Shown here one piece after another: positions 1 through 51,850 of a DNA stretch of 51,850 nt (its first letter is position 1; the number at the start of each line of letters is the position of its first letter). Source of the stretch: Spirochaetota bacterium (GTDB lineage: Bacteria; Spirochaetota; JAGLSM01; JAKPMW01); contig JAITCI010000085.1 of the NCBI GenBank assembly GCA_031283155.1, positions 1-51,850 on the forward strand, in the 5' to 3' direction. The notes below the pieces were generated by a model. That model saw only the letters and a list, made by a program, of their open reading frames with translations, was not told where the DNA came from and made no database searches. The position numbers and the translations under genes are program-made.

Positions 1-137
1 CATTTGAGATTGGCGCTTGTCTTCAGAATCGCGAAGCCTTTCGGGAGAAGGAAATTGCGCCCGTCGCCGTTGGCGACTTCCTTGATATCCCCCTCTTCCC
101 CAAGTCCGCTTATATCTGCCTTCAGGATCACTTCCAT
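1..137 (-). CDS. rplI: 50S ribosomal protein L9, N-terminal part (runs off the window)
   Basis: L9 binds 23S rRNA at the base of the L1 stalk. Only the first 45 codons are present; the gene continues past the left edge. Translation starts at the ATG complementary to 135-137 and reads MEVILKADISGLGEEGDIKE, followed by a segment with NFLLPKG, the conserved L9 N-terminal rRNA-binding domain. It is the last visible gene of the minus-strand run rpsF-ssb-rpsR-rplI, a common bacterial order, and lies 31 bases after the rpsR stop. Identification is secure from motif and context; the C-terminal domain cannot be assessed. Confidence 0.93.
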   Translation of the reverse strand, partial: MEVILKADISGLGEEGDIKEVANGDGRNFLLPKGFAILKTSANLK

Positions 138-168
138 AATAGTATTCGCTCCTTTGTTCTTTTGTGTT

Positions 169-579
169 TTACCGATCAGTAAAGGGGAGAAGCGCCACAG
201 CCCGTGCGCGGTTGATCGCGGTCGCGAGAAGCCGTTGATGCTTTGCGCAGGTGCCGGTGATACGGCGGGGCAGGATCTTCCCGTGCTCCGTGATGGAGCG
301 CCGGAGCATATCCGTATTTTTGTAGTCGATTTCCTTTATTTTTTTGGAGCAAAAATGGCAGAGCTTTTTGCGGAAGAATTTTTTCTTGCCGTTGCCCTTG
401 CCGTGTTCTCCCCTGTCGCCGCCGTCCCTGTCGGATGAATTCCGATCACGGTTATAGCCTCTGTCGCGGCCATAGCTTCTTTCGCGGCCGGATGATTCCG
501 CGCGCGGAGTATGTGTGTCTTGCCCTTCCCGCGCAGGCGCGGCGGTTTCCGCCGGGTTTGTCATTTCTTTATTGTCCAT
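169..579 (-). CDS. rpsR: 30S ribosomal protein S18 with a long N-terminal extension
   Basis: S18 pairs with S6 on the platform of the small subunit. The conserved core is residues ~66-136 and includes [17 protein letters not shown] and [10 protein letters not shown], followed by the standard AKHQR region. The Cys pairs (CHFC and the later TGTC) suggest the zinc-binding form. The protein has 136 residues where most S18 have about 75-90. The extra ~65 N-terminal residues are low-complexity Arg/Asp/Gly-rich (repeats like [13 protein letters not shown]) and likely disordered. It follows ssb by 23 bases in the ribosomal operon. A shorter protein starting near the core is possible, but no internal ATG with a good ribosome binding site is evident. 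Confidence 0.95.
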
Positions 580-602
580 AAACTCAACTCTCCTTCGATT
601 TG

Positions 603-1100
603 TTAAAATGGAACGTCATTTTCTTCCATGGGTGATTCATCGAGATACTGCGCGTCATCGTCGGTGTATCCGCCCTGATCGCCCTGCCAGGAGGATCGAT
701 TTTGCCCCCCCGCAGGACTCGCGGGCGGCCGGGAATCGTATCCCGCATCGCGTGCCGACTCGGCGCGGTTTCCAATCAGGATAACCGAAGAGGCGGAAAT
801 CTCAACCACATCGCGCTGTTGCCCCTCCTGCGTGGTATAGCGTCTCTGCGAGAGCCGGCCCTCAATGGCCACCTTTTGCCCCTTTTTGAGCCGCGGGGCG
901 ACCGCTTCCGCGAGTTTGCCCCAGTAGACAATGTTGAAATATTCGGTAATCTCTTTCAACTGTCCGCCCGGATCCTTATAGCTGCGGTTCATGGCCACAG
1001 AAAAGGTGAGGCGCGCGTTTCCATTGGAGGCGTAGCGCAGATCGGCGTCGCGGGTTAAATTGCCGCCCACGAGAACAATATGGTTGATCGTGAATGCCAT
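603..1100 (-). CDS. ssb: Single-stranded DNA-binding protein
   Basis: SSB coats single-stranded DNA during replication and repair and recruits partners through its acidic tail. Residues 1 to ~110 form the OB fold ([19 protein letters not shown], then [11 protein letters not shown] and [12 protein letters not shown]). A Gly/Gln/Pro-rich linker follows, and the protein ends in the conserved tip ENDVPF. The length, 165 residues, is normal. It sits between rpsF and rpsR, 5 bases after rpsF, as in many bacteria, so it is co-transcribed with ribosomal proteins from the promoter upstream of rpsF. Confidence 0.97.
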
Positions 1101-1105
1101 ATCGT

Positions 1106-1387
1106 CTACGCCTCCTGGCGTATGATAAGGTGGCGCAGGAGACCCTCCTTGATACCGAACTCCTTGCGCAGAACCGCTATGGCTTGCGTGTCGATGGAGA
1201 AGCGGTACAACACATATTTGCCCTCATTGCGCTTGCGTATCACATACGCAAGCCTTTTTACGCCCAGATCCTCGCGGTTGACGTCGACAGCGCCATTTTC
1301 TTTCAGTATGGCTTCGACCATGGCCGTCGTGCCGCTGTCCCCTGTTAATTTGGGGTCAAAAACACACATTAACTCGTACTTTTGCAT
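1106..1387 (-). CDS. rpsF: 30S ribosomal protein S6
   Basis: S6 forms a heterodimer with S18 on the 30S platform. The 93-residue protein begins MQKYELMCVFDPKL and carries GVKRLAYVIRKRNEGKYVLY, typical of the S6 ferredoxin-like fold. A strong ribosome binding site (AGGGAGGAATA) precedes the ATG. It is the first gene of the operon rpsF-ssb-rpsR-rplI, preceded by a predicted promoter and leader hairpin. Confidence 0.96.
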   Translation of the reverse strand: MQKYELMCVFDPKLTGDSGTTAMVEAILKENGAVDVNREDLGVKRLAYVIRKRNEGKYVLYRFSIDTQAIAVLRKEFGIKEGLLRHLIIRQEA

Positions 1388-1410
1388 TATTCCTCCCTGT
1401 GGGGTAGAGT

Positions 1411-1452
1411 CTACATCCCCGTCTCATTCGCGGGGATAGAGAGTAGGTGTAG
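1411..1452 (-). promoter_or_regulatory. Leader hairpin upstream of rpsF (possible S6:S18 autoregulatory site)
   Basis: On the minus strand CTACA (1452-1448) can pair with TGTAG (1415-1411), and TCCCCG with CGGGGA (1436-1431 and 1421-1416), leaving an 11-base one-sided bulge and a 9-base loop. The element lies between the promoter and the rpsF ribosome binding site. Leaders upstream of rpsF that bind the S6:S18 complex are known in bacteria; assigning this hairpin to that class is inference from position, since I could not match the consensus base by base. Confidence 0.4.
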
Positions 1453-1455
1453 ATT

Positions 1456-1485
1456 AAAATACAGGTTATCACGCCCGGGAGTCAA
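1456..1485 (-). promoter_or_regulatory. Sigma-70-type promoter of the rpsF operon
   Basis: On the minus strand a -35 box TTGACT (1485-1480) is followed after 18 bases by a -10 box TATTTT (1461-1456). The start of transcription would fall near 1449, about 60 bases before the rpsF ATG. Confidence 0.55.
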
Positions 1486-1532
1486 ATTCTTACTCTTTCC
1501 GCAGGATGTCAGCCGTATATTTTCTGTCGGGT

Positions 1533-2198
1533 ATGGACGCATTGCTCTCGATCTATACAGACCTTTTCGCGCTCTATGGACCGCAGGGCTGGTGGCCTCT
1601 CGGGAAGGGGTATCACCCGGGTGATTATTCCCCGCCTCGGGCAAAGGCAGGTATATTTGAGGTGTACTTGGGTGCCGTACTCACGCAAAACAGTTCCTGG
1701 AATGGCGCAAGCATGGCGATTGGGGAACTGAAACGGCGATCCTGCATAAGCGCCTCCGCGTTGCTTGCGCTTCCCGCAGAGGAACTGGAACAGGCGATAC
1801 GCCCCGCGCGGTACTGGAAGCAAAAGGCGCGGTATCTTCGCGGGCTTGCGGAATTTTTTATGGCGCTTCGCGGACGGATCCCGAGTCGGGAAGAGCTTCT
1901 GGCGCAAAAGGGGATTGGGCAGGAGACGGCGGACTCCATTTTATTGTACGCCTATCATCAGCCTGTCTTTGTGGTGGATACCTATACGCGCCGGTTTTTT
2001 GCCGCGCTTGGAATACTGACGGGCAGGGAAAGCTATGCGGAGATCCAAAATATGTTTATGAACGCGCTTCCGCGCGATGCGGCGCTCTTTAATGAATATC
2101 ACGCGCTCATCGTTCGCCACGCGCGCGCGTATTACAGCAGAAAACCCCATGGGGTCGGCGATCCGCTGGGATCAAAACACAGCGAAAGCGAGGCATAG
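1533..2198 (+). CDS. Endonuclease III-like HhH-GPD DNA glycosylase, apparently without an Fe-S cluster
   Basis: A base-excision repair glycosylase of the HhH-GPD superfamily. The start at 1533 gives MDALLSIYTDLFALYGPQGW, the usual beginning of this subfamily; an upstream ATG at 1506 is also open. The core holds VYLGAVLTQNSSWN, the hairpin-helix-hairpin QKGIGQETADSIL and the catalytic-aspartate segment VVDTYTRRFFAALG. The Lys found in bifunctional EndoIII hairpins is not present at the equivalent place, which suggests glycosylase-only chemistry. The C-terminus ends HARAYYSRKPHGVGDPLG without the four cysteines that normally follow, so the cluster loop seems lost. Its stop is one base before the mvaS start, so it is probably translationally coupled to the mevalonate operon. 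Confidence 0.8.
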   Translation: MDALLSIYTDLFALYGPQGWWPLGKGYHPGDYSPPRAKAGIFEVYLGAVLTQNSSWNGASMAIGELKRRSCISASALLALPAEELEQAIRPARYWKQKARYLRGLAEFFMALRGRIPSREELLAQKGIGQETADSILLYAYHQPVFVVDTYTRRFFAALGILTGRESYAEIQNMFMNALPRDAALFNEYHALIVRHARAYYSRKPHGVGDPLGSKHSESEA

Positions 2199-2199
2199 A

Positions 2200-3486
2200 G
2201 TGAGCGAAGCCGCCCTGCCGGGAATCAGCGATATCGCGGTTTATCTTCCGCGATTTTCAATAGACATTGCTTCCATTGTCGCGGCTCGGGTAGCCGAGGA
2301 CGCGGCCGGCGGAGAGAAGTATCTGCGCGCGCAGGAGTCGACCGGACAAAAGAGTATGCGTTTTCCCGAATCCTGGGAAGACAGCGCGACCATGGCCGCC
2401 GAGGCGGCGCGCGCGCTCTTTGACGCGAACCCGGGGATGGCGCAAAGCCTGCGCTATCTCATGGTCGGGACGGAAACCGGACTCGATCACTCCAAGCCGC
2501 TCTCGGCCTGGGTGCAGGGGATGCTTGATCGGATCGGACACGAACTCGCCGGGAATCTTTTGTCGGCGCAAACCCAGCACGCCTGCGCCGGCGGAAGCGT
2601 CGCGCTCTTTTCCGTCGCCGCCCAGCTGGCTCTTGCGGGGCGCGCGCATGAAAACGGCCTCGTGATCTGCTCGGACGTTGCGCGCTATCCGCGCGGTTCC
2701 ACCGCCGAATTAACGCAAGGAGCGGGTGCTGTCGCGCTTTTAGTGCAGCCGGAGGCGCGGCTTGTCGGGCTTGATCTGACAACCTGCGGATTTGCGTCGC
2801 GCGACGTCGATGATTTCTTCAGGCCGCTCGGGAGTGAAGCGGCATACGTGAAGGGGGCGTACTCCATACGCTGCTACCGCGAGGCGTTCGAAGAGGCTTT
2901 TCTTGATCATGCGGCGCGCCGGAGCGCAAGCCCAAAGGAAGTTCTGGAGGGAACGGATATTTTCGTTTTGCACGCGCCCTATTACAGGCTCCCTGTTGAT
3001 TCCCTGCGATGGCTTGTTTCGCGGCAGCTTGCCTGCGACAGCGCAAAGAGCGTCGCCTTTATTCAGGAAAAAGGGTACGAGGATTCCGTGAGCGCCGCCG
3101 CTGTGGCCGGGAATCTCTATACCGGATCGCTCTATCTCGCGCTGTTCCGCGCGCTTAAGGGCGCGCATACGCGTTTTGGCAAGGATATCGGCGGCAAGCG
3201 AATTCTCCTTGCCTCCTATGGTTCGGGAAATACAATGGCCGTTTTTTCGGGCGTCGTGGCCGAAGGCGCATACAACGTCATTTCCAGATGGAAAACCCGC
3301 AACCACGAATCCAGTTTCGCGAACGCGAGTCTGGAAATGTATGAGGAGTGGATGCGGCGGGAGAGTCCGGGCATTCCCCTCGATAAAAACGCGCATCCAT
3401 CTGACGAAAGGCTTCCGCGCGAGGGTGCCTTCTATCTCAGGAATATTCGTGAGGACGGGTATCGCGAGTATGGGATCAAGAGCTAG
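2200..3486 (+). CDS. mvaS: Hydroxymethylglutaryl-CoA synthase
   Basis: Condenses acetyl-CoA with acetoacetyl-CoA to HMG-CoA, the first committed step of the mevalonate route to isoprenoids. Residues fitting the catalytic triad are Glu92 (GTETGLDHSK), Cys129 (HACAGGS) and His258 (LHAPYY). GNLYTGSLYLAL and ASYGSGNTM near the C-terminus are also family motifs. I chose the GTG at 2200 because GAGG lies 7 bases upstream and the N-terminus (ISDIAVYLPRF) then matches the family; an in-frame ATG at 2077 would lie deep in the preceding gene. 428 residues is a little long. It overlaps the next gene, fni, by 17 bases. Confidence 0.93.
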   Translation: MSEAALPGISDIAVYLPRFSIDIASIVAARVAEDAAGGEKYLRAQESTGQKSMRFPESWEDSATMAAEAARALFDANPGMAQSLRYLMVGTETGLDHSKPLSAWVQGMLDRIGHELAGNLLSAQTQHACAGGSVALFSVAAQLALAGRAHENGLVICSDVARYPRGSTAELTQGAGAVALLVQPEARLVGLDLTTCGFASRDVDDFFRPLGSEAAYVKGAYSIRCYREAFEEAFLDHAARRSASPKEVLEGTDIFVLHAPYYRLPVDSLRWLVSRQLACDSAKSVAFIQEKGYEDSVSAAAVAGNLYTGSLYLALFRALKGAHTRFGKDIGGKRILLASYGSGNTMAVFSGVVAEGAYNVISRWKTRNHESSFANASLEMYEEWMRRESPGIPLDKNAHPSDERLPREGAFYLRNIREDGYREYGIKS

Positions 3487-4597
3487 TAAGCGGAATACGA
3501 TCACCGTTCGCAAAAAAAGGCACCTTGAGGTCTGCCTGCGCGAAAAAAATTTCCGGATCGAGGATGTACGCGGCGCGGGGTTCGGCGCTATCCACTTTGT
3601 GCATGAGTGCCTTCCGGAGATCAATGCCGACGGGATCGACACCGGCGTTGAATTTCTCGGCAAGAAGCTCTCGTTCCCATTTCTCATTTCCTGTATAACC
3701 GGCGGCACTCTGGACGGTTCCCCGTTAAATATCTCGCTTGCCGGGGCGGCGCAGCGCGCGCGTGTCGCTTTTGGTCTGGGATCCATGCGCATCCTCTTTC
3801 ATGAACCGAAGGCATATAAGGATTTTGCTGTGCGCTCCCTTGCGCCGGACGTTCCTCTGCTCGCGAATATCGGCGCGGCGCAGCTTGCGGAATTCGCGCC
3901 CCTGCGCATTCTGGAGGCTGCGCAGAGTCTGGACGCGGACGCGCTCGTGGTACATCTCAATCCCGGGCAGGAGATCGCGCAGACCGGTGGGGACGTTGAT
4001 TTTCGCGGCGTCATGGACGCGATCTCGGCGCTGATAGAACTGAACAGGCTGCCCATAATTATAAAGGAAACCGGTCATGGTATTCGTCCGCGCCGCGCGC
4101 GGGATCTCCTGGCGCGCGGGGCAGCCTGGGTTGACCTTGCCGGCGCAGGCGGCACGGATTTTTTGCAGGTGGAACTCGCTTGTCGCGAAGAAGGCTCTCC
4201 GGATCAGATCGCCAATCCCTTTGCGTCCTGGGGTCTGCCCACGGCGCTCATTCTGGCCGCGCTCCGCGTCCAGCGTTCTCCGGGAGATCGGCGGGAAGCC
4301 ATGCCGGTTATCGCCTCGGGCGGACTCAGGAATGGGCTGGATCTCGCGAAGTCCCTTGCCCTCGGCGCGGGGCTTGGCGGGATGGCGCTTCCGCTCGCGC
4401 GCGCCTGCGCAGAGCGCGGGGAAGAGGGGATTACCGGAGTATTGGATCGCATCCACCATGAACTCATCATGGCCATGTTTCTGACGGGTTCGCGTACCAT
4501 TCCGTCTCTTCGCCGCGCCGATTTATATTACGACGCCGATTTTACCGCCCTGCTTCAGGGCTTGCTTGCCGCCGAGGAAGGGTATGCGCATGGGTGA
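3470..4597 (+). CDS. fni: Type 2 isopentenyl-diphosphate delta-isomerase (FMN-dependent)
   Basis: Interconverts isopentenyl diphosphate and dimethylallyl diphosphate using reduced FMN. Family signatures are in order: RKKRHLEVCL, FLISCITGGT, LLANIGAAQL, VVHLNPGQE, IIKETGHGI, VDLAGAGGTDF, SWGLPTALIL and ASGGLRNGLDLAKSLALGA. The start at 3470 gives 375 residues, close to the family norm, and overlaps the mvaS stop by 17 bases, implying translational coupling. It sits between mvaS and mvaA. Borrelia also uses a type 2 isomerase with a mevalonate pathway, which fits a spirochaete. Confidence 0.95.
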   Translation: MGSRASKRNTITVRKKRHLEVCLREKNFRIEDVRGAGFGAIHFVHECLPEINADGIDTGVEFLGKKLSFPFLISCITGGTLDGSPLNISLAGAAQRARVAFGLGSMRILFHEPKAYKDFAVRSLAPDVPLLANIGAAQLAEFAPLRILEAAQSLDADALVVHLNPGQEIAQTGGDVDFRGVMDAISALIELNRLPIIIKETGHGIRPRRARDLLARGAAWVDLAGAGGTDFLQVELACREEGSPDQIANPFASWGLPTALILAALRVQRSPGDRREAMPVIASGGLRNGLDLAKSLALGAGLGGMALPLARACAERGEEGITGVLDRIHHELIMAMFLTGSRTIPSLRRADLYYDADFTALLQGLLAAEEGYAHG

Positions 4598-5762
4598 AGA
4601 CGGCAGGAAAGAGCGGCTGGCGCATCTTGGGCGCGAAGAGCGCCGCCGTCTCCTCTGTTCGGAACATCCGGATCTGGCGGACTCGCTTGCGCGCGCCGAG
4701 GATCCCGCGCTGCTCTCCGATCTCAGCGAAAAGATGATTGAAAATTCAATATCCTTTTTTGCCCTGCCCTTTGGTGTCGCTGAAAATTTTCTGATCGACG
4801 CCGCCGCGCTCTCTGTCCCCATGGTAACCGAAGAACCCTCGGTGGTGGCGGCGGCCTCGTTTGCGGCGGGGCTGATCCGCCTGGGCGGCGGGTTTACGAC
4901 CGAGGCGAAGGAGGCGGAACTCGCGGCGCAGGTTTTTTTGGAGCAGGTTCCCGAAACATTCTGTCAAAACGGGCTTGATCAAGCGGAGCGCGAGGCTCTG
5001 GACGCGCAGCTTGGCGCTCTTGCCGGACAGGTATTGCCTTCGCTTATCGCGCGCGGCGGCGGGTTTGCGGGCAGCAGCATAAGCGCGCTTTCCGGAATTC
5101 CCGGAGTGGTGCGCGCAGATCTGCGTCTTCGGGTCTGCGACGCCATGGGCGCAAATATGGCCAACACCTTCGCCGAGGCCGCGCGCAAGCTGCTCGAGGA
5201 TCGCACGGGGGGGCGGGCGCTCGCCGCCATCCTCACGAACGAGTGCGCCCTGCGGCTTGCCGAGGCGCGTTTCTCCCTGCCGGTGAAGCTCCTGCGCCGC
5301 GCGGGACAGAAGGGCGAAGAGATCGCGCGCAGGCTTATGCTCCTGTCCGAGGTTGCGCATCATGATCGCGCGCGCGCGATCACCGCGAATAAAGGGGTGA
5401 TGAACGGTATCACCGCGCTCGCGCTTGCGACCGGCAATGACACCCGCGCCGTTGAAGCGGCGGCTCATGCCTGGGCCTCGCGAAGCGGGCGCTATCTTCC
5501 GCTCACGCGCTACGGATTGGATCGGGGGCGTCTTACCGGGGAGATCATTCTGCCCCTGCCTCTGGCATCGGCAAGCAGCATGGCCGGGCTGCATCCGGGC
5601 GCTCTGTTTTCTCTTTCGCTCCTGGGGAGTCCATCCGCGCCCCGCCTGGCCGCGATAGCCGCCGCTCTGGGACTCGCGCAAAACCTCGCGGCGCTGCTGG
5701 CATTGGTGGGGGAGGGTATCCAGGCCGGGCATATGCGGCTGCATACGCGGCGAACGCCGTAA
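4590..5762 (+). CDS. mvaA: Hydroxymethylglutaryl-CoA reductase, class II
   Basis: Reduces HMG-CoA to mevalonate. Class II signatures: ISFFALPFGVAENFLIDA, TEEPSVVAAASFAA, the dinucleotide-binding motif DAMGANMANT, AILTNECALRLAEA, NKGVMNGITALALATGNDTR (the Asp after ATGN is catalytic) and the C-terminal GIQAGHMRLH with the catalytic His. The ATG at 4590 lies 8 bases after GAGGAAGG and gives 390 residues; an ATG at 4584 is too close to that site. It overlaps the fni stop by 8 bases. It is followed by an unusual hairpin-rich gap before mvaD. Confidence 0.95.
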   Translation: MGEDGRKERLAHLGREERRRLLCSEHPDLADSLARAEDPALLSDLSEKMIENSISFFALPFGVAENFLIDAAALSVPMVTEEPSVVAAASFAAGLIRLGGGFTTEAKEAELAAQVFLEQVPETFCQNGLDQAEREALDAQLGALAGQVLPSLIARGGGFAGSSISALSGIPGVVRADLRLRVCDAMGANMANTFAEAARKLLEDRTGGRALAAILTNECALRLAEARFSLPVKLLRRAGQKGEEIARRLMLLSEVAHHDRARAITANKGVMNGITALALATGNDTRAVEAAAHAWASRSGRYLPLTRYGLDRGRLTGEIILPLPLASASSMAGLHPGALFSLSLLGSPSAPRLAAIAAALGLAQNLAALLALVGEGIQAGHMRLHTRRTP

Positions 5763-6142
5763 ACCCGGGAAAGCTCGCGCTCCCGTTGGATACAGCAGCG
5801 CAGATCTACGCAAACTCCGGACGCCGTTCCCTGAATCAACAGCAGGCATACGCATACAAAACAGCCGCGTGTGGCCGTACAACACAAGCAGCAGCGGTAC
5901 GTACAGGATCGCGTATAACAGTTCCAGTACGCCGCCCACATAAGGCGCATTTCAAAGAGTCACGCGAACGCCTCGGCTCGCGAGAGCCGGGGCGTTTACA
6001 CGACGTAAACACTCCGCGCTCGACAGGATGTCGGAAAAGTGTTTATGCCCTGTGGGGTACGGGACGTCTTTCGTTTCTGCGCGCCGCTATTATGATCCAT
6101 GCGTAGCTTTATGGATGACCGCCGCAAAAATGGATATGCCGA
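5763..6142. other. 380-base intergenic region with stacked hairpins
   Basis: No convincing gene. A 13-bp stem with a GCGA tetraloop lies at 5967-5996 (AACGCCTCGGCTC against GAGCCGGGGCGTT) and may act as a terminator after mvaA. It is followed by GTTTAC-acgac-GTAAAC (5994-6010) and CGACA-GGA-TGTCG (6021-6033). The last shares GACAGGATGTC with the repeat in the D-aminoacylase gene at 27437-27447, and GCCCTGTGGG (6048-6057) also recurs there as 27539-27548. On the minus strand 5850-5939 reads as a short hydrophobic stretch (MGGVLELLYAILYVPLLLVL), perhaps a decayed membrane gene; it has no independent stop or family match. Confidence 0.5.
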
Positions 6143-7135
6143 ATGAATTCCTCCTCTGTCACAGTCCGCGCAGCCCCAAGCCTCGCCCTCATTAAATACT
6201 GGGGAAAAGCGAATGGGAGCGAGCCGCCTAATCGTCCGGCGACGAGCAGCATCGCCGTCAGTCTGGAGGGGTTGTACAGCGAGGCGCGCGTAACGTCGGC
6301 GGAGAATCGCGACTGCGTAATCCTCGATGGGCGCGAGATGGACGGCAGGCGCTACGCCGCTTTTTTTGAGAATATCCGCGCCTGCCTGGACGTAAAACAC
6401 TTTTACGAATGTATATGCAGGAATAATTTCCCGAGCGCCGCCGGACTCGCGAGTTCATCGTCAGGTTTCGCGGCATTGGCTGCGGGCTGCGCGCGGCTCT
6501 CCAGTCTGCTTCTTGAAAAACCAACGCCGGATTTGCGGACGCTTTCCGCGTTGGCGCGCGTGGGTTCGGCTTCGGCTGCGCGCGCGGTCTATCCGGGCTT
6601 TGTGATCCTGAAGGCGAACGCCGAGGCGGCTCTGCCTCTGTACGCTCCCGATTTCTGGCCGGAGCTGCGCGTGATTGTGGCGCGGATCAGCGATGAGGCA
6701 AAGCCGCGCTCGTCGCGCGACGCAATGGAACATACGCGCGCGACGAGCCCATATTACCCGGCATGGCTGCGGGACAGCCGCGCGCTTTTCACCCGCGCGC
6801 TCGCAGCGCTGGAGAGGCGCGATCTCGCGCAGCTTGGCCCCCTCATTCGCGCGAGTACCTATCGTATGTTTGGAAGTATTCTGGCCGCTGATCCCGTTAT
6901 CATATATTGGAAGCCCTTAACGCTCGCGCTTCTGGAGCAGCTTGAAGAGCTTCGCGGTCAGGGACTCCTGCTTTTTGAAACCATGGACGCCGGACCGCAG
7001 GTCAAGATATTTTGCCTTGAGCGGGAAGCCCGGCAGGCGGTTGCCTCAATTCAAAAGGCGATCCCGGAACTGGCGGATCGGCTTTCCGTGCTTGCGCCCG
7101 GCGGCGGTCTCACCTGGCCGGAACAAGAAACCTGA
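6143..7135 (+). CDS. mvaD: Diphosphomevalonate decarboxylase
   Basis: Converts mevalonate 5-diphosphate to isopentenyl diphosphate with ATP. GHMP-kinase-superfamily features: SLALIKYWGKANG near residue 13, the ATP-binding loop AAGLASSSSGFAALAAG (~residues 98-114), and the C-terminal ETMDAGPQVKIFC containing the catalytic Asp region. 330 residues is the normal length. No strong ribosome binding site is visible before the ATG at 6143. It is separated from mvaA by a 380-base gap, so it may have its own promoter. Mevalonate kinase and phosphomevalonate kinase, needed to make its substrate, are not in the window. Confidence 0.94.
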   Translation: MNSSSVTVRAAPSLALIKYWGKANGSEPPNRPATSSIAVSLEGLYSEARVTSAENRDCVILDGREMDGRRYAAFFENIRACLDVKHFYECICRNNFPSAAGLASSSSGFAALAAGCARLSSLLLEKPTPDLRTLSALARVGSASAARAVYPGFVILKANAEAALPLYAPDFWPELRVIVARISDEAKPRSSRDAMEHTRATSPYYPAWLRDSRALFTRALAALERRDLAQLGPLIRASTYRMFGSILAADPVIIYWKPLTLALLEQLEELRGQGLLLFETMDAGPQVKIFCLEREARQAVASIQKAIPELADRLSVLAPGGGLTWPEQET

Positions 7136-7149
7136 AGAACCGGTATCCA

Positions 7150-7860
7150 TCAGCCAATCTTCGAAATAATATAAAAGCCGCCCAGGAGCAGCACCACAAA
7201 GGCAATCGAAAGCCAGTTGAAGTAGCGGTCGATGAATGTTTTGATGGTCTCTCCAAAAAAATAAATCAGGGCGGATACCGCAAAGAAGCGTATCGAGCGC
7301 CCGAGAACAGAGGCGATGAGAAAAGTCAGAAAAAAACCGGTAAAGTCGGGCATACCCCCGAGTTCCTGTATCCGGGCGACGCCGAAGATCCGGGTAAGCG
7401 CGTCCTCGACCGCCCAGGCGCTTTGCGAATGGCTGAAGAGGGTAGAGGCTGCCACTCCCGCCGAAATGGTAAAGATTTTATAGGGGATGGGGGTGAGCGC
7501 CGCGATGAGTACAGCCCAGAAGTTATAGGCGGCGAAGGTTGCCGCGAGTTTGTTGAAGATCTCGTTTGCGTTGTAAAAATCGACGATAGATTTGCCTACG
7601 CTCTCCCAGAGACCGTAGCCGATATAATAGCCAAGCACACCTCCAAGCACGGAAAAAACCGAACATACGAAGGCATAGCGCCAGGCGCGCTTTGGTTTTC
7701 CGAGGTCAAGCGCGATCAGCAGCACGTCCGGCGGAACGGGGAAAAAGGAAGACTCGGAGAAGGCATTGACGGCCAGCGCCGGGGTACCATAGGGTGTATC
7801 TGCCCAGTGGAGTACCCAGTCGTAGAGTCTGCGGATGATATTTGGCCGTTTTTCGTTCAT
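7150..7860 (-). CDS. YqaA-type VTT-domain (DedA/SNARE-associated) membrane protein
   Basis: An inner-membrane protein of the DedA/VTT superfamily, a group linked to lipid scrambling and envelope homeostasis. Visible motifs: FSESSFFPVPPDVLLIAL, GGVLGYYIGYGLWESVG, ALTPIPYKIFTISAGVA and FLIASVLGRSIRFF, which together match the YqaA branch. About four membrane segments are evident. The protein is 236 residues where the branch usually has about 190-200; the excess is a polar stretch of ~30 residues (around SHSQSAWAVEDALTRIFGVA, with ELGGMPDFTG following) between the TPIP motif and the GRSIRFF helix, a probable in-frame insertion. It is transcribed convergently with mvaD. Confidence 0.85.
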   Translation of the reverse strand: MNEKRPNIIRRLYDWVLHWADTPYGTPALAVNAFSESSFFPVPPDVLLIALDLGKPKRAWRYAFVCSVFSVLGGVLGYYIGYGLWESVGKSIVDFYNANEIFNKLAATFAAYNFWAVLIAALTPIPYKIFTISAGVAASTLFSHSQSAWAVEDALTRIFGVARIQELGGMPDFTGFFLTFLIASVLGRSIRFFAVSALIYFFGETIKTFIDRYFNWLSIAFVVLLLGGFYIISKIG

Positions 7861-8008
7861 GTTTGCCTCTCTGATGGCATCGTGATTGCCGGATAGAAAA
7901 ACAATAACGCCATTTTACCGCTCCGACAATGTATTCACAAAACGCTTCCATTTATTGCAATTTTGTCTCATACTGCTATTCAGAATCCGGAATCATTTGG
8001 AGGCGATT

Positions 8009-9517
8009 ATGTCGATTATGCGAGTCCGTCTGCTTGCGCCTGTTTTCGGGATATGGATGCTCATTCTTTGTTCCTGCGGTTCCGAAAGCGTGATCACCAT
8101 TCTGCACTTTGCGGATTTCCATGATTTTCTCCAGCCTGCCGTAAGTGTTGTGGATAACCATACCAATGAGGTAGGCGGTATTGCGCGCCTTATAGGGACG
8201 GTGCTCAGGGAAAAAAGCGCAGCTCCGGATTCCACTTTTGTATTGTCTGCGGGAGACGCTGTTCAGGGAACAACCTTCTCCACGTTTTTCAAGGGCGAGA
8301 TCATCTATTCGCTCTTTGACAAATTTGTGGACTACACCGTGCTGGGCGTACACGATCTGGATTACAGCCTGGAAAATCTGATAGAGCTGACCAAAGACAG
8401 GAAATATCAGTTTTTGGCCGCCAATGTCCTCGATAAGGAAGCGAAACCATTTTCTGGCCGCGATTATGCCATACGGGAGGTTAATGGTGTAAAGATTGGT
8501 TTTTTCGGTTTGACCAAACTCATCACGGCAATCTTACAATCGGAAAAAAATATAGGCTATCTTAATTTCGCACCCGTGGAGGATGTCGCCAAAACCATGG
8601 TGCAAACTCTGCGCTCCCAGGGTGCCGATATAATCATCGCGCTTACCCATCAGGGTTTCGAGGAGGATAAAAAACTGGCGCGTACGGTCGAGGGCATTGA
8701 TCTGATTGTGGGTGGACTCTCACATACCAATCTGATTAAGGGGTTCCAGACATTTGATACCATTATTGTGCAGGCCGGGTTCCGGGGTGAAAATGTCGGA
8801 AAGGTGGTCATCCGGTACGATAAAAAAAAGAAAACCGTTATCTCCATCACTCCAACGATCATTCCGGTGATTGGCTCGTCGCCTGCGGATGCTGAAAGCG
8901 CGCGGGTGGTTGAGGAATACGCCGAAGACATGGCCACTAAAATGGGCGTTGTTATCGCAAAGACCGACGTACACCTTGAGGGTACGCGCGAAGTGGTCCG
9001 CAGAACGGAAACCAATCTTGCCAATATGATAACCGATTTCATGTGTCTCTCCAGCGGCGCGGAACTTTGTCTCATCAACTCCGGCGTCATCCGCGCCAGC
9101 ATAAGTGAGGGCGATATCCGCGTCGCCGACGTAATCAATACCCTGCCCTATCCGAATAGTGTTTCTGTTGTGCGCATTCCCGGCCGGGCAATCTACCGTA
9201 TTCTTGAGAAAAGCGCGGCGTGTCTCCCCGGGGAAGGGAGATTTTTGCAGGTTTCCAAAGGCGTGAGTTATAAAATCAGGGGAAGGGTTCTTGAAGAGTT
9301 TCTTTTTAATGGCCGTGAGATCGACTTCAACCGCTATTATGCCGTAGCGACCAGCGATTTTCTCGCCGACGGCGGAGATAATTATCCCGAATTCAAACAG
9401 GATCTGAATCCAAAAAACACAGGGCAAACCATGGCTGAGTGCATTATCGCTGTGCTCCGGCAGGTGGGCAGCGTCAGTCCGAAGATTGAGGGGCGCATTG
9501 TGCGTCTTGAGGAATAG
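8009..9517 (+). CDS. 5'-nucleotidase/UshA-family metallophosphatase-like lipoprotein, second metal site lost
   Basis: Signal peptide with spirochaetal lipobox (LILCSCGSES) marks a lipoprotein. The ATG at 8009 follows GGAGG by 5 bases. The N-terminal metallophosphatase domain keeps Asp36-x-His38 (FADFHDF), Asp83 (SAGDAVQGT) and His214 (THQG). The usual GNH(E/D) is GVHD (Val114), and the usual GGHSH is GGLSH (Leu237). In E. coli UshA the equivalents, Asn116 and His252, both belong to metal site 2. The C-terminal nucleotide-binding domain looks normal (NSGVIRASISEG, TSDFLADGGDNYPEF). Nucleotide hydrolysis is therefore doubtful; a binding role or altered phosphatase is possible. A strong terminator follows. 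Confidence 0.85.
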   Translation: MSIMRVRLLAPVFGIWMLILCSCGSESVITILHFADFHDFLQPAVSVVDNHTNEVGGIARLIGTVLREKSAAPDSTFVLSAGDAVQGTTFSTFFKGEIIYSLFDKFVDYTVLGVHDLDYSLENLIELTKDRKYQFLAANVLDKEAKPFSGRDYAIREVNGVKIGFFGLTKLITAILQSEKNIGYLNFAPVEDVAKTMVQTLRSQGADIIIALTHQGFEEDKKLARTVEGIDLIVGGLSHTNLIKGFQTFDTIIVQAGFRGENVGKVVIRYDKKKKTVISITPTIIPVIGSSPADAESARVVEEYAEDMATKMGVVIAKTDVHLEGTREVVRRTETNLANMITDFMCLSSGAELCLINSGVIRASISEGDIRVADVINTLPYPNSVSVVRIPGRAIYRILEKSAACLPGEGRFLQVSKGVSYKIRGRVLEEFLFNGREIDFNRYYAVATSDFLADGGDNYPEFKQDLNPKNTGQTMAECIIAVLRQVGSVSPKIEGRIVRLEE

Positions 9518-9528
9518 GCTTTGCTGTG

Positions 9529-9576
9529 AAACCCAAAAAAAGAGACCTGCATTTCGGGTCTCTTTTTTTTGGGTTT
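9529..9576 (+). terminator. Rho-independent terminator after the 5'-nucleotidase-like gene
   Basis: Stem AAAAAAGAGACC / GGGTCTCTTTTTT around an 8-base loop, extended by an outer AAACCC/GGGTTT pair. The T-run at 9563-9570 fits termination on the plus strand. Confidence 0.9.
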
Positions 9577-9622
9577 TGTGTTAAACTTGTTATTACAAGC
9601 GGATGCTTTTCGGGAGAGGGAT

Positions 9623-11401
9623 ATGGCAAAGAAGATTACGTGGATATATTCACTCATTTTGTTTGCAGTCAGCGTGGTATGCGCTCCTGCGTATCTTCCG
9701 GCCATGCCGCCGCATCCGAGCATCATCAATACTCTCCGCGAGCGGGGCGATAATGCGGGTCTTGCGCGGCTCGGCGCGCGCGCGCAAGCGGAAGCCAGGC
9801 GCAGGATACAGCATCGCAGAGCTTCCCCAATCCAGGGGGAGTACAGGGTACTCGTGATTCTGGTGGAATACAGTGATCGCGTCTTCAGACCCGTTTCAAC
9901 GCCGACTTTTTATTCCCGTCTTTTGAACGGCGCTGCGCCCGGCGCTCTTTCCATGAAAAAATATTACGCCGATATGTCCGGCGGAATCTTTAACATTTCG
10001 ATTGACGTTGTTGGACCGTACAAGGCGTCGGGGACTGCGGTACATTATGGCGCGAATGACAGTGAAGGCAATGATCTCCGACCCGCGACTCTGGTTCGCG
10101 AAGCCGTACTCAAAGCGCAGGCTGCCGGGGTGGATTTTGACCCCTACGACAACGACGATGATGGGTATGTGGATACCGTCATGGTTATACATGACGGTAT
10201 CGGGGAAGAAGTTTCAGACAGGCCAAATGATATTTGGTCGCACGCCTGGGAACTCTCTTCTGGGCAGGGCCACGACGATGGCGACGGACCTGTGGCTATA
10301 GGCTCAAAGACCGTGGACGTCTACTGTATTCAACCGGAGTATACCTTCAGCGCCGGAGACAGCGCGATTGGCGTTTTTTGCCATGAATACGCACATATCC
10401 TGGGCTTGCCGGATATGTATGATACAACGGACGCCACGGCCGGCGCGGGCGATTTCACGATCATGGCCTCGGGCGCGTGGTGCGGACCGGATGACGATGG
10501 TTCGCATCCCACCCCGTTTCTCGCATGGGAAAAGAATATGCTGGGCTGGCTTGCGTACACAACTCCAACCGCCGCGCTTGCCGCTCTCCCCGCTTTCAAA
10601 ACCTCGGTAGTGGCGCTTTCTGCTATTCCTGTGGACAGGCAAGCCTCGCCGGTTGCGCTCTTTGCGGGGCTTCTCGCCGCAGGCGGGCTGGCCTGGTTCG
10701 CGCCGCGAACGCGGCATACCGCCGTTCTCATACTTGTGTTTGCGTTCCTGCTTGGAGCGATGGTTTGGGGTGCGAACTGCGGCGGTTCGGCACCGCATAA
10801 CCCGGGCGGCACTTTATCCTCTGACTCCGGCATTTCCTCTGACTCCGGCGTTTCTGTTTCTTCCGCATCCTCTGATTCTGGCGTTTCTGTTTTTTCCGCA
10901 TCCTCTGTTTCCGGCAGTCCCGTCGTCCCCGGATTTGTCACGCTTGGGGATATTGAAACAACGCGCGAGGCGGTGAAGATTCCTTTGGGGGATCCGGCCG
11001 GGCGGCAATACTACCTTCTTGAAAATAAGGCGGTGAAGAGCGGAACCTGGACGCAGTATTTTCCGGGGAATGGGCTTTTGATTACGCATATCCATGACGG
11101 AGTTATTAACGCCAAAATAGATTTCAATACAGTCAATGACGGCAGGAACAGGATTCACGGTGTTAATGTTGTTGAGGCGGATAATAACAGACGCCTTTGG
11201 ACAAATGCCGACTATGGTACGGCGTCAGATCTCTTCAGAAGCAGGAGTTTTACTCCAGGCACAACGCCCGCGACTTTTTACTATAATGGAACTTCTTCCA
11301 ATAATTGGTCAACCAACGGCACCACTTTGTCCAAAGTGTATATATCCAACATCAGCGCCGCCGGGGCGGTTATGACTTTTGAGTATAAGGTGCAGCAATA
11401 A
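9623..11401 (+). CDS. M6-family metalloprotease with membrane-hairpin insertion, paralogue 1
   Basis: A secreted or membrane-anchored zinc protease of the immune-inhibitor-A-like M6 family. N-terminal signal/anchor (ITWIYSLILFAVSVV), then a conserved AMPPHPSIINTLRERGD segment. Zinc motif HEYAHILGLPDMYD begins at His254, with Met-turn IMASGAW after it, so the site looks intact. After ENMLGWLAY-like sequence the domain is interrupted: hydrophobic segments at ~344-360 and ~366-385 flank PRTRH and end in NCGGS (Cys386), then a Ser-rich linker (387-~436). The domain resumes at ~439 with LGDIETTREAVKIPLGDP and YYLLENK, then GLLITHIHDG. The ATG at 9623 is preceded by GGGAGAGGG. First of three tandem paralogues. 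Confidence 0.88.
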   Translation: MAKKITWIYSLILFAVSVVCAPAYLPAMPPHPSIINTLRERGDNAGLARLGARAQAEARRRIQHRRASPIQGEYRVLVILVEYSDRVFRPVSTPTFYSRLLNGAAPGALSMKKYYADMSGGIFNISIDVVGPYKASGTAVHYGANDSEGNDLRPATLVREAVLKAQAAGVDFDPYDNDDDGYVDTVMVIHDGIGEEVSDRPNDIWSHAWELSSGQGHDDGDGPVAIGSKTVDVYCIQPEYTFSAGDSAIGVFCHEYAHILGLPDMYDTTDATAGAGDFTIMASGAWCGPDDDGSHPTPFLAWEKNMLGWLAYTTPTAALAALPAFKTSVVALSAIPVDRQASPVALFAGLLAAGGLAWFAPRTRHTAVLILVFAFLLGAMVWGANCGGSAPHNPGGTLSSDSGISSDSGVSVSSASSDSGVSVFSASSVSGSPVVPGFVTLGDIETTREAVKIPLGDPAGRQYYLLENKAVKSGTWTQYFPGNGLLITHIHDGVINAKIDFNTVNDGRNRIHGVNVVEADNNRRLWTNADYGTASDLFRSRSFTPGTTPATFYYNGTSSNNWSTNGTTLSKVYISNISAAGAVMTFEYKVQQ

Positions 11402-11456
11402 CCGGCAGGGTGTGCGAGGGCTGGATTTAACCTGAATACGTATCGGGAGGCGGGAT

Positions 11457-13583
11457 ATGGCAGCGAAAAGAGTATGGATATATTTGCTCATCTCTCTCGC
11501 AATCAGTGCGGTATGTATCCCTGTTGCTCTGGCGGCCATGCCGCCGCACCCCGATGTTATAAACTCTCTCCGCGAGCGGGGCGATACAGCCGGGCTTACG
11601 AGGCTCAGCGCCCGCATGGAAGCGGAAGCCAGACGAAGTATGCAGCGCATCACGACTCCAACGAAACCTGTTCAGGGCAATTATAAGGTTTTGTTTATTC
11701 TGATAGATTTTTATGATTACAAGTTTAATGATGTTTCCACTCCGGAATTTTATGCAAACCTCTTAAACGGCACCTCGTCTGACGCCTTCTCCATGAAAAG
11801 ATATTACAGCGATATGTCCGGCGGGGTTCTGCAGCTTACGATGGATGTTTGCGGGCCGTACCGCGCGGCGAATAACAGGGCGTATTACGGCGCAAATAAA
11901 ACCAGTACGCAAGGCAGCGACAGTTTCCCCGCAACGCTGGTTCGCGAGGCCGTCATCGCCGCAGACGCCGACGGGATTGATTTTTCCCCCTATGATATGG
12001 ACGGCGACAATGACGTGGATACCGTTATGATCATCCATGCCGGTCCCGGGGAAGAATCCATAACCACTGACACGGACGCTATATGGTCGAAGGCGTGGGA
12101 TCTCTATTCCGGAAGCTACTACGGCGACGGCGCCGGAAGGTATACGACCGCAAGCGGCAAACGGGTCAATATATTCTGCCTTCAGCCGGAGTTTACCAAA
12201 ACTCCCGGAGACAGCGGGATAGGGGTTTTTTGCCACGAATACGGGCATATCCTCGGCTTACCGGATCTATACGATACAACCTATGCTACGCTCGGCGCGG
12301 GTAATTTTACGCTTATGGCAAATGGCGCATGGGCAGGGAATAAGCCGGGCACAAACCCGCCGGCATGGGATGGCACTTGTCCCGTTCCGCTTCTTGCTTG
12401 GGAAAAGAACAGGCTTGGCTGGCTTGCCTACTCATCACCAGCCGAGCTTGCATTTCTGGATGCTTTCAAAACCACGGTAGTGGCTCAGGGAGCGCTTTCC
12501 GATATTTCCGCCGAACCCATCGCGCGCATTGCGCTCTTTGCGGGTCTCCTGCTTTCGGGCGGATGTATGTGGTTCGCGCCGCGAATGCGCGGCACTGTTT
12601 TGACGCTTGCTCTTGTGTTTCTGCTGGGAATGATGATCGGGGGCGCGAGTTGCAGCGGTACGCCCTTCAGCCCGGGTAGCGCAGCCTCTTCGGCTTCCGG
12701 CGGTACGCTAAGTTCCGCCGACGCGGCGTCCGGCGGCTCTGTTTCTTCGCCGGACTCGAGCGCTGCCGCATCCTCTGTATCCAGCGCTGCCGCATCCTCT
12801 GTATCCAGCGGTGCCGCATCCTCTGTATCCAGCGGTGCCGCATCCTCTGTATCCAGCGGTGCCGCATCCTCTGTATCCAGCGGTGCCGCATCCTCTGCTT
12901 CCGGCGCTGCCGCATCCTCTGCTTCCGGCGCTGCCGCATCCTCTGCATCCGGCACCGCCGCATCCTCTGTATCCAGCGCCGCCGCATCCTCTGTATCCGG
13001 CACCGCCGCATCCTCTGCATCCGGCACCGCCGCATCCTCTGTATCCAGCAGAGCGTCCAGCGCTGCTTCTTCCAGCAGAGCGAGCAGCTCCTCTCTCCCC
13101 GGCATCCTGGTTTCCCTTGGCAATGTTGAGACGACGCGCAAGGCGGTCAAGATACCCCTTGGTGATCCTGCCGACCGGCAGTACTACATTGTTGAAAACA
13201 AGGTGCGCGTAAACGGAACCTGGACCGAGTTTCTCCCCGGTTATTATAATTCTGCGGGACTCCTGATAACGCATATCCATGATGGGGTTATCAGCGCCGG
13301 AATAACAGGCAATACAGTCAATGACGGCGCAAACAGGATTCATGGGGTCAATATTGTGGAGGCAGATGACGGTCGGCATCTTTGGTTAAGCACCAGCGCC
13401 GGAGGTTCCGCTGATTACTTCAAAAACAGAAGTTTTGAGCCCGGCACAACGCCCGCGACTTTTTACTATAATGGAACTTCTTCCAATAGCTGGTCAACCA
13501 ACAGCACCACCTTGTCCAAAGTGTATATATCCAACATCAGCGCAGCCGGATCAACCATGACCTTCCGGTATTCGGTGCAATAG
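11457..13583 (+). CDS. M6-family metalloprotease with membrane-hairpin insertion, paralogue 2
   Basis: Same architecture as its neighbour. Signal/anchor VWIYLLISLAISAVC; zinc motif HEYGHILGLPDLYD from His260; Met-turn LMANGAW. The interrupting hairpin contains PIARIALFAGLL and WFAPRMR, and a second hydrophobic segment ending GASCSGT (Cys399). The linker (~400-550) holds twelve 8-residue repeats of the type GAASSVSS. The catalytic domain resumes at ~552 (SLGNVETTRKAVKIPLGDP). 708 residues. The ATG at 11457 follows GGGAGGCGGGAT. It starts 55 bases after the previous stop, so it is likely co-transcribed. The last ~35 codons are almost identical at DNA level to those of paralogue 1, indicating recent duplication or gene conversion. 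Confidence 0.88.
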   Translation: MAAKRVWIYLLISLAISAVCIPVALAAMPPHPDVINSLRERGDTAGLTRLSARMEAEARRSMQRITTPTKPVQGNYKVLFILIDFYDYKFNDVSTPEFYANLLNGTSSDAFSMKRYYSDMSGGVLQLTMDVCGPYRAANNRAYYGANKTSTQGSDSFPATLVREAVIAADADGIDFSPYDMDGDNDVDTVMIIHAGPGEESITTDTDAIWSKAWDLYSGSYYGDGAGRYTTASGKRVNIFCLQPEFTKTPGDSGIGVFCHEYGHILGLPDLYDTTYATLGAGNFTLMANGAWAGNKPGTNPPAWDGTCPVPLLAWEKNRLGWLAYSSPAELAFLDAFKTTVVAQGALSDISAEPIARIALFAGLLLSGGCMWFAPRMRGTVLTLALVFLLGMMIGGASCSGTPFSPGSAASSASGGTLSSADAASGGSVSSPDSSAAASSVSSAAASSVSSGAASSVSSGAASSVSSGAASSVSSGAASSASGAAASSASGAAASSASGTAASSVSSAAASSVSGTAASSASGTAASSVSSRASSAASSSRASSSSLPGILVSLGNVETTRKAVKIPLGDPADRQYYIVENKVRVNGTWTEFLPGYYNSAGLLITHIHDGVISAGITGNTVNDGANRIHGVNIVEADDGRHLWLSTSAGGSADYFKNRSFEPGTTPATFYYNGTSSNSWSTNSTTLSKVYISNISAAGSTMTFRYSVQ
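12762..13049. repeat. 24-base tandem repeat, 12 units, in the second M6 gene
   Basis: Twelve head-to-tail units of 24 bases (core GCCGCATCCTCTGTATCC) encode AASSVSSG/AASSASGT-type octapeptides. Since the unit is a multiple of three, copy-number change keeps the frame. It is a coding minisatellite, not a CRISPR array: there are no unique spacers. Confidence 0.95.
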
Positions 13584-13670
13584 GAATATTTCTCTTGTAA
13601 TTTTTATTCATGCGCGCCGCAGATCTATGCTAAACTTATCCTAAAGCGAATGCTTACTTGGGGGCGGGAT

Positions 13671-16600
13671 ATGGCGGCAAAAATGAAAAACGTATGGATA
13701 TATCTGCTCATTTTGACCGTAATCGGCGCGGTATGCGCGTCTCGTGATCTTGCGGCCATGCCGCCGCATCCGAGTATTATAGATTCTCTCCGGCAGCGGG
13801 GCGATACCGCAGGGCTGGAGCGAATCAGCGCGCGTATGAAAGCGCAGGCCAGCCGCAGTATACAGCGCGTCACGCCGCCAAAGGGTCCTGTTACGGGTAA
13901 TTACAAGGTTCTTGTGCTTCTGATAGATTATGTGGACAGCCCATTTGCCAACGTATCCACCACAACCTATTATTCCAGCCTCTTAAACGGCACTTCGTCC
14001 GGTGCCTTTTCCATGAAAAGATATTATAACGATATGTCCCATGGTCTTTTGGAGCTTGATATTCGCGTCCATGGACCGTACCATGCGGCGAATGCCAAAG
14101 CGTATTACGGGCAAAACTACCCTTCAGATAGCGATCGCCGTCCCGCGCAGTTGGTCCGCGAAGCTGTACTCGCCGCTCAGACCGGCGGGGTGAATTTCGC
14201 TGACTACGATAATAACAACGACGGAGAAGTGGACGTCGTTATGGTTATACATTCGGGGGCAGGGGAAGAGGTTTCAGGCGATGATGATGATATATGGTCG
14301 CACGCATGGAATCTCACCAGCGGCGGCGCCGGCGCAGTAAGCGTCAATGGCAAAACTGTGAATGTGTACTGCATTCAGCCAGAGTTCACCTTCGGACCCG
14401 GAGACAGCGGGATAGGCGTTTTTTGCCACGAATACGCCCATATTCTTGGTTTACCGGATCTGTACGATACATCGGATGCAACATACGGGGCGGGAATGTT
14501 TACCGTTATGGCCTCCGGTTCGTGGGCAGGTCCAAACGGCGATGGTACGCGTCCTCTCCCGTTCCTCGCATGGGAAAAGAACTTGCTTGGCTGGCTGACT
14601 GTCCAGCTTCCGGACGGAACCCTTGCCATGATGGATACCTTAAGGTCATCGATGCTGGCGCTTTCCGATCATTCCGATCAGCCTACGCCGATTGCGCGTA
14701 TTGCGTTCTTCGCGGGCATTCTGGCTTCGGGCGGACTCTTCTGGTTCTCGCGCCGCAGCCGCACCGCTGCTCTTATGTTTGCCTTCGTGTTTCTGTTCGG
14801 GGTGATGGCCGGAGGGATCAATTGCAGCGGCAGCCCGCCGGATCCGGACGGTACAATATCTGCCGCCGCAGGCAGTTCTCAGTCTGTAGCCGGAAGCGGT
14901 GCAGCGATGAGTTCTCTGTCCGCAACCGGGAGCGGTGAGGCGGCGAGTTCTCCGCCTGCGGCCGGGAGCAGCGAAGCGATGAGTTCTCTGTCCGCAACAG
15001 GGAGCGATGCAGCGATGAGTTCTCAATCCGCAGCTGGGAGCAGCGAAGCGGCGGGTTCTTCATCCGTAGCCGGGAGCAGCGAGGCGGTGAGTTCTCTGCC
15101 CGCAATCGGGAGCAGCGAAGCGGCGGGTTCTTCATCCGTAGCCGGGAGCAGCGAAGCGGCGGGTTCTTCATCCGTAGCCGGGAGCAGCGAAGCGATGAGT
15201 TCTCCGCCCGCAGCCGGGAGCAGCGAGGCGATGAGTTCTCCGCCCGCAGTCAGCAGCGCCGCAGTCAGCAGCGTGGTATCTTCAGCTCCCGGCGGTCTGA
15301 CCGGCGACGCCTACCCCTATTTGTTTACCGGAGCGAGTTTTACCGGAGCGGCGGGCGGCGTCGTTCCCGGTTCGGGAAATATGCTAGGAACACATACTTT
15401 CGACGAAGATGGATACGCAGGTACCTGTATGCGTCTGGTTTATAATGCGAGCGGAAATGGCCTGGTGTATCAATCCCCATCCGGCTCCTTTATAAGTCCG
15501 CGCACCGGTGATAATGCCGTGACCTTCTGGATTGCCGGAACTCTGTCTGCCGGGAATATACGCATCTTTTTAACCGAGAACGGCACTCCAGGAAGCGTAA
15601 ACAAAACATTCAATATAACGAGCGCCGTTCCAACCACTCTGAGCGCTATTACAAATTCAAATTACACAAGCGGTTCCGCTGATTTTACATCCTGGACAAA
15701 AGTTACGCTCTCCTACGAGGCGACGAATCACGCCGGTACAGGAGCATTGCAGATCCGTGTTGGCGCTGTTGGTTCCGGGGTGGCGGGCAGCCGAAAAATT
15801 GATTTGTATATGGATGAGTTTAAGTGGGAAAACCTCTCAGGAGGGGGTACCTCGGCGGCCAGCGCCGCTGCAAGCAGTTCCGCCGTTTCCAGCAGAGCGA
15901 GCAGTGCAGCCGCAAGCAGCGCGGTATCTTCTTCCAGCAAAGCGAGCAGTGCAGCCGCGAGCAACGCGGTATCTTCAGCCTCCGGCACGAGCAGCGTTGT
16001 ATCTTCGGCTCCCGGCAGCTCAGCGGCGAGCGACGCTTATCCTTATTTGTTTACCGGGGCGAGTTTTACCGGAGCGGCGGGCGGTGCCGTTCCCGGATCG
16101 GGAGCCATGTCAGGAACACATACTTTCGACGGAGATGGCTATGCGGGTACGAGTATGCGTCTGGTTTATAATGCGAACGGGAATGGTTTGGTATATCAAT
16201 CCCCATCCGGTTCCTTTATAAGTCCGAGCGTCGGCGATAATGCCGTAACCTTCTGGATTAAGGGCAACCTGACTGCGGGTTCTTTGCGCTTCTTCTTAAC
16301 CACCGACGGGAGCGCATCGGGTACGAATAAAGCGTTCAATATAACGAGCCTTTCTGATACCAATATAACCGCGAGTTCGGATCAGGCTTTCGCAAGCGGC
16401 TCCGCCAATTTCGCATCCTGGACAAAAATTACGCTCTCCTACACGGCGACGAATCACGTCGGTACAGGAGCGCTCCAGATCCGTGTTGGCGGCACCGGCT
16501 CCGCAGCAGGCAGCCGCAACATTAACCTGTGCGTGGATGAGTTTAAGTGGGAAAACCTTTCAGGAGGAGCGAGCAGCGCCGCCGCTTCCAGCAGAGCGAG

Positions 16601-17099
16601 CAGTGCAGCCGCGAGCAGCGCTTCCTCCGTCCAGGCAGTTTCCCTTGGCAATATCGAAACGTCGCACTTGGCGATTAAGATTCCGCTGGGGGATCCGGCC
16701 GGACAGCAATATTACCTTGTTGAAAACAAGGTGAAAGCAAACGGAACATGGACACAGTATTTACCGGGCAGCGGACTCCTGATTACGCATATCCACACCG
16801 GAGTTATCAATGCCATGATGGCAAGTAATAAAGTCAATGACGGCGCAAACAGGATACACGGAGTCAATATTGTGGAGGCGGATAACAAGAGAGATCTCTG
16901 GACGGGTGGCACCGTGGGAGTCGATGCGGATTTCTTCAAAGGCAGGAATTTTAATCCGAGTACAGCCCCCTCAACTTTTTATTATACCGGAACCTCTTCC
17001 GGCGGCTGGCCTGCCGCAGGCACTGCCCCTTCCCGCGTGTACATAGATAACATCAGCGCCGCCGGACCAACCATGACCTTCCAGTATTCGGTGCGGTAA
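13671..17099 (+). CDS. M6-family metalloprotease with membrane-hairpin insertion and two beta-rich modules, paralogue 3
   Basis: Largest of the three at 1142 residues. The ATG at 13671 was chosen over 13650 because it follows GGGGGCGGGAT and aligns with the paralogues (MAAKMKNVWIYLLIL). Zinc motif HEYAHILGLPDLYD begins at His253; Met-turn VMASGSW. The hairpin (PIARIAFFAGILASGG, WFSRRSR) ends in GINCSGS (Cys385). Next: a Ser/Ala/Gly linker of 11-13-residue repeats (~386-540), module 1 (~546-722), a Ser linker, module 2 (~788-964), a Ser linker, and the second half of the protease domain from ~990 (SLGNIETSHLAIKIPLGDP). The modules (DAYPYLFTGASFTGAAGG to DEFKWENLSGG) look like jelly-roll binding domains; no family can be named. 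The downstream DUF362 gene starts 16 bases later. Confidence 0.88.
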   Translation: MAAKMKNVWIYLLILTVIGAVCASRDLAAMPPHPSIIDSLRQRGDTAGLERISARMKAQASRSIQRVTPPKGPVTGNYKVLVLLIDYVDSPFANVSTTTYYSSLLNGTSSGAFSMKRYYNDMSHGLLELDIRVHGPYHAANAKAYYGQNYPSDSDRRPAQLVREAVLAAQTGGVNFADYDNNNDGEVDVVMVIHSGAGEEVSGDDDDIWSHAWNLTSGGAGAVSVNGKTVNVYCIQPEFTFGPGDSGIGVFCHEYAHILGLPDLYDTSDATYGAGMFTVMASGSWAGPNGDGTRPLPFLAWEKNLLGWLTVQLPDGTLAMMDTLRSSMLALSDHSDQPTPIARIAFFAGILASGGLFWFSRRSRTAALMFAFVFLFGVMAGGINCSGSPPDPDGTISAAAGSSQSVAGSGAAMSSLSATGSGEAASSPPAAGSSEAMSSLSATGSDAAMSSQSAAGSSEAAGSSSVAGSSEAVSSLPAIGSSEAAGSSSVAGSSEAAGSSSVAGSSEAMSSPPAAGSSEAMSSPPAVSSAAVSSVVSSAPGGLTGDAYPYLFTGASFTGAAGGVVPGSGNMLGTHTFDEDGYAGTCMRLVYNASGNGLVYQSPSGSFISPRTGDNAVTFWIAGTLSAGNIRIFLTENGTPGSVNKTFNITSAVPTTLSAITNSNYTSGSADFTSWTKVTLSYEATNHAGTGALQIRVGAVGSGVAGSRKIDLYMDEFKWENLSGGGTSAASAAASSSAVSSRASSAAASSAVSSSSKASSAAASNAVSSASGTSSVVSSAPGSSAASDAYPYLFTGASFTGAAGGAVPGSGAMSGTHTFDGDGYAGTSMRLVYNANGNGLVYQSPSGSFISPSVGDNAVTFWIKGNLTAGSLRFFLTTDGSASGTNKAFNITSLSDTNITASSDQAFASGSANFASWTKITLSYTATNHVGTGALQIRVGGTGSAAGSRNINLCVDEFKWENLSGGASSAAASSRASSAAASSASSVQAVSLGNIETSHLAIKIPLGDPAGQQYYLVENKVKANGTWTQYLPGSGLLITHIHTGVINAMMASNKVNDGANRIHGVNIVEADNKRDLWTGGTVGVDADFFKGRNFNPSTAPSTFYYTGTSSGGWPAAGTAPSRVYIDNISAAGPTMTFQYSVR
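14866..15270. repeat. Degenerate 33-39-base coding repeat in the third M6 gene
   Basis: About ten imperfect units encode SSLSATGSGEAA- and SSSVAGSSEAAG-type peptides, with a recurrent GGGAGCAGCGAAGCG core. Neighbouring units differ slightly in length but keep the reading frame. The repeat unit differs from that in the second M6 gene, so the linkers evolved separately. Confidence 0.9.
15303..16560. repeat. Duplicated ~530-base module in the third M6 gene
   Basis: Copy 1 (about 15303-15840) and copy 2 (about 16029-16560) encode ~177-residue modules that share long identical runs (SFTGAAGG, GDNAVTFWI, the segment NGLVYQSPSGSFISP, DEFKWENLSGG). DNA identity is high in the first 220 bases and lower in the middle. 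The copies are separated by a Ser-rich linker, so the module appears to have duplicated together with linker sequence. Confidence 0.92.
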
Positions 17100-17115
17100 T
17101 TTAAGGAGGAACAAT

Positions 17116-18102
17116 ATGCAGTCAAAACGTAAAATTTTACTATGCGCGGGTGCCGCCGCGCTGATCGTGCTAGCCATTGTGCTGCTCCCGGGAATATTTG
17201 CCGGCAACGCCGCCGAACCGGTATCGGCCGACGGCTCTTCCGTAGTGTATTTTACGAGCGACATCAACAGCGCGGCGCTGATCAATATGTATACAACCCT
17301 GAAATGGAAGCCCGCCGGAGCGCTCGCGGTCAAGATCTCAACCGGCGAACCCCCGAACAGCAATTATCTCCGAACCGAACTCATCGGCGATCTGGTCAAA
17401 AAGATCAACGGAACATTTGTGGAATGTAACACGGCCGGATCAAGAGGGCGGGGCGAGACCGAAAAGCATCTGCAGGTTGCGAAGGATCATGGTTTCACGG
17501 CTGTCGCGAAGGTCGATATTCAGGACGCGAACGGCTCGTATACCCTTCCTGTGCGGGGCGGCAAACACCTGCGGGAAAATTACGTTGGCGCGAGCTTTCC
17601 CGAGTACGGCTCGTACCTCATCCTCTCGCACTTCAAGGGACATCAGATGGCTGGATTTGGCGGCGCGATCAAGAATGTCTCCATCGGCATGGCCTCCGGC
17701 GAGGGAAAGGCCTGGATTCACTCCGGCGGCAAATCCAAAACCTCCCCCTGGGGCGGCGAGCAAAACGCCTTTCTTGAATCCATGGCCGAGGCATGCAAAT
17801 CCGTTTTCGACCGTCTTGATAACGGCAAGCGCATGGCCTATGTTAATGTCATGAACCGCCTCTCGGTGGACTGCGACTGCAACGGCAATCCGGCGGAACC
17901 CGATATGCACGACATCGGCATTCTTGCTTCCCTCGATCCGGTTGCGCTCGATCAGGCCTGCATCGATCTGGTGTACGCGGCAAAGGACGGGCAGTCTGTT
18001 ATCCAGCGCATCGAGTCCAGAAACGGTTTGCTTACGCTTGCGCACGCCGAAAAGATCGGCCTCGGCAGCAGAAAATATACCCTCGTCAATATCAAAAACT
18101 GA
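17116..18102 (+). CDS. DUF362 domain protein, exported
   Basis: A 328-residue protein with an N-terminal membrane anchor or signal peptide (ILLCAGAAALIVLAIVLLPG) followed by a DUF362 domain: VYFTSDINSAALINMY, KISTGEPPNSNYL, SHFKGHQMAGFGGAIKNVSIGMASG, and DIGILASLDPVALDQACIDL. These are typical of DUF362 proteins, some of which carry a ferredoxin domain; none is present here. Several Cys occur in VDCDCNGN. The ribosome binding site AAGGAGGAACA precedes the ATG. It begins 16 bases after the third M6 gene and is followed by an ECF S-component and DUF1893, a grouping that suggests cofactor or metal handling. Biochemical function unknown. Confidence 0.85.
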   Translation: MQSKRKILLCAGAAALIVLAIVLLPGIFAGNAAEPVSADGSSVVYFTSDINSAALINMYTTLKWKPAGALAVKISTGEPPNSNYLRTELIGDLVKKINGTFVECNTAGSRGRGETEKHLQVAKDHGFTAVAKVDIQDANGSYTLPVRGGKHLRENYVGASFPEYGSYLILSHFKGHQMAGFGGAIKNVSIGMASGEGKAWIHSGGKSKTSPWGGEQNAFLESMAEACKSVFDRLDNGKRMAYVNVMNRLSVDCDCNGNPAEPDMHDIGILASLDPVALDQACIDLVYAAKDGQSVIQRIESRNGLLTLAHAEKIGLGSRKYTLVNIKN

Positions 18103-18127
18103 TTATCCAATAAAGGAGGGATTTAAT

Positions 18128-18688
18128 ATGACTACAGGAACAGGTGTTCTCAATCGCGCGGGTATCAAAACGCAGTCATTGACAATCGGTACGGCTGTTG
18201 CGGCGGCGGTCATTCTGCCGCAGGTATTCCACGCCCTCGGGATTATTTCAGGAACGGGCAGCGCGCCCGGGCAGGTGTTCCTGCCGATGTATCTGCCGAT
18301 TATTCTGGCTGGTTTTTTTGCGGGGGCTATCGCCGGCGCGCTCTCGGGGCTGCTCGCGCCTGTCGTGAGTTTTGCGTTGTCCGGTATGCCGTTACCCGCT
18401 ATGGTGTCCTTTATTTCCATAGAGCTTGCTGTCATCGGGCTTGCCGCCGGTATGCTATGTAATTTGCGATTACCGGCAATCGGCAAGGTGATCCTCGCGC
18501 AGCTGCTGGGAAAGGCCGCGCTTGCGCTTTCTATTTTGGCGGCGGTATTCGTTTTTGACAGCGAAACGATCACAACGGGCTATATTTTGGCGAGCATTCG
18601 TACCGGGTTGCCCGGATGGGTTTTGCAATGGGCGCTGATCCCGCTGATAATTTTCCGCGTTGAAAACAGGAATAACCTTGAAGAATAA
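18128..18688 (+). CDS. ECF transporter S component-like membrane protein
   Basis: 186 residues with about five or six hydrophobic segments (AVAAAVILPQVFHALGIISG, MYLPIILAGFFAGAIAGAL, FISIELAVIGLAAGML, LLGKAALALSILAAVFVF). Size and the pattern of Gly/Ala-rich helices after LPQVFHALG match substrate-capture (S) components of energy-coupling factor vitamin transporters; no A or T component is in the window, so it would use a shared module. The ATG at 18128 follows AAGGAGGGATTTA. The substrate cannot be told from sequence; linkage to DUF362 and DUF1893 is the only clue. Confidence 0.72.
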   Translation: MTTGTGVLNRAGIKTQSLTIGTAVAAAVILPQVFHALGIISGTGSAPGQVFLPMYLPIILAGFFAGAIAGALSGLLAPVVSFALSGMPLPAMVSFISIELAVIGLAAGMLCNLRLPAIGKVILAQLLGKAALALSILAAVFVFDSETITTGYILASIRTGLPGWVLQWALIPLIIFRVENRNNLEE

Positions 18689-19130
18689 TTCTTCCGTTAT
18701 GGAAGAGGCTCTACGCCTTGTTGAAACCGGCACGGAAAGCTGCGTCGTCGTCCGCGAGGACAAAATCATATATGCCGCGAGCGGGCGCGGGGTGTCGCCG
18801 CTCCTTGCGCTCTATACCCATGAGCCGGAAAAATTGCGCGACGCCTTTGTGCTGGACGCCATCATCGGAAAAGCCGCGGCGGTTATCCTGATTCTTGGGG
18901 GCGCGCGCAGAGCCTACGGAAAAATCATGAGTGTTGCCGCCCGCGATTATCTCGCGGCGCATGGCATTATCGCAGAGTACGGCAGTCTTGTGGAGAATAT
19001 CACCAACAGAAGCGGCGATGGGCTTTGCCCGATGGAGCGCGCGGTACTGGGCATAACCGATCCGGCGGAGTGCCTGGAACGGATACAGGGCGCTCTATCC
19101 GGCATTATGGCAAAATCGCAGAGCCGATAG
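18678..19130 (+). CDS. DUF1893 (TM1506-like) protein
   Basis: 150 residues of the DUF1893 family, whose structure (TM1506 of Thermotoga) has a cytidine-deaminase-like fold but no established activity. Motifs: ESCVVVREDKIIYAASGRGV, DAIIGKAAAVILILGGARRAYG, AEYGSLVENITNRSGDGLCP and MERAVLGITDPAE. I chose the TTG at 18678 because AGGAA lies 5 bases upstream and it gives the usual N-terminus; TTG 18660 and ATG 18699 are alternatives. It overlaps the S-component gene by 11 bases, so the two are probably coupled. Confidence 0.82.
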   Translation: MKNNSSVMEEALRLVETGTESCVVVREDKIIYAASGRGVSPLLALYTHEPEKLRDAFVLDAIIGKAAAVILILGGARRAYGKIMSVAARDYLAAHGIIAEYGSLVENITNRSGDGLCPMERAVLGITDPAECLERIQGALSGIMAKSQSR

Positions 19131-19132
19131 TC

Positions 19133-20194
<1,062 letters not shown>

Positions 20195-20210
20195 TTAAAT
20201 ACGTGCGTAA

Positions 20211-20240
20211 AAGATAGCCCCCCGCGCGATATAAGGGCAA
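20211..20240 (-). promoter_or_regulatory. Probable tRNA-Val promoter
   Basis: On the minus strand TTGCCC (20240-20235) and TATCTT (20216-20211) are spaced by 18 bases, ending about 16 bases before the tRNA 5' end. Confidence 0.45.
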
Positions 20241-20350
20241 GCGGCTTTGCGCGCGGAATGGTTTTTGTTTCTCTGTCGTGAACAAAGATAAAATAAAAGA
20301 ATTTGCCTCTATAAAGATATGTGTGCGGGATATCGCTTGCCTCGCCAGGC

Positions 20351-21694
20351 TTACGCCTTTTTCAAAATATCCGCCAGACCGGCCTTGTCCACAAGGTCGA
20401 TCGGACGCGCGGCGGCGAAATCACGCGCGCCCTGAGAAAATTTGTTTGTAGAAATGCAGATCGCCTTATTGGCATTCACTTTTTTCATATCTTCCTGGAT
20501 ATTGCGCACGATCTGCTCGGAGATGGTATCGGTATCGCGGAAGATATGAATGAGCTTGTTGGACACCTTGGTGTTGCGCCATTTGCTTTCAGGCTCGCTT
20601 GCGAGAATGATCGCGTGGTTGCCGCCATCGGCGGTAAATTTGACTATATCAAAACCCATGGCCTTGATAGTAATGCGGCACATATCCTCAAACCCTGTAT
20701 TGGATGCGGTCATAAAATCCTTGAGCTTGTCATCCGTTCGCAGTTCCTGGTACGTTGCGAGTTTTTCCAGTACGTCGCCATATCCGGGTTTGACTTTCGC
20801 GATGATTTCCCATTGCGTGATGGCAGCCGGAAGATCGCGCATACGTTCGTAAACAGCGGCGAGCGAATAGCGGACGGCCAGGGCGATGGAATCTTCTTCG
20901 GTTATATCCTTTGCGGCACGCTCCAGGTCTATCAAGGCATTCGGGAAATCGCCCATCTCAAACAAGCACTGCCCCTTCATCAGGCGCGCGCGCTGGCGGA
21001 ATTCCGGATCCTTTTGGGCGTCATCGAGGCAGATGATGGCCTGGTGGTAACTGCTGTTGGTTTTGTTGATAACGCCCAGGAAGTAATTGGCTTTGTGCAG
21101 CTGGGGATCAAGTTTCAGGGCATTATTGAGATAGTTAAGGGCTTCATTTCCCTTTTTGCCCTGATAGAGTATCTGCCCGACATAAAAATTGGCCTCGGCA
21201 TGTTTGGGGTTGACCCCGATCACCTTCATAAAATAGGAATACGCCTGTTCCAGAAAATTGCGTTCAAAAAAGATCTTGGCTATTTTGAACATAATTTCAT
21301 AATTCGCGGGATTCAGGCGGATTATAAGGAGGAACTCCTTTTGCGCCTCCTCGAGCTGCCCAAGGCTTAAGTATATCTCGGCGAGCTTATTGCGCACGTC
21401 CTCTTCCTTCACGGAATCATCAAACTTGTTCAGGCGGGTAAGGAGGCGGAGTTCATAAAGCGCAGGGTTGAATTGTTTGGTATTGTAGTAGCAGAGCGCA
21501 AGGATATAATGCGCCAGATGGTTGCGCTCATTCTTTTTGATCAGAGCCTGCGCCTCAGACGCCGCTTTTTTGAACTGCCCGGTCTCCATCAGCTTTGTCA
21601 GGGCGTCCGCTTTTCTTGGTGCCAGAATAAATTTGATCAAAAAGAATATTAAAAGGGCGAAAATAATCCCTGTCGCTATCAGGTATACGCCCAT
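20351..21694 (-). CDS. Membrane-anchored TPR protein with C-terminal Mrr/restriction-endonuclease-like domain
   Basis: 447 residues. One N-terminal transmembrane helix (YLIATGIIFALLIFFLIKFIL), then about eight tetratricopeptide repeats (~30-310; for example AHYILALCYYNTKQFNPALYEL and ANFYVGQILYQGKKGNEAL). The C-terminal ~115 residues look like an Mrr-type endonuclease-fold domain: FEDMCRITIKAMGFDIV, then NANKAICISTNKFSQGARDFAAARPIDLVDKAGLADIL, matching the end of Mrr domains. The D-QxK catalytic pattern is not evident, so it may be a non-catalytic fold. Ribosome binding site AAGGG precedes the ATG. Transcribed divergently from another TPR gene, under a near-consensus promoter. Confidence 0.78.
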   Translation of the reverse strand: MGVYLIATGIIFALLIFFLIKFILAPRKADALTKLMETGQFKKAASEAQALIKKNERNHLAHYILALCYYNTKQFNPALYELRLLTRLNKFDDSVKEEDVRNKLAEIYLSLGQLEEAQKEFLLIIRLNPANYEIMFKIAKIFFERNFLEQAYSYFMKVIGVNPKHAEANFYVGQILYQGKKGNEALNYLNNALKLDPQLHKANYFLGVINKTNSSYHQAIICLDDAQKDPEFRQRARLMKGQCLFEMGDFPNALIDLERAAKDITEEDSIALAVRYSLAAVYERMRDLPAAITQWEIIAKVKPGYGDVLEKLATYQELRTDDKLKDFMTASNTGFEDMCRITIKAMGFDIVKFTADGGNHAIILASEPESKWRNTKVSNKLIHIFRDTDTISEQIVRNIQEDMKKVNANKAICISTNKFSQGARDFAAARPIDLVDKAGLADILKKA

Positions 21695-21764
21695 GGTTTC
21701 CCTTTCTTCTCTTCAATCCGAACCCGCAGTATATCGATCTTCTGATCGATTGCATCTGTACTAT

Positions 21765-21792
21765 ACTATATACTATACGGCATCTTTGTCAA
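21765..21792 (-). promoter_or_regulatory. Near-consensus sigma-70 promoter for the TPR/Mrr-like gene
   Basis: On the minus strand TTGACA (21792-21787), a 16-base spacer and TATAGT (21770-21765). The region 21759-21779 also has several overlapping TATACT-like boxes in both directions, so it may serve the divergent TPR gene too. Confidence 0.65.
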
Positions 21793-21899
21793 TTTCGCTT
21801 AGGGTGAATCGAAAAATCGTATTTAAGCGGATTGCAAAGGGCGCGGTATACCGATTACTATAAGCAGGAAAAGCTGTCATATATGCAGGAGGCCGGAAA

Positions 21900-22607
21900 A
21901 TGCGAAAATTATCCATTTTGGTATTCCTGGTATTGACGTCCGCCCTCACGGCAGCAGCCCCGGATCTCTTTGAAAGGGGACGGGAGCATTACGGCGCGGG
22001 GCGATTTGAGATTGCGCTCGTTACTCTGCTCGAGGCTCTGAAGCAGGAACCCGAAAACCCCGATTGTTACTTATTTATCGGCAATATTTACTCAAATAAG
22101 CGCGAGTTTGAGAAAGCAATCGCGTATTACCGCATTGGGCTGGATATCACGGATCGGCCAAATATTTTCCATTTTAACATGGGTCAGGCATTGTATTATA
22201 GTAAGCGTTACGATGAGGCGCTGGTCTCCTTCCGGAATGCCGTCCTGGGCGAGGAGGGCATCCCCGACGCCTGGCTTGAGCTTGGGCGCACTTATTACCA
22301 GCTTTCCGACAAGAGTAATACCATTTACGCCTGGCAGCGTTACCTCCGCGCGAAGCCCGATAATCCGCAGGCCGCAGTACTGCGCAAGGCCATACAGGCG
22401 CTCTCGAGCGAAGACTATCCGATGCCGGCGCAGATCGCGCGCCGGGAGCGGGAACGGCTTGCCCTGCAGGAAGCGCGCAGGCAGGCGCTTTTGGAACGCC
22501 TGATCGAGGTGCTGGTTGAAGCAAAGAGCAATGGCGATGCGGAAGGTTTATTGGATGAGGCTACCTCCATTCTGGGCGCAGCGGAAGCAGTCGGCGGCGA
22601 TAATTAA
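21900..22607 (+). CDS. Exported TPR protein
   Basis: 235 residues with a signal peptide (LSILVFLVLTSALTAAA) and about four tetratricopeptide repeats (FERGREHYGAGRFEIALVTL, CYLFIGNIYSNKREFEKAI, FHFNMGQALYYSKRYDEAL, AWLELGRTYYQLSDKSNTI). A charged helical C-terminus (RRERERLALQEARRQALLER) could be a coiled coil. Ribosome binding site AGGAGGCC precedes the ATG. TPR proteins of this kind scaffold envelope complexes; the partner is unknown. It is followed after 18 bases by another envelope protein, suggesting a two-gene operon. Confidence 0.82.
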   Translation: MRKLSILVFLVLTSALTAAAPDLFERGREHYGAGRFEIALVTLLEALKQEPENPDCYLFIGNIYSNKREFEKAIAYYRIGLDITDRPNIFHFNMGQALYYSKRYDEALVSFRNAVLGEEGIPDAWLELGRTYYQLSDKSNTIYAWQRYLRAKPDNPQAAVLRKAIQALSSEDYPMPAQIARRERERLALQEARRQALLERLIEVLVEAKSNGDAEGLLDEATSILGAAEAVGGDN

Positions 22608-22625
22608 AAAAAAGGGGGGCATTCG

Positions 22626-23030
22626 ATGGCCGTATCCAAAAAAGCAGGCTCAACCGGCAGGCGCGCGCAAAAGCAGGGAGCTGCGGCAAACGCAGCCCAG
22701 CCCGCGCAAGAGCCGCCGGAAAAAAAGCGAATTGTCAACGCGCGCAAAAGCATCCCGGCGCTCCTGTTTTTTATCATCCTTGCGGCCATTCTTTTTTTTG
22801 CCTTTCGCGGGGAACCGGCGCAGGATATTGATCGCATGATCGAAGCGGGGCGCGAAGATCTTGCCGTGGGCAGGTACCCCGACGCGATCCGGCATTTGGA
22901 TATCGCGATCAATGCGATTGAAGACTTGCGGCGGAAATACGGAGCTGCGGAACCCGAAAGCCGCATCCATGCGCTCATCGGCTTGCAGCGGGAGGCGAAT
23001 GAGCTGCGCAAAGCGGCGGAACTCAAATAA
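22626..23030 (+). CDS. Single-pass membrane protein with TPR-like tail
   Basis: 134 residues, no recognised family. A basic Ala/Gln-rich N-terminus (~45 residues), one transmembrane helix (IPALLFFIILAAILFFAF), then a helical C-terminal segment (DIDRMIEAGREDLAVGRYPD, HLDIAINAIEDLRRKYG) that resembles one to two TPR hairpins on the periplasmic side. GGGGGG lies 7 bases before the ATG. Likely the partner of the exported TPR protein directly upstream. Confidence 0.7.
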   Translation: MAVSKKAGSTGRRAQKQGAAANAAQPAQEPPEKKRIVNARKSIPALLFFIILAAILFFAFRGEPAQDIDRMIEAGREDLAVGRYPDAIRHLDIAINAIEDLRRKYGAAEPESRIHALIGLQREANELRKAAELK

Positions 23031-23163
23031 CAATATTCAGGTTCCGCGCCGCTTCGCGGCGCGTCTGCGCCCGGCATACCGTGTGCTCCCAAAGCTGCGC
23101 GAACGTGAGCGCGGGCTTTGCGGCGTCTCCGGCACCTTCGCTGGATAGATGTTTGAATATTGA
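23031..23163. other. Intergenic element bounded by a 9-base inverted repeat
   Basis: CAATATTCA at the left end and TGAATATTG at the right end (about 23155-23163) are perfect inverted repeats. Inside, next to the left end, is the strong hairpin CGCGCCGC-ttc-GCGGCGCG. The hairpin may terminate the upstream operon; the flanking repeats could mark a small miniature element. No coding potential of its own is evident. Confidence 0.4.
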
Positions 23164-23223
23164 AGAATAATGTTCCTCCGGGAGCGCGGCATTCGCCGGA
23201 GAATGGCGGGAGGCGAAGATACG

Positions 23224-24354
23224 GTGCGGATTATCCATATCGATATGGACGCCTTTTATGCCGCAGTCGAGCAGCGCGACAATCCCGCCCTGCGCGGCAA
23301 ACCGGTCATCGTTGGCGGCGCGCCGGACTCCCGAGGCGTGGTGAGCACCTGCTCCTACGAGGCGCGGGTCTTTGGGGTGCGTTCCGCCATGCCGTCCGGC
23401 CAGGCCTACAGGCTCTGCCCGCAGGCCGTTTTTGTGCGCCCGCGCTTTCACGCCTATACCATTGTTTCGCGGCAGATACGGCGCATCTTTTCGCGCTACA
23501 CCGATTGCATGGAGCCGCTCTCGCTCGACGAGGCTTTTCTTGATCTCTCCGAGGCGCATTGTACGCCTCTATCCGCTCGCTTCGCCGAAAACACGGGGGA
23601 GGATGCGCTCTCGCCCGCAATCCGGATCGCCGAAAATATCCGCAGGGACATCCGGCAGGAGACCGCGCTGACCGCTTCCGCCGGTATCTCGTATTGCAAA
23701 TTTCTCGCGAAGATAGCATCCGATCTGCATAAACCCGATGGTCTTGCCGTGATTCGCGCGTCGGAGGCGAAGGCCTTTCTCGCGGCGCTGCCCGTGGAAC
23801 GCTTTTTCGGCGTTGGCAAAGCCACCGCAAAGCGGCTCCACGCCCTCGGTATCATAACGGGACAGGATCTCGCGGATTTTGACCCCGCCGTTTTGGCGCG
23901 CCGGTTGGGCAAGCAGGGCATGGTGCTGCGCGATCTGGCTCTGGGCTGCGATCCTCGTCCGGTCGAGAGTGATCGCGGGCGAAAATCCTATGGGAGAGAA
24001 ACCACCTTCCGGCGTGACAATGACGATCTCCCGTATCTGCATTCTGTTTTGAGTGATTTTGTGGACGAACTCGCCGCGTCTCTCGCGAAGGATGCTCTGC
24101 GCGCCGCGACCATTACCGTCAAGGTGCGCTACGGGGACTTCAGCACCGAAACGCGCTCCGAGAGTCTGCCCGCCGCGGTGAACGTTGCCCGCGTATTTCA
24201 GGAAAAGGCCGCCGCGCTTCTTGGGCGAACCCAGGCGGGCAAACGCGCCCTGCGCCTTATCGGCGTCAGTCTCTCCGGTCTTGCGAATGCCGCGCCGGAT
24301 GAAGATATTTTGCAGGAAGATTTACCTTTTCAGGAGAATGACGCGCGCGCGTAA
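23224..24354 (+). CDS. dinB: DNA polymerase IV (Y-family)
   Basis: Translesion polymerase. Palm and fingers motifs: IIHIDMDAFYAAVEQRDNP (metal-binding Asp), RGVVSTCSYEARVFGVRSAM, EPLSLDEAFLDLS (catalytic Asp-Glu) and SAGISYCKFLAKIASDLHKP. A helix-hairpin-helix thumb follows (FFGVGKATAKRLHALGI), then the little finger. The C-terminal QEDLPF fits a sliding-clamp-binding motif. I prefer the GTG at 23224 (GGAGG 10 bases upstream; protein then begins MRIIHIDMDAFY). ATG 23203 or 23170 would add 7 or 18 unconserved residues. No LexA-type site is recognised upstream. Confidence 0.93.
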   Translation: MRIIHIDMDAFYAAVEQRDNPALRGKPVIVGGAPDSRGVVSTCSYEARVFGVRSAMPSGQAYRLCPQAVFVRPRFHAYTIVSRQIRRIFSRYTDCMEPLSLDEAFLDLSEAHCTPLSARFAENTGEDALSPAIRIAENIRRDIRQETALTASAGISYCKFLAKIASDLHKPDGLAVIRASEAKAFLAALPVERFFGVGKATAKRLHALGIITGQDLADFDPAVLARRLGKQGMVLRDLALGCDPRPVESDRGRKSYGRETTFRRDNDDLPYLHSVLSDFVDELAASLAKDALRAATITVKVRYGDFSTETRSESLPAAVNVARVFQEKAAALLGRTQAGKRALRLIGVSLSGLANAAPDEDILQEDLPFQENDARA

Positions 24355-24393
24355 TACTCCCCGCAGCGCGGAGAGCAGTACGCGGTTTTTCGC

Positions 24394-24906
24394 TTAAAAT
24401 CGGTACCGGAGACTGGCGCGCGCGCCCAGGACAAGATCGCTGCCGTTGTCAATGTTCCATATCGCCAGTGAATACGCCGGTTTTCGCAGCGGATCGCTTC
24501 CGTAATTCCATGACCATGCGAGTTCGGGACCTGCCGTGAGGCTCAGATTTTTACCGAGGTTGCAGCCCAATGAAGTGATAACGCACATTAAGGATTGATT
24601 GTTTGGCCCCGTGTTCATCAAAAAAGCGTTAAACTCGGGATTGAAAAACAGGAACGCTGTAATGGGACGGATGGTGCCAATTCCGGCGCCTATACCAAAG
24701 TTTTGCGGCGAATAGCCCTCCCTGGGGTCATACGAAGCGATGATATTTCCATACACCTTTTCGCTGCCCAACTTCACCCCGATGTTGATGAAAAAGTACT
24801 CCGAAGCGCTCAACTCGAGAGCGTAATAGCTCTTGCGCGCCTCCTGTGCAAAACCCGTGCCGGTACATACCGCAAGCAAAACCAACGCCGCCAGCATTTT
24901 TTTCAT
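24394..24906 (-). CDS. Small outer-membrane beta-barrel-like protein
   Basis: 170 residues with a clear signal peptide (MKKMLAALVLLAVCTGTGFA-QEARK) and alternating hydrophobic/polar strands, ending in an aromatic residue (ARASLRYRF), as outer-membrane barrels do. The ATG complementary to 24904-24906 follows AAGGAG. No specific family recognised. It is transcribed divergently from a TetR regulator with two palindromic operators between them, so its expression is probably controlled by that regulator. Confidence 0.72.
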   Translation of the reverse strand: MKKMLAALVLLAVCTGTGFAQEARKSYYALELSASEYFFINIGVKLGSEKVYGNIIASYDPREGYSPQNFGIGAGIGTIRPITAFLFFNPEFNAFLMNTGPNNQSLMCVITSLGCNLGKNLSLTAGPELAWSWNYGSDPLRKPAYSLAIWNIDNGSDLVLGARASLRYRF

Positions 24907-24964
24907 GGTACACTCCTTTTGAACAGTATTTTTTGACTGACCGCGTGCCCGTATGGCGGTGAGG

Positions 24965-24977
24965 CTAACACTGTTAG
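24965..24977. promoter_or_regulatory. TetR operator 1
   Basis: Perfect 13-base palindrome CTAACACTGTTAG in the intergenic region between the barrel gene and tetR. It shares CTAAC/GTTAG arms with a second site 31 bases away, about three helical turns. Confidence 0.7.
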
Positions 24978-24995
24978 TCATCCATGAATATATCC

Positions 24996-25008
24996 CTAAC
25001 GGTGTTAG
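24996..25008. promoter_or_regulatory. TetR operator 2
   Basis: CTAACGGTGTTAG, with the same CTAAC/GTTAG arms as the first site. It lies 50 bases before the tetR start and could mediate autorepression. Confidence 0.68.
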
Positions 25009-25057
25009 TTTCAAGGAATTTTACAAAAAATTTTTTGGAAAATTTTTTGGAGTCGGC

Positions 25058-25699
25058 ATGGGGATCACGAAAGAAAACATCGTTCAAGCCTCCATCCGCA
25101 TCCTGAACCGCGAGGGCATTGGCGGTTTGAGTATGCGCACGATAGCGCGCGAACTCGGGATCAAGGCTGCGTCGCTCTACAGCCATATCAGCGGCAAGGC
25201 GGAACTCTACAACGAAATCGCGGAATATATGTGCAAAGACTTTGCCATGCCGGACGCCTCCCTGCCGCCGGAAGAATACCTGATCGCCATGGCCATATCC
25301 TACCGCGCGATGCTGCTCACGGTGCGGGACTCCGCCGTGATTTTCGGAGAGTCCTTTCCGGTTACGCCCCTGTGGACGGCGATCAGCAAGTCCGCTACAG
25401 GGCATTTTATGCTTCTGGGTATTGGCAAGAAAAATTTTCTGACCGCAACGAGCCTCTATAACAACTATGTTCTCGCCTTTGTGGCGGACGAGACGCGCAC
25501 AAAAAACAGAACGCCCGACGAGGCGCGGCTTTCCGAAAGCGTATTCGGCTTCGGTGAACTGCTCACCCTGCACGGGCGTCATTTTGACGAGCAATTTTTA
25601 TTCGGCCTCCGGGTTTTGTTCAGGGGACTGGAGGCGATGGCGGGCGAGGGCAGGCAAGCCGGGCCGCGAATCGGTACAGATACAAATGCGGATGAATAA
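25058..25699 (+). CDS. TetR/AcrR-family transcriptional regulator
   Basis: 213 residues. The N-terminal DNA-binding domain is typical: ENIVQASIRILNREGIGGLS, then MRTIARELGIKAASLYSHIS with KAELYNEIAEYM. The larger C-terminal ligand domain resembles the tetracycline-repressor C-terminal class; ligand unknown. I chose the ATG at 25058 (GGAG 5 bases upstream); the open frame extends back to 24953 but would overlap the operators. It lies divergent to a small barrel protein and 21 bases upstream of the D-aminoacylase gene, so it may control both sides. Confidence 0.88.
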   Translation: MGITKENIVQASIRILNREGIGGLSMRTIARELGIKAASLYSHISGKAELYNEIAEYMCKDFAMPDASLPPEEYLIAMAISYRAMLLTVRDSAVIFGESFPVTPLWTAISKSATGHFMLLGIGKKNFLTATSLYNNYVLAFVADETRTKNRTPDEARLSESVFGFGELLTLHGRHFDEQFLFGLRVLFRGLEAMAGEGRQAGPRIGTDTNADE

Positions 25700-25720
25700 A
25701 GGCTGAGCAAGGAGCGCATC

Positions 25721-27592
25721 ATGCGCGGGGATATTTTAGTCCAGGGCGGGATTGTGCTGGACGGTACGGGCGCTCCGGCGCGGCGCGCCGATATACTCAT
25801 CGCCGGGGATACGATCATTTCGCTCGTTCCGCCGCGCAAGCGAGCCTGCGCGCCCGTCATTATCGACGCGCGCGGACGGTATGTCATGCCCGGCATCATC
25901 GACAGCCACACCCATAGCGATCTCGCGCTTCTTGAGGATGAGGGCCTGCGGCCCAAGATTATGCAGGGCGTGACGACCGAGGTTCCCGGGCAATGCGGCC
26001 TTTCCGTATTTCCGCTGCCCCCCGAACGCCGGGAGGGCTGGAGAAAGCGTTCCGTTATCGGCGGCGCGGGGTATACATGGGGGTGGGCGGACGCGGCCTC
26101 CTGGCTTGCGGATTTGGGCGCGCGCGGTCTCGAGACAAATGTTGTTCCATTTGTCGGCGCGGGTACGGTGCGCTATGGTCTTGCGGGGGACGCCGATCAG
26201 GATATCGACTCCGGCCCGGATTCGCCATTCATGCGCGCGCTTGAGGAATCCTTTGCCGCCGGGATCGCCGGGCTCTCTTTCGGGCTGATCTATATTCCCG
26301 CGATCTTCTCCCGCCGCGAGGAGCTGCTTGCGGCGGCAAAATGCGCCGCCCGCCATGATCGCCCGCTTGCGGTACATCTCCGCAGCGAGAGCAATGCGCT
26401 CGCCGCAGCGGTGCGCGAGATCCATGCCCTGGCGGAGGAGAGCGGGGCGCGTCTGACCATATCGCATCTGAAGGTCATCGGGCGCGCGAACCGCAGACAG
26501 CTTGACGATGTTCTGGAGTTTATCGACGCGCATGATATCGCTTTCGACGCCTATCCGTATGGCTACGGAAGCACAACGCTTTTTTCCATCATCCCTCCCT
26601 GGCTCGTCAGCGAAGGCGGGGCGGAGGCTGTTTTGGACAGACTGAACCGGCGCGATGTACGCGAATATCTCGCGGCGCTCTGGACAATGCCTTCGGGGAA
26701 TGCGCGCGTTACAGATCTGAGAAACTTGCGCTCCCGTCGAAAAAGCGCTGAGAATCAGGAAAATATCGGACGCCCTATCCCGGATCATTCTCCAAAATAT
26801 TCCCAAACATTCCACGGTGCCCGGAGCGCTTTCGATAATCTTCCTTTCGAATTGGGCTGGGAGAATATCCGTATAGTGTACGCGCGCAATGCGGAACAGG
26901 AAATATGCGGCAAAACCATAGCGGAGATCGCGCGCGCGCGCGGTACGGATCCGGCGAATGCCGCGATGGATATTCTGGCGGCTTCGCGCGGCGATGTGCG
27001 GATCATCGATGATTTTATGGACGAAGAGGCGGTTATCGCGATCTTGCGCAACAGGCACGGCGTGATTGCGAGCGACGCCCTGTTCGGAGCATCCCCGGCG
27101 GCTGCACACCCGCGCCTGCACTCCTGCTTTCCGTATGCCATGCGCCGCTATGCGCTTGAGCAGAAAATTCTTTCACCGGAAGAGGCGGTATATAAAATGA
27201 CGGGACTGCCTGCGGCTCGGCTTGGGCTGGGTGATCGCGGACGGCTTGCCCTCGGCTATAAGGCGGACATCGCGGTATTTGACGCAGATTTCGGAACCGC
27301 CGCCTGCGCAGCCGCCGATCACGCGGGCGCGGCAAATGGTCTCTATGCGCTTCTTGTCAACGGGCGGATCAAAGTGAACGAATATCAGTACGACCCCGGT
27401 GTGCGCGCGCAGCTAGTACAAGGACGTACTGTTGCAGACAGGATGTCTGCACACAGCGCACGCAGCTGGATGCTGCGGGTTTTGCGCAGTGCATCGCGCA
27501 TTCCCGAAGTATGTACTCCTGCTTCGGGAACGGCGAAGTGCCCTGTGGGTAATGGCGCATCAGTGCGCGCGGGCAGACTTCTTCTGCAATAA
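25721..27592 (+). CDS. N-acyl-D-amino-acid deacylase (D-aminoacylase family) with inserted repeats
   Basis: Amidohydrolase-superfamily enzyme that hydrolyses N-acyl-D-amino acids. Motifs: ILVQGGIVLDGTGAPARRAD, MPGIIDSHTHSD (metal HxH), GVTTEVPGQCG, FSFGLIYIP-like GLSFGLIYIPA, HLRSES, TISHLKVIGR and GVIASDALFG with the catalytic-region Asp. The ATG at 25721 follows AAGGAG. 623 residues versus about 530 usual. One excess block is ~residues 325-370 (from NLRSRRKSAENQENIG). The other, near the C-terminus, is the hairpin repeat at 27416-27568; removing it would restore GVRAGRLLLQ, the usual GxRxGRxL ending. Activity may survive because both blocks are in frame. Confidence 0.88.
   Translation: MRGDILVQGGIVLDGTGAPARRADILIAGDTIISLVPPRKRACAPVIIDARGRYVMPGIIDSHTHSDLALLEDEGLRPKIMQGVTTEVPGQCGLSVFPLPPERREGWRKRSVIGGAGYTWGWADAASWLADLGARGLETNVVPFVGAGTVRYGLAGDADQDIDSGPDSPFMRALEESFAAGIAGLSFGLIYIPAIFSRREELLAAAKCAARHDRPLAVHLRSESNALAAAVREIHALAEESGARLTISHLKVIGRANRRQLDDVLEFIDAHDIAFDAYPYGYGSTTLFSIIPPWLVSEGGAEAVLDRLNRRDVREYLAALWTMPSGNARVTDLRNLRSRRKSAENQENIGRPIPDHSPKYSQTFHGARSAFDNLPFELGWENIRIVYARNAEQEICGKTIAEIARARGTDPANAAMDILAASRGDVRIIDDFMDEEAVIAILRNRHGVIASDALFGASPAAAHPRLHSCFPYAMRRYALEQKILSPEEAVYKMTGLPAARLGLGDRGRLALGYKADIAVFDADFGTAACAAADHAGAANGLYALLVNGRIKVNEYQYDPGVRAQLVQGRTVADRMSAHSARSWMLRVLRSASRIPEVCTPASGTAKCPVGNGASVRAGRLLLQ
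27416..27568 (+). repeat. In-frame hairpin repeat, family 1, copy 1 (in the D-aminoacylase gene)
   Basis: A chain of small hairpins: GTAC-AAGGAC-GTAC (27416-27429), GCAGACA-GGA-TGTCTGC (27434-27450), CGCAGC-TGGAT-GCTGCG (27461-27477), TTCCCGAAG/CTTCGGGAA (27501-27530) and GCGCA-tcag-TGCGC (27555-27568). It encodes LVQGRTVADR, then SAHSARSWMLRVLRSASR, also encoded in frame by comEC. GTGCGCGCG occurs just before (27401) and at the right end (27563), possibly a target duplication. Confidence 0.88.
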
Positions 27593-27608
27593 GCGCAATC
27601 TGCGGCAT

Positions 27609-27625
27609 AAAGGCGGGACGCCTTT
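27609..27625. terminator. GGA-loop hairpin between convergent genes
   Basis: Perfect 7-bp stem AAAGGCG-GGA-CGCCTTT between the D-aminoacylase stop and the convergent small gene. It could terminate either transcript, but there is no long T-run; its GGA loop resembles the loops of the nearby inserted repeats. Confidence 0.45.
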
Positions 27626-27636
27626 GCCCGAATAGC

Positions 27637-27912
27637 TCAGTCTCTTGCGTCCTTGTACTGTTTCAGAAGTTCCTGCCGGCGGTTCAGCCAATACTCATAC
27701 GCCTTGCGTTCCTTTTCCTTGCCGCCGATGCGTGCGTAGCGATAGGCATACAGGTTAGCGAGATGATGCGCGTTGGCGATTTCAGCGGCAAGCCGCTGCT
27801 TGGTCATGGGCTTGTCCTGCTGCGTACCGCCGGTTTGGTGATCCGCCTGCGCGTAGAGTCCGCTCGCCGCAAACAACACGCACATAATCAGTAATGCGAT
27901 TCCTTTTTTCAT
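27637..27912 (-). CDS. Small exported protein of unknown function
   Basis: 91 residues. Signal peptide (MKKGIALLIMCVLFAASGLYAQA) then a charged, helical mature part of ~68 residues (LAAEIANAHHLANLYAYRYA, RKAYEYWLNRRQELLKQYKD). Of two ATGs, 27912 is preferred: GGAGG is 9 bases upstream, against 3 for 27918. No family recognised. It lies 30 bases downstream of the nitroreductase gene on the same strand and may share its transcript. Confidence 0.72.
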   Translation of the reverse strand: MKKGIALLIMCVLFAASGLYAQADHQTGGTQQDKPMTKQRLAAEIANAHHLANLYAYRYARIGGKEKERKAYEYWLNRRQELLKQYKDARD

Positions 27913-27942
27913 GATCATTATCCTCCTGGATTAGCGCGGCAC

Positions 27943-28497
27943 CTATTCCCGGTTATACCGCGCGATTGTATGCAGTTCCTTTCGCTTGTGCGTACCCGGG
28001 AGAGTATACCCCTCCGGCGGGTACCCGAGCGCGAGCAAGCACACAAGATGCTCGTTTTTCGGCACGGTGAGCAGCCTGCGCACCGCATCCACGTCAAACC
28101 ATCCAATATAGCACGATCCGAGCCCCAATTCCTCGGCGCGCAGCACAAGCTGCTGGCACGCGACGCCCAGGTCAAAAAGATAAAACTGAACCCCCTGCAG
28201 AAACGTGCCAATCCTGTTGATCCTAATATCGGTTTTTGCGAGCGCCGCTATAATAACCGGCGCTTCGCGGATGAATTTGCTCGGGAGGTACACGCCTCCG
28301 GTCGCGGCCAGCGCGATTTCATCCCGCAGGGCAGGGTCGTCAATGACATGAAAGCGCCAGAGCTGCGAATTTTGCGCCGACGGCGCGATGCGCGCCGCCT
28401 CGAGACACGCATCGATCACCCCGCGTTCCGGCTGCCGCTTCGCGTAGCGCCGGAGCGAATGTCGCTTGTGAAGAATCTCTTCGACAGGATTTTGCAT
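27943..28497 (-). CDS. Nitroreductase-family flavoprotein
   Basis: 184 residues of the FMN-dependent nitroreductase fold. N-terminal RHSLRRYAKRQ is the FMN-phosphate-binding motif (usual RRSxRxF); ARIAPSAQNSQLWRF and the C-terminal ELGLGSCYIGWFD and LLALGYPPEG also match. Substrate unknown. The start at 28497 gives MQNPVEEILHKRHSLRRY; an ATG at 28524 would add nine residues. Neither has a strong ribosome binding site. Divergent from comEC, with 67 bases between the starts. Confidence 0.9.
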   Translation of the reverse strand: MQNPVEEILHKRHSLRRYAKRQPERGVIDACLEAARIAPSAQNSQLWRFHVIDDPALRDEIALAATGGVYLPSKFIREAPVIIAALAKTDIRINRIGTFLQGVQFYLFDLGVACQQLVLRAEELGLGSCYIGWFDVDAVRRLLTVPKNEHLVCLLALGYPPEGYTLPGTHKRKELHTIARYNRE

Positions 28498-28564
28498 GGC
28501 AATCCATAGTACACCATTTTGCAAAAAAAGCGAACCCGAAACGTGCGCTCGGCTTTTCTATTTT

Positions 28565-30508
28565 ATGAAAGCAAGCATACGTTTATGGGCGGTCTTTGCC
28601 GCCGTCATTACTTCCGTCGTGTTCACGCGCGCCGGAATTTCAGCCGGATATATATTTCTGTTCGCCGCGCCCCTCGCCGGCGCAGCGTGTATTCGGAAAA
28701 ATTTGCCGGAAAAATGCCTGGTACAAGGATGTACTGTTGCAGACAGGACGCGCAGCGCGCAAGGCGAGTCTGCACACAGCGCACGCAGCTGGATGCTGCG
28801 GGTTTTGCGCAGTGCATCGCGCAGCGCCACGGATGGCGCGGTAGTGCGCGGGAAGATAATTCTGTTTTGCCGCGTCTATACGCTCGCCCTGATCGCGATA
28901 ACAATCGTCCGGCTGCTTGCGCAGCCATCCCCGCAGCAGGATCCGAAGCAGGCGTGCTGGCTTGCGCAGGAATGTTACGGGCGCGTGACGCGGATCGCGC
29001 AGAACAATAAACGGACCCGCCTGCATCTGCAACTGGACGGCGCTCTGCTTGTGGATGGGCGGCACCGGAAGCTGCGCGGCGAGATAATCGCGTACCTGCG
29101 ACCTGGATGGGATACCCATTCGGGCACAGGTCATCCCGCGCGAGCCACGGAGGGCTCAAAAAGCGCGGGGCTGCGCAATACGCAAACCAATGCGCTTCCC
29201 GCAGTTGATGAGCGCGTCGCCGTCACGGGCGAGCTTCAGGAACTCCCGCAGGGAGAGGGAAGACTGCGACCTGGATGGGATACCCATTCGGGCACAGGTC
29301 GTCCCGCGCGAGCCACGGACGCGGAGCGCGCAGAGCGAGGCTCAAAAAGCGCGGGGAACAGTTTCTGGGATTATCTTGAGGACGCCCAGGTGCGCGCGGT
29401 TATCTGGGAGGTCCGCTCCCTGCGTGTGCTCGCCCCGGCACCCGAAATGACGCGGCGGCTCGCGAGCCTGCGTACCGCGCTCATGGATTATTTCAATCCA
29501 CTTGGCGAGCGCGCGAAGGCGCTGATGGGGGCGCTTGTTTTCGGTGAGCGCGGCGGACTCACGCGCGAGGAGCGGCAGGAATTTGCCGACGCCGGAATCA
29601 TCCACATGATGGCGGTCTCGGGAATGCACGTCGGCGTGGTTTGCGCGGCAATCTACGGGCTCTTCTCGCTCCTGGGCGTTGGCCGCCGTATCGCGCTCCC
29701 GCTGGTTTGCCTGCTCCTGTTTGTGTACGCGGGACTCTGCAACTGGACGCCATCGGTTTTGCGCGCGGTATTCAGCGTGTACGTATTCGCGGCGCTCTCG
29801 TATTTTCGCGCGCGCACCTCCGCGATGGACATATTGATTATGGTTGCAAGTATTCTGCTTTTCTTCTCGCCCGCATTGATACGGAGCGCGGGCTTCCTCC
29901 TGTCCTTTGCCGCTACGGCGGGCATCCTTCTGTTTGCCGCTCCCTTGTCGGAATGGATGCGCTTTCTCCGGCTTCCGAAATTTGCGGGTAATTCCCTCGC
30001 GGTTTCGCTCGCGGCGCAGATTGCGGTCGCGCCGATACTGGCGGCCTGTTTTGGGCGGATATCGATCCTCGCGCCGCTTGTGAATTGCCTGCTTGTCCCG
30101 CTCATCCTGTGTATTCAGGGTCTGGGCTGCGCGCTGCCCCTGCTTGCGCGTCTCCCGGGCGGGGAATACGCTGTGCTTTTCTTTCAGGCGGTAGTGGGTT
30201 TCCTCTTCGATTCTGTTTCCTGGATCAGCGCGCTCCCGATAGCGGCGATAGACGTGCCGCGCTATTCCCTCGCGGTGGTTTTGGGCTATTATCTAGGCAT
30301 ACTGCTTATCGCCGGGGGGCTGCGGATTCTTGGCATACGACGCCGAAAAAATAGAGAGCTTGCTCTCGCCGCGCAGCTTGCAGGCCTTCTTGCGCGCACG
30401 GGGGCTGCGTCCGAGGCACGGGATGGGGCAGAATTTTCTGGTCAGCCGCCAGATACTCACGCGCATAACCGAGAGCGCGGAGATTCGCGCCGGGGAAGAG
30501 CTGCTTGA
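28565..30508 (+). CDS. comEC: ComEC/Rec2-type DNA-uptake channel protein with in-frame repeat insertions
   Basis: Inner-membrane channel for single-stranded DNA in natural transformation. The competence domain is clear: LMGALVFGERGGLTREERQE, FADAGIIHMMAVSGMHVGVV, FVYAGLCNWTPSVLRA and roughly ten hydrophobic helices to ~residue 590. No C-terminal metallo-beta-lactamase domain. The N-terminal region (DUF4131-like, ~30-250) is invaded by three in-frame hairpin repeats: family 1 at 28721-28850 and family 2 at 29096-29170 and 29264-29356. No good ribosome binding site precedes the ATG at 28565. The last ~60 codons run out of frame into rsmA (179 bases). Whether the channel still works is uncertain. 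Confidence 0.87.
   Translation: MKASIRLWAVFAAVITSVVFTRAGISAGYIFLFAAPLAGAACIRKNLPEKCLVQGCTVADRTRSAQGESAHSARSWMLRVLRSASRSATDGAVVRGKIILFCRVYTLALIAITIVRLLAQPSPQQDPKQACWLAQECYGRVTRIAQNNKRTRLHLQLDGALLVDGRHRKLRGEIIAYLRPGWDTHSGTGHPARATEGSKSAGLRNTQTNALPAVDERVAVTGELQELPQGEGRLRPGWDTHSGTGRPARATDAERAERGSKSAGNSFWDYLEDAQVRAVIWEVRSLRVLAPAPEMTRRLASLRTALMDYFNPLGERAKALMGALVFGERGGLTREERQEFADAGIIHMMAVSGMHVGVVCAAIYGLFSLLGVGRRIALPLVCLLLFVYAGLCNWTPSVLRAVFSVYVFAALSYFRARTSAMDILIMVASILLFFSPALIRSAGFLLSFAATAGILLFAAPLSEWMRFLRLPKFAGNSLAVSLAAQIAVAPILAACFGRISILAPLVNCLLVPLILCIQGLGCALPLLARLPGGEYAVLFFQAVVGFLFDSVSWISALPIAAIDVPRYSLAVVLGYYLGILLIAGGLRILGIRRRKNRELALAAQLAGLLARTGAASEARDGAEFSGQPPDTHAHNRERGDSRRGRAA
28721..28850 (+). repeat. 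In-frame hairpin repeat, family 1, copy 2 (in comEC)
   Basis: Shares GTACAAGGAYGTACTGTTGC and the following hairpins with the copy at 27416, in the same reading frame (SAHSARSWMLRVLRSASR). The stem GCAGAC/GTCTGC (28739-28744 and 28768-28773) is kept, but its loop is 23 bases rather than 5: an 18-base module has been added after GGA. The right end is GCGCC-ACGGAT-GGCGC (28824-28839) instead of the longer hairpin set in copy 1. Confidence 0.9.
29096..29170 (+). repeat. In-frame hairpin repeat, family 2, copy A (in comEC)
   Basis: 75 bases. Left hairpin ACCTG..TGGG-ata-CCCA..CAGGT, right hairpin GAGCC-ACGGAG-GGCTC, then AAAAAGCGCGGGG. Encodes LRPGWDTHSGTGHPARATEG. Near-identical to copy B apart from an 18-base loop expansion there. 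Confidence 0.9.
29264..29356 (+). repeat. In-frame hairpin repeat, family 2, copy B (in comEC)
   Basis: 93 bases, 18 longer than copy A. The stem GAGCC/GGCTC (29310-29314 and 29339-29343) is kept while its loop grows from 6 to 24 bases by a module starting GGACGCGGAGCGCGCA, nearly the same as that in family 1 copy 2. Frame is kept (LRPGWDTHSGTGRPARATDA). Confidence 0.9.
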
Positions 30509-31268
30509 GATCGGCCCGGGGCTGGGCTTCCTGACGCATTTTTTGCTCGCGCGCGGCGCGCGGGTCACAGCCTGCGAGATGGATCCCGGGCTTGCGGACT
30601 GGCTCGAAGAGGTCTTTGCCGGTGAAGAGGCCTTTCATCTCATTCGCGGCGATTTTTTGCAGGCTGATATTCCGAGCTTCGACGGCTCGCGTATCCGCGC
30701 TATCGCGAATCTTCCTTACAATATTACCTCGCCCGCCCTTGAGCGCCTCTTCGCTCTTTCCCCGCTGGACGAGATCATCGTTATGGTGCAGCGGCAGGTC
30801 GCGGAGCGCATCCTCGCGAAACCCGGAACCCGCGCCTACGGGAGCTTAAGCCTCTTTGCGGCTTTCCATTCCGTGCCCGCCCTCCTGTTTCACGTCTCCC
30901 CGGGCAATTTTCATCCCGCGCCCTCGGTCTACTCGTCTGTTGTGCGCTTCCGTCTCCGCCCGCCGCCGCTTCCGGCCGAGGCGCAGCCCTGTTTCTTTGC
31001 CCTCGTGCGCGCGGTCTTCAGTTCGCGGCGCAAGACTCTGCGGAACAGTTTGCGCGACTCTCCCTTCACGCGAATGGACGCGGCGCTTCTCGACGCGATA
31101 TTGCAGGCGGAGCATATAAACGGCGGTATTCGCGGGGAGGTTCTTTCGCTATCGCAATTTGCTGGGCTTGCACTTCGTTTGCAGTCTCTGGGCGGCTTCA
31201 CGCCGGGACGGCGCGGAGGGAAAGATGAACGGGATGGCAATCCGGGAAAGAAGAGTGAACAGGAATGA
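30330..31268 (+). CDS. rsmA: 16S rRNA dimethyladenosine transferase
   Basis: Dimethylates two adjacent adenines near the 3' end of 16S rRNA; also called KsgA. Motifs: HGMGQNFLVSRQIL, SAM-binding LLEIGPGLGFLTHFLL, ACEMDPGL, RGDFLQAD, the catalytic NLPYNITSPAL and PAPSVYSSVVRF, with RRKTLRNSL near the end. The likely start is the TTG at 30330, which gives the usual N-terminus (KIESLLSPRSLQAFLRARGL); no ATG lies before the GQNF motif apart from the Met in it. The gene starts 179 bases inside the comEC frame and overlaps mutY by four bases (ATGA). Confidence 0.93.
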   Translation: MAYDAEKIESLLSPRSLQAFLRARGLRPRHGMGQNFLVSRQILTRITESAEIRAGEELLEIGPGLGFLTHFLLARGARVTACEMDPGLADWLEEVFAGEEAFHLIRGDFLQADIPSFDGSRIRAIANLPYNITSPALERLFALSPLDEIIVMVQRQVAERILAKPGTRAYGSLSLFAAFHSVPALLFHVSPGNFHPAPSVYSSVVRFRLRPPPLPAEAQPCFFALVRAVFSSRRKTLRNSLRDSPFTRMDAALLDAILQAEHINGGIRGEVLSLSQFAGLALRLQSLGGFTPGRRGGKDERDGNPGKKSEQE

Positions 31269-32335
31269 AAACTCTTCCCGCAGCCGCTGTCCATGCCCTG
31301 GTGGATTGGTTTGAGAAGAACGCCAAGCCCTATTTATTCCGACGCGAACCCTCCGCCTATTCGATCTGGATACTGGAGGTCATGGCGCAGCAGACCCAGA
31401 TCGCGCGCGCCGAGGAGCGCCACCGCCGCTGGCTTGAGCGCTTTCCGGATATCCGGGCGCTCGCCGCCGCGCCGGTTGAGAGCGTCCTCAAGGAATGGGA
31501 GGGGCTTGGGTATTACGCGCGCGCGCGCAACATCCATCGTACCGCGCGGCTTGTAGTAGAAGAGAGAGGCGCGATGCCCGAAACCGCGCGGGAACTCGAA
31601 TCCCTCCCCGGGATCGGAAGCTATATCGCCGCCTCGATTGCTTCCATCGCGCACGGCGAAGCGGTGGCCGCCATCGACGCGAACGCGCGCCGGATCCTCG
31701 CGCGGCTTTGCGCAAGCCCTTTAAGCGCCCTCCGCGACGAAGAGGCGCGTCCCTATATAGAAGATATGTTCCGCTACCGGAGCGCCGCGCGCGTCAACGA
31801 AGCCCTGATGGAATTGGGCGAGCAGATATGCCGCCGCCAGAATCCGGCTTGCGCGATCTGTCCGCTTGCGCCCTGGTGCCGCGCCGCGCGCGCGGGGGAC
31901 GCCGAATCCTACACCCGCCTGGCCGCGAAGCAGTATCAGAAGCTGGATCTGCTGGTGTACTGCGTACTCCGGGAAAACGAAATTCTCGCGGAAAAGGTTC
32001 CAGGCGGCGAACTCTGGGCAGGCCTCTGGCGGCTTCCGTATATCTATGCGAGCGCCGCTTCCGCCGATGCGCGAAACGCGGAGGCTCTTGGGGGATTCGC
32101 CGCATTGCAAGCGCGCGCCGGGCTGGACGACCTCTCTGATTCGATTCGCGCTCTGGAACAGAGAGTCAGGCACAGCCACACAAAATACCGCATCACGATG
32201 TATCCGTTTATGGCCGCCGCCGGTCAAACGCGCCCGCTTCCGGAAAATATGGCGTGGCATAATCTGTGTACCGGGAGCGAACGCGCCTTCCCGAGCGCCT
32301 TCCTGAAAGTCATGGCGCTTTTATCTCAGGAGTAA
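31265..32335 (+). CDS. mutY: A/G-specific adenine DNA glycosylase
   Basis: Removes adenine mispaired with 8-oxoguanine. Catalytic Glu38 lies in WILEVMAQQTQIARAEER; the hairpin-helix-hairpin LPGIGSYIAASI is followed by VAAIDANARRILARL with the catalytic Asp. The Fe-S cluster cysteines are spaced C-x6-C-x2-C-x5-C (CRRQNPACAICPLAPWC). The C-terminal NUDIX-like recognition domain is present but short (VPGGELWAGLWRLPY, RHSHTKYRITMYPF). 356 residues. Translation is coupled to rsmA by ATGA. The 3' end overlaps the convergent lipoprotein gene by 15 bases. Confidence 0.95.
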   Translation: MKTLPAAAVHALVDWFEKNAKPYLFRREPSAYSIWILEVMAQQTQIARAEERHRRWLERFPDIRALAAAPVESVLKEWEGLGYYARARNIHRTARLVVEERGAMPETARELESLPGIGSYIAASIASIAHGEAVAAIDANARRILARLCASPLSALRDEEARPYIEDMFRYRSAARVNEALMELGEQICRRQNPACAICPLAPWCRAARAGDAESYTRLAAKQYQKLDLLVYCVLRENEILAEKVPGGELWAGLWRLPYIYASAASADARNAEALGGFAALQARAGLDDLSDSIRALEQRVRHSHTKYRITMYPFMAAAGQTRPLPENMAWHNLCTGSERAFPSAFLKVMALLSQE

Positions 32336-33346
32336 CGCATCGTCGAGTTCCTCTTCCAGATACTCCAGCCCGCGCGCGGGATCGAGCAGAACCGGGAAGA
32401 GGCGCGGCACGAAATCATGTTCGCCTGCGGGCGAGGAGCGAATCCCCAGGAACGAGGGATACACAAATTCCGCGTCGAGCGCGGCGCGCACTGTTTCCGG
32501 GTGTATCGTGTCCGAAACGAGGATCTTGCTCAGCATGATAATGGCGTCATACGCCAGCGCGGCGTCCGGCGTCATTTCTTTTTCGTATTGTGTCTGGAAA
32601 ATGTCAAATACCCGTCCCGAGAGTCCGGCATGAATCTGATGGAGCGCAATCCCATAGACCGGTGTGCTGCATTGCTGCGCGGGCGATAGCGCGCGCGCGA
32701 TGATCTTTCCGGTATAGCCCAGTTCGCGGCAGCGGTAGATCGTGTTGGAGAGGGATTCCGGCGCATCCACAAGCAGGATCGCATCGGGAGTCGCCGAAAC
32801 CGCATCGCTTATGGCCGGGGCATGGAACATTTCGATATTTTCCGCGCGGAATTTTTCCTCAAATCCGGCGATGAATTCGTCTTCCGCGCTTCCCGCCGCG
32901 CAGATCCGCCGCAGGTTCAGGAAGCGAAAGAGCGCTGTTAGGGCGCGATGCTCTTCCGCGTAGGTGATCGAATTCCGGAAGATCCAGCGTTTGCCCTCTG
33001 TGAATCCATCGTCAGGCACGGAAAGCCCGATCAGCGGAAGCGCTTTCTCCTCCGCCAGCGGCGCGATGCTCCCGGCGATCCCACGCCCGAACGCCAGCAT
33101 GGCTGCGGGTGAAAATTCTTTGATATTTTCGCTTGCCTCCGTCGCGCCCATATAGGGGAAAAAGCGCACAAGCATCCGCATACCCTCGCGCGCGTCGATC
33201 TCGCGGAGCGCGAGTTCCATGCCCTGCCGCGCGGATTCCGCATCGTTCGGGAGAAATACCGCAATTTTAAGGGTGCCGGAATCCGCGCAGGCGGTAAGCA
33301 ACGCCAACGAGATTACGGCAAGCAACACAAGCCTTGAGGACGCCAC
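32321..33346 (-). CDS. Periplasmic-binding-protein-fold lipoprotein (type I, Leu/Ile/Val-binding-like)
   Basis: 341 residues. The GTG at 33346 starts 1 base after the arcC stop and follows AGGAAA; the N-terminus LVLLAVISLALLTACADSG is a lipoprotein signal with lipobox LTAC. The mature part has the type I binding-protein fold: LKIAVFLPNDAESARQGMEL, GRGIAGSIAPLAEEKALPLI, RWIFRNSITYAEEHRAL and ALAYDAIIMLSKIL. Ligand unknown. No permease or ATPase gene is nearby, so it could be an orphan sensor or binding protein. Translationally linked to carbamate kinase, which may point to a nitrogen compound. Confidence 0.8.
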   Translation of the reverse strand: MASSRLVLLAVISLALLTACADSGTLKIAVFLPNDAESARQGMELALREIDAREGMRMLVRFFPYMGATEASENIKEFSPAAMLAFGRGIAGSIAPLAEEKALPLIGLSVPDDGFTEGKRWIFRNSITYAEEHRALTALFRFLNLRRICAAGSAEDEFIAGFEEKFRAENIEMFHAPAISDAVSATPDAILLVDAPESLSNTIYRCRELGYTGKIIARALSPAQQCSTPVYGIALHQIHAGLSGRVFDIFQTQYEKEMTPDAALAYDAIIMLSKILVSDTIHPETVRAALDAEFVYPSFLGIRSSPAGEHDFVPRLFPVLLDPARGLEYLEEELDDALLLR

Positions 33347-33347
33347 T

Positions 33348-34304
33348 CTATTTCCTGAAGATCGTACCGGTTTTGCCTTCGAGGGCTTCGCGCGCCTTTT
33401 CGAGCGAGGTGATGATGGCCGCCTCGCCGCCCCAGCGCACAAAGTCTATCGCGGCCGTTACCTTTGGCCCCATCGAGCCGCCCGGGAACTCGCCCCTTTT
33501 GTGCATATCCTCCGCCTCGCCGCTGGAGAGCGAATCGAGCCACTTTTGGTCGGGCTTGCCGTAATTGATGGCCACCTTCTCAACATCGGTCAGGATCATC
33601 AGGAAATCGGCGTCAACCTTTTTGGCGAGCAGGGCGGCGGTGTAGTCCTTGTCGATAACGGCGTCGATGCCCTCATAGTCGCCGTCGCCCGCGCGCACCA
33701 CCGGTATCCCGCCGCCGCCGCAGGAGATCACCACGATATGGTTATCGAGGAGCTGCATGATGGAATCGATCTCCACTATATCCTGCGGCTTCGGGGAGCA
33801 AACCACGCGCCGCCAGGGCTTGGGCTTCTCGGGGGCGACTTCCTTCATGGTGTAGCCGTTGGCCTTGCCGATAGCATCCGCCTCTTCCTTTGTATAGAAG
33901 GAGCCGACCGGCTTTGTGGGATTTTGAAAAGCGGGATCGTTTTTATCGACCACAACCTGCGTCACCACGGTGCAGACCGGAACCGGCGCGCCGCGCATTT
34001 TCAGTAAGTGATACTGGAGGCGGCTTTGCAGGAGATACCCTATTTGCCCCTGGGTCATCGCGCCGCAGATGCGCATCGGCTGTTCGGGAACCTGTTCCGC
34101 AGCGGCGGCCATCTGCGTCATGATCGTGCCGACCTGCGGCCCGTTGCCGTGCGTGATAACGACCTTGTAGCGGCTCTCGATCAGCCCCGCGATCTGCTTT
34201 GCGGTGACGTCGATGTTTTTGAACTGATCCTCATAGGAGCCCTTTGAATTGGAGGGCTGGATTCCGTTGCCGCCGAGGGCAAGTACAACCACGCGCTTGC
34301 TCAT
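33348..34304 (-). CDS. arcC: Carbamate kinase
   Basis: Makes ATP from carbamoyl phosphate and ADP, or runs in reverse. Signatures: VVLALGGNGIQ, VITHGNGPQVGTIM, DKDYTAALLAKKVDADFLMILTDV-type C-terminal lobe (DKDYTAALLA, FLMILTDVEKVAINYG), and GEFPGGSMGPKVTAAIDFV. 318 residues is normal. GGAG lies 5 bases before the ATG. No arginine deiminase or ornithine carbamoyltransferase genes are adjacent, so the carbamoyl-phosphate source is not shown here. Confidence 0.96.
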   Translation of the reverse strand: MSKRVVVLALGGNGIQPSNSKGSYEDQFKNIDVTAKQIAGLIESRYKVVITHGNGPQVGTIMTQMAAAAEQVPEQPMRICGAMTQGQIGYLLQSRLQYHLLKMRGAPVPVCTVVTQVVVDKNDPAFQNPTKPVGSFYTKEEADAIGKANGYTMKEVAPEKPKPWRRVVCSPKPQDIVEIDSIMQLLDNHIVVISCGGGGIPVVRAGDGDYEGIDAVIDKDYTAALLAKKVDADFLMILTDVEKVAINYGKPDQKWLDSLSSGEAEDMHKRGEFPGGSMGPKVTAAIDFVRWGGEAAIITSLEKAREALEGKTGTIFRK

Positions 34305-34375
34305 AGATTCTCCGCCTTATGTCAGGATGCCTCATCCTAGCATACCGCCGCGCGATGGGCAAGGGTATAACAAAA

Positions 34376-34395
34376 GAGCGGCCGGGAGGCCGCTC
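34376..34395 (-). terminator. Rho-independent terminator (minus strand)
   Basis: Perfect 8-bp stem GAGCGGCC/GGCCGCTC with a 4-base loop, followed on the minus strand by TTTTG. It lies 31 bases after the stop of the minus-strand lamin-tail lipoprotein and separates it from arcC. Confidence 0.85.
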
Positions 34396-34425
34396 GGCGA
34401 AAAATTCTGTATGGAATTAAAGCCC

Positions 34426-35058
34426 TTATGGAGAGGTGTAGGTATGCTGACCCAGATTGGAAAAATCATCTACTGCGTTTGCTTTATTCCAATCGCTGTA
34501 AAGGTAAGTTGTGGAAGGTCCAAAGCCTGGCTTTCGCACCCAAGTATCATCGGCAAAGTTTGGAGCACCAGACGTAACCATTTGACCTGGCGTCCCAAAA
34601 ATGTCTACCAAAGTATCCCCTCTGAAAAGACCAATGGCGTCATCGCCGGTAAAAGACAAGACATTAATGCCGGGGATTTCTGTGTTGTAAGCGGGGAAAA
34701 TAACGCCTACAGTGGGGGAAGTAACCTTTTCTTTAAGGGCGTTACCGGCAGAATTATTCACCAAGATGTATGTGCTACTGGCCGGAATGACGACGGTGAG
34801 AGGATAGATGTACTGTGAACCTGTTTCTGGGGTTGTTGCGTTGTTACGATACTGTTTTAGGCTCCAACCAGTCGTGTCGAAAGCAGTAAAGTTTGGGTTG
34901 TACAGCTCAAGAGCTTTATTATTACCACTTCCTTCAATATACTCAGAGATGAAGATCGATCTTGTCGATGAACTGCTGCCTTCATCGCCCCCGCCGCAGG
35001 CCGCAAAGGCAAACATCAGAAGCGTTGCGCAGCATACTCCAGCCAGTGTATTCCTCAT
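34426..35058 (-). CDS. Lamin-tail-domain (LTD) lipoprotein
   Basis: 210 residues. Lipoprotein signal with lipobox FAAC followed by GGGDEGSSSS. The rest is one LTD domain, an Ig-like beta fold: IFISEYIEGSGNNKALELYN, TGWSLKQYRN, the segment SSTYILVNNSAGNAL, FTGDDAIGLFRGDTLVDIFG and DDTWVRKPG. Extracellular LTDs are often found with nucleases or phosphatases. The ATG at 35058 follows AAAGGACGG; the open frame continues upstream but lacks a signal. It is divergent from a PLD protein that also has an LTD-like domain, so both probably belong to one surface system. Confidence 0.88.
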   Translation of the reverse strand: MRNTLAGVCCATLLMFAFAACGGGDEGSSSSTRSIFISEYIEGSGNNKALELYNPNFTAFDTTGWSLKQYRNNATTPETGSQYIYPLTVVIPASSTYILVNNSAGNALKEKVTSPTVGVIFPAYNTEIPGINVLSFTGDDAIGLFRGDTLVDIFGTPGQMVTSGAPNFADDTWVRKPGFGPSTTYLYSDWNKANAVDDFSNLGQHTYTSP

Positions 35059-35355
35059 GGCACCGTCCTTTGGATTTGCTATTTGTTCTGTGCTCAATGG
35101 CAAACTGCCATCGCCTGTTGCTATGCTATACCTATTTTTCAAAATGTCAATGGCTGGGCGGCAGAAAAATAAAATTATATTGACATTTTCCGGATTTCCG
35201 GTAAACTGCACACTTGTATATATGTTTCCGATGCAGTCGCGTCATTGTTCGTACAAGGTATCCAGACCGGTCAGTCAAAGATGGCTGTTCGTTCGTATTT
35301 CCGGCAAAAATTGTGGTTGTTTATCCACCAAGCGTATGTTATGGAGGATTCAATC

Positions 35356-37182
35356 GTGAAAAAGAAAAACTGCACAAAATTCATCTTCAGTCTGCTGTGT
35401 GCCGGTCTTTCCCTGCTGTGCGTCTCCTGTACCCTGTTCGACATGGGGGAGCGGGCGCAAGGTTCCTGGGGAGAGACCTGGCCGAAGAGTTTTCAGGTGT
35501 ATTTCACCGAACCGGGGATATCCATGGGAACCGGGGTGGATCGCAAGATGGCGGAGCGTATAGGCGATTTCATCCGTTCGGCCAAAAAGAGCGTCGATAT
35601 CAATATCTACGAACTCTCCGCGCCCGCTATTTATACTGCCGTCGTCGATATGCACAAAAAAGGGCTTAGGGTGCGTATGGTGGGGGACGGCGATAACGGC
35701 GATTACGAAGGCTATAAGGCTCTCGCTGCGGCCGGCGTTCCGATGTGTATCGCCAATTATATCAACAATTATGGCGAAACGAGCATCATGCACAACAAAT
35801 TTGTGGTTGTCGATGAAGAGCGTATCACCATGGGTTCCATGAATTACACCGACGTCAGCGCGCTCCGGAATAATGAAAACGTGGTTTTTATCCAAAATGA
35901 AAAGATCGCCAAATACTATACACAGGAAATGAACAATATGTTCATTTACGCCGCCCGCGGTCTGGATAAAAAACCATTTGAAGGTTTTGCGAACAATATT
36001 TTCACTCTCGATGAGGGTGAACCCAGCGAAACAAAAATGGAGGTTTGGTTTTCTCCCTACGCGACAGGAGGGGGGCGTTCATTCGAAAATACAAAACTTA
36101 GGATGATAGACGCTATCAACAAAGCTAAATCCACCATCCACTTCGCGATATTCTCCTATACCGACAGGGATACGGCAACAGCTATGGAAGCGGCGCATAA
36201 GAGGGGAGTGCATGTATACGGGGTGTTTGACGCAGGCTGGCACGAGAGCAACGCCTATGCCCTGCATCAGCGTTTAACCGATGCCGGTTTGGATGTCCGC
36301 ATGGATGGGAATGACAATTATGATCCCAAAAATCCCTACCACGGCTGCAAGATACACAATAAACTCCTGGTGATCGACGCCGACTCTGATCATCCCGATG
36401 CCGATCCCATGGTGCTGACGGGTTCGCTCAATTTTTCTCCCTCGGCGGCTACGGACGGCAACGATGAAAACAGCATTTTTATACACAACAGAGTGATAGC
36501 GCAGCGCTACAGCGAAGAAATCATGAAGATGTATAATCACGGGTGGCATCTCACGAGATCCACCGGAGGGGAAGGAGCCAATTTACTGGATGTTGTTATA
36601 GACGAAATCAACTGGGCAGGAAGCAAGGCGGACAATGGCAGCACAAATGCGGACGATAAATTTGTCGCCCTCAGGAATCGTTCCGGCAGGGATATCAATA
36701 TCTCCGGCTGGCTGCTCTGGGGCGCGAAATCGTCAAGCTATCGCATCATGGGACACGTCATTCCCGCAAGGACCCTCCTCAGGGATGGATGCTACTACAT
36801 AGTAGGGTATACGCCGCAAACCAGCGCTTTTACCTGGGATTCCACCTGGGGTTCCTTTGGGTATATCAAAGGTATGCCCACTGCTGTAACCTCCGGCCGC
36901 CCTGTCCTCGATCCGATGCCATCTACTCTGCCCAATGTTTGTTATTTGCGCCTGCGGGACGTCAACCAAAAAACCATAGATGAGGCCGGCAGAATGGCCA
37001 CCGGACTGGGTTCAAACAGTACGTATTACGCTTCCCAAAAACGAATCGGCCCGGATGGTCTGAGTGCGGCGGGCTGGGTAACTGTGGGCGAGAGCAGTGA
37101 CGCCGTGCGTGATGGATATACAACATACACCCGCGCCTTTCCCGGGCGCGCGTATAACAATTCAGACCAGTGGGAGCCATGA
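35356..37182 (+). CDS. Phospholipase D/nuclease-family lipoprotein with C-terminal LTD-like domain
   Basis: 608 residues. The GTG at 35356 follows GGAGG by 8 bases and gives a lipoprotein signal (LCAGLSLLCVSC). Two intact HKD motifs: His146-Lys148-Asp153 (MHNKFVVVDEERITMGSMN) and His334-Lys336-Asp341 (IHNKLLVIDA, followed by VLTGSLNFSPSA). These fit the PLD superfamily; short bacterial members are often nucleases, so the substrate may be DNA or phospholipid. The C-terminal ~170 residues hold a lamin-tail-like domain (VVIDEINWAGSKADNG, VALRNRSGRDINISGW, IPARTLLRDGCYYIVG). It leads an apparent five-gene operon of envelope proteins. Confidence 0.9.
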   Translation: MKKKNCTKFIFSLLCAGLSLLCVSCTLFDMGERAQGSWGETWPKSFQVYFTEPGISMGTGVDRKMAERIGDFIRSAKKSVDINIYELSAPAIYTAVVDMHKKGLRVRMVGDGDNGDYEGYKALAAAGVPMCIANYINNYGETSIMHNKFVVVDEERITMGSMNYTDVSALRNNENVVFIQNEKIAKYYTQEMNNMFIYAARGLDKKPFEGFANNIFTLDEGEPSETKMEVWFSPYATGGGRSFENTKLRMIDAINKAKSTIHFAIFSYTDRDTATAMEAAHKRGVHVYGVFDAGWHESNAYALHQRLTDAGLDVRMDGNDNYDPKNPYHGCKIHNKLLVIDADSDHPDADPMVLTGSLNFSPSAATDGNDENSIFIHNRVIAQRYSEEIMKMYNHGWHLTRSTGGEGANLLDVVIDEINWAGSKADNGSTNADDKFVALRNRSGRDINISGWLLWGAKSSSYRIMGHVIPARTLLRDGCYYIVGYTPQTSAFTWDSTWGSFGYIKGMPTAVTSGRPVLDPMPSTLPNVCYLRLRDVNQKTIDEAGRMATGLGSNSTYYASQKRIGPDGLSAAGWVTVGESSDAVRDGYTTYTRAFPGRAYNNSDQWEP

Positions 37183-37227
37183 TATTTGTTTCAGGATATA
37201 TGTACAACTTGACACAAGGAGAGGGAT

Positions 37228-38754
37228 ATGAGAACTGCTAAGCTTGTCGTGTGTGTTTTTCTGGCTGTGTGCGTGTCGGGAACGCTTTTTGCGTCGCTTT
37301 TCAGCGAGTTTAAGCCCGAAGTTTCTGCGTATTTCAATAATTACATCTACGGATTCAATAACGGCGATCTCCGCAGCCTGGACGAAACGAGTATGTCGGC
37401 GGTAGAGGCGACGGACGACAAGCTTTTTCTTGGCTATCTCGAAGTCGGCGGAACGCTGGATGTAACGGTAGTCAAAAATATACGGTTTTATTTTGACGTC
37501 TACCGCGTAGGGTTCTGGGGCAATGACTCACCGGAATATGTGGCTGCGAATCCGATCTATTTCCGGCACGTCTTTTTCTCGCTGCCCCTGGTCGGCGATC
37601 TCTCTGCTACGGTTGGCCGTTTTACATATGCTCTGAATACAGACAGAACGCATCACAATTATGTGCTCTCCGATATAGTGGACGCCGTGTTACTGCGGTA
37701 CGGCAAGGAAGAGTCTGTTTTCGGGATTGATCTCTTTGCCGATCTTTTTTCGATGAACGCGCCGATTGATGCGGTCTATGAGCTGCATGCAAGCCGTCAT
37801 GATAATGTGACGCATGGCTTTAACGGTGATGTGAACATCATACGGTTTGTGCTGGCACCCGTTCTGCGGCCGGTATATAACGAAGACACAAAAATCATAT
37901 TCAAACCCTTTGCAATGTTCAGCCGCGTCGGCGCCACAGGAAAACCCGACGGTTCCATGGGCGGCAATAATCAAACCATAGCCGGCGCGTCCGGAAACTA
38001 TGCGGATAACGATTGGCTGGGTCTGGGCGGATTGACGATATACGCGCGCATGGGAGGGTTCTCGGCCTATCTGGAGTTTGCGTATTCGATGGGCAAGGAT
38101 CGCACACAGGATCTTCTTCCCGATGTAGACATCTCGGGGTTCATGGGTCATGCCTCTCTGGCGTACAACTTTGGGGATGTTGGCGCTGTAACGCTTGGCG
38201 CTGTTTTTTCCAAGGGAGCAGAAACAGATCTTGAGGGCAATTACACAAGCTACGGTCATGTCGGATTTAAGGCCGACAAGGCCGGCGGCTGGCTCTTCCG
38301 CGATTATTACGGCGTGTATCCATACACGATACTCGGCGCGAGGGGCATAACCATAGAGCCGACGGAAGCCGCAAAGCGCTCACCCATGGCGGCAGCCACG
38401 CTGCGCCTTGACATTGACAGCTTCGACCCGATCAAGTTCCAGAAGGCGGAAGACGGGATTGATATCACTGTGGAATTCTGGGCATTTGTGGACACAAGCA
38501 CAAGCAATGCGGATTTTACTTCGGACTCGCTGGGCGTTGACAAATTTGATCAGCGGCGTTTCGGGCAGTTTATGGGCTGGGAGCTGGACGTCGGTCTTGC
38601 GTACTCGGTGTATCATAACCTTTTGACCGTAGGCGTGAATGGGGCAATTTTTGTGCCCGGAAAATTCTTTACCCATCCTGTCACCGATACACGCTCCCCG
38701 TCAGGAAACAGCACATTCTTTGGTGTGCAGGTGTACACTGCTTTGCGTATCTGA
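37228..38754 (+). CDS. Outer-membrane beta-barrel protein
   Basis: 508 residues with a signal peptide (LVVCVFLAVCVSGTLFA) and repeated amphipathic strands (IRFYFDVYRVGFWG, LSATVGRFTYALNTDR, FSAYLEFAYSMGKDR, HASLAYNFGDVGAVTLGAVF) and a C-terminal strand ending VQVYTALRI. It looks like a large porin or alginate-export-like barrel; the family was not identified. AAGGAGAGGG precedes the ATG. Located between the active and inactive PLD lipoprotein genes, it could provide passage for products of the surface enzyme. That role is inference. Confidence 0.78.
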   Translation: MRTAKLVVCVFLAVCVSGTLFASLFSEFKPEVSAYFNNYIYGFNNGDLRSLDETSMSAVEATDDKLFLGYLEVGGTLDVTVVKNIRFYFDVYRVGFWGNDSPEYVAANPIYFRHVFFSLPLVGDLSATVGRFTYALNTDRTHHNYVLSDIVDAVLLRYGKEESVFGIDLFADLFSMNAPIDAVYELHASRHDNVTHGFNGDVNIIRFVLAPVLRPVYNEDTKIIFKPFAMFSRVGATGKPDGSMGGNNQTIAGASGNYADNDWLGLGGLTIYARMGGFSAYLEFAYSMGKDRTQDLLPDVDISGFMGHASLAYNFGDVGAVTLGAVFSKGAETDLEGNYTSYGHVGFKADKAGGWLFRDYYGVYPYTILGARGITIEPTEAAKRSPMAAATLRLDIDSFDPIKFQKAEDGIDITVEFWAFVDTSTSNADFTSDSLGVDKFDQRRFGQFMGWELDVGLAYSVYHNLLTVGVNGAIFVPGKFFTHPVTDTRSPSGNSTFFGVQVYTALRI

Positions 38755-38774
38755 GCGCCGGAAGAGGAGGGAAG

Positions 38775-39776
38775 ATGAAACAGAATAAACTATTCCACAG
38801 TAAAGCGGTTGTTGTGGCGCTTGCGTTTTTTATGGCCGCTGCATGCGGTCTGGGAGAGCCTTCATCGGGGGCGGCGTATTCGAGCGTCCGGTATCGCGGT
38901 GATGTGAGCGCCGCCGCTTGCCTTGCGGACGCTGTATCGTCCGCAAGAACTTCAATCAAACTTGCCCTCAATAAATTTGTCGGGACTGAACTCATCGAAG
39001 TTCTGAACGACAAGGCCGATAGCGGGGTTGCTGTTGATGTCGTGTACAGCGCCGCAAATGCAGGAACGATTGGCGGTCTCTCGGGTGAAGTGGGAAAAAG
39101 GGCGGGCAACACGGGGAATATGCAGTCCAATTTTGCGATAATCGATGATGACACAGTCGTTTTTTTCTCGGATTGCGCGCTAAGCGAACCGGCCACTATC
39201 GCGATAACCATCCGGCAGGCGGATCTGATACAAACCCTGAATAAAGAATTTTCCCAGATGTTCAAAGACGGTCTCTTTGGCACCGCCAAGCAAAATCTTA
39301 TCAATACGCAGATAGTTTTTCCAAGCGTCTCGGGCGATATTGATATGTATCTTCTTCCGCGGCAGGTGAATTCGGGGGCATACAGAAACGATGTGATCGC
39401 CTACATCTGCACACGGGTGCGGCAGGCACGGGCGTCTGTTGATGTCTATGCCGGAGCCTATAATAACGCGGTGCTGAATACCACCTTTACGCTCGTGAAA
39501 AACAACGGCCCTGCGCCCTATTTTTGCAGCGGCTATATGGCAACTCCGCCAAATCCGAATTTTGTGGACGATATGCTCGCCAACGGCAAGTCCCTCTCGT
39601 GCAATATTATAATCATCGACGCCGGAACTTCGGACGCAGTGCTTATTTTTACGACTTTTCCCTTTGCCGCTGCCGCGACCATGAATGCGAGCGACGGGGT
39701 TGCGCTGTTTATCAGGGGAGAAACGGTGGAACAAATCAAGGCTTCGCTTGATGCCACAGTTTCTGCTCTTCTCTAA
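38775..39776 (+). CDS. PLD-like lipoprotein with both HKD motifs destroyed
   Basis: 333 residues. Lipoprotein signal (ALAFFMAAACGLG). The first half follows the PLD plan (CLADAVSSARTSIKLALNKF, GVAVDVVYSAANAG), but the motif position reads MQSNFAIIDDDTVVFF: His is Gln117 and Lys is Asn119 when aligned to MHNKFVVVDEE of the upstream enzyme; Asp124 remains. The second motif reads SLSCNIIIIDAG: His is Ser275 and Lys is Asn277; Asp282 remains. The GS residues after the motifs are gone as well. It should not be a phosphodiesterase. A binding, inhibitory or structural partner role for the active PLD is possible. Starts 20 bases after the barrel gene. Confidence 0.78.
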   Translation: MKQNKLFHSKAVVVALAFFMAAACGLGEPSSGAAYSSVRYRGDVSAAACLADAVSSARTSIKLALNKFVGTELIEVLNDKADSGVAVDVVYSAANAGTIGGLSGEVGKRAGNTGNMQSNFAIIDDDTVVFFSDCALSEPATIAITIRQADLIQTLNKEFSQMFKDGLFGTAKQNLINTQIVFPSVSGDIDMYLLPRQVNSGAYRNDVIAYICTRVRQARASVDVYAGAYNNAVLNTTFTLVKNNGPAPYFCSGYMATPPNPNFVDDMLANGKSLSCNIIIIDAGTSDAVLIFTTFPFAAAATMNASDGVALFIRGETVEQIKASLDATVSALL

Positions 39777-39797
39777 AACCCAGGCGAGGAGGAAAAT

Positions 39798-40493
39798 ATG
39801 CGTTTTCAAAATATAATCCGGCTTTTCATGGGCGCTTTTTTCGTGTGCGCGGTATATACGGCCTGCGGCGGAATCAGTGATCCTGCGCAAAATCATTATA
39901 ATATTGACGCCGTAACCGACGACATCCGAGGAGTGATATCCATTACCGAATTGCACTGGGCAGGGAGTGTTGATAACGACGGAGACTACAACAAGCCCGA
40001 TGATTGCTTCATCGAACTCTATAACGGCGATATACTCCCGCGTTCCATGAAAGGCTGGACGGTTCGGTTTACGGATGCGGCCGGGAAAACCCTGCGCCTC
40101 ATCACTCTCCCGGAGGCGTCCATCCCGTCGGGCGGCAGGTATACCATTGGCAGGGGTACCGACGGCGCTTTTTCGTATTTCGACTTATGCGTACCCAATA
40201 TGTATATTCCGAAGGCGCATTTCAGGATACGGGTACAGGATCCGGGCGGGCGAACCTCCGATACGGTTGATTTTACAAAACGCGACTATCTTCCGGGGTC
40301 GGCTCTGCCCAGGGAGCGCCGCAGCGCCGTGCGTTTTATAAACAGCTTTAATGAACCTCGCGGAAGCGGTTACGACGACTGGTACGTATATAACAACCAT
40401 GCCGCAGGCGCGCAGGATAATATCAAGACCTGCTATAAATCGTCGATGTTTTGCGCACCCGGAAGGGCTAAAGGCGCAACATATCTGTGGTAA
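39798..40493 (+). CDS. LTD-like lipoprotein
   Basis: 231 residues. Lipoprotein signal (FMGAFFVCAVYTACGG). A single LTD-like domain: VISITELHWAGSVDNDGDYN, CFIELYNGDILPRSMKGW, ASIPSGGRYTIGRG and a C-terminal WYVYNNHAAGAQD. It resembles the C-terminal domain of the PLD protein three genes upstream (VIDEINWAGSKADNG), so one probably derives from the other. Ribosome binding site GGAGGAAA. Fourth gene of the apparent operon. Confidence 0.8.
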   Translation: MRFQNIIRLFMGAFFVCAVYTACGGISDPAQNHYNIDAVTDDIRGVISITELHWAGSVDNDGDYNKPDDCFIELYNGDILPRSMKGWTVRFTDAAGKTLRLITLPEASIPSGGRYTIGRGTDGAFSYFDLCVPNMYIPKAHFRIRVQDPGGRTSDTVDFTKRDYLPGSALPRERRSAVRFINSFNEPRGSGYDDWYVYNNHAAGAQDNIKTCYKSSMFCAPGRAKGATYLW

Positions 40494-40529
40494 CTAAGGA
40501 ACCGATCTTCACGAGGGGGGTCACGCTTC

Positions 40530-41264
40530 ATGGCAAAGAGAACCATTCTGTCGCTGTTTGGATTTGTATGCGTGTTGATATGCCTGGGGGCTTGCGCGCC
40601 GGAAGAACTTATCATGTACGATTCTCCGTTTCCGGGGAACCCCTGCGACGGCGATTCATCAGCTGCGAGCGGATTTAATCCCCCGTCGGGTACCCTCACA
40701 GCGCCTACCCTTGCCTTTGCAGGCGCGGATTTTGAAAACATTGTTGTACCCGGTACTACCGAGAGCGGGGCAGTCGCAGCGTGGTTTGCTTACGACACTC
40801 CGGGAAACACGAGTTTCGGCGACCACTGCCTGAAACTCAGCGGTACGATGAGCGCTAACGGGTCCGCCTATTCGGTTCCGTTAGGCAGACCTGGCACCAA
40901 AACAAAAATAACCATGTGGGTGCGCGGCACGGCGAGTTCCGGCGCGAATGGTATGTTTCTGAATTTCAATAGCGCCAACGGAGGAACCTATGCCGTTGAT
41001 AGCTATGGCGGCAATGCCAATACTATCTGGAAATTATCGCCGGAGGCGGGCGGATATGACGAGTGGAGCAGTAATACATATTACAACGGCGTCGTCAGTT
41101 TCTCTGCCTGGGAAAAAATCAGCCTGGATATGTCCACACAGAGCTTCTATCGGCATGCAGGCACTGGGTTGAATGGCACCAACCCGGCTATTCCCTTTAA
41201 ATTCCGCGCGGGCAGCGGGGTGGCGCTCGATTTTTACATCGATAACGTCATTTACGAAGACTAG
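40530..41264 (+). CDS. Beta-sandwich-like lipoprotein of unknown family
   Basis: 244 residues. Lipoprotein signal (FVCVLICLGACAPEE), a Ser/Pro-rich spacer, then a ~190-residue beta-rich domain: LAFAGADFENIVVPG, CLKLSGTMSANG, KTKITMWVRGTASSG, SFSAWEKISLDMST and VALDFYIDNVIYED. The order 'pack of strands, then SWxKxxL, then DxxxDNxxxE' resembles the modules in the third M6 protease (SWTKVTLSYEAT, LYMDEFKWEN). It may bind carbohydrate; this is inference. GAGGGGGG precedes the ATG. Last gene before a strong terminator. Confidence 0.75.
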   Translation: MAKRTILSLFGFVCVLICLGACAPEELIMYDSPFPGNPCDGDSSAASGFNPPSGTLTAPTLAFAGADFENIVVPGTTESGAVAAWFAYDTPGNTSFGDHCLKLSGTMSANGSAYSVPLGRPGTKTKITMWVRGTASSGANGMFLNFNSANGGTYAVDSYGGNANTIWKLSPEAGGYDEWSSNTYYNGVVSFSAWEKISLDMSTQSFYRHAGTGLNGTNPAIPFKFRAGSGVALDFYIDNVIYED

Positions 41265-41298
41265 ATATATACCGCGCGTTTTGGTAATCAGCATCCCG

Positions 41299-41335
41299 AG
41301 GACGCCCCCGATGTATTTTCGGGGACGTCCTTTTT
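41299..41335 (+). terminator. Rho-independent terminator of the PLD/LTD operon
   Basis: Stem GGACGcCCCCG / CGGGGaCGTCC with an 8-9-base loop and TTTTT immediately after, 35 bases after the last lipoprotein stop. Confidence 0.88.
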
Positions 41336-41427
41336 CATAATCCGGCGAAGAACATCTTCGTAATGGCGCTTGCCCGTACCTGCTTTTTCGCGGTAGGATT
41401 GCAGGCAAACAGGAAAAAGGGGCGAGT

Positions 41428-44235
41428 ATGCGCACATTATATCTTGTGGACGGGTTTGCGCTTGTCTTTCGCGCGTATTACGCCCTGATCAGGCGCCCGC
41501 TGATCAACTCAAAGCAGCAGAACACGGGCGCGGTGCATAATTTTTTTCGTATGCTGCTGCGTTTTTTGCGCGCGGAGCGCCCTGAGGAATTGGTGATCGT
41601 CTTTGACGCGCGCGGAAAAAATTTCCGGCATGATCTCTATCCCGAATATAAGGCCAACCGCGCGAAAGCGCCCGAGGATCTGATCGCGCAGCTTCCCTGG
41701 ATAATGGAGCTTGTCGCCCTCTTTGGGATTCCGTCGATCTCGCTGGAAGGCTACGAGGCGGACGATCTCATCGCGGCATTCGCGCGGCATACAGAGGGGC
41801 GCGATATTAAAATACTCACCGGCGACAAGGATCTGATGCAGCTCGTGAGCGATAGTGTACACGTCCTTGTTCCGGCGCAGGATCCGACCGCGCTCTTTGA
41901 CGAGTTTGGGCCGGAAGAGGTGCGCAAAAAATACGGCGTCCCGCCGGAGGCCATTCCCGACTATCTCGCGATTGCGGGGGACAGCTCCGATAACCTCCCG
42001 GGCGTACCCGGGATTGGCGAAAAGGGCGCGCTCCAGCTCCTCTCCAGATGGCAATCACTTGAGGGAATTTACCGTAACATAGATTCCGTTGCCCCGGATC
42101 TCCTGCGCCGGAAGCTGATCGCGGGTGAAGAGAGCGCGCGGCTTTCGTACCGCCTTGCGCGCCTGGATTGCGATCTCCCGCGCCCGCTTGCGCCGGAGGC
42201 GTGCTGCTTTACGGCTCTCCAGGTGAACGCAGCCCTGCCGCGTCTTCGCGAACTTGAGCTGCATAAACTCATGGAGGACCTCACCGGCGCCGCCTACGCG
42301 CAATTATCCGAGCCTTCGCCGGAACCGAAGAGGGCGGCAAAGCGCGCGCGAAAAACTTCATCTGCGCAGCCCGATCAGGAGTTGTTCGCGTTTACGGATG
42401 CAGGCGATCAGTCCCCGAAGATCGCGGACGGGCTTGTGTCCTCGGCGGAGTGCGGCTGTGTTTTTACGCTTGCGGACACGCGCGAAAAATTACAACAAAT
42501 GATTACCGAGTTGGAAAATGCGGGCGTTTTTGCCTTCGACAGTGAGACCACTTCGCTCGGGCTGCATTCCGCAGCCCTGCTTGGGTTGTCATTCTCCTGC
42601 CGCGAGCATACCGGATGGTACGTACCCATTGGCCATAAGGAGGCGAGCCTGCCCGAGGAATCTGTACTGGAATCGCTTCGTCCTCTTTTTCGGAATGCAT
42701 CCATTAAAAAATTTGGCCAGAATGCCAAATATGATATCGCGATACTGAATTTGCGCGGGGTAGAGGTCGCGGGGCTGGCGCTGGATACCATGATCGCCGC
42801 CTATCTCCTGGAACCCGGGAGCAGGGTCAATCTCGACGATCTCGCATTGCGATATCTTGGCCGCCGCACGATACGCTACGAAGAGGTGGTTCCCGGCCGC
42901 AAGGGTACCCTTGCCGACGCGCCGCTGGCCGCCGTACTCGCCTACGCCGCCGAGGACGCCGAGGTCTGTTTCAGTCTCGCCGCGCGTCTCATGCCGCTTC
43001 TCGATGAAGCGAAGCTCTCGCCCGTGCTGCATACCATTGAGCTTCCGCTCATCCCCGTGCTGGCCGCGATGGAGATCTCCGGGATAGCGTATGACGGCGA
43101 GATTCTTGCGGCGAGTTCGCGCCAGCTTGGGGAGCGGATCGCATCGCTGGAGCAAAGCATCTATGCGGAGAGCGGCATGGAGTTCAACCTTAACTCGCCC
43201 AGGCAGCTCGCGGACGTGCTTTTCGGGAAGCTCGGGCTCCATCCGATCAAAAAAACAAAGACCGGATATTCCACCGACGAAGAGGTTCTGGCCGAATTGG
43301 CAATGCACCATGAGGTTGCGCGGCTCCTTCTGGAATACAGGCGATCCCATAAGCTCAAGGCCACCTATCTCGACGTGCTGCCAACGCTCGCGCATCCGGT
43401 AACGGGGCGGATACATTCCAGCTTTAACCAGGCTGTGACCGCCACAGGCCGGCTCTCCTCAAGCGATCCCAACCTGCAGAATATTCCTGCGCGCGAGGAT
43501 GCGGGACGGATGCTGCGCCGCGCCTTTGTCCCGGCGGCGGGCTGGGTATTTATAGGGGCGGATTATTCGCAGATAGAATTGCGCATCCTCGCGGCACTCT
43601 CGAAGGACGCCGCGCTCGCGGCCGCCTATACCTCGGGCGAAGACATCCACAGGCGCACCGCCGCGCAGATATTCGGGATATCGGAAGCCGTTGTGGATCG
43701 CGGGCGGCGCGCCGCAGCCAAGGCGATCAATTTCGGGGTCGTCTATGGGCAAAGCGCGTTTGGCCTGGCGCGCGAACTCGGGATATCGCGCACCGAGGCG
43801 AATCATTTCATCACCGCCTGGTTTGAGGTATACTCCGGCGTGAAGGCCTTTACCGCCGAGGTGATACAAAGGGCAGAAAAAGAGGGGCTGGTACGCACCT
43901 GGTTTGGCCGCCAACGCCCCATTCCGGAACTCGCGAGCGCGAATCGTACCTTTCGGCAGCTTGGGGAGCGCCTTGCCCTGAACACCCTCATTCAGGGAAC
44001 CGCCGCCGATCTCATCAAATTGGCCATGAGCGGCGTCTTCTCGCGGCTGCGCGCGGAAGGGATGCGGGCGCGGCTTATCCTGCAGGTGCACGACGAACTC
44101 CTTGTGGAAGCGCCCCGCGATGAGGCCGAGCGCGCGCAGACCATTCTTGTCGAGGAGATGAAAAAGCCCTGGCCGTTTGATCTTCCGCTCGAGGTCGAGG
44201 CGGGCTGCGGCCAAAACTGGGATGAGGCGCATTAG
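41428..44235 (+). CDS. polA: DNA polymerase I
   Basis: 935 residues with all three domains. The 5' nuclease starts at the N-terminus (LYLVDGFALVFRAYYAL, ISLEGYEADDLIAAFAR, ILTGDKDLMQLV, GVPGIGEKGALQLL). The proofreading exonuclease looks intact (Asp371/Glu373 in FAFDSETTSL; NAKYDIAIL; YAAEDAEVCFSL). The polymerase has motif A (ADYSQIELRILAAL), motif B (RRAAKAINFGVVYGQ) and motif C (QVHDELLVEAP). The ATG at 41428 follows AAGGGGCG. It is followed by coaE after 13 bases. Confidence 0.97.
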   Translation: MRTLYLVDGFALVFRAYYALIRRPLINSKQQNTGAVHNFFRMLLRFLRAERPEELVIVFDARGKNFRHDLYPEYKANRAKAPEDLIAQLPWIMELVALFGIPSISLEGYEADDLIAAFARHTEGRDIKILTGDKDLMQLVSDSVHVLVPAQDPTALFDEFGPEEVRKKYGVPPEAIPDYLAIAGDSSDNLPGVPGIGEKGALQLLSRWQSLEGIYRNIDSVAPDLLRRKLIAGEESARLSYRLARLDCDLPRPLAPEACCFTALQVNAALPRLRELELHKLMEDLTGAAYAQLSEPSPEPKRAAKRARKTSSAQPDQELFAFTDAGDQSPKIADGLVSSAECGCVFTLADTREKLQQMITELENAGVFAFDSETTSLGLHSAALLGLSFSCREHTGWYVPIGHKEASLPEESVLESLRPLFRNASIKKFGQNAKYDIAILNLRGVEVAGLALDTMIAAYLLEPGSRVNLDDLALRYLGRRTIRYEEVVPGRKGTLADAPLAAVLAYAAEDAEVCFSLAARLMPLLDEAKLSPVLHTIELPLIPVLAAMEISGIAYDGEILAASSRQLGERIASLEQSIYAESGMEFNLNSPRQLADVLFGKLGLHPIKKTKTGYSTDEEVLAELAMHHEVARLLLEYRRSHKLKATYLDVLPTLAHPVTGRIHSSFNQAVTATGRLSSSDPNLQNIPAREDAGRMLRRAFVPAAGWVFIGADYSQIELRILAALSKDAALAAAYTSGEDIHRRTAAQIFGISEAVVDRGRRAAAKAINFGVVYGQSAFGLARELGISRTEANHFITAWFEVYSGVKAFTAEVIQRAEKEGLVRTWFGRQRPIPELASANRTFRQLGERLALNTLIQGTAADLIKLAMSGVFSRLRAEGMRARLILQVHDELLVEAPRDEAERAQTILVEEMKKPWPFDLPLEVEAGCGQNWDEAH

Positions 44236-44248
44236 CCGGGGAAGAGCG

Positions 44249-44911
44249 ATGAAAAAGGAATATGTGCTCGGTATCACCGGCGGGATGGCCGGCGGAAAGA
44301 GCGAGGCCGCTTCCCGGCTGCGCCGCCATTTTGGCATGGATGAGATCGATGTGGATCGCGTTGGGCATGGCATACTTCCCGCGATGCGCGGCGCGCTCCT
44401 CTCCGCGTTTGGGGACGCGATCCTCGACGCCGAAGGGCAGGTCTCCCGTCCGGCGCTCGCGCGGATCGTTTTTGCCTCCGATGAAGCCCTCGCGCGCCTG
44501 GAAGCCATTCTCCATCCGCCGATGCGCGATGAGGTCGCGCGCATCCTGGCCGCCATACCCAATAATTGTGTCGTCGTCAATGCCGCCCTGCTCTACCGTA
44601 TGCGGCTGGATGCGCTCTGCGGGACAGTGGTCTATATCGACGCCCCGCGCGAGATCTGCATTGCCCGCGCGCTCGCGAAGGGCGGACGTACGCGCGAGGA
44701 TATAGAGAAAATGCTCTCGCGGCAGGAAGATATAAACACAGGCCGCAGTTATGCCGATGTGGTGATAGGGAATGCCGCATCGCTTGCGGATTTTTATGAC
44801 GCGCTCGACGGTTTTGCCCAAAATTTTATACGGAGTCAAGCCAATGGAGATGCAGCGAACCTACGAGCGCCCGACCGGCAGAAGGAAGGAACTCTATATC
44901 CTGAGCCTTGA
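44249..44911 (+). CDS. coaE: Dephospho-CoA kinase
   Basis: Last step of CoA synthesis, phosphorylating dephospho-CoA. P-loop LGITGGMAGGKSEAASRL (usual GGIGSGKS), DVDRVGHGI, then ILHPPMRDEV and DAPREICIARALAKGGRTRE followed by LSRQ, all typical. The ATG at 44249 follows GGGGAAG and gives 220 residues. It directly follows polA; the polA-coaE pair is common. The 3' end overlaps the SPOR-domain gene by 68 bases. panD, also for CoA, lies 3 kb away. Confidence 0.92.
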   Translation: MKKEYVLGITGGMAGGKSEAASRLRRHFGMDEIDVDRVGHGILPAMRGALLSAFGDAILDAEGQVSRPALARIVFASDEALARLEAILHPPMRDEVARILAAIPNNCVVVNAALLYRMRLDALCGTVVYIDAPREICIARALAKGGRTREDIEKMLSRQEDINTGRSYADVVIGNAASLADFYDALDGFAQNFIRSQANGDAANLRAPDRQKEGTLYPEP

Positions 44912-45599
44912 CAGCGGCAGGCTGTTTTGGGTGGTGGTGATTTCGCTTTTGGTTCTCGCCTTTCTCTTTCTTCTGGGGTATTGGATAGGGCATGACACGG
45001 TGACGGCGGGGATGTCCGTCTTCGGCGACGCTCGGGGAAATACGGGCGCGAATGCACTTCAGAGCGAGCTGGAGCGTATCGGGCAGCAGAATACCGGTGA
45101 CGGCGCACAGGACGCCAGGCGGAGCGACAATGCTCTGCTTGCGCAGCCGGGTGAAGACGAGAAACCCCTGGTCAGTAATGAGAGTTTTGTGACAAAAACC
45201 GAGAAGAATGAATTTGAAGCCCTGAAGCAGCCAAAGCCTATCGCGCCTGCTGTTCCAAAGCAGACAGCCGCCGCAAGCCCAAAACCTTCCGCGCCGAAAC
45301 CGGCCGCAAAGAAAGAGGCGTCCGGCGCGGGGACGGCGGCAAAGACGCAGACCGCAAAAACTGACGGCAAGTATCTCGTTCAGGTAGCCTCGCTCTCGAG
45401 CCGCACATCCGCCGAGAATCTCTCAAAGACCCTTGAGAAAAAGCAGTATACAACGACCATTATGGAGACGGTCGTGAACGGGAAGGACTACTACAGGGTT
45501 CGGGTAGGCGGTTTCGCGAGCTATGACGCCGCCGCGAACGCGATGCGCGCCATTCAGGACAGTGGCGACGGAAAAGGGTGCTATATAGTGCAGATGTGA
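44844..45599 (+). CDS. SPOR-domain membrane protein
   Basis: 251 residues. Short cytoplasmic N-terminus, one transmembrane helix (LFWVVVISLLVLAFLFLLGYWIG, ~25-47), a Pro/Ala/Lys-rich periplasmic linker (AVPKQTAAASPKPSAPKP region) and a C-terminal SPOR domain (KYLVQVASLSSRTSAENLSK, DYYRVRVGGFASYDAA). SPOR domains bind peptidoglycan lacking stem peptides at division sites, so a cell-division role is likely. The ATG at 44844 follows GGAG by 8 bases, inside the coaE frame. Confidence 0.9.
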   Translation: MEMQRTYERPTGRRKELYILSLDSGRLFWVVVISLLVLAFLFLLGYWIGHDTVTAGMSVFGDARGNTGANALQSELERIGQQNTGDGAQDARRSDNALLAQPGEDEKPLVSNESFVTKTEKNEFEALKQPKPIAPAVPKQTAAASPKPSAPKPAAKKEASGAGTAAKTQTAKTDGKYLVQVASLSSRTSAENLSKTLEKKQYTTTIMETVVNGKDYYRVRVGGFASYDAAANAMRAIQDSGDGKGCYIVQM

Positions 45600-45606
45600 C
45601 CGGAGT

Positions 45607-46515
45607 TTACAAACCGGCTCTTCTCGCGTAGATCACCATTCCACTGGTGAGGGCAAAGTCCCCCCGGTGGATTTTGCTTATAAGGTGGTACCACGCGATC
45701 CTCGGCCATGCGCGGTAATCACGCAGGGATTTGAAATTGCCGCGCGACTTTTTGAGCTTTGGCAAGAGACCGAATTCGCAGGGATAAAAGGTTTGCATCT
45801 TTTCAAACCCGCATTCCCGCAAAAGCCGCGATAAAGTTTTCCGGCTGAAGTACGAGAGATGCCCGGGAAGGAAGTAGTGGTACGCCGATCCGGCTTTTCT
45901 GGCCTGCCGACCGTCCATATTGGCTGTTTGTACAATGAGAAGTCCTCCCGGGCACATCACGCGCGCTATCTCCGCGAGGGCGGCGCGCGGGTCGGGGAGA
46001 TGCTCAATCACTTCGATCATGCTCACGATATGGAACGCGAACCCAAAATCCGGGATGGCCTCCGGGCTTGCCCGGCGCACATCCAGCCCCTCCTGCTGCG
46101 CGTAGTCTACCGTGTATGCGGAGATGTCGATACCGCAGGCTCTGCACCCCAGCGCGTTTGCCTCCTGAACGAGAGCGCCGAAGGAACACCCCACATCCAG
46201 AAAATTGAGGGGGATTTCGAGGAAGGTTTTTTTTACAGCGCGAAGCGCGCGCGCGATACGCGCGGTATTGACGGCGCGATGCCCGGCGGGATTTTTTCGT
46301 TCATCGAGATAGGTATAGCGCTTTTTTCCGGCGGATGCTGTATAATAGTCCTCGGAATAGATTATCGCGAGTTCTCCGGCGTCGGGCGCGGGATACATGA
46401 ACAGGAAGCCGCAGGACGGGCATTGATGGATATCAAAGGGCTGCATGAAGCGATCTATGGTGTAGAGCGGGGGAGCAGGCGTGATCTCTGTTCCGCAGAT
46501 ATTGCATGGCGGCAT
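45607..46515 (-). CDS. SAM-dependent class I methyltransferase with N-terminal zinc-ribbon-like motif
   Basis: 302 residues. The N-terminal CNICG and CPSCGFLFMYP cysteine pairs precede a Methyltransf_23-type domain: SAM-binding LNFLDVGCSFGALVQEA, CGIDISAYTVDYA, then HIVSMIEVIEHLPDP and LAEIARVMCPGGLLIVQTAN. This layout is typical of methyltransferases acting on cell-surface sugars or lipids, but the substrate is not shown. GAGGTG precedes the ATG. It is convergent with the SPOR gene (7 bases apart) and divergent from the basic protein gene. Confidence 0.88.
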   Translation of the reverse strand: MPPCNICGTEITPAPPLYTIDRFMQPFDIHQCPSCGFLFMYPAPDAGELAIIYSEDYYTASAGKKRYTYLDERKNPAGHRAVNTARIARALRAVKKTFLEIPLNFLDVGCSFGALVQEANALGCRACGIDISAYTVDYAQQEGLDVRRASPEAIPDFGFAFHIVSMIEVIEHLPDPRAALAEIARVMCPGGLLIVQTANMDGRQARKAGSAYHYFLPGHLSYFSRKTLSRLLRECGFEKMQTFYPCEFGLLPKLKKSRGNFKSLRDYRAWPRIAWYHLISKIHRGDFALTSGMVIYARRAGL

Positions 46516-46613
46516 GGTACACCTCGCAAAAATTCGGATAGCCCTTGCTTTTGATCAAACGCTATATTTATTTATGAGTCGGATAACCCAATACAGTTTG
46601 ATTCGGGGGCTTC

Positions 46614-47138
46614 ATGGTTGATCCAAAACATTCTCCTCTCTTGAAAACTACACCCTACGTAGGGTCGGCGACAAATCGGGTGGTACACAGGACAGATTCC
46701 GACTGTCCTGAGGTGCGCGATATTCCGCCCAATGAGCGCTGGTATATCAAAGATATACCGCATGACGGCAATTATGTATTGTGCGCCTTTTGTTTCCCGC
46801 ACCGGGATGTTGATGGAAATCAGCTTGCGCCCGATCATAAGGAAACCGAGGAAGTCAAAAAGTTTTCCTATCGTCCCGTCGATGAGGTGTTTACACCCCC
46901 GGGCGCGCGCACTTCGCAATCGCAGCGGAGCCGGAAACGTGCATCGGGGCCTGCCGCCAAAAAGGCTCTCGCGTCCGAAAGGGTAGCCTCTCCCAAAAAG
47001 GCAAGGACAAAAAAGATCGCCGATGAATCGGGTAGTCAGGCAAAAACACGAAAAACCGCCGGGGGTAAAGGCGGTACCCGGGCCAAAAACGGCAAGGCGC
47101 TTCCCAAAACGGGCAAAGGAGCCAGGGGGCAGCGCTGA
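46614..47138 (+). CDS. Small protein with Ada/micronuclease-type N-terminus and Lys/Arg-rich tail
   Basis: 174 residues. The N-terminal ~75 residues contain YVGSATNRVVHRTDSDCPEV and YVLCAFCFPHRDVDG, which look like the small Cys/His 'YVGSxxSxxxHxxxC' module found in Ada-like and nuclease-associated proteins. The C-terminal ~85 residues are histone-H1-like (SRKRASGPAAKKALA, SPKKARTKK, GGKGGTRAKNGK) and likely bind nucleic acid. GGGGG lies before the ATG. It is 28 bases upstream of the PfkB kinase. Function unknown. Confidence 0.7.
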   Translation: MVDPKHSPLLKTTPYVGSATNRVVHRTDSDCPEVRDIPPNERWYIKDIPHDGNYVLCAFCFPHRDVDGNQLAPDHKETEEVKKFSYRPVDEVFTPPGARTSQSQRSRKRASGPAAKKALASERVASPKKARTKKIADESGSQAKTRKTAGGKGGTRAKNGKALPKTGKGARGQR

Positions 47139-47166
47139 AAGGGTACACCAAAAGAGAGGCTCAGCA

Positions 47167-48105
47167 ATGGCAATTACGGTTGTGGGATCTGTGGCGCTTG
47201 ACTCTATTGCCAGCGCCGAAGGAAGCGTCGAGAAGGAAATTGGCGGCTCGGCCATTCACTTTTCCAACGCAGCCTCCCTCTGCACGAAGGTATATGTGAT
47301 TGGCGTGGTTGGTGAGGATTATCCTTTCGAGCGCATAGAGTTTCTGAAGCGGCGCGGTGTGGATTTTTCCGGTCTCGAAATTGTTCCCGGCGGCAAAACC
47401 TTTTTCTGGAAAGGCCGCTACGAGGGGAATATGGGCACCGCCATCAGCGAAGCCACAGAACTGAATGTTTTTCAGAATTTTGCCCCAAAACTTTCGGGTT
47501 TAGCCCGGGAGAGCGGTTTCCTTTTTCTCGCCAACATCCATCCGTCATTGCAGCTGCATATACGCAGGGATATCGGATCGAGCGCCTTTGCGGTTCTCGA
47601 TTCGATGAACTACTGGATCGATACGATACCCGAAGAACTTTACCAGGTTATAGCCTGCGTGAATGCTGTCATTCTGAACAGCGACGAGATACTGAGCCTG
47701 ACAGGGAAAAAAAGTCTGCTCTCCGCCGCGCGGTACTTATTAACGCGCGGACCGGATTACGTCATCATCAAAAAAGGGGAACATGGGGTTCTTGCGGTAG
47801 CACGTGACTGGGTAGCGGCTCTGCCGGCATTTGCGCTCGACAGGATTGTCGATCCCACCGGAGCGGGGGATTCCTTTGCCGGCGCTCTTGTATCCTACCT
47901 TGATCGCGCCTCTTCGTTTGCGCCGGAAGCCTGGAAAAAAGCTCTCGCATACGCAACCTGCGTTGCCTCTTTTAACGTGCAGGGCTTTTCGGTTTCGGGC
48001 ATAGCCTCCATTGGTGTGCGGGATGTACTGAAGCGTTTTCAGGAGTATTGCAATATGTTTGAAATACAGGGAGGGCTGGATGCTCTATCCGATGCTGCAG
48101 GCTAA
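47167..48105 (+). CDS. PfkB-family carbohydrate/nucleoside kinase
   Basis: 312 residues of the ribokinase family. Features: [26 protein letters not shown] (GG motif of the N-terminal lid), [33 protein letters not shown] and the catalytic signature [17 protein letters not shown], with the catalytic Asp in GAGD. Substrate not determinable. The ATG at 47167 follows GAGAGG by 8 bases; the open frame extends upstream over the preceding gene. It overlaps panD by 26 bases, so the two are coupled. Confidence 0.92.
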
Positions 48106-48448
48106 GATCCATCGCGCAGCGGTGACAGACGCCAATCTCCAATATGAGGGAAGTATCACCATCGACGAAGATCTGCTGGAAGCTGCCGGGATTCGCGAGT
48201 TTCAGCAGGTGCAGGTTGTGGATATCAATAACGGCGCGCGGTTTGAGACCTACGCGATCCGCGCCCCAAAGGGGAGCGGCACGATATGTATCAATGGCGC
48301 AGCCGCACGCCTTGTGCAGACAGGGGATCTCGTCATTATTTTTGCGTACTGCCTTTTTGGCGAAGACGAGCTTGCGCGGTATCAGCCCCGCATGGTGTTT
48401 GTTGATGAAAAAAACCACAAGCGGGACGGTGCGAGGCAAAATCCTTGA
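48080..48448 (+). CDS. panD: Aspartate 1-decarboxylase
   Basis: Makes beta-alanine for pantothenate and CoA. 122 residues. The self-processing site is Gly24-Ser25 in YEGSITID, where Ser becomes the pyruvoyl cofactor. Other motifs: [48 protein letters not shown] and VIIFAYCLF. The ATG at 48080 follows GGGAGGG by 5 bases inside the PfkB gene. panB and panC are not in the window. Confidence 0.96.
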
Positions 48449-48475
48449 AAATGGCTCTATTTTTCGCCTATACTT

Positions 48476-48483
48476 GCCGATAA
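48476..48483 (+). promoter_or_regulatory. Possible sigma-28 (flagellar) promoter -10 element for flaA
   Basis: GCCGATAA exactly matches the flagellar sigma-28 -10 consensus, 77 bases before the first flaA ATG and just after panD. The expected TAAA -35 box 15 bases upstream is poor (CTAT), which lowers confidence. Confidence 0.4.
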
Positions 48484-48559
48484 GTACCTCGATGCAGCCT
48501 AAAATGAGTTTCGCCTCCATTGCGATTTTGGTCATGGAGCGCTGAAAGAAGGGATAGCA

Positions 48560-49363
48560 ATGATACGAGCCGGAAAATGTTTTCTTGCAATAGCTCTGTT
48601 GTCAGCCGTGCTGGCTTTTGCCGGGCTTACCGGAAGTTCGCAGCTCACGGCGCAATGGGGGGTTGATATGAACCCGAATAAATCGAAGAATGTTCAGTCC
48701 TTTGTCTTCGATTCATTCGAAGACTCAAACAGTTGGCGCGCTGATTTCTCGCTTTTTGCTGTCAAGAAATACAACTTGGACCACAAGCAGTACGAGCTGG
48801 ATGTGAGTAAATGCAGCTGGACAAATGTCGTAGGCAAGCCCTGGGGCGTATCGCAGGAGACTGCCACAAACCGCTGTCTCGCGGTACGCGCGAGTTTTGA
48901 TCGCAAAGGCTATAACTGGATCGACGTGTATCCCGTCAAGAAGGACGCCGATGGCAAGCTCGTTTCGCGCCACCTGCCCATGAAGGGAAAGGTTGAATAT
49001 ATCGACGTTTGGGTTTGGGGCGGCAATTTCAACTATCGCCTGGAGGTACATCTTATCGACTACCTTGGGCATAAACACATCCTCGACGCCGGCTGGCTCA
49101 ATTATACCGGCTGGAAGAGTATTCGGCTTCAGATCCCCGCTCATGTTCCGCAGCAGGAAAAATACATCCCGGCTCAGAAGATTCTGAGTTTCGAGAAATT
49201 TGTGCTGCTTTCGCATCCCGGCGAGCGCCCTGATAATTTCTACGTATATTTTGATCGTATGCAGATTCAGACAGATATCTTCCTGGATCGCTTCGATGGA
49301 GACGATCTTGTTGACTCGGGATATGAATCCGGCTGGATACCCAAGCTGGAGAAGATGGACTAA
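48560..49363 (+). CDS. flaA: Flagellar filament outer layer (sheath) protein FlaA, first copy
   Basis: Sheath component of the periplasmic flagella of spirochaetes, exported through the Sec pathway. 267 residues. Signal peptide (CFLAIALLSAVLAFAGLTG). Typical FlaA content: FVFDSFEDSNSWRADFS, WGVSQETATNRCLAVRASFD, KGYNWIDVYPVK, the region around GKVEYIDVWVWGGNFNYRLE and NYTGWKSIRLQIP, and DNFYVYFDRMQIQTDIF. AAGGG precedes the ATG. The gene pair here is a strong taxonomic marker for spirochaetes. Confidence 0.94.
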   Translation: MIRAGKCFLAIALLSAVLAFAGLTGSSQLTAQWGVDMNPNKSKNVQSFVFDSFEDSNSWRADFSLFAVKKYNLDHKQYELDVSKCSWTNVVGKPWGVSQETATNRCLAVRASFDRKGYNWIDVYPVKKDADGKLVSRHLPMKGKVEYIDVWVWGGNFNYRLEVHLIDYLGHKHILDAGWLNYTGWKSIRLQIPAHVPQQEKYIPAQKILSFEKFVLLSHPGERPDNFYVYFDRMQIQTDIFLDRFDGDDLVDSGYESGWIPKLEKMD

Positions 49364-49438
49364 TACCTGACTCTCGCTGCAACACAGGACGTCGTGTGGT
49401 CCGCGAGGGGCTGGCAGTCGATGGAAGGAGACCTTGTA

Positions 49439-50230
49439 ATGAAAAAAATTTGCAAAATTGGTATTCTGGCGCTGCTTTTGATTTCGTTCCTTCTTTTGGG
49501 AACATTGGGCATTGCGCAGAACGCGGGTGATGAGCCGGATATGCAGGCCACGGCCGATGAGGAACTCGTCACCTACATTCTTGATGATTTTGAACGCGCT
49601 TCATCCTGGATTGTGGATATGCCGCGGGATCAGGGTGTGATATTCTCCATGCAGCGCGACGGCGCGCCCGCAGTGGTTCTGAAGGCGGCGGAGACCATCA
49701 GCAATGAGAATGCGCGCTTCCTGCAGCAGAAAACAGAACAGGGCGTCATTCCGCGCGATAACCCGCTTGTCGGCTTTCCCTATGGCGAGAACAAATATGT
49801 ACTGGGAGTGCGTGTTGAGTTCTTAAAACGCGGGAGTCAATGGTTTACGGTGCGCCCGCCGCTTCCCATCAAGATTCCGGGCATCAGCAAGTCAATATCC
49901 GTATATGTTGTCGGACGCGGCTATAATCACTCGCTTTGGCTGATGCTGCGCGACTACGAAGGAAGCAAGCGTTTTATATCCTCTATGCGGCCGCTCACAC
50001 ATCTGGGCTGGCGCAGGGTACTCTTCCCCATCAAGTCAAATATTCTCCAGGGCGATTACAGAAATACAGATCCACGGAAGATAGGCATCACCTTTGACGG
50101 ATTCCTCATCAACTGCGATCCGCTGGAGGCGCAGGGAACCTATTATATCTATTTTGACCTTCTCACAGCGCAAGTCAATTTGTACTACGAATTTCAGGCT
50201 GACAAGGATGATATGCGCGATTATTGGTGA
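49439..50230 (+). CDS. flaA: Flagellar filament outer layer (sheath) protein FlaA, second copy
   Basis: 263 residues, paralogue of the upstream gene. Signal peptide (IGILALLLISFLLLGTLGIA). Motifs: YILDDFERASSWIVDMP, KYVLGVRVEFLKRGSQWFTV, ISKSISVYVVGRGYNHSLWL, THLGWRRVLFPIK and GTYYIYFDLLTAQVNLYYEF. The ATG at 49439 follows GAAGGAGACC. Lies 75 bases after the first copy; treponemes commonly have such a pair. A terminator follows, so the pair forms one unit. Confidence 0.93.
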   Translation: MKKICKIGILALLLISFLLLGTLGIAQNAGDEPDMQATADEELVTYILDDFERASSWIVDMPRDQGVIFSMQRDGAPAVVLKAAETISNENARFLQQKTEQGVIPRDNPLVGFPYGENKYVLGVRVEFLKRGSQWFTVRPPLPIKIPGISKSISVYVVGRGYNHSLWLMLRDYEGSKRFISSMRPLTHLGWRRVLFPIKSNILQGDYRNTDPRKIGITFDGFLINCDPLEAQGTYYIYFDLLTAQVNLYYEFQADKDDMRDYW

Positions 50231-50246
50231 TGACCTCTTCATCTGT

Positions 50247-50280
50247 AAAAAAGGCCACACGGGATCGTGTGGCCTTTTTT
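50247..50280 (+). terminator. Rho-independent terminator after the flaA pair
   Basis: AAAAAAGGCCACAC / GTGTGGCCTTTTTT with a GGGATC loop; long A and T runs make it strong and possibly bidirectional. Confidence 0.93.
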
Positions 50281-50308
50281 AGATATATATATCCCGGGGC
50301 GGAATATA

Positions 50309-51850
50309 ATGGTGAATTCTGAAGATCGGTATTTTTGGGAAAACCCGGAGATGGAATCGTATCTACAGCTGGATTCGCTTGCGCAGTACGCAAGTATTCC
50401 GCTCCCGGATGCGCTCAATACGCAAGCGAGACTTAATCCTGAACTGCTCAAGCTGTCCGCATCGATCAGGCTGCCTGCGCCGGCTAAACTGCCCACTCTT
50501 ATTGAACGGAACGAAGTGGTTTACGATGCGCAAGCGAAGCTCAAGCCTCCCGTCGGGCAGCCGGATACGCAGGCGAAGGCAGAGCCTGTACCGATCCAGC
50601 CGCCTGTGCCCCTTTCGCCGATGGATACGCAGGCGAAGCTCAAGCCTCCCGCCGGGCAGCAGGCAGAGTCTGCGCCGATCCAGCCGACTGTGCCCCTTTC
50701 GCCGATTAACGCGCAAGCGACGCCGGACGCCGTATCGCTTAAGCCGCCCATACTTATTGAGCGGAGCGAGGTAATTTACGATACGCAAGCGAAGCCGGAC
50801 GCCGTATTGCCTCTGCCGCCCGCTCCCATTGCATGGAACGAGCCGAACCCCGAGCCGCCCATACTTATTGAGCGGAGCGAAGTGGTTTACGATACGCAAG
50901 CGAAGCCGGACGCCGTATTGCCCCTGCCGCCTGTTCCAATTGCATGGAACGAGCCGAACCCCGAGCCGCCCATTGAGCGGGAGAGGAACGAAACGCGGGC
51001 GGCAAGCGCGAATACAAATGCCTTGGACGCCCAATTACTTCAGGCCATATCTCTCGCAAAAACGGGAGATACAAAAAAAGCCGGACAAGCCTTTGCAAAA
51101 CTGATTCCATGTCTGGCCGGTAAAACTTCCATCCTGCGTTTGGCTCTTCCATGTCTGTACCATGCGCGCGAGCTGGACGCTTTGAAAATGCTGATTGCTT
51201 CCGTTTCGGCGGATTCTTCTCCGGGAGGCAGAACCTTGCTGCGTGATCTCATCCGGGATGTATACGCTGATGAGGAGTACGGAATAATCGCGGAACTCTA
51301 TGACGCTGCATTGCCATTGCGCGCCGGCTTCGATCACGACGATTGGTACCGCTTCTGCATTGCGCTTGCTTATTTCGAACGCGAAGAGGAAGCCCGCGCG
51401 GCCTGTATGCAGTCGCTTGGGCTTAACGAAATGCCTGCATCCTGGGCGTCCTGCATCGATATTTTATGCGCTTCCGGGCGGGCGGATAAGGCGATTTATC
51501 CGCTTGCAGCGCAGAATGTTCTGGCTCGCAGCGATCCGCAGACATGTCTTGATTACTGCGCCGCTTTGCCTTCCTCCGCTATGGGGTCGCGGCTCTGTTT
51601 GGTTAAGGCGCGTTGTCTCATGCTGGCAGGTTCCCATCATGAGGCGCTTGCGCTCCTCGAAAAGCTGAATTATGATGCTAAGGTGTGCGGAGAAAAGCAG
51701 TATCTTGAAGGGTGTATTCATTTTTATGGCGGAAGAAAGAAAGAGGCATACGACTGCTTCAGGAAAGCGTCCGAATCCGGATTTTATGAAAAAAATTGCT
51801 GGCGTTTTTTGGGAGATATAAGCACCGAAGAAGGAGAGCATGAGCAGGCG
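50309..51850 (+). CDS. Pro-rich repeat protein with helical (TPR-like) C-terminal region, incomplete
   Basis: Open from the ATG at 50309 (GGGGCGGA 6 bases upstream) to the window edge, 514 codons, no stop. Residues ~1-235 are a Pro/Ala/Gln-rich tract with repeats of the type LIERSEVVYDTQAKPDAV and PAPIAWNEPNPEPP; two adjacent units of 37 residues (111 bases, from 50752) are nearly identical, and a shorter relative begins near 50489. Residues ~240-514 are helical with TPR-like spacing (LLQAISLAKTGDTKKAGQAF, YRFCIALAYFEREEEARAAC, RCLMLAGSHHEALALLEKL, CIHFYGGRKKEAYDCF). No signal peptide or membrane helix is visible. Probably a cytoplasmic scaffold; family unknown. Confidence 0.75.
   Translation, partial: MVNSEDRYFWENPEMESYLQLDSLAQYASIPLPDALNTQARLNPELLKLSASIRLPAPAKLPTLIERNEVVYDAQAKLKPPVGQPDTQAKAEPVPIQPPVPLSPMDTQAKLKPPAGQQAESAPIQPTVPLSPINAQATPDAVSLKPPILIERSEVIYDTQAKPDAVLPLPPAPIAWNEPNPEPPILIERSEVVYDTQAKPDAVLPLPPVPIAWNEPNPEPPIERERNETRAASANTNALDAQLLQAISLAKTGDTKKAGQAFAKLIPCLAGKTSILRLALPCLYHARELDALKMLIASVSADSSPGGRTLLRDLIRDVYADEEYGIIAELYDAALPLRAGFDHDDWYRFCIALAYFEREEEARAACMQSLGLNEMPASWASCIDILCASGRADKAIYPLAAQNVLARSDPQTCLDYCAALPSSAMGSRLCLVKARCLMLAGSHHEALALLEKLNYDAKVCGEKQYLEGCIHFYGGRKKEAYDCFRKASESGFYEKNCWRFLGDISTEEGEHEQA

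What the first reader, a model, noticed from the sequence alone, without database searches (positions are those of the whole stretch)
9623..17099. M6 protease domain split by a membrane hairpin, a conserved Cys and a variable repeat linker
In all three paralogues the catalytic domain is cut between the Met-turn half and the IPLGDP..YYLLENK half by two hydrophobic segments with WF(A/S)PRxR-like residues between them, a Cys followed by Gly/Ser, then a Ser/Ala/Gly-rich linker of very different length (about 50, 150 and 600 residues including modules). Both halves must lie outside the membrane for the fold to form, so the hairpin would tether the enzyme in the middle of its domain, an odd topology. 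The Cys might be lipidated or crosslinked after cleavage at the hairpin.
Basis: partly seen in the sequence, partly recalled or inferred. Interest (0 to 1): 0.72.

Follow-up and report, generated by a model that had tools for sequence, protein, structure and literature searches.

The report
Roaming lipoprotein anchor inside a protease
In an uncultured spirochaete, three secreted proteases carry, in the middle of their catalytic domain, a two-helix membrane hairpin ending in a lipoprotein-type cysteine, and relatives across the phylum carry the same kind of module in one of three different loops of that domain, which suggests that the enzyme is lipid-anchored and probably cut in two from inside rather than at an end.

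Summary
All three tandem M6 genes have TM1 – Arg loop – TM2 – Cys – Ser/Ala/Gly linker (52, 152 and 604 aa) between the zinc-site half and the C-terminal beta half.

It is not an assembly error or part of the M6 fold. In a Spirochaetota clade of M6 proteases, 21 of 21 proteins examined carry exactly one such module. It sits at one of three loops: early (4), middle (12) or late (5). AU tests reject a single origin for the early and the middle placements. Bacteroidota and Zixibacteria relatives lack it.

The residue before the Cys obeys the spirochaetal lipobox rule in 20/21 (7.2 expected), and the full rule is met in 15/21 (4.5 expected). The window's own copies meet only part of the rule. Ordinary lipoproteins of the same genome show the same TM–CSG/CGG–Ser-linker layout.

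Best explanation: TM2 is an internal lipoprotein signal peptide. Lgt lipidates the Cys, and LspA probably cuts, leaving a two-chain, lipid-tethered protease. A published M6 enzyme (PrtV) is fully active as two chains.

The nearest described relative is NCBIfam NF058595 "lipo-invert" tail, whose cut-off the tested M6 proteins do not reach. Similar modules lie near the C-termini of two Granulicella proteins. Lipidation and cutting are inferred, not shown.

The parts
9623..11401 (+). M6 protease copy 1 (592 aa from ATG 9623; the frame is open from TTG 9569): type I signal peptide, propeptide (MPPHP...), catalytic N half with HEYAH at 10382, insert, catalytic C half
10643..10777 (+). copy 1 membrane hairpin: TM1, loop WFAPRTR, TM2
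   Evidence: AlphaFold helices at residues 343-358 and 361-384
10778..10780 (+). copy 1 internal lipobox-like Cys (GAN|CGG)
10781..10936 (+). copy 1 linker, 52 aa, predicted disordered
   Evidence: (pLDDT below 50 at residues 384-433)
10937..11398 (+). copy 1 catalytic C half (VTLGDIE..IPLGDP..YYLLENK...)
11457..13583 (+). M6 protease copy 2 (708 aa)
12510..12650 (+). copy 2 membrane hairpin (loop WFAPRMR)
12651..12653 (+). copy 2 internal Cys (GAS|CSG)
12654..13109 (+). copy 2 linker, 152 aa, 82% Ser/Ala/Gly
13110..13580 (+). copy 2 catalytic C half
13671..17099 (+). M6 protease copy 3 (1142 aa from ATG 13671; the frame is open from ATG 13650)
14682..14822 (+). copy 3 membrane hairpin (loop WFSRRSR)
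14823..14825 (+). copy 3 internal Cys (GIN|CSG)
14826..16637 (+). copy 3 linker, 604 aa, Ser/Ala/Gly-rich with two modules
15306..15845 (+). copy 3 linker module 1 (180 aa)
   Evidence: 73% identical to module 2; related (29%, E = 7e-14) to modules of an ordinary lipoprotein on contig C47
16032..16571 (+). copy 3 linker module 2 (180 aa)
16638..17096 (+). copy 3 catalytic C half

Best explanation
The insert is an internal lipoprotein anchor. The protease is exported by Sec behind a type I signal peptide. TM1 acts as a stop-transfer segment and the Arg/Lys loop stays in the cytoplasm. TM2 then re-starts export in the N-in/C-out orientation of a signal peptide, with the Arg loop as its n-region and the stretch before the Cys as its lipobox. 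Lgt attaches diacylglycerol to the Cys. LspA probably cuts before it, so that the C-terminal part becomes a lipoprotein chain on a flexible Ser/Ala/Gly tether, while the N-terminal part (with the zinc site) keeps TM1 and the TM2 remnant. The two parts fold together as one M6 domain. Shown: anatomy, positive loop, lipobox statistics, conservation, placement in three different loops, predicted intact fold, LspA in the genome. Inferred: topology, lipidation, cutting, two-chain activity. The reason for an internal anchor, also inferred: M6 enzymes lose their N-terminal propeptide on maturation, so an N-terminal lipid would be lost, whereas an anchor in a loop of the mature domain stays with the enzyme.
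For: The segment before the Cys is lipobox-like: -1 in A/G/S/N/C in 20 of 21 sequences (7.2 expected from shuffles) and the full SpLip rule (rule as quoted in PMC6529012) met in 15 of 21 (4.5 expected; 8 of 9 lineage representatives against 1.7 expected). Sister-species copies read VFLAS|C, VTLAG|C and GLGG|C after RRRDLR, RRREIR and RRLRR. Ordinary lipoproteins of the same genome have the same TM-CSG/CGG-Ser linker start, and one (contig C47) has modules related to those in copy 3's linker. LspA is present. The module sits in three different loops, one per protein, with the Cys at the end of TM2 every time, which fits an anchor and not a part of the fold. AU tests reject one origin for early (p = 0.0007) and middle (p = 0.017) placements. 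AlphaFold models of a middle-site and a late-site protein (both pTM 0.74) keep one fold, with the hairpin between confident core segments. M6 protease PrtV is fully active as two non-covalent chains of 37 and 18 kDa, and a similar conversion is cited there for InhA (PMC2613228).
Against: The window's own three copies meet the -1 rule but have Gly or Trp at -3/-4 and so fail the full SpLip rule; lipidation could be weak or lost in this species. L047 has Arg at -1. No protein-level data exist. I found no published case of an internal lipobox being processed in the library searched. AlphaFold was run without membrane context.
Confidence: 0.68

Rival explanations
1. The hairpin is a plain two-helix membrane tether: the chain stays in one piece, the Cys is not lipidated, and only the helices hold the protease at the inner membrane.
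For: Two clear hydrophobic segments with a positive loop; the window copies have imperfect lipoboxes.
Against: A simple tether needs no invariant Cys with small residues before it at all three sites (20 of 21), nor a lipoprotein-like Ser linker after it.
Confidence: 0.17
2. TM1 plus Arg is an internal C-terminal-type sorting signal (exosortase, rhombosortase or Myxo-type) that releases the N half; the rest is a fused lipoprotein.
For: Weak sub-threshold matches to MYXO-CTERM and VPDSG-CTERM in L032 (E = 0.35 and 0.8); the GG..W.RRR look of TM1.
Against: Matches are far below cut-offs. The two halves are one M6 domain and could not serve as independent proteins. TM1 is not conserved between families.
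Confidence: 0.06
3. Assembly or gene-fusion artefact, or hydrophobic segments that belong to the soluble M6 fold.
For: None found.
Against: Three paralogues here, three in the sister species, 15 more in other families, at three sites, frames open. Outgroup M6 proteins lack it.
Confidence: 0.01
4. The Cys is lipidated by Lgt but LspA does not cut, giving a single chain with an internal S-diacylglyceryl cysteine and a membrane hairpin.
For: An internal site with a helix on its N side is not the natural end of a signal peptide; nothing here shows cutting.
Against: TM2 presents the same orientation as a signal peptide, and lipobox residues (-1) are those LspA needs.
Confidence: 0.08

Closest known systems
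NCBIfam NF058595.1 'lipo-invert putative C-terminal anchoring domain' (invert_tail)
   Same: Matches the hairpin up to about the Cys in copy 1 (E = 6e-4), L047 (6e-5) and several others; the name implies a lipoprotein-like anchor at the far end of the chain.
   Different: No M6 protein tested and none of 393 Spirochaetota genomes reaches its cut-off of 37 bits. It is described as a C-terminal tail; here the module lies inside a catalytic domain, at three alternative loops. No paper on it was found.
Hairpin-Cys modules near the C-termini of Ig-like/DUF11 proteins of Granulicella tundricola (WP_013572702.1, WP_041597980.1)
   Same: TM1 - RRR loop - TM2 - small residue - Cys-Gly/Ala, then the last stretch of an exported beta domain, 47 residues before the end.
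   Different: Acidobacteriota, Ig-like hosts, always near the C-terminus in the two seen; no NF058595 match in the one scanned.
Classical N-terminal bacterial lipoprotein (Lgt/LspA pathway)
   Same: Positive n-region, hydrophobic segment, lipobox Cys, Ser-rich tether; same layout as ordinary lipoproteins of this genome.
   Different: Preceded by about 340-400 residues of exported protein and a first TM helix in the middle-site proteins.
M6 peptidases InhA2 (PDB 4yu5/4yu6) and PrtV
   Same: Same catalytic domain by sequence (E = 1e-47) and fold (Foldseek E = 3e-17); PrtV is active as two chains.
   Different: No hairpin or lipobox reported in them; PrtV is cut by itself in solution.

Membership tests
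M6 peptidase (PF05547 / TIGR03296) | profile match above the curated cut-off | tested here: met
   PF05547 107-119 bits against 22; TIGR03296 189-204 bits against 110.8
M6 peptidase (PF05547 / TIGR03296) | HExxHxxGxxD zinc motif | tested here: met
   HEYAHILGLPD / HEYGHILGLPD in all copies
M6 peptidase (PF05547 / TIGR03296) | proteolytic activity | not testable with these tools
   needs expressed protein
NF058595 lipo-invert tail | score above the curated cut-off of 37 bits | tested here: not met
   20 bits for copy 1, no listed match for copies 2 and 3; best 31.8 bits in the phylum, G215 M6
NF058595 lipo-invert tail | position at the C-terminus | tested here: not met
   Cys at residues 386/592, 399/708 and 385/1142
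Bacterial lipoprotein (Lgt/LspA substrate) | Cys after a hydrophobic segment with a positive n-region | tested here: met
   all 21 sequences
Bacterial lipoprotein (Lgt/LspA substrate) | spirochaetal lipobox: A/G/S/N/C at -1; L/I/V/F at -3 or -4; no charge | tested here: inconclusive
   15 of 21 in the family meet all of it, including the three sister-species copies; the window's three meet only the -1 and no-charge parts
Bacterial lipoprotein (Lgt/LspA substrate) | lipid-modified Cys, globomycin-sensitive cut | not testable with these tools
   bench work needed

The most novel reading that the evidence does not exclude
A movable internal lipoprotein signal: a hairpin that is both stop-transfer and second, internal type II signal peptide has been kept in a protease clade while changing loops at least three times. 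Lgt/LspA process it inside a single catalytic domain, so that each mature enzyme is a two-chain protease tethered by one membrane-bound and one lipidated chain.
Probability: 0.45. Interest if true: 0.78.

Novelty: new variant of a known kind. Interest (0 to 1): 0.64.

Why it matters
Lipoprotein signals are searched for only at the N-terminus, so proteins of this kind are missed by signal predictors and misread as membrane proteins or secreted enzymes. If TM2 is processed, LspA can act inside a protein and produce two-chain enzymes, which widens the known substrate range of a drug target. The movement of the module between loops of one fold gives a natural series of insertions with which to ask where a catalytic domain tolerates a membrane anchor and a cut. 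It also gives the NCBIfam lipo-invert idea an enzyme with a testable activity.

Tried and rejected
Assembly or fusion artefact: rejected, since the module occurs in paralogues, a sister species and other families.

Part of the M6 fold: rejected, since it is absent from Bacteroidota and Zixibacteria relatives and from other Spirochaetota M6 proteins.

Membership in NF058595: not met.

A made-up Acidobacteria-like peptide against plasmids gave no match. Reading stretches of a Granulicella plasmid directly did find the module.

Module as a common feature of other proteins in this genome: a hairpin profile found only the three M6 genes. This is weak evidence, because hairpin sequences diverge fast.

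Geometry of the three sites in space could not be computed, since the tool gives no coordinates.

Disulfide role of the Cys: not pursued; no partner is conserved at all three sites.

Full report
Observation. The window (contig C81 of a 2.5 Mb draft genome) holds three tandem M6 metalloprotease genes on the + strand at 9623-11401, 11457-13583 and 13671-17099. Pfam PF05547 and NCBIfam TIGR03296 match all three far above cut-off, but TIGR03296 ends at position 229-242 of 286 in each. There each protein has a first hydrophobic segment, a loop WFAPRTR / WFAPRMR / WFSRRSR, a second hydrophobic segment, a Cys followed by GG or SG, and a Ser/Ala/Gly-rich linker of 52, 152 or 604 residues. The rest of the catalytic domain then resumes at VTLGDIE / VSLGNVE / VSLGNIE.

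The organism. L019, a Spirochaetia MAG contig of a public collection, and L050, from a genome listed as 'same phylum' as the window, encode the same M6 protein, so the phylum is Spirochaetota. The window's class holds only three genomes here.

Relatives. A sister species of the same genus has three M6 proteases with the same insert and textbook lipoboxes: WRRRDLRG...VFLAS|CSD, WRRREIRS...VTLAG|CSD and RRLRRSAG...LGG|CSD. In 393 genomes of the phylum, 27 have an M6 hit. Middle (12 proteins): as in the window. Early (4): in the loop between the first strand and the first helix of the mature domain, at copy-1 residue 91. Late (5): before the last two strands, at copy-1 residue 548. Each protein has one module only, always TM1 - positive loop - TM2 - Cys. 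M6 proteins of Bacteroidota and Zixibacteria, and other M6 subfamilies of the phylum (L040-L042, L053-L056), have none.

Tree. With the inserts cut out, the 21 module-bearing proteins fall on one side of a weakly supported branch (87/66). Late is one clade (100/99). The early placement needs two changes and the middle one three, four changes of state in all under parsimony. AU tests reject a single early clade (p = 0.0007) and a single middle clade (p = 0.017; p = 0.008 without the long branch L051). One genus (g85) has early in one species and middle in two others. So the module has changed loops, or been lost and regained, while its presence was kept.

What the module is. The spirochaetal lipobox rule quoted in PMC6529012 asks for A/G/S/N/C at -1, L/I/V/F at -3 or -4, and no charge. 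Of 21 internal Cys, 20 obey the -1 rule (7.2 expected after shuffling the 18 residues before the Cys) and 15 obey all of it (4.5 expected); of nine lineage representatives, eight obey it (1.7 expected). The relatedness of sequences is only partly dealt with by the representatives. The window's three copies are the weak ones: GAN, GAS and GIN fit -1 but have Gly or Trp at -3/-4. Ordinary lipoproteins of the same genome begin with a TM, then ACSG or ACGG, then a Ser/Ala linker. The one on contig C47 carries modules 29-33% identical (E near 1e-13) to the two 180-residue modules in copy 3's linker. So from TM2 onward copy 3 reads like an ordinary lipoprotein of this organism placed inside a protease. 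LspA is encoded in the genome.

Structure. AlphaFold with 21 relatives gives copy 1 a pTM of 0.74. The catalytic halves are the confident core, the hairpin forms helices at 343-358 and 361-384, and the linker 384-433 is below 50 pLDDT. A late-site protein (L052) has pTM 0.74, hairpin helices at 471-489 and 493-514, and then the last two strands, in a stretch that reaches pLDDT 94. The best Foldseek match is the InhA2 zymogen. These models were made without a membrane and do not show topology.

Mechanism. The most likely course is export, stop-transfer at TM1, cytoplasmic Arg loop, restart at TM2, lipidation of the Cys, and probably an LspA cut. Would a cut kill the enzyme? A paper on PrtV, another M6 protease, reports that its 37 kDa part (with the zinc site) and 18 kDa part stay together and are as active as the uncut forms, with about 150 residues between them lost, and it cites a similar conversion for InhA (PMC2613228). 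The C part of the window copies (about 155 residues) is close in size to the 18 kDa part (163 residues). I did not map the sites residue by residue. The same paper reports N-terminal processing (residues 1-105 removed). My inference is that M6 enzymes cannot keep an N-terminal lipid, which would explain an anchor inside the mature domain.

Known or new. NCBIfam NF058595, 'lipo-invert putative C-terminal anchoring domain', matches some of these hairpins below its cut-off (copy 1 E = 6e-4; L047 E = 6e-5; best in the phylum 31.8 of 37 bits needed). No paper in the library uses that name, and none turned up that describes an internal lipobox. From memory I suspected Acidobacteriota Ig-like proteins. 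In 250 kb of a Granulicella tundricola plasmid two exported beta-repeat proteins carry such a module 47 residues before their ends...MRRRYPKR...AGLSG|CGSGG and ...MARRRKALG...AING|CAGTS. A module of this kind is therefore known to curators as a C-terminal tail. A module placed inside a catalytic domain, at changing loops, is a new variant.

Limits. Nothing at the protein level is shown. Lipidation in the window's own species is the least certain step. The scan for the module in other proteins of this genome was by sequence profile only.

Noticed in passing
window 15306-15845 and 16032-16571; L096 (contig C47): 180-residue module family without a Pfam match in the M6 copy, shared between the M6 linker of copy 3 and an ordinary Ser-linker lipoprotein; perhaps a surface-binding module.
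   Followed up: partly
window 2077-7135: HMG-CoA synthase, HMG-CoA reductase and a mevalonate diphosphate decarboxylase-like gene in a row: mevalonate-pathway cluster.
   Followed up: no
window 7886-9517: 5'-nucleotidase/UshA-like protein just upstream, with an N-terminal lipoprotein-like start (LCSCGS), in contrast to the internal Cys of the M6 genes.
   Followed up: no
L095 81-7769 (-) and L097 33842-37261 (-), Granulicella tundricola pACIX901: TM-RRR-TM-lipobox-Cys module 47 residues before the C-terminus of two Ig-like/DUF11 proteins; the one scanned gives no NF058595 match.
   Followed up: partly
window 28472-30505 (+): Polytopic membrane protein (about 11 TM) that also met my hairpin-Cys filter; the one clear false positive of that scan in the window.
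   Followed up: no
window 12485-13150 and 12708-13379 (-): Long antisense open frames over the Ser/Ala-codon repeats of copy 2's linker; probably by-products of the repeat, not genes.
   Followed up: no

Follow-up and report, generated by a model that had tools for sequence, protein, structure and literature searches.

Two unrelated genes of the window, that is, the whole stretch of 51,850 nucleotides analysed here, which lies on contig C81 of a draft genome of 2.5 Mb (89 contigs, 94% complete), are interrupted in frame by short hairpin-forming sequences. The first encodes an amidohydrolase of the D-aminoacylase type and carries one composite insert, with the following features:

25721-27592, forward strand: host gene 1, amidohydrolase of D-aminoacylase type (ORF; Pfam Amidohydro_3, PF07969, E=3.4e-27)
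about 27413-27571, forward strand: composite insert, in frame (absent from the homologue in G001, the one genome of the same genus compared; flank geometry)
27415-27430, forward strand: hairpin H1, AGTACAAGGACGTACT, with an ANGGAN loop (hairpin reading and folding)
27433-27451, forward strand: hairpin TGCAGACAGGATGTCTGCA, with a GGA loop and an 8 bp stem (folding)
27456-27487, forward strand: bulged hairpin H2 (MFE structure)
27501-27530, reverse strand: further module, a TTCCCGAAG...CTTCGGGAA hairpin with its GGA antisense (other copies in the genome)
27532-27554, forward strand: mini-element GGCGAAGTGCCCTGTGGGTAATG, which at other loci lies within GGA loops and interrupts them

The second gene, comEC, carries three inserts:

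28496-30508, forward strand: host gene 2, comEC, with three in-frame inserts (Pfam Competence, PF03772, E=3.5e-55)
about 28718-28850, forward strand: composite insert 1 (repeat match to host gene 1; comparison with the G001 homologue)
28721-28734, forward strand: H1 of insert 1, GTACAAGGATGTAC, the exact CsrA SELEX consensus RUACARGGAUGU
28779-28810, forward strand: bulged hairpin H2 of insert 1, identical to 27456-27487 (repeat match and folding)
28818-28850, forward strand: second bulged hairpin of insert 1, CGCGCA[GCGCCACGGATGGCGC]GGTAG TGCGCG (folding)
29096-29170, forward strand: insert 2, RPGWDTHSGTGHPARATEGSKSAG (98% copy at 29264-29319; G001 comparison; fold z=-5.2)
29264-29358, forward strand: insert 3, a second copy of the insert 2 module with its loop interrupted (repeat match; G001 comparison)

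An initial annotation of this DNA had described a single hairpin-built repeat, placed in the same reading frame in both genes. The two genes do share such a sequence: 27445-27500 and 28768-28823 are identical over 56 nt, and a second stretch (27413-27443 and 28718-28748, 31 nt) matches at 94%. The positions then given are essentially right, the composites spanning about 27413-27571 and 28718-28850, and inserts 2 and 3 of comEC come in addition to those it listed. The reading frame of the copies is identical in the 25721-27592 and 28496-30508 ORFs, which alone is weak evidence because the shared stretch is open in two of the three forward frames. Folding supports the proposed chain of several mini-hairpins. 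The MFE structure of 27456-27487 has a basal stem GCGCA / TGCGC, an apical hairpin CGCAGC-TGGAT-GCTGCG and a 5-nt bulge, GGTTT, on the 3' side, and insert 2 includes CCCGCGC[GAGCC-ACGGAG-GGCTC]AAAAA GCGCGGG, in which the basal stem has a bulge of AAAAA. Composite insert 1 of comEC, taken whole, folds no better than its shuffles (z -0.8).

The D-aminoacylase insert is bracketed by copies of GTGCGCGCG at 27401 and 27563, whose spacing of 162 nt is exactly 54 codons, and the homologue in G001 ends in ...ERGAGRLALEGVTG and lacks the insert. The spacing is consistent with the idea that excision restores a normal GVRAGRLLLQ end. A 9-nt repeat lies on both sides of this insert and is also similar to the element's own end. 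The G001 homologue of comEC lacks all three inserts, so that same-genus homologues of both genes are without them and speak against native segments of the two proteins. A further segment of the D-aminoacylase (26680-26840), about 47 residues longer than in G001, is not clearly repeat-like and gives one weak 26-nt match.

Architecture and genomic distribution of the unit

A nucleotide search of the genome returned 50 partial matches on many contigs, so that the further copies expected by the initial annotation do exist; as different sub-segments of the insert are matched across contigs, the sequence is a mosaic. Hairpins and inserts were then sampled in 824 kb of stretches, about one third of the genome, with genes called by a simple home-made caller. 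The loci read display short hairpins with differing stems and one loop (GTACANGGATGTAC, GAACAGGATGTTC, GCGACATGGATGTCGC, GCAACAGGATGTTGC, AAAACAGGATGTTTT and others). What had been taken for one element is one as regards the composite shared by the two genes, but it belongs to a modular family whose members have more in common in architecture than in sequence.

In the unit, about 55-60 nt long, H1 is followed by a linker of 2-6 nt and by a basal stem that bears H2 and has a 3'-side bulge of about 4-6 nt. At each apex the loop is A(N)GGAN with a closing C-G pair, on a stem that differs almost freely. The inserts of the window are composites of these H1 and H2 modules, that of comEC consisting of an H1 followed by two bulged H2 hairpins. 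A covariance model of the units based on MAFFT was dropped, because the alignments put the basal arms in the wrong places, and a stem/loop descriptor with controls was used in its place. When each stem must have at least 4 bp and both hairpins lie on one strand, there are 31 twin units, among which 26 H1 and 18 H2 sequences are distinct; none is found with any of eight other triplets in the loop, nor in any of three shuffles. A perfect basal stem of at least 5 bp is present in 8 of the 31, whereas permutation of the 3' flanks gives 1.9 on average and at most 5; many other twin units, read by eye, have basal stems of the type CCC-GA-GC / GC-GA-GGG, with tandem G-A oppositions. The feature overlooked in the initial annotation is precisely that the A(N)GGAN loop hardly varies while its stem changes freely, and that the hairpins come in pairs, as in CsrA-binding RNAs.

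The loop preference is also seen when hairpins are counted singly. The pattern TACANGGATGTA occurs 62 times in the genome and its reversed form 0 times, and strict GGA hairpins number 116 in the 824 kb (8 when shuffled, 0 when reversed), which extrapolates to several hundred genome-wide. Where CA(N)GGATG cores were picked regardless of stems, the flanking four to five positions pair in about 38-52% of cases (falling to 32% at the fifth), a rate that for most control cores is about 25% and not raised. Among intergenic hairpins with a stem of at least 6, GGA-type loops are the commonest class, and most copies of the hairpin element are intergenic.

Some loci hold three to six GGA hairpins in tandem, with the look of a miniature array of CsrB type (L036:3403-3563; L025:1359-1600). 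At others, a second mini-element, CGAAGTRCCCTGTGGGTA, repeatedly interrupts GGA loops between GG and ATG (L073:5806-6054, L011, L013), i.e., it is nested in the loops of other units.

Insertions within genes and positions between them

In-frame inserts are found in further genes of the sampled third of the genome, among them ileS, prmC, murT and a xanthine-dehydrogenase-like gene. In isoleucyl-tRNA synthetase (L064:19314-20000, G000:C63), one unit adds 18 residues in frame with respect to the T. thermophilus enzyme (1ile); the alignment of PrmC to HemK stops where the insert begins, and in MurT an alignment gap against chain 7q8e_A coincides with the insert. Less firm cases are the xanthine-dehydrogenase-like protein, an alpha/beta-hydrolase-like protein and a 551-aa protein, the latter two named by motif reading only. 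The coding strand carries the GGA in prmC and for most loops of the D-aminoacylase and comEC; in ileS, the xanthine-dehydrogenase-like gene and other genes the GGA lies antisense to its host. The cleanest single insertion is that of a 59-nt unit (59 mod 3 = 2), antisense, which splits an FGE-sulfatase gene (L036:9899-10599, G000:C37) between RLPTEAE, upstream, and WEHACRAGT. The downstream half begins at position 118 of the PF03781 profile, the upstream 48 residues searched alone gave no match, and no clear target-site duplication is seen. Judging from the mixed orientation in genes and from this split gene, insertion seems to take place at the DNA level with no preference for a strand, the reading frame acting as a filter.

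The units are thus inserted in frame, and inserts in enzymes such as IleRS show directly that a structured nucleic acid can add protein segments without killing the gene, which does not imply that the segments are useful. Rickettsia palindromic elements are dispersed palindromes found between and inside genes, in frame in unrelated genes that include essential ones. The initial annotation had proposed that the inserts work like them, and the likeness, which is one of behavior, extends to dispersed palindromic copies, placed in frame in unrelated and essential genes and missing from relatives. Other genes are also hit in frame, but most copies sit outside genes. The Rickettsia elements belong to another phylum, and the units described here are built of mini-hairpin modules in which the GGA loop hardly varies and the stem changes freely. 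That interpretation as a whole is partly supported.

Between genes, the loci are concentrated in convergent spacers (25 in 16.9 kb) as compared with divergent ones (11 in 28.9 kb). The strand of the GGA relative to the neighboring gene is mixed overall and about equal away from gene ends, whereas within 30 bp of gene ends 22 are sense and 7 antisense. In ten cases a sense H1 is built onto the last bases of the upstream stop codon (TAG, TAA or TGA), at offsets of -2 to -4, against three antisense; all ten have a matching 3' arm, and seven start at exactly -2, against none antisense. The same register recurs in G001 (TAG, TGA) and in G175, from another family (TAA). The position of sense H1 on stop codons favors an RNA-level role near translation ends, and an insertion seeking CTAG could contribute to it. 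Strand bias as a proof of RNA function was rejected: there is none overall, only near gene ends and stop codons.

Recurrence in the phylum and proposed relation to CsrA

In 295 further genomes from this phylum, the pattern GGATGT-(12-40 nt)-ACA(N)GGATGT gave 315 matches against 43 for the reversed control, and at least four matches in 22 genomes against 1 control genome. Units of G001, G041, G026, G054 and G195 have unrelated stems in the same order, H1 / basal(H2, 3' bulge), and the architecture recurs under different sequences in further families of spirochaetes. G026 also contains repeated twin units between tandem paralogous long ORFs (C1:389001-405000, L107; 2170001-2190000, L109). In G164, a Treponema-like genome of 2.84 Mb from the same phylum, loci match the Rfam TD-2 RNA at 65-95 bits, over the cut-off; TD-2, a Treponema family, has two C-ANGGAN-G hairpins in its consensus. 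On the strength of these TD-2 matches and of the initial annotation, the phylum is taken as Spirochaetota. An array of G001 (L241) aligns over the full length of RsmW at 36.7 of 52 bits, under the cut-off (E 0.003-0.01). In the host genome, Rfam found nothing but a tRNA in the window and no match among the units; none of these reached the cut-off of a clan CL00106 family, and the window and the other loci fall under that of RF03162 (TD-2). Since its copies miss the Rfam cut-offs, we leave them outside those families.

The host genome has a single csrA gene, with LSRK and YRKE segments and adjoined by fliW, although nearly all genomes of the phylum (95 of 100) have csrA, so that its presence is non-discriminating. 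One report quotes RUACARGGAUGU as the recognition sequence of CsrA/RsmA, its GGA lying in the loop of a hairpin; it describes how the CsrA of Leptospira binds a GGA hexaloop, an interaction that is lost when GGA is changed to AAA, and gives the flaB leaders as the Leptospira CsrA targets with published physical binding (PMC8668096). According to another, CsrA-site hairpins are generally paired because CsrA is a homodimer, and the TwoAYGGAY RNA, in which the loops are paired and a stem contains tandem GA, is a proposed CsrA binder (PMC4333381). On the basis of the CsrA-type loop with its C-G closure, the binding of GGA in Leptospira and the presence of csrA, we hold the units to be modules of CsrA-binding type.

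The reading that we favor, with moderate confidence, is that of a dispersed, modular, insertion-prone palindromic repeat, whose unit is a twin hairpin of CsrA-binding type and which would supply putative CsrA sites or a sponge. We infer both the binding of CsrA to the units and the existence of a mover. Units do enter protein genes in frame in either orientation, and their stems change while loops and architecture stay. In such a model, the host protein would acquire a tolerated extra segment. Transcribed units would bind CsrA as RNA, the hairpin pair fitting one CsrA dimer, so as to form local sites at gene ends and, collectively, a distributed sponge. The mRNAs of the D-aminoacylase and comEC would display such hairpins, because most of their GGA loops are on the coding strand. 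More tentatively, and with the odds somewhat against it, a mobile CsrA-binding twin hairpin could scatter sites onto stop codons and into ORFs, the regulator being rewired and titrated throughout the phylum, and repeatedly.

Alternative explanations and comparison with known systems

The units might instead be a selfish palindromic repeat acting at the DNA level (REP/MITE/RPE-like), with the GGA loop read by a transposase or nuclease in single-stranded DNA hairpins and the likeness to CsrA sites incidental. The dispersed copies of mixed orientation, their in-frame insertion both ways, the lone unit that splits the FGE-sulfatase gene and the mini-element nested in another unit's loop all agree with this. 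In REPs, however, the foot and stem are what is read, whereas here the stems vary almost freely and the CsrA consensus loop is kept in many families of the phylum; the sense register of H1 on stop codons also speaks against it. A Y1/RAYT transposase (PF01797), the sole transposase class directly searched, gave 0 matches in this 94% complete genome, against matches in 5 control genomes, and was rejected as the mover. Weighing the mixed orientation away from gene ends together with the lack of Y1/RAYT, we regard a DNA-only repeat as rather unlikely, but as deserving serious consideration. REP/BIME systems with RAYT share with the units their hundreds of short intergenic palindromes, mosaic combinations and bias to the 3' sides of genes, and differ in having that transposase family and in lacking a constant loop on free stems.

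Ordinary 3'-end hairpins, serving as mRNA stabilizers or terminators and spreading passively, would account for the enrichment between convergent genes relative to spacer length, but not for the strong GGA bias of the loops or the insertions within genes, and no T-runs follow the hairpins at the listed loci; we find this explanation improbable. Native lineage-specific protein segments, alike by chance or gene conversion, would be in frame in both genes, as the inserts are, but can hardly be credited when the G001 homologues lack them and the same modules are intergenic on other contigs and strands.

Among known CsrA-type RNAs, the two C-ANGGAN-G hairpins of TD-2 (RF03162; compare TD-1, RF03155) resemble those of the putative CsrA-binding units, but TD-2 has its own middle GAGUUU hairpin and a more fixed sequence, and the host units fail its model. 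TwoAYGGAY (RF01731) has two ANGGAN-type loops, as the units do, and tandem GA pairs in one stem, which recall the CCC-GA-GC / GC-GA-GGG basal stems frequent here; nevertheless, the host units score nothing in RF01731, and the available portion of the source gives no in-gene repeat for TwoAYGGAY (PMC4333381). CsrB/RsmZ/RsmW sRNAs (clan CL00106) are arrays of GGA hairpins, several A(N)GGAN loops on free stems being a feature of the host units as well, and it is to RsmW that array L241 aligns; those RNAs come from one dedicated sRNA gene, whereas the units are scattered genome-wide and within ORFs, below the Rfam cut-off. In-frame palindromic gene repeats and paired GGA hairpins of CsrA type are thus each known, and we found no link between them. 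Should CsrA bind the units, the repeat would act genome-wide as a distributed sponge and give rise to new regulatory sites; it would also offer a large natural set of ligands for spirochaete CsrA and a proposed function for TD-2.

Other repetitive sequences were seen beside these units. A separate dispersed repeat has the ends GCAATCCA / TGGATTGCTTCG / CGCAATGACG (L032:2409-2580, L038:2438-2557, L050:6916-6999), and a run of 33 G near a contig start (L041:71-104, G000:C63) is an assembly artefact or a slippage tract. In the window, the regions 9631-17100 and 50309-51850 contain long ORFs with internal repeats of 24-, 36- and 111-nt periods, one of them with a peptidase M6 domain.
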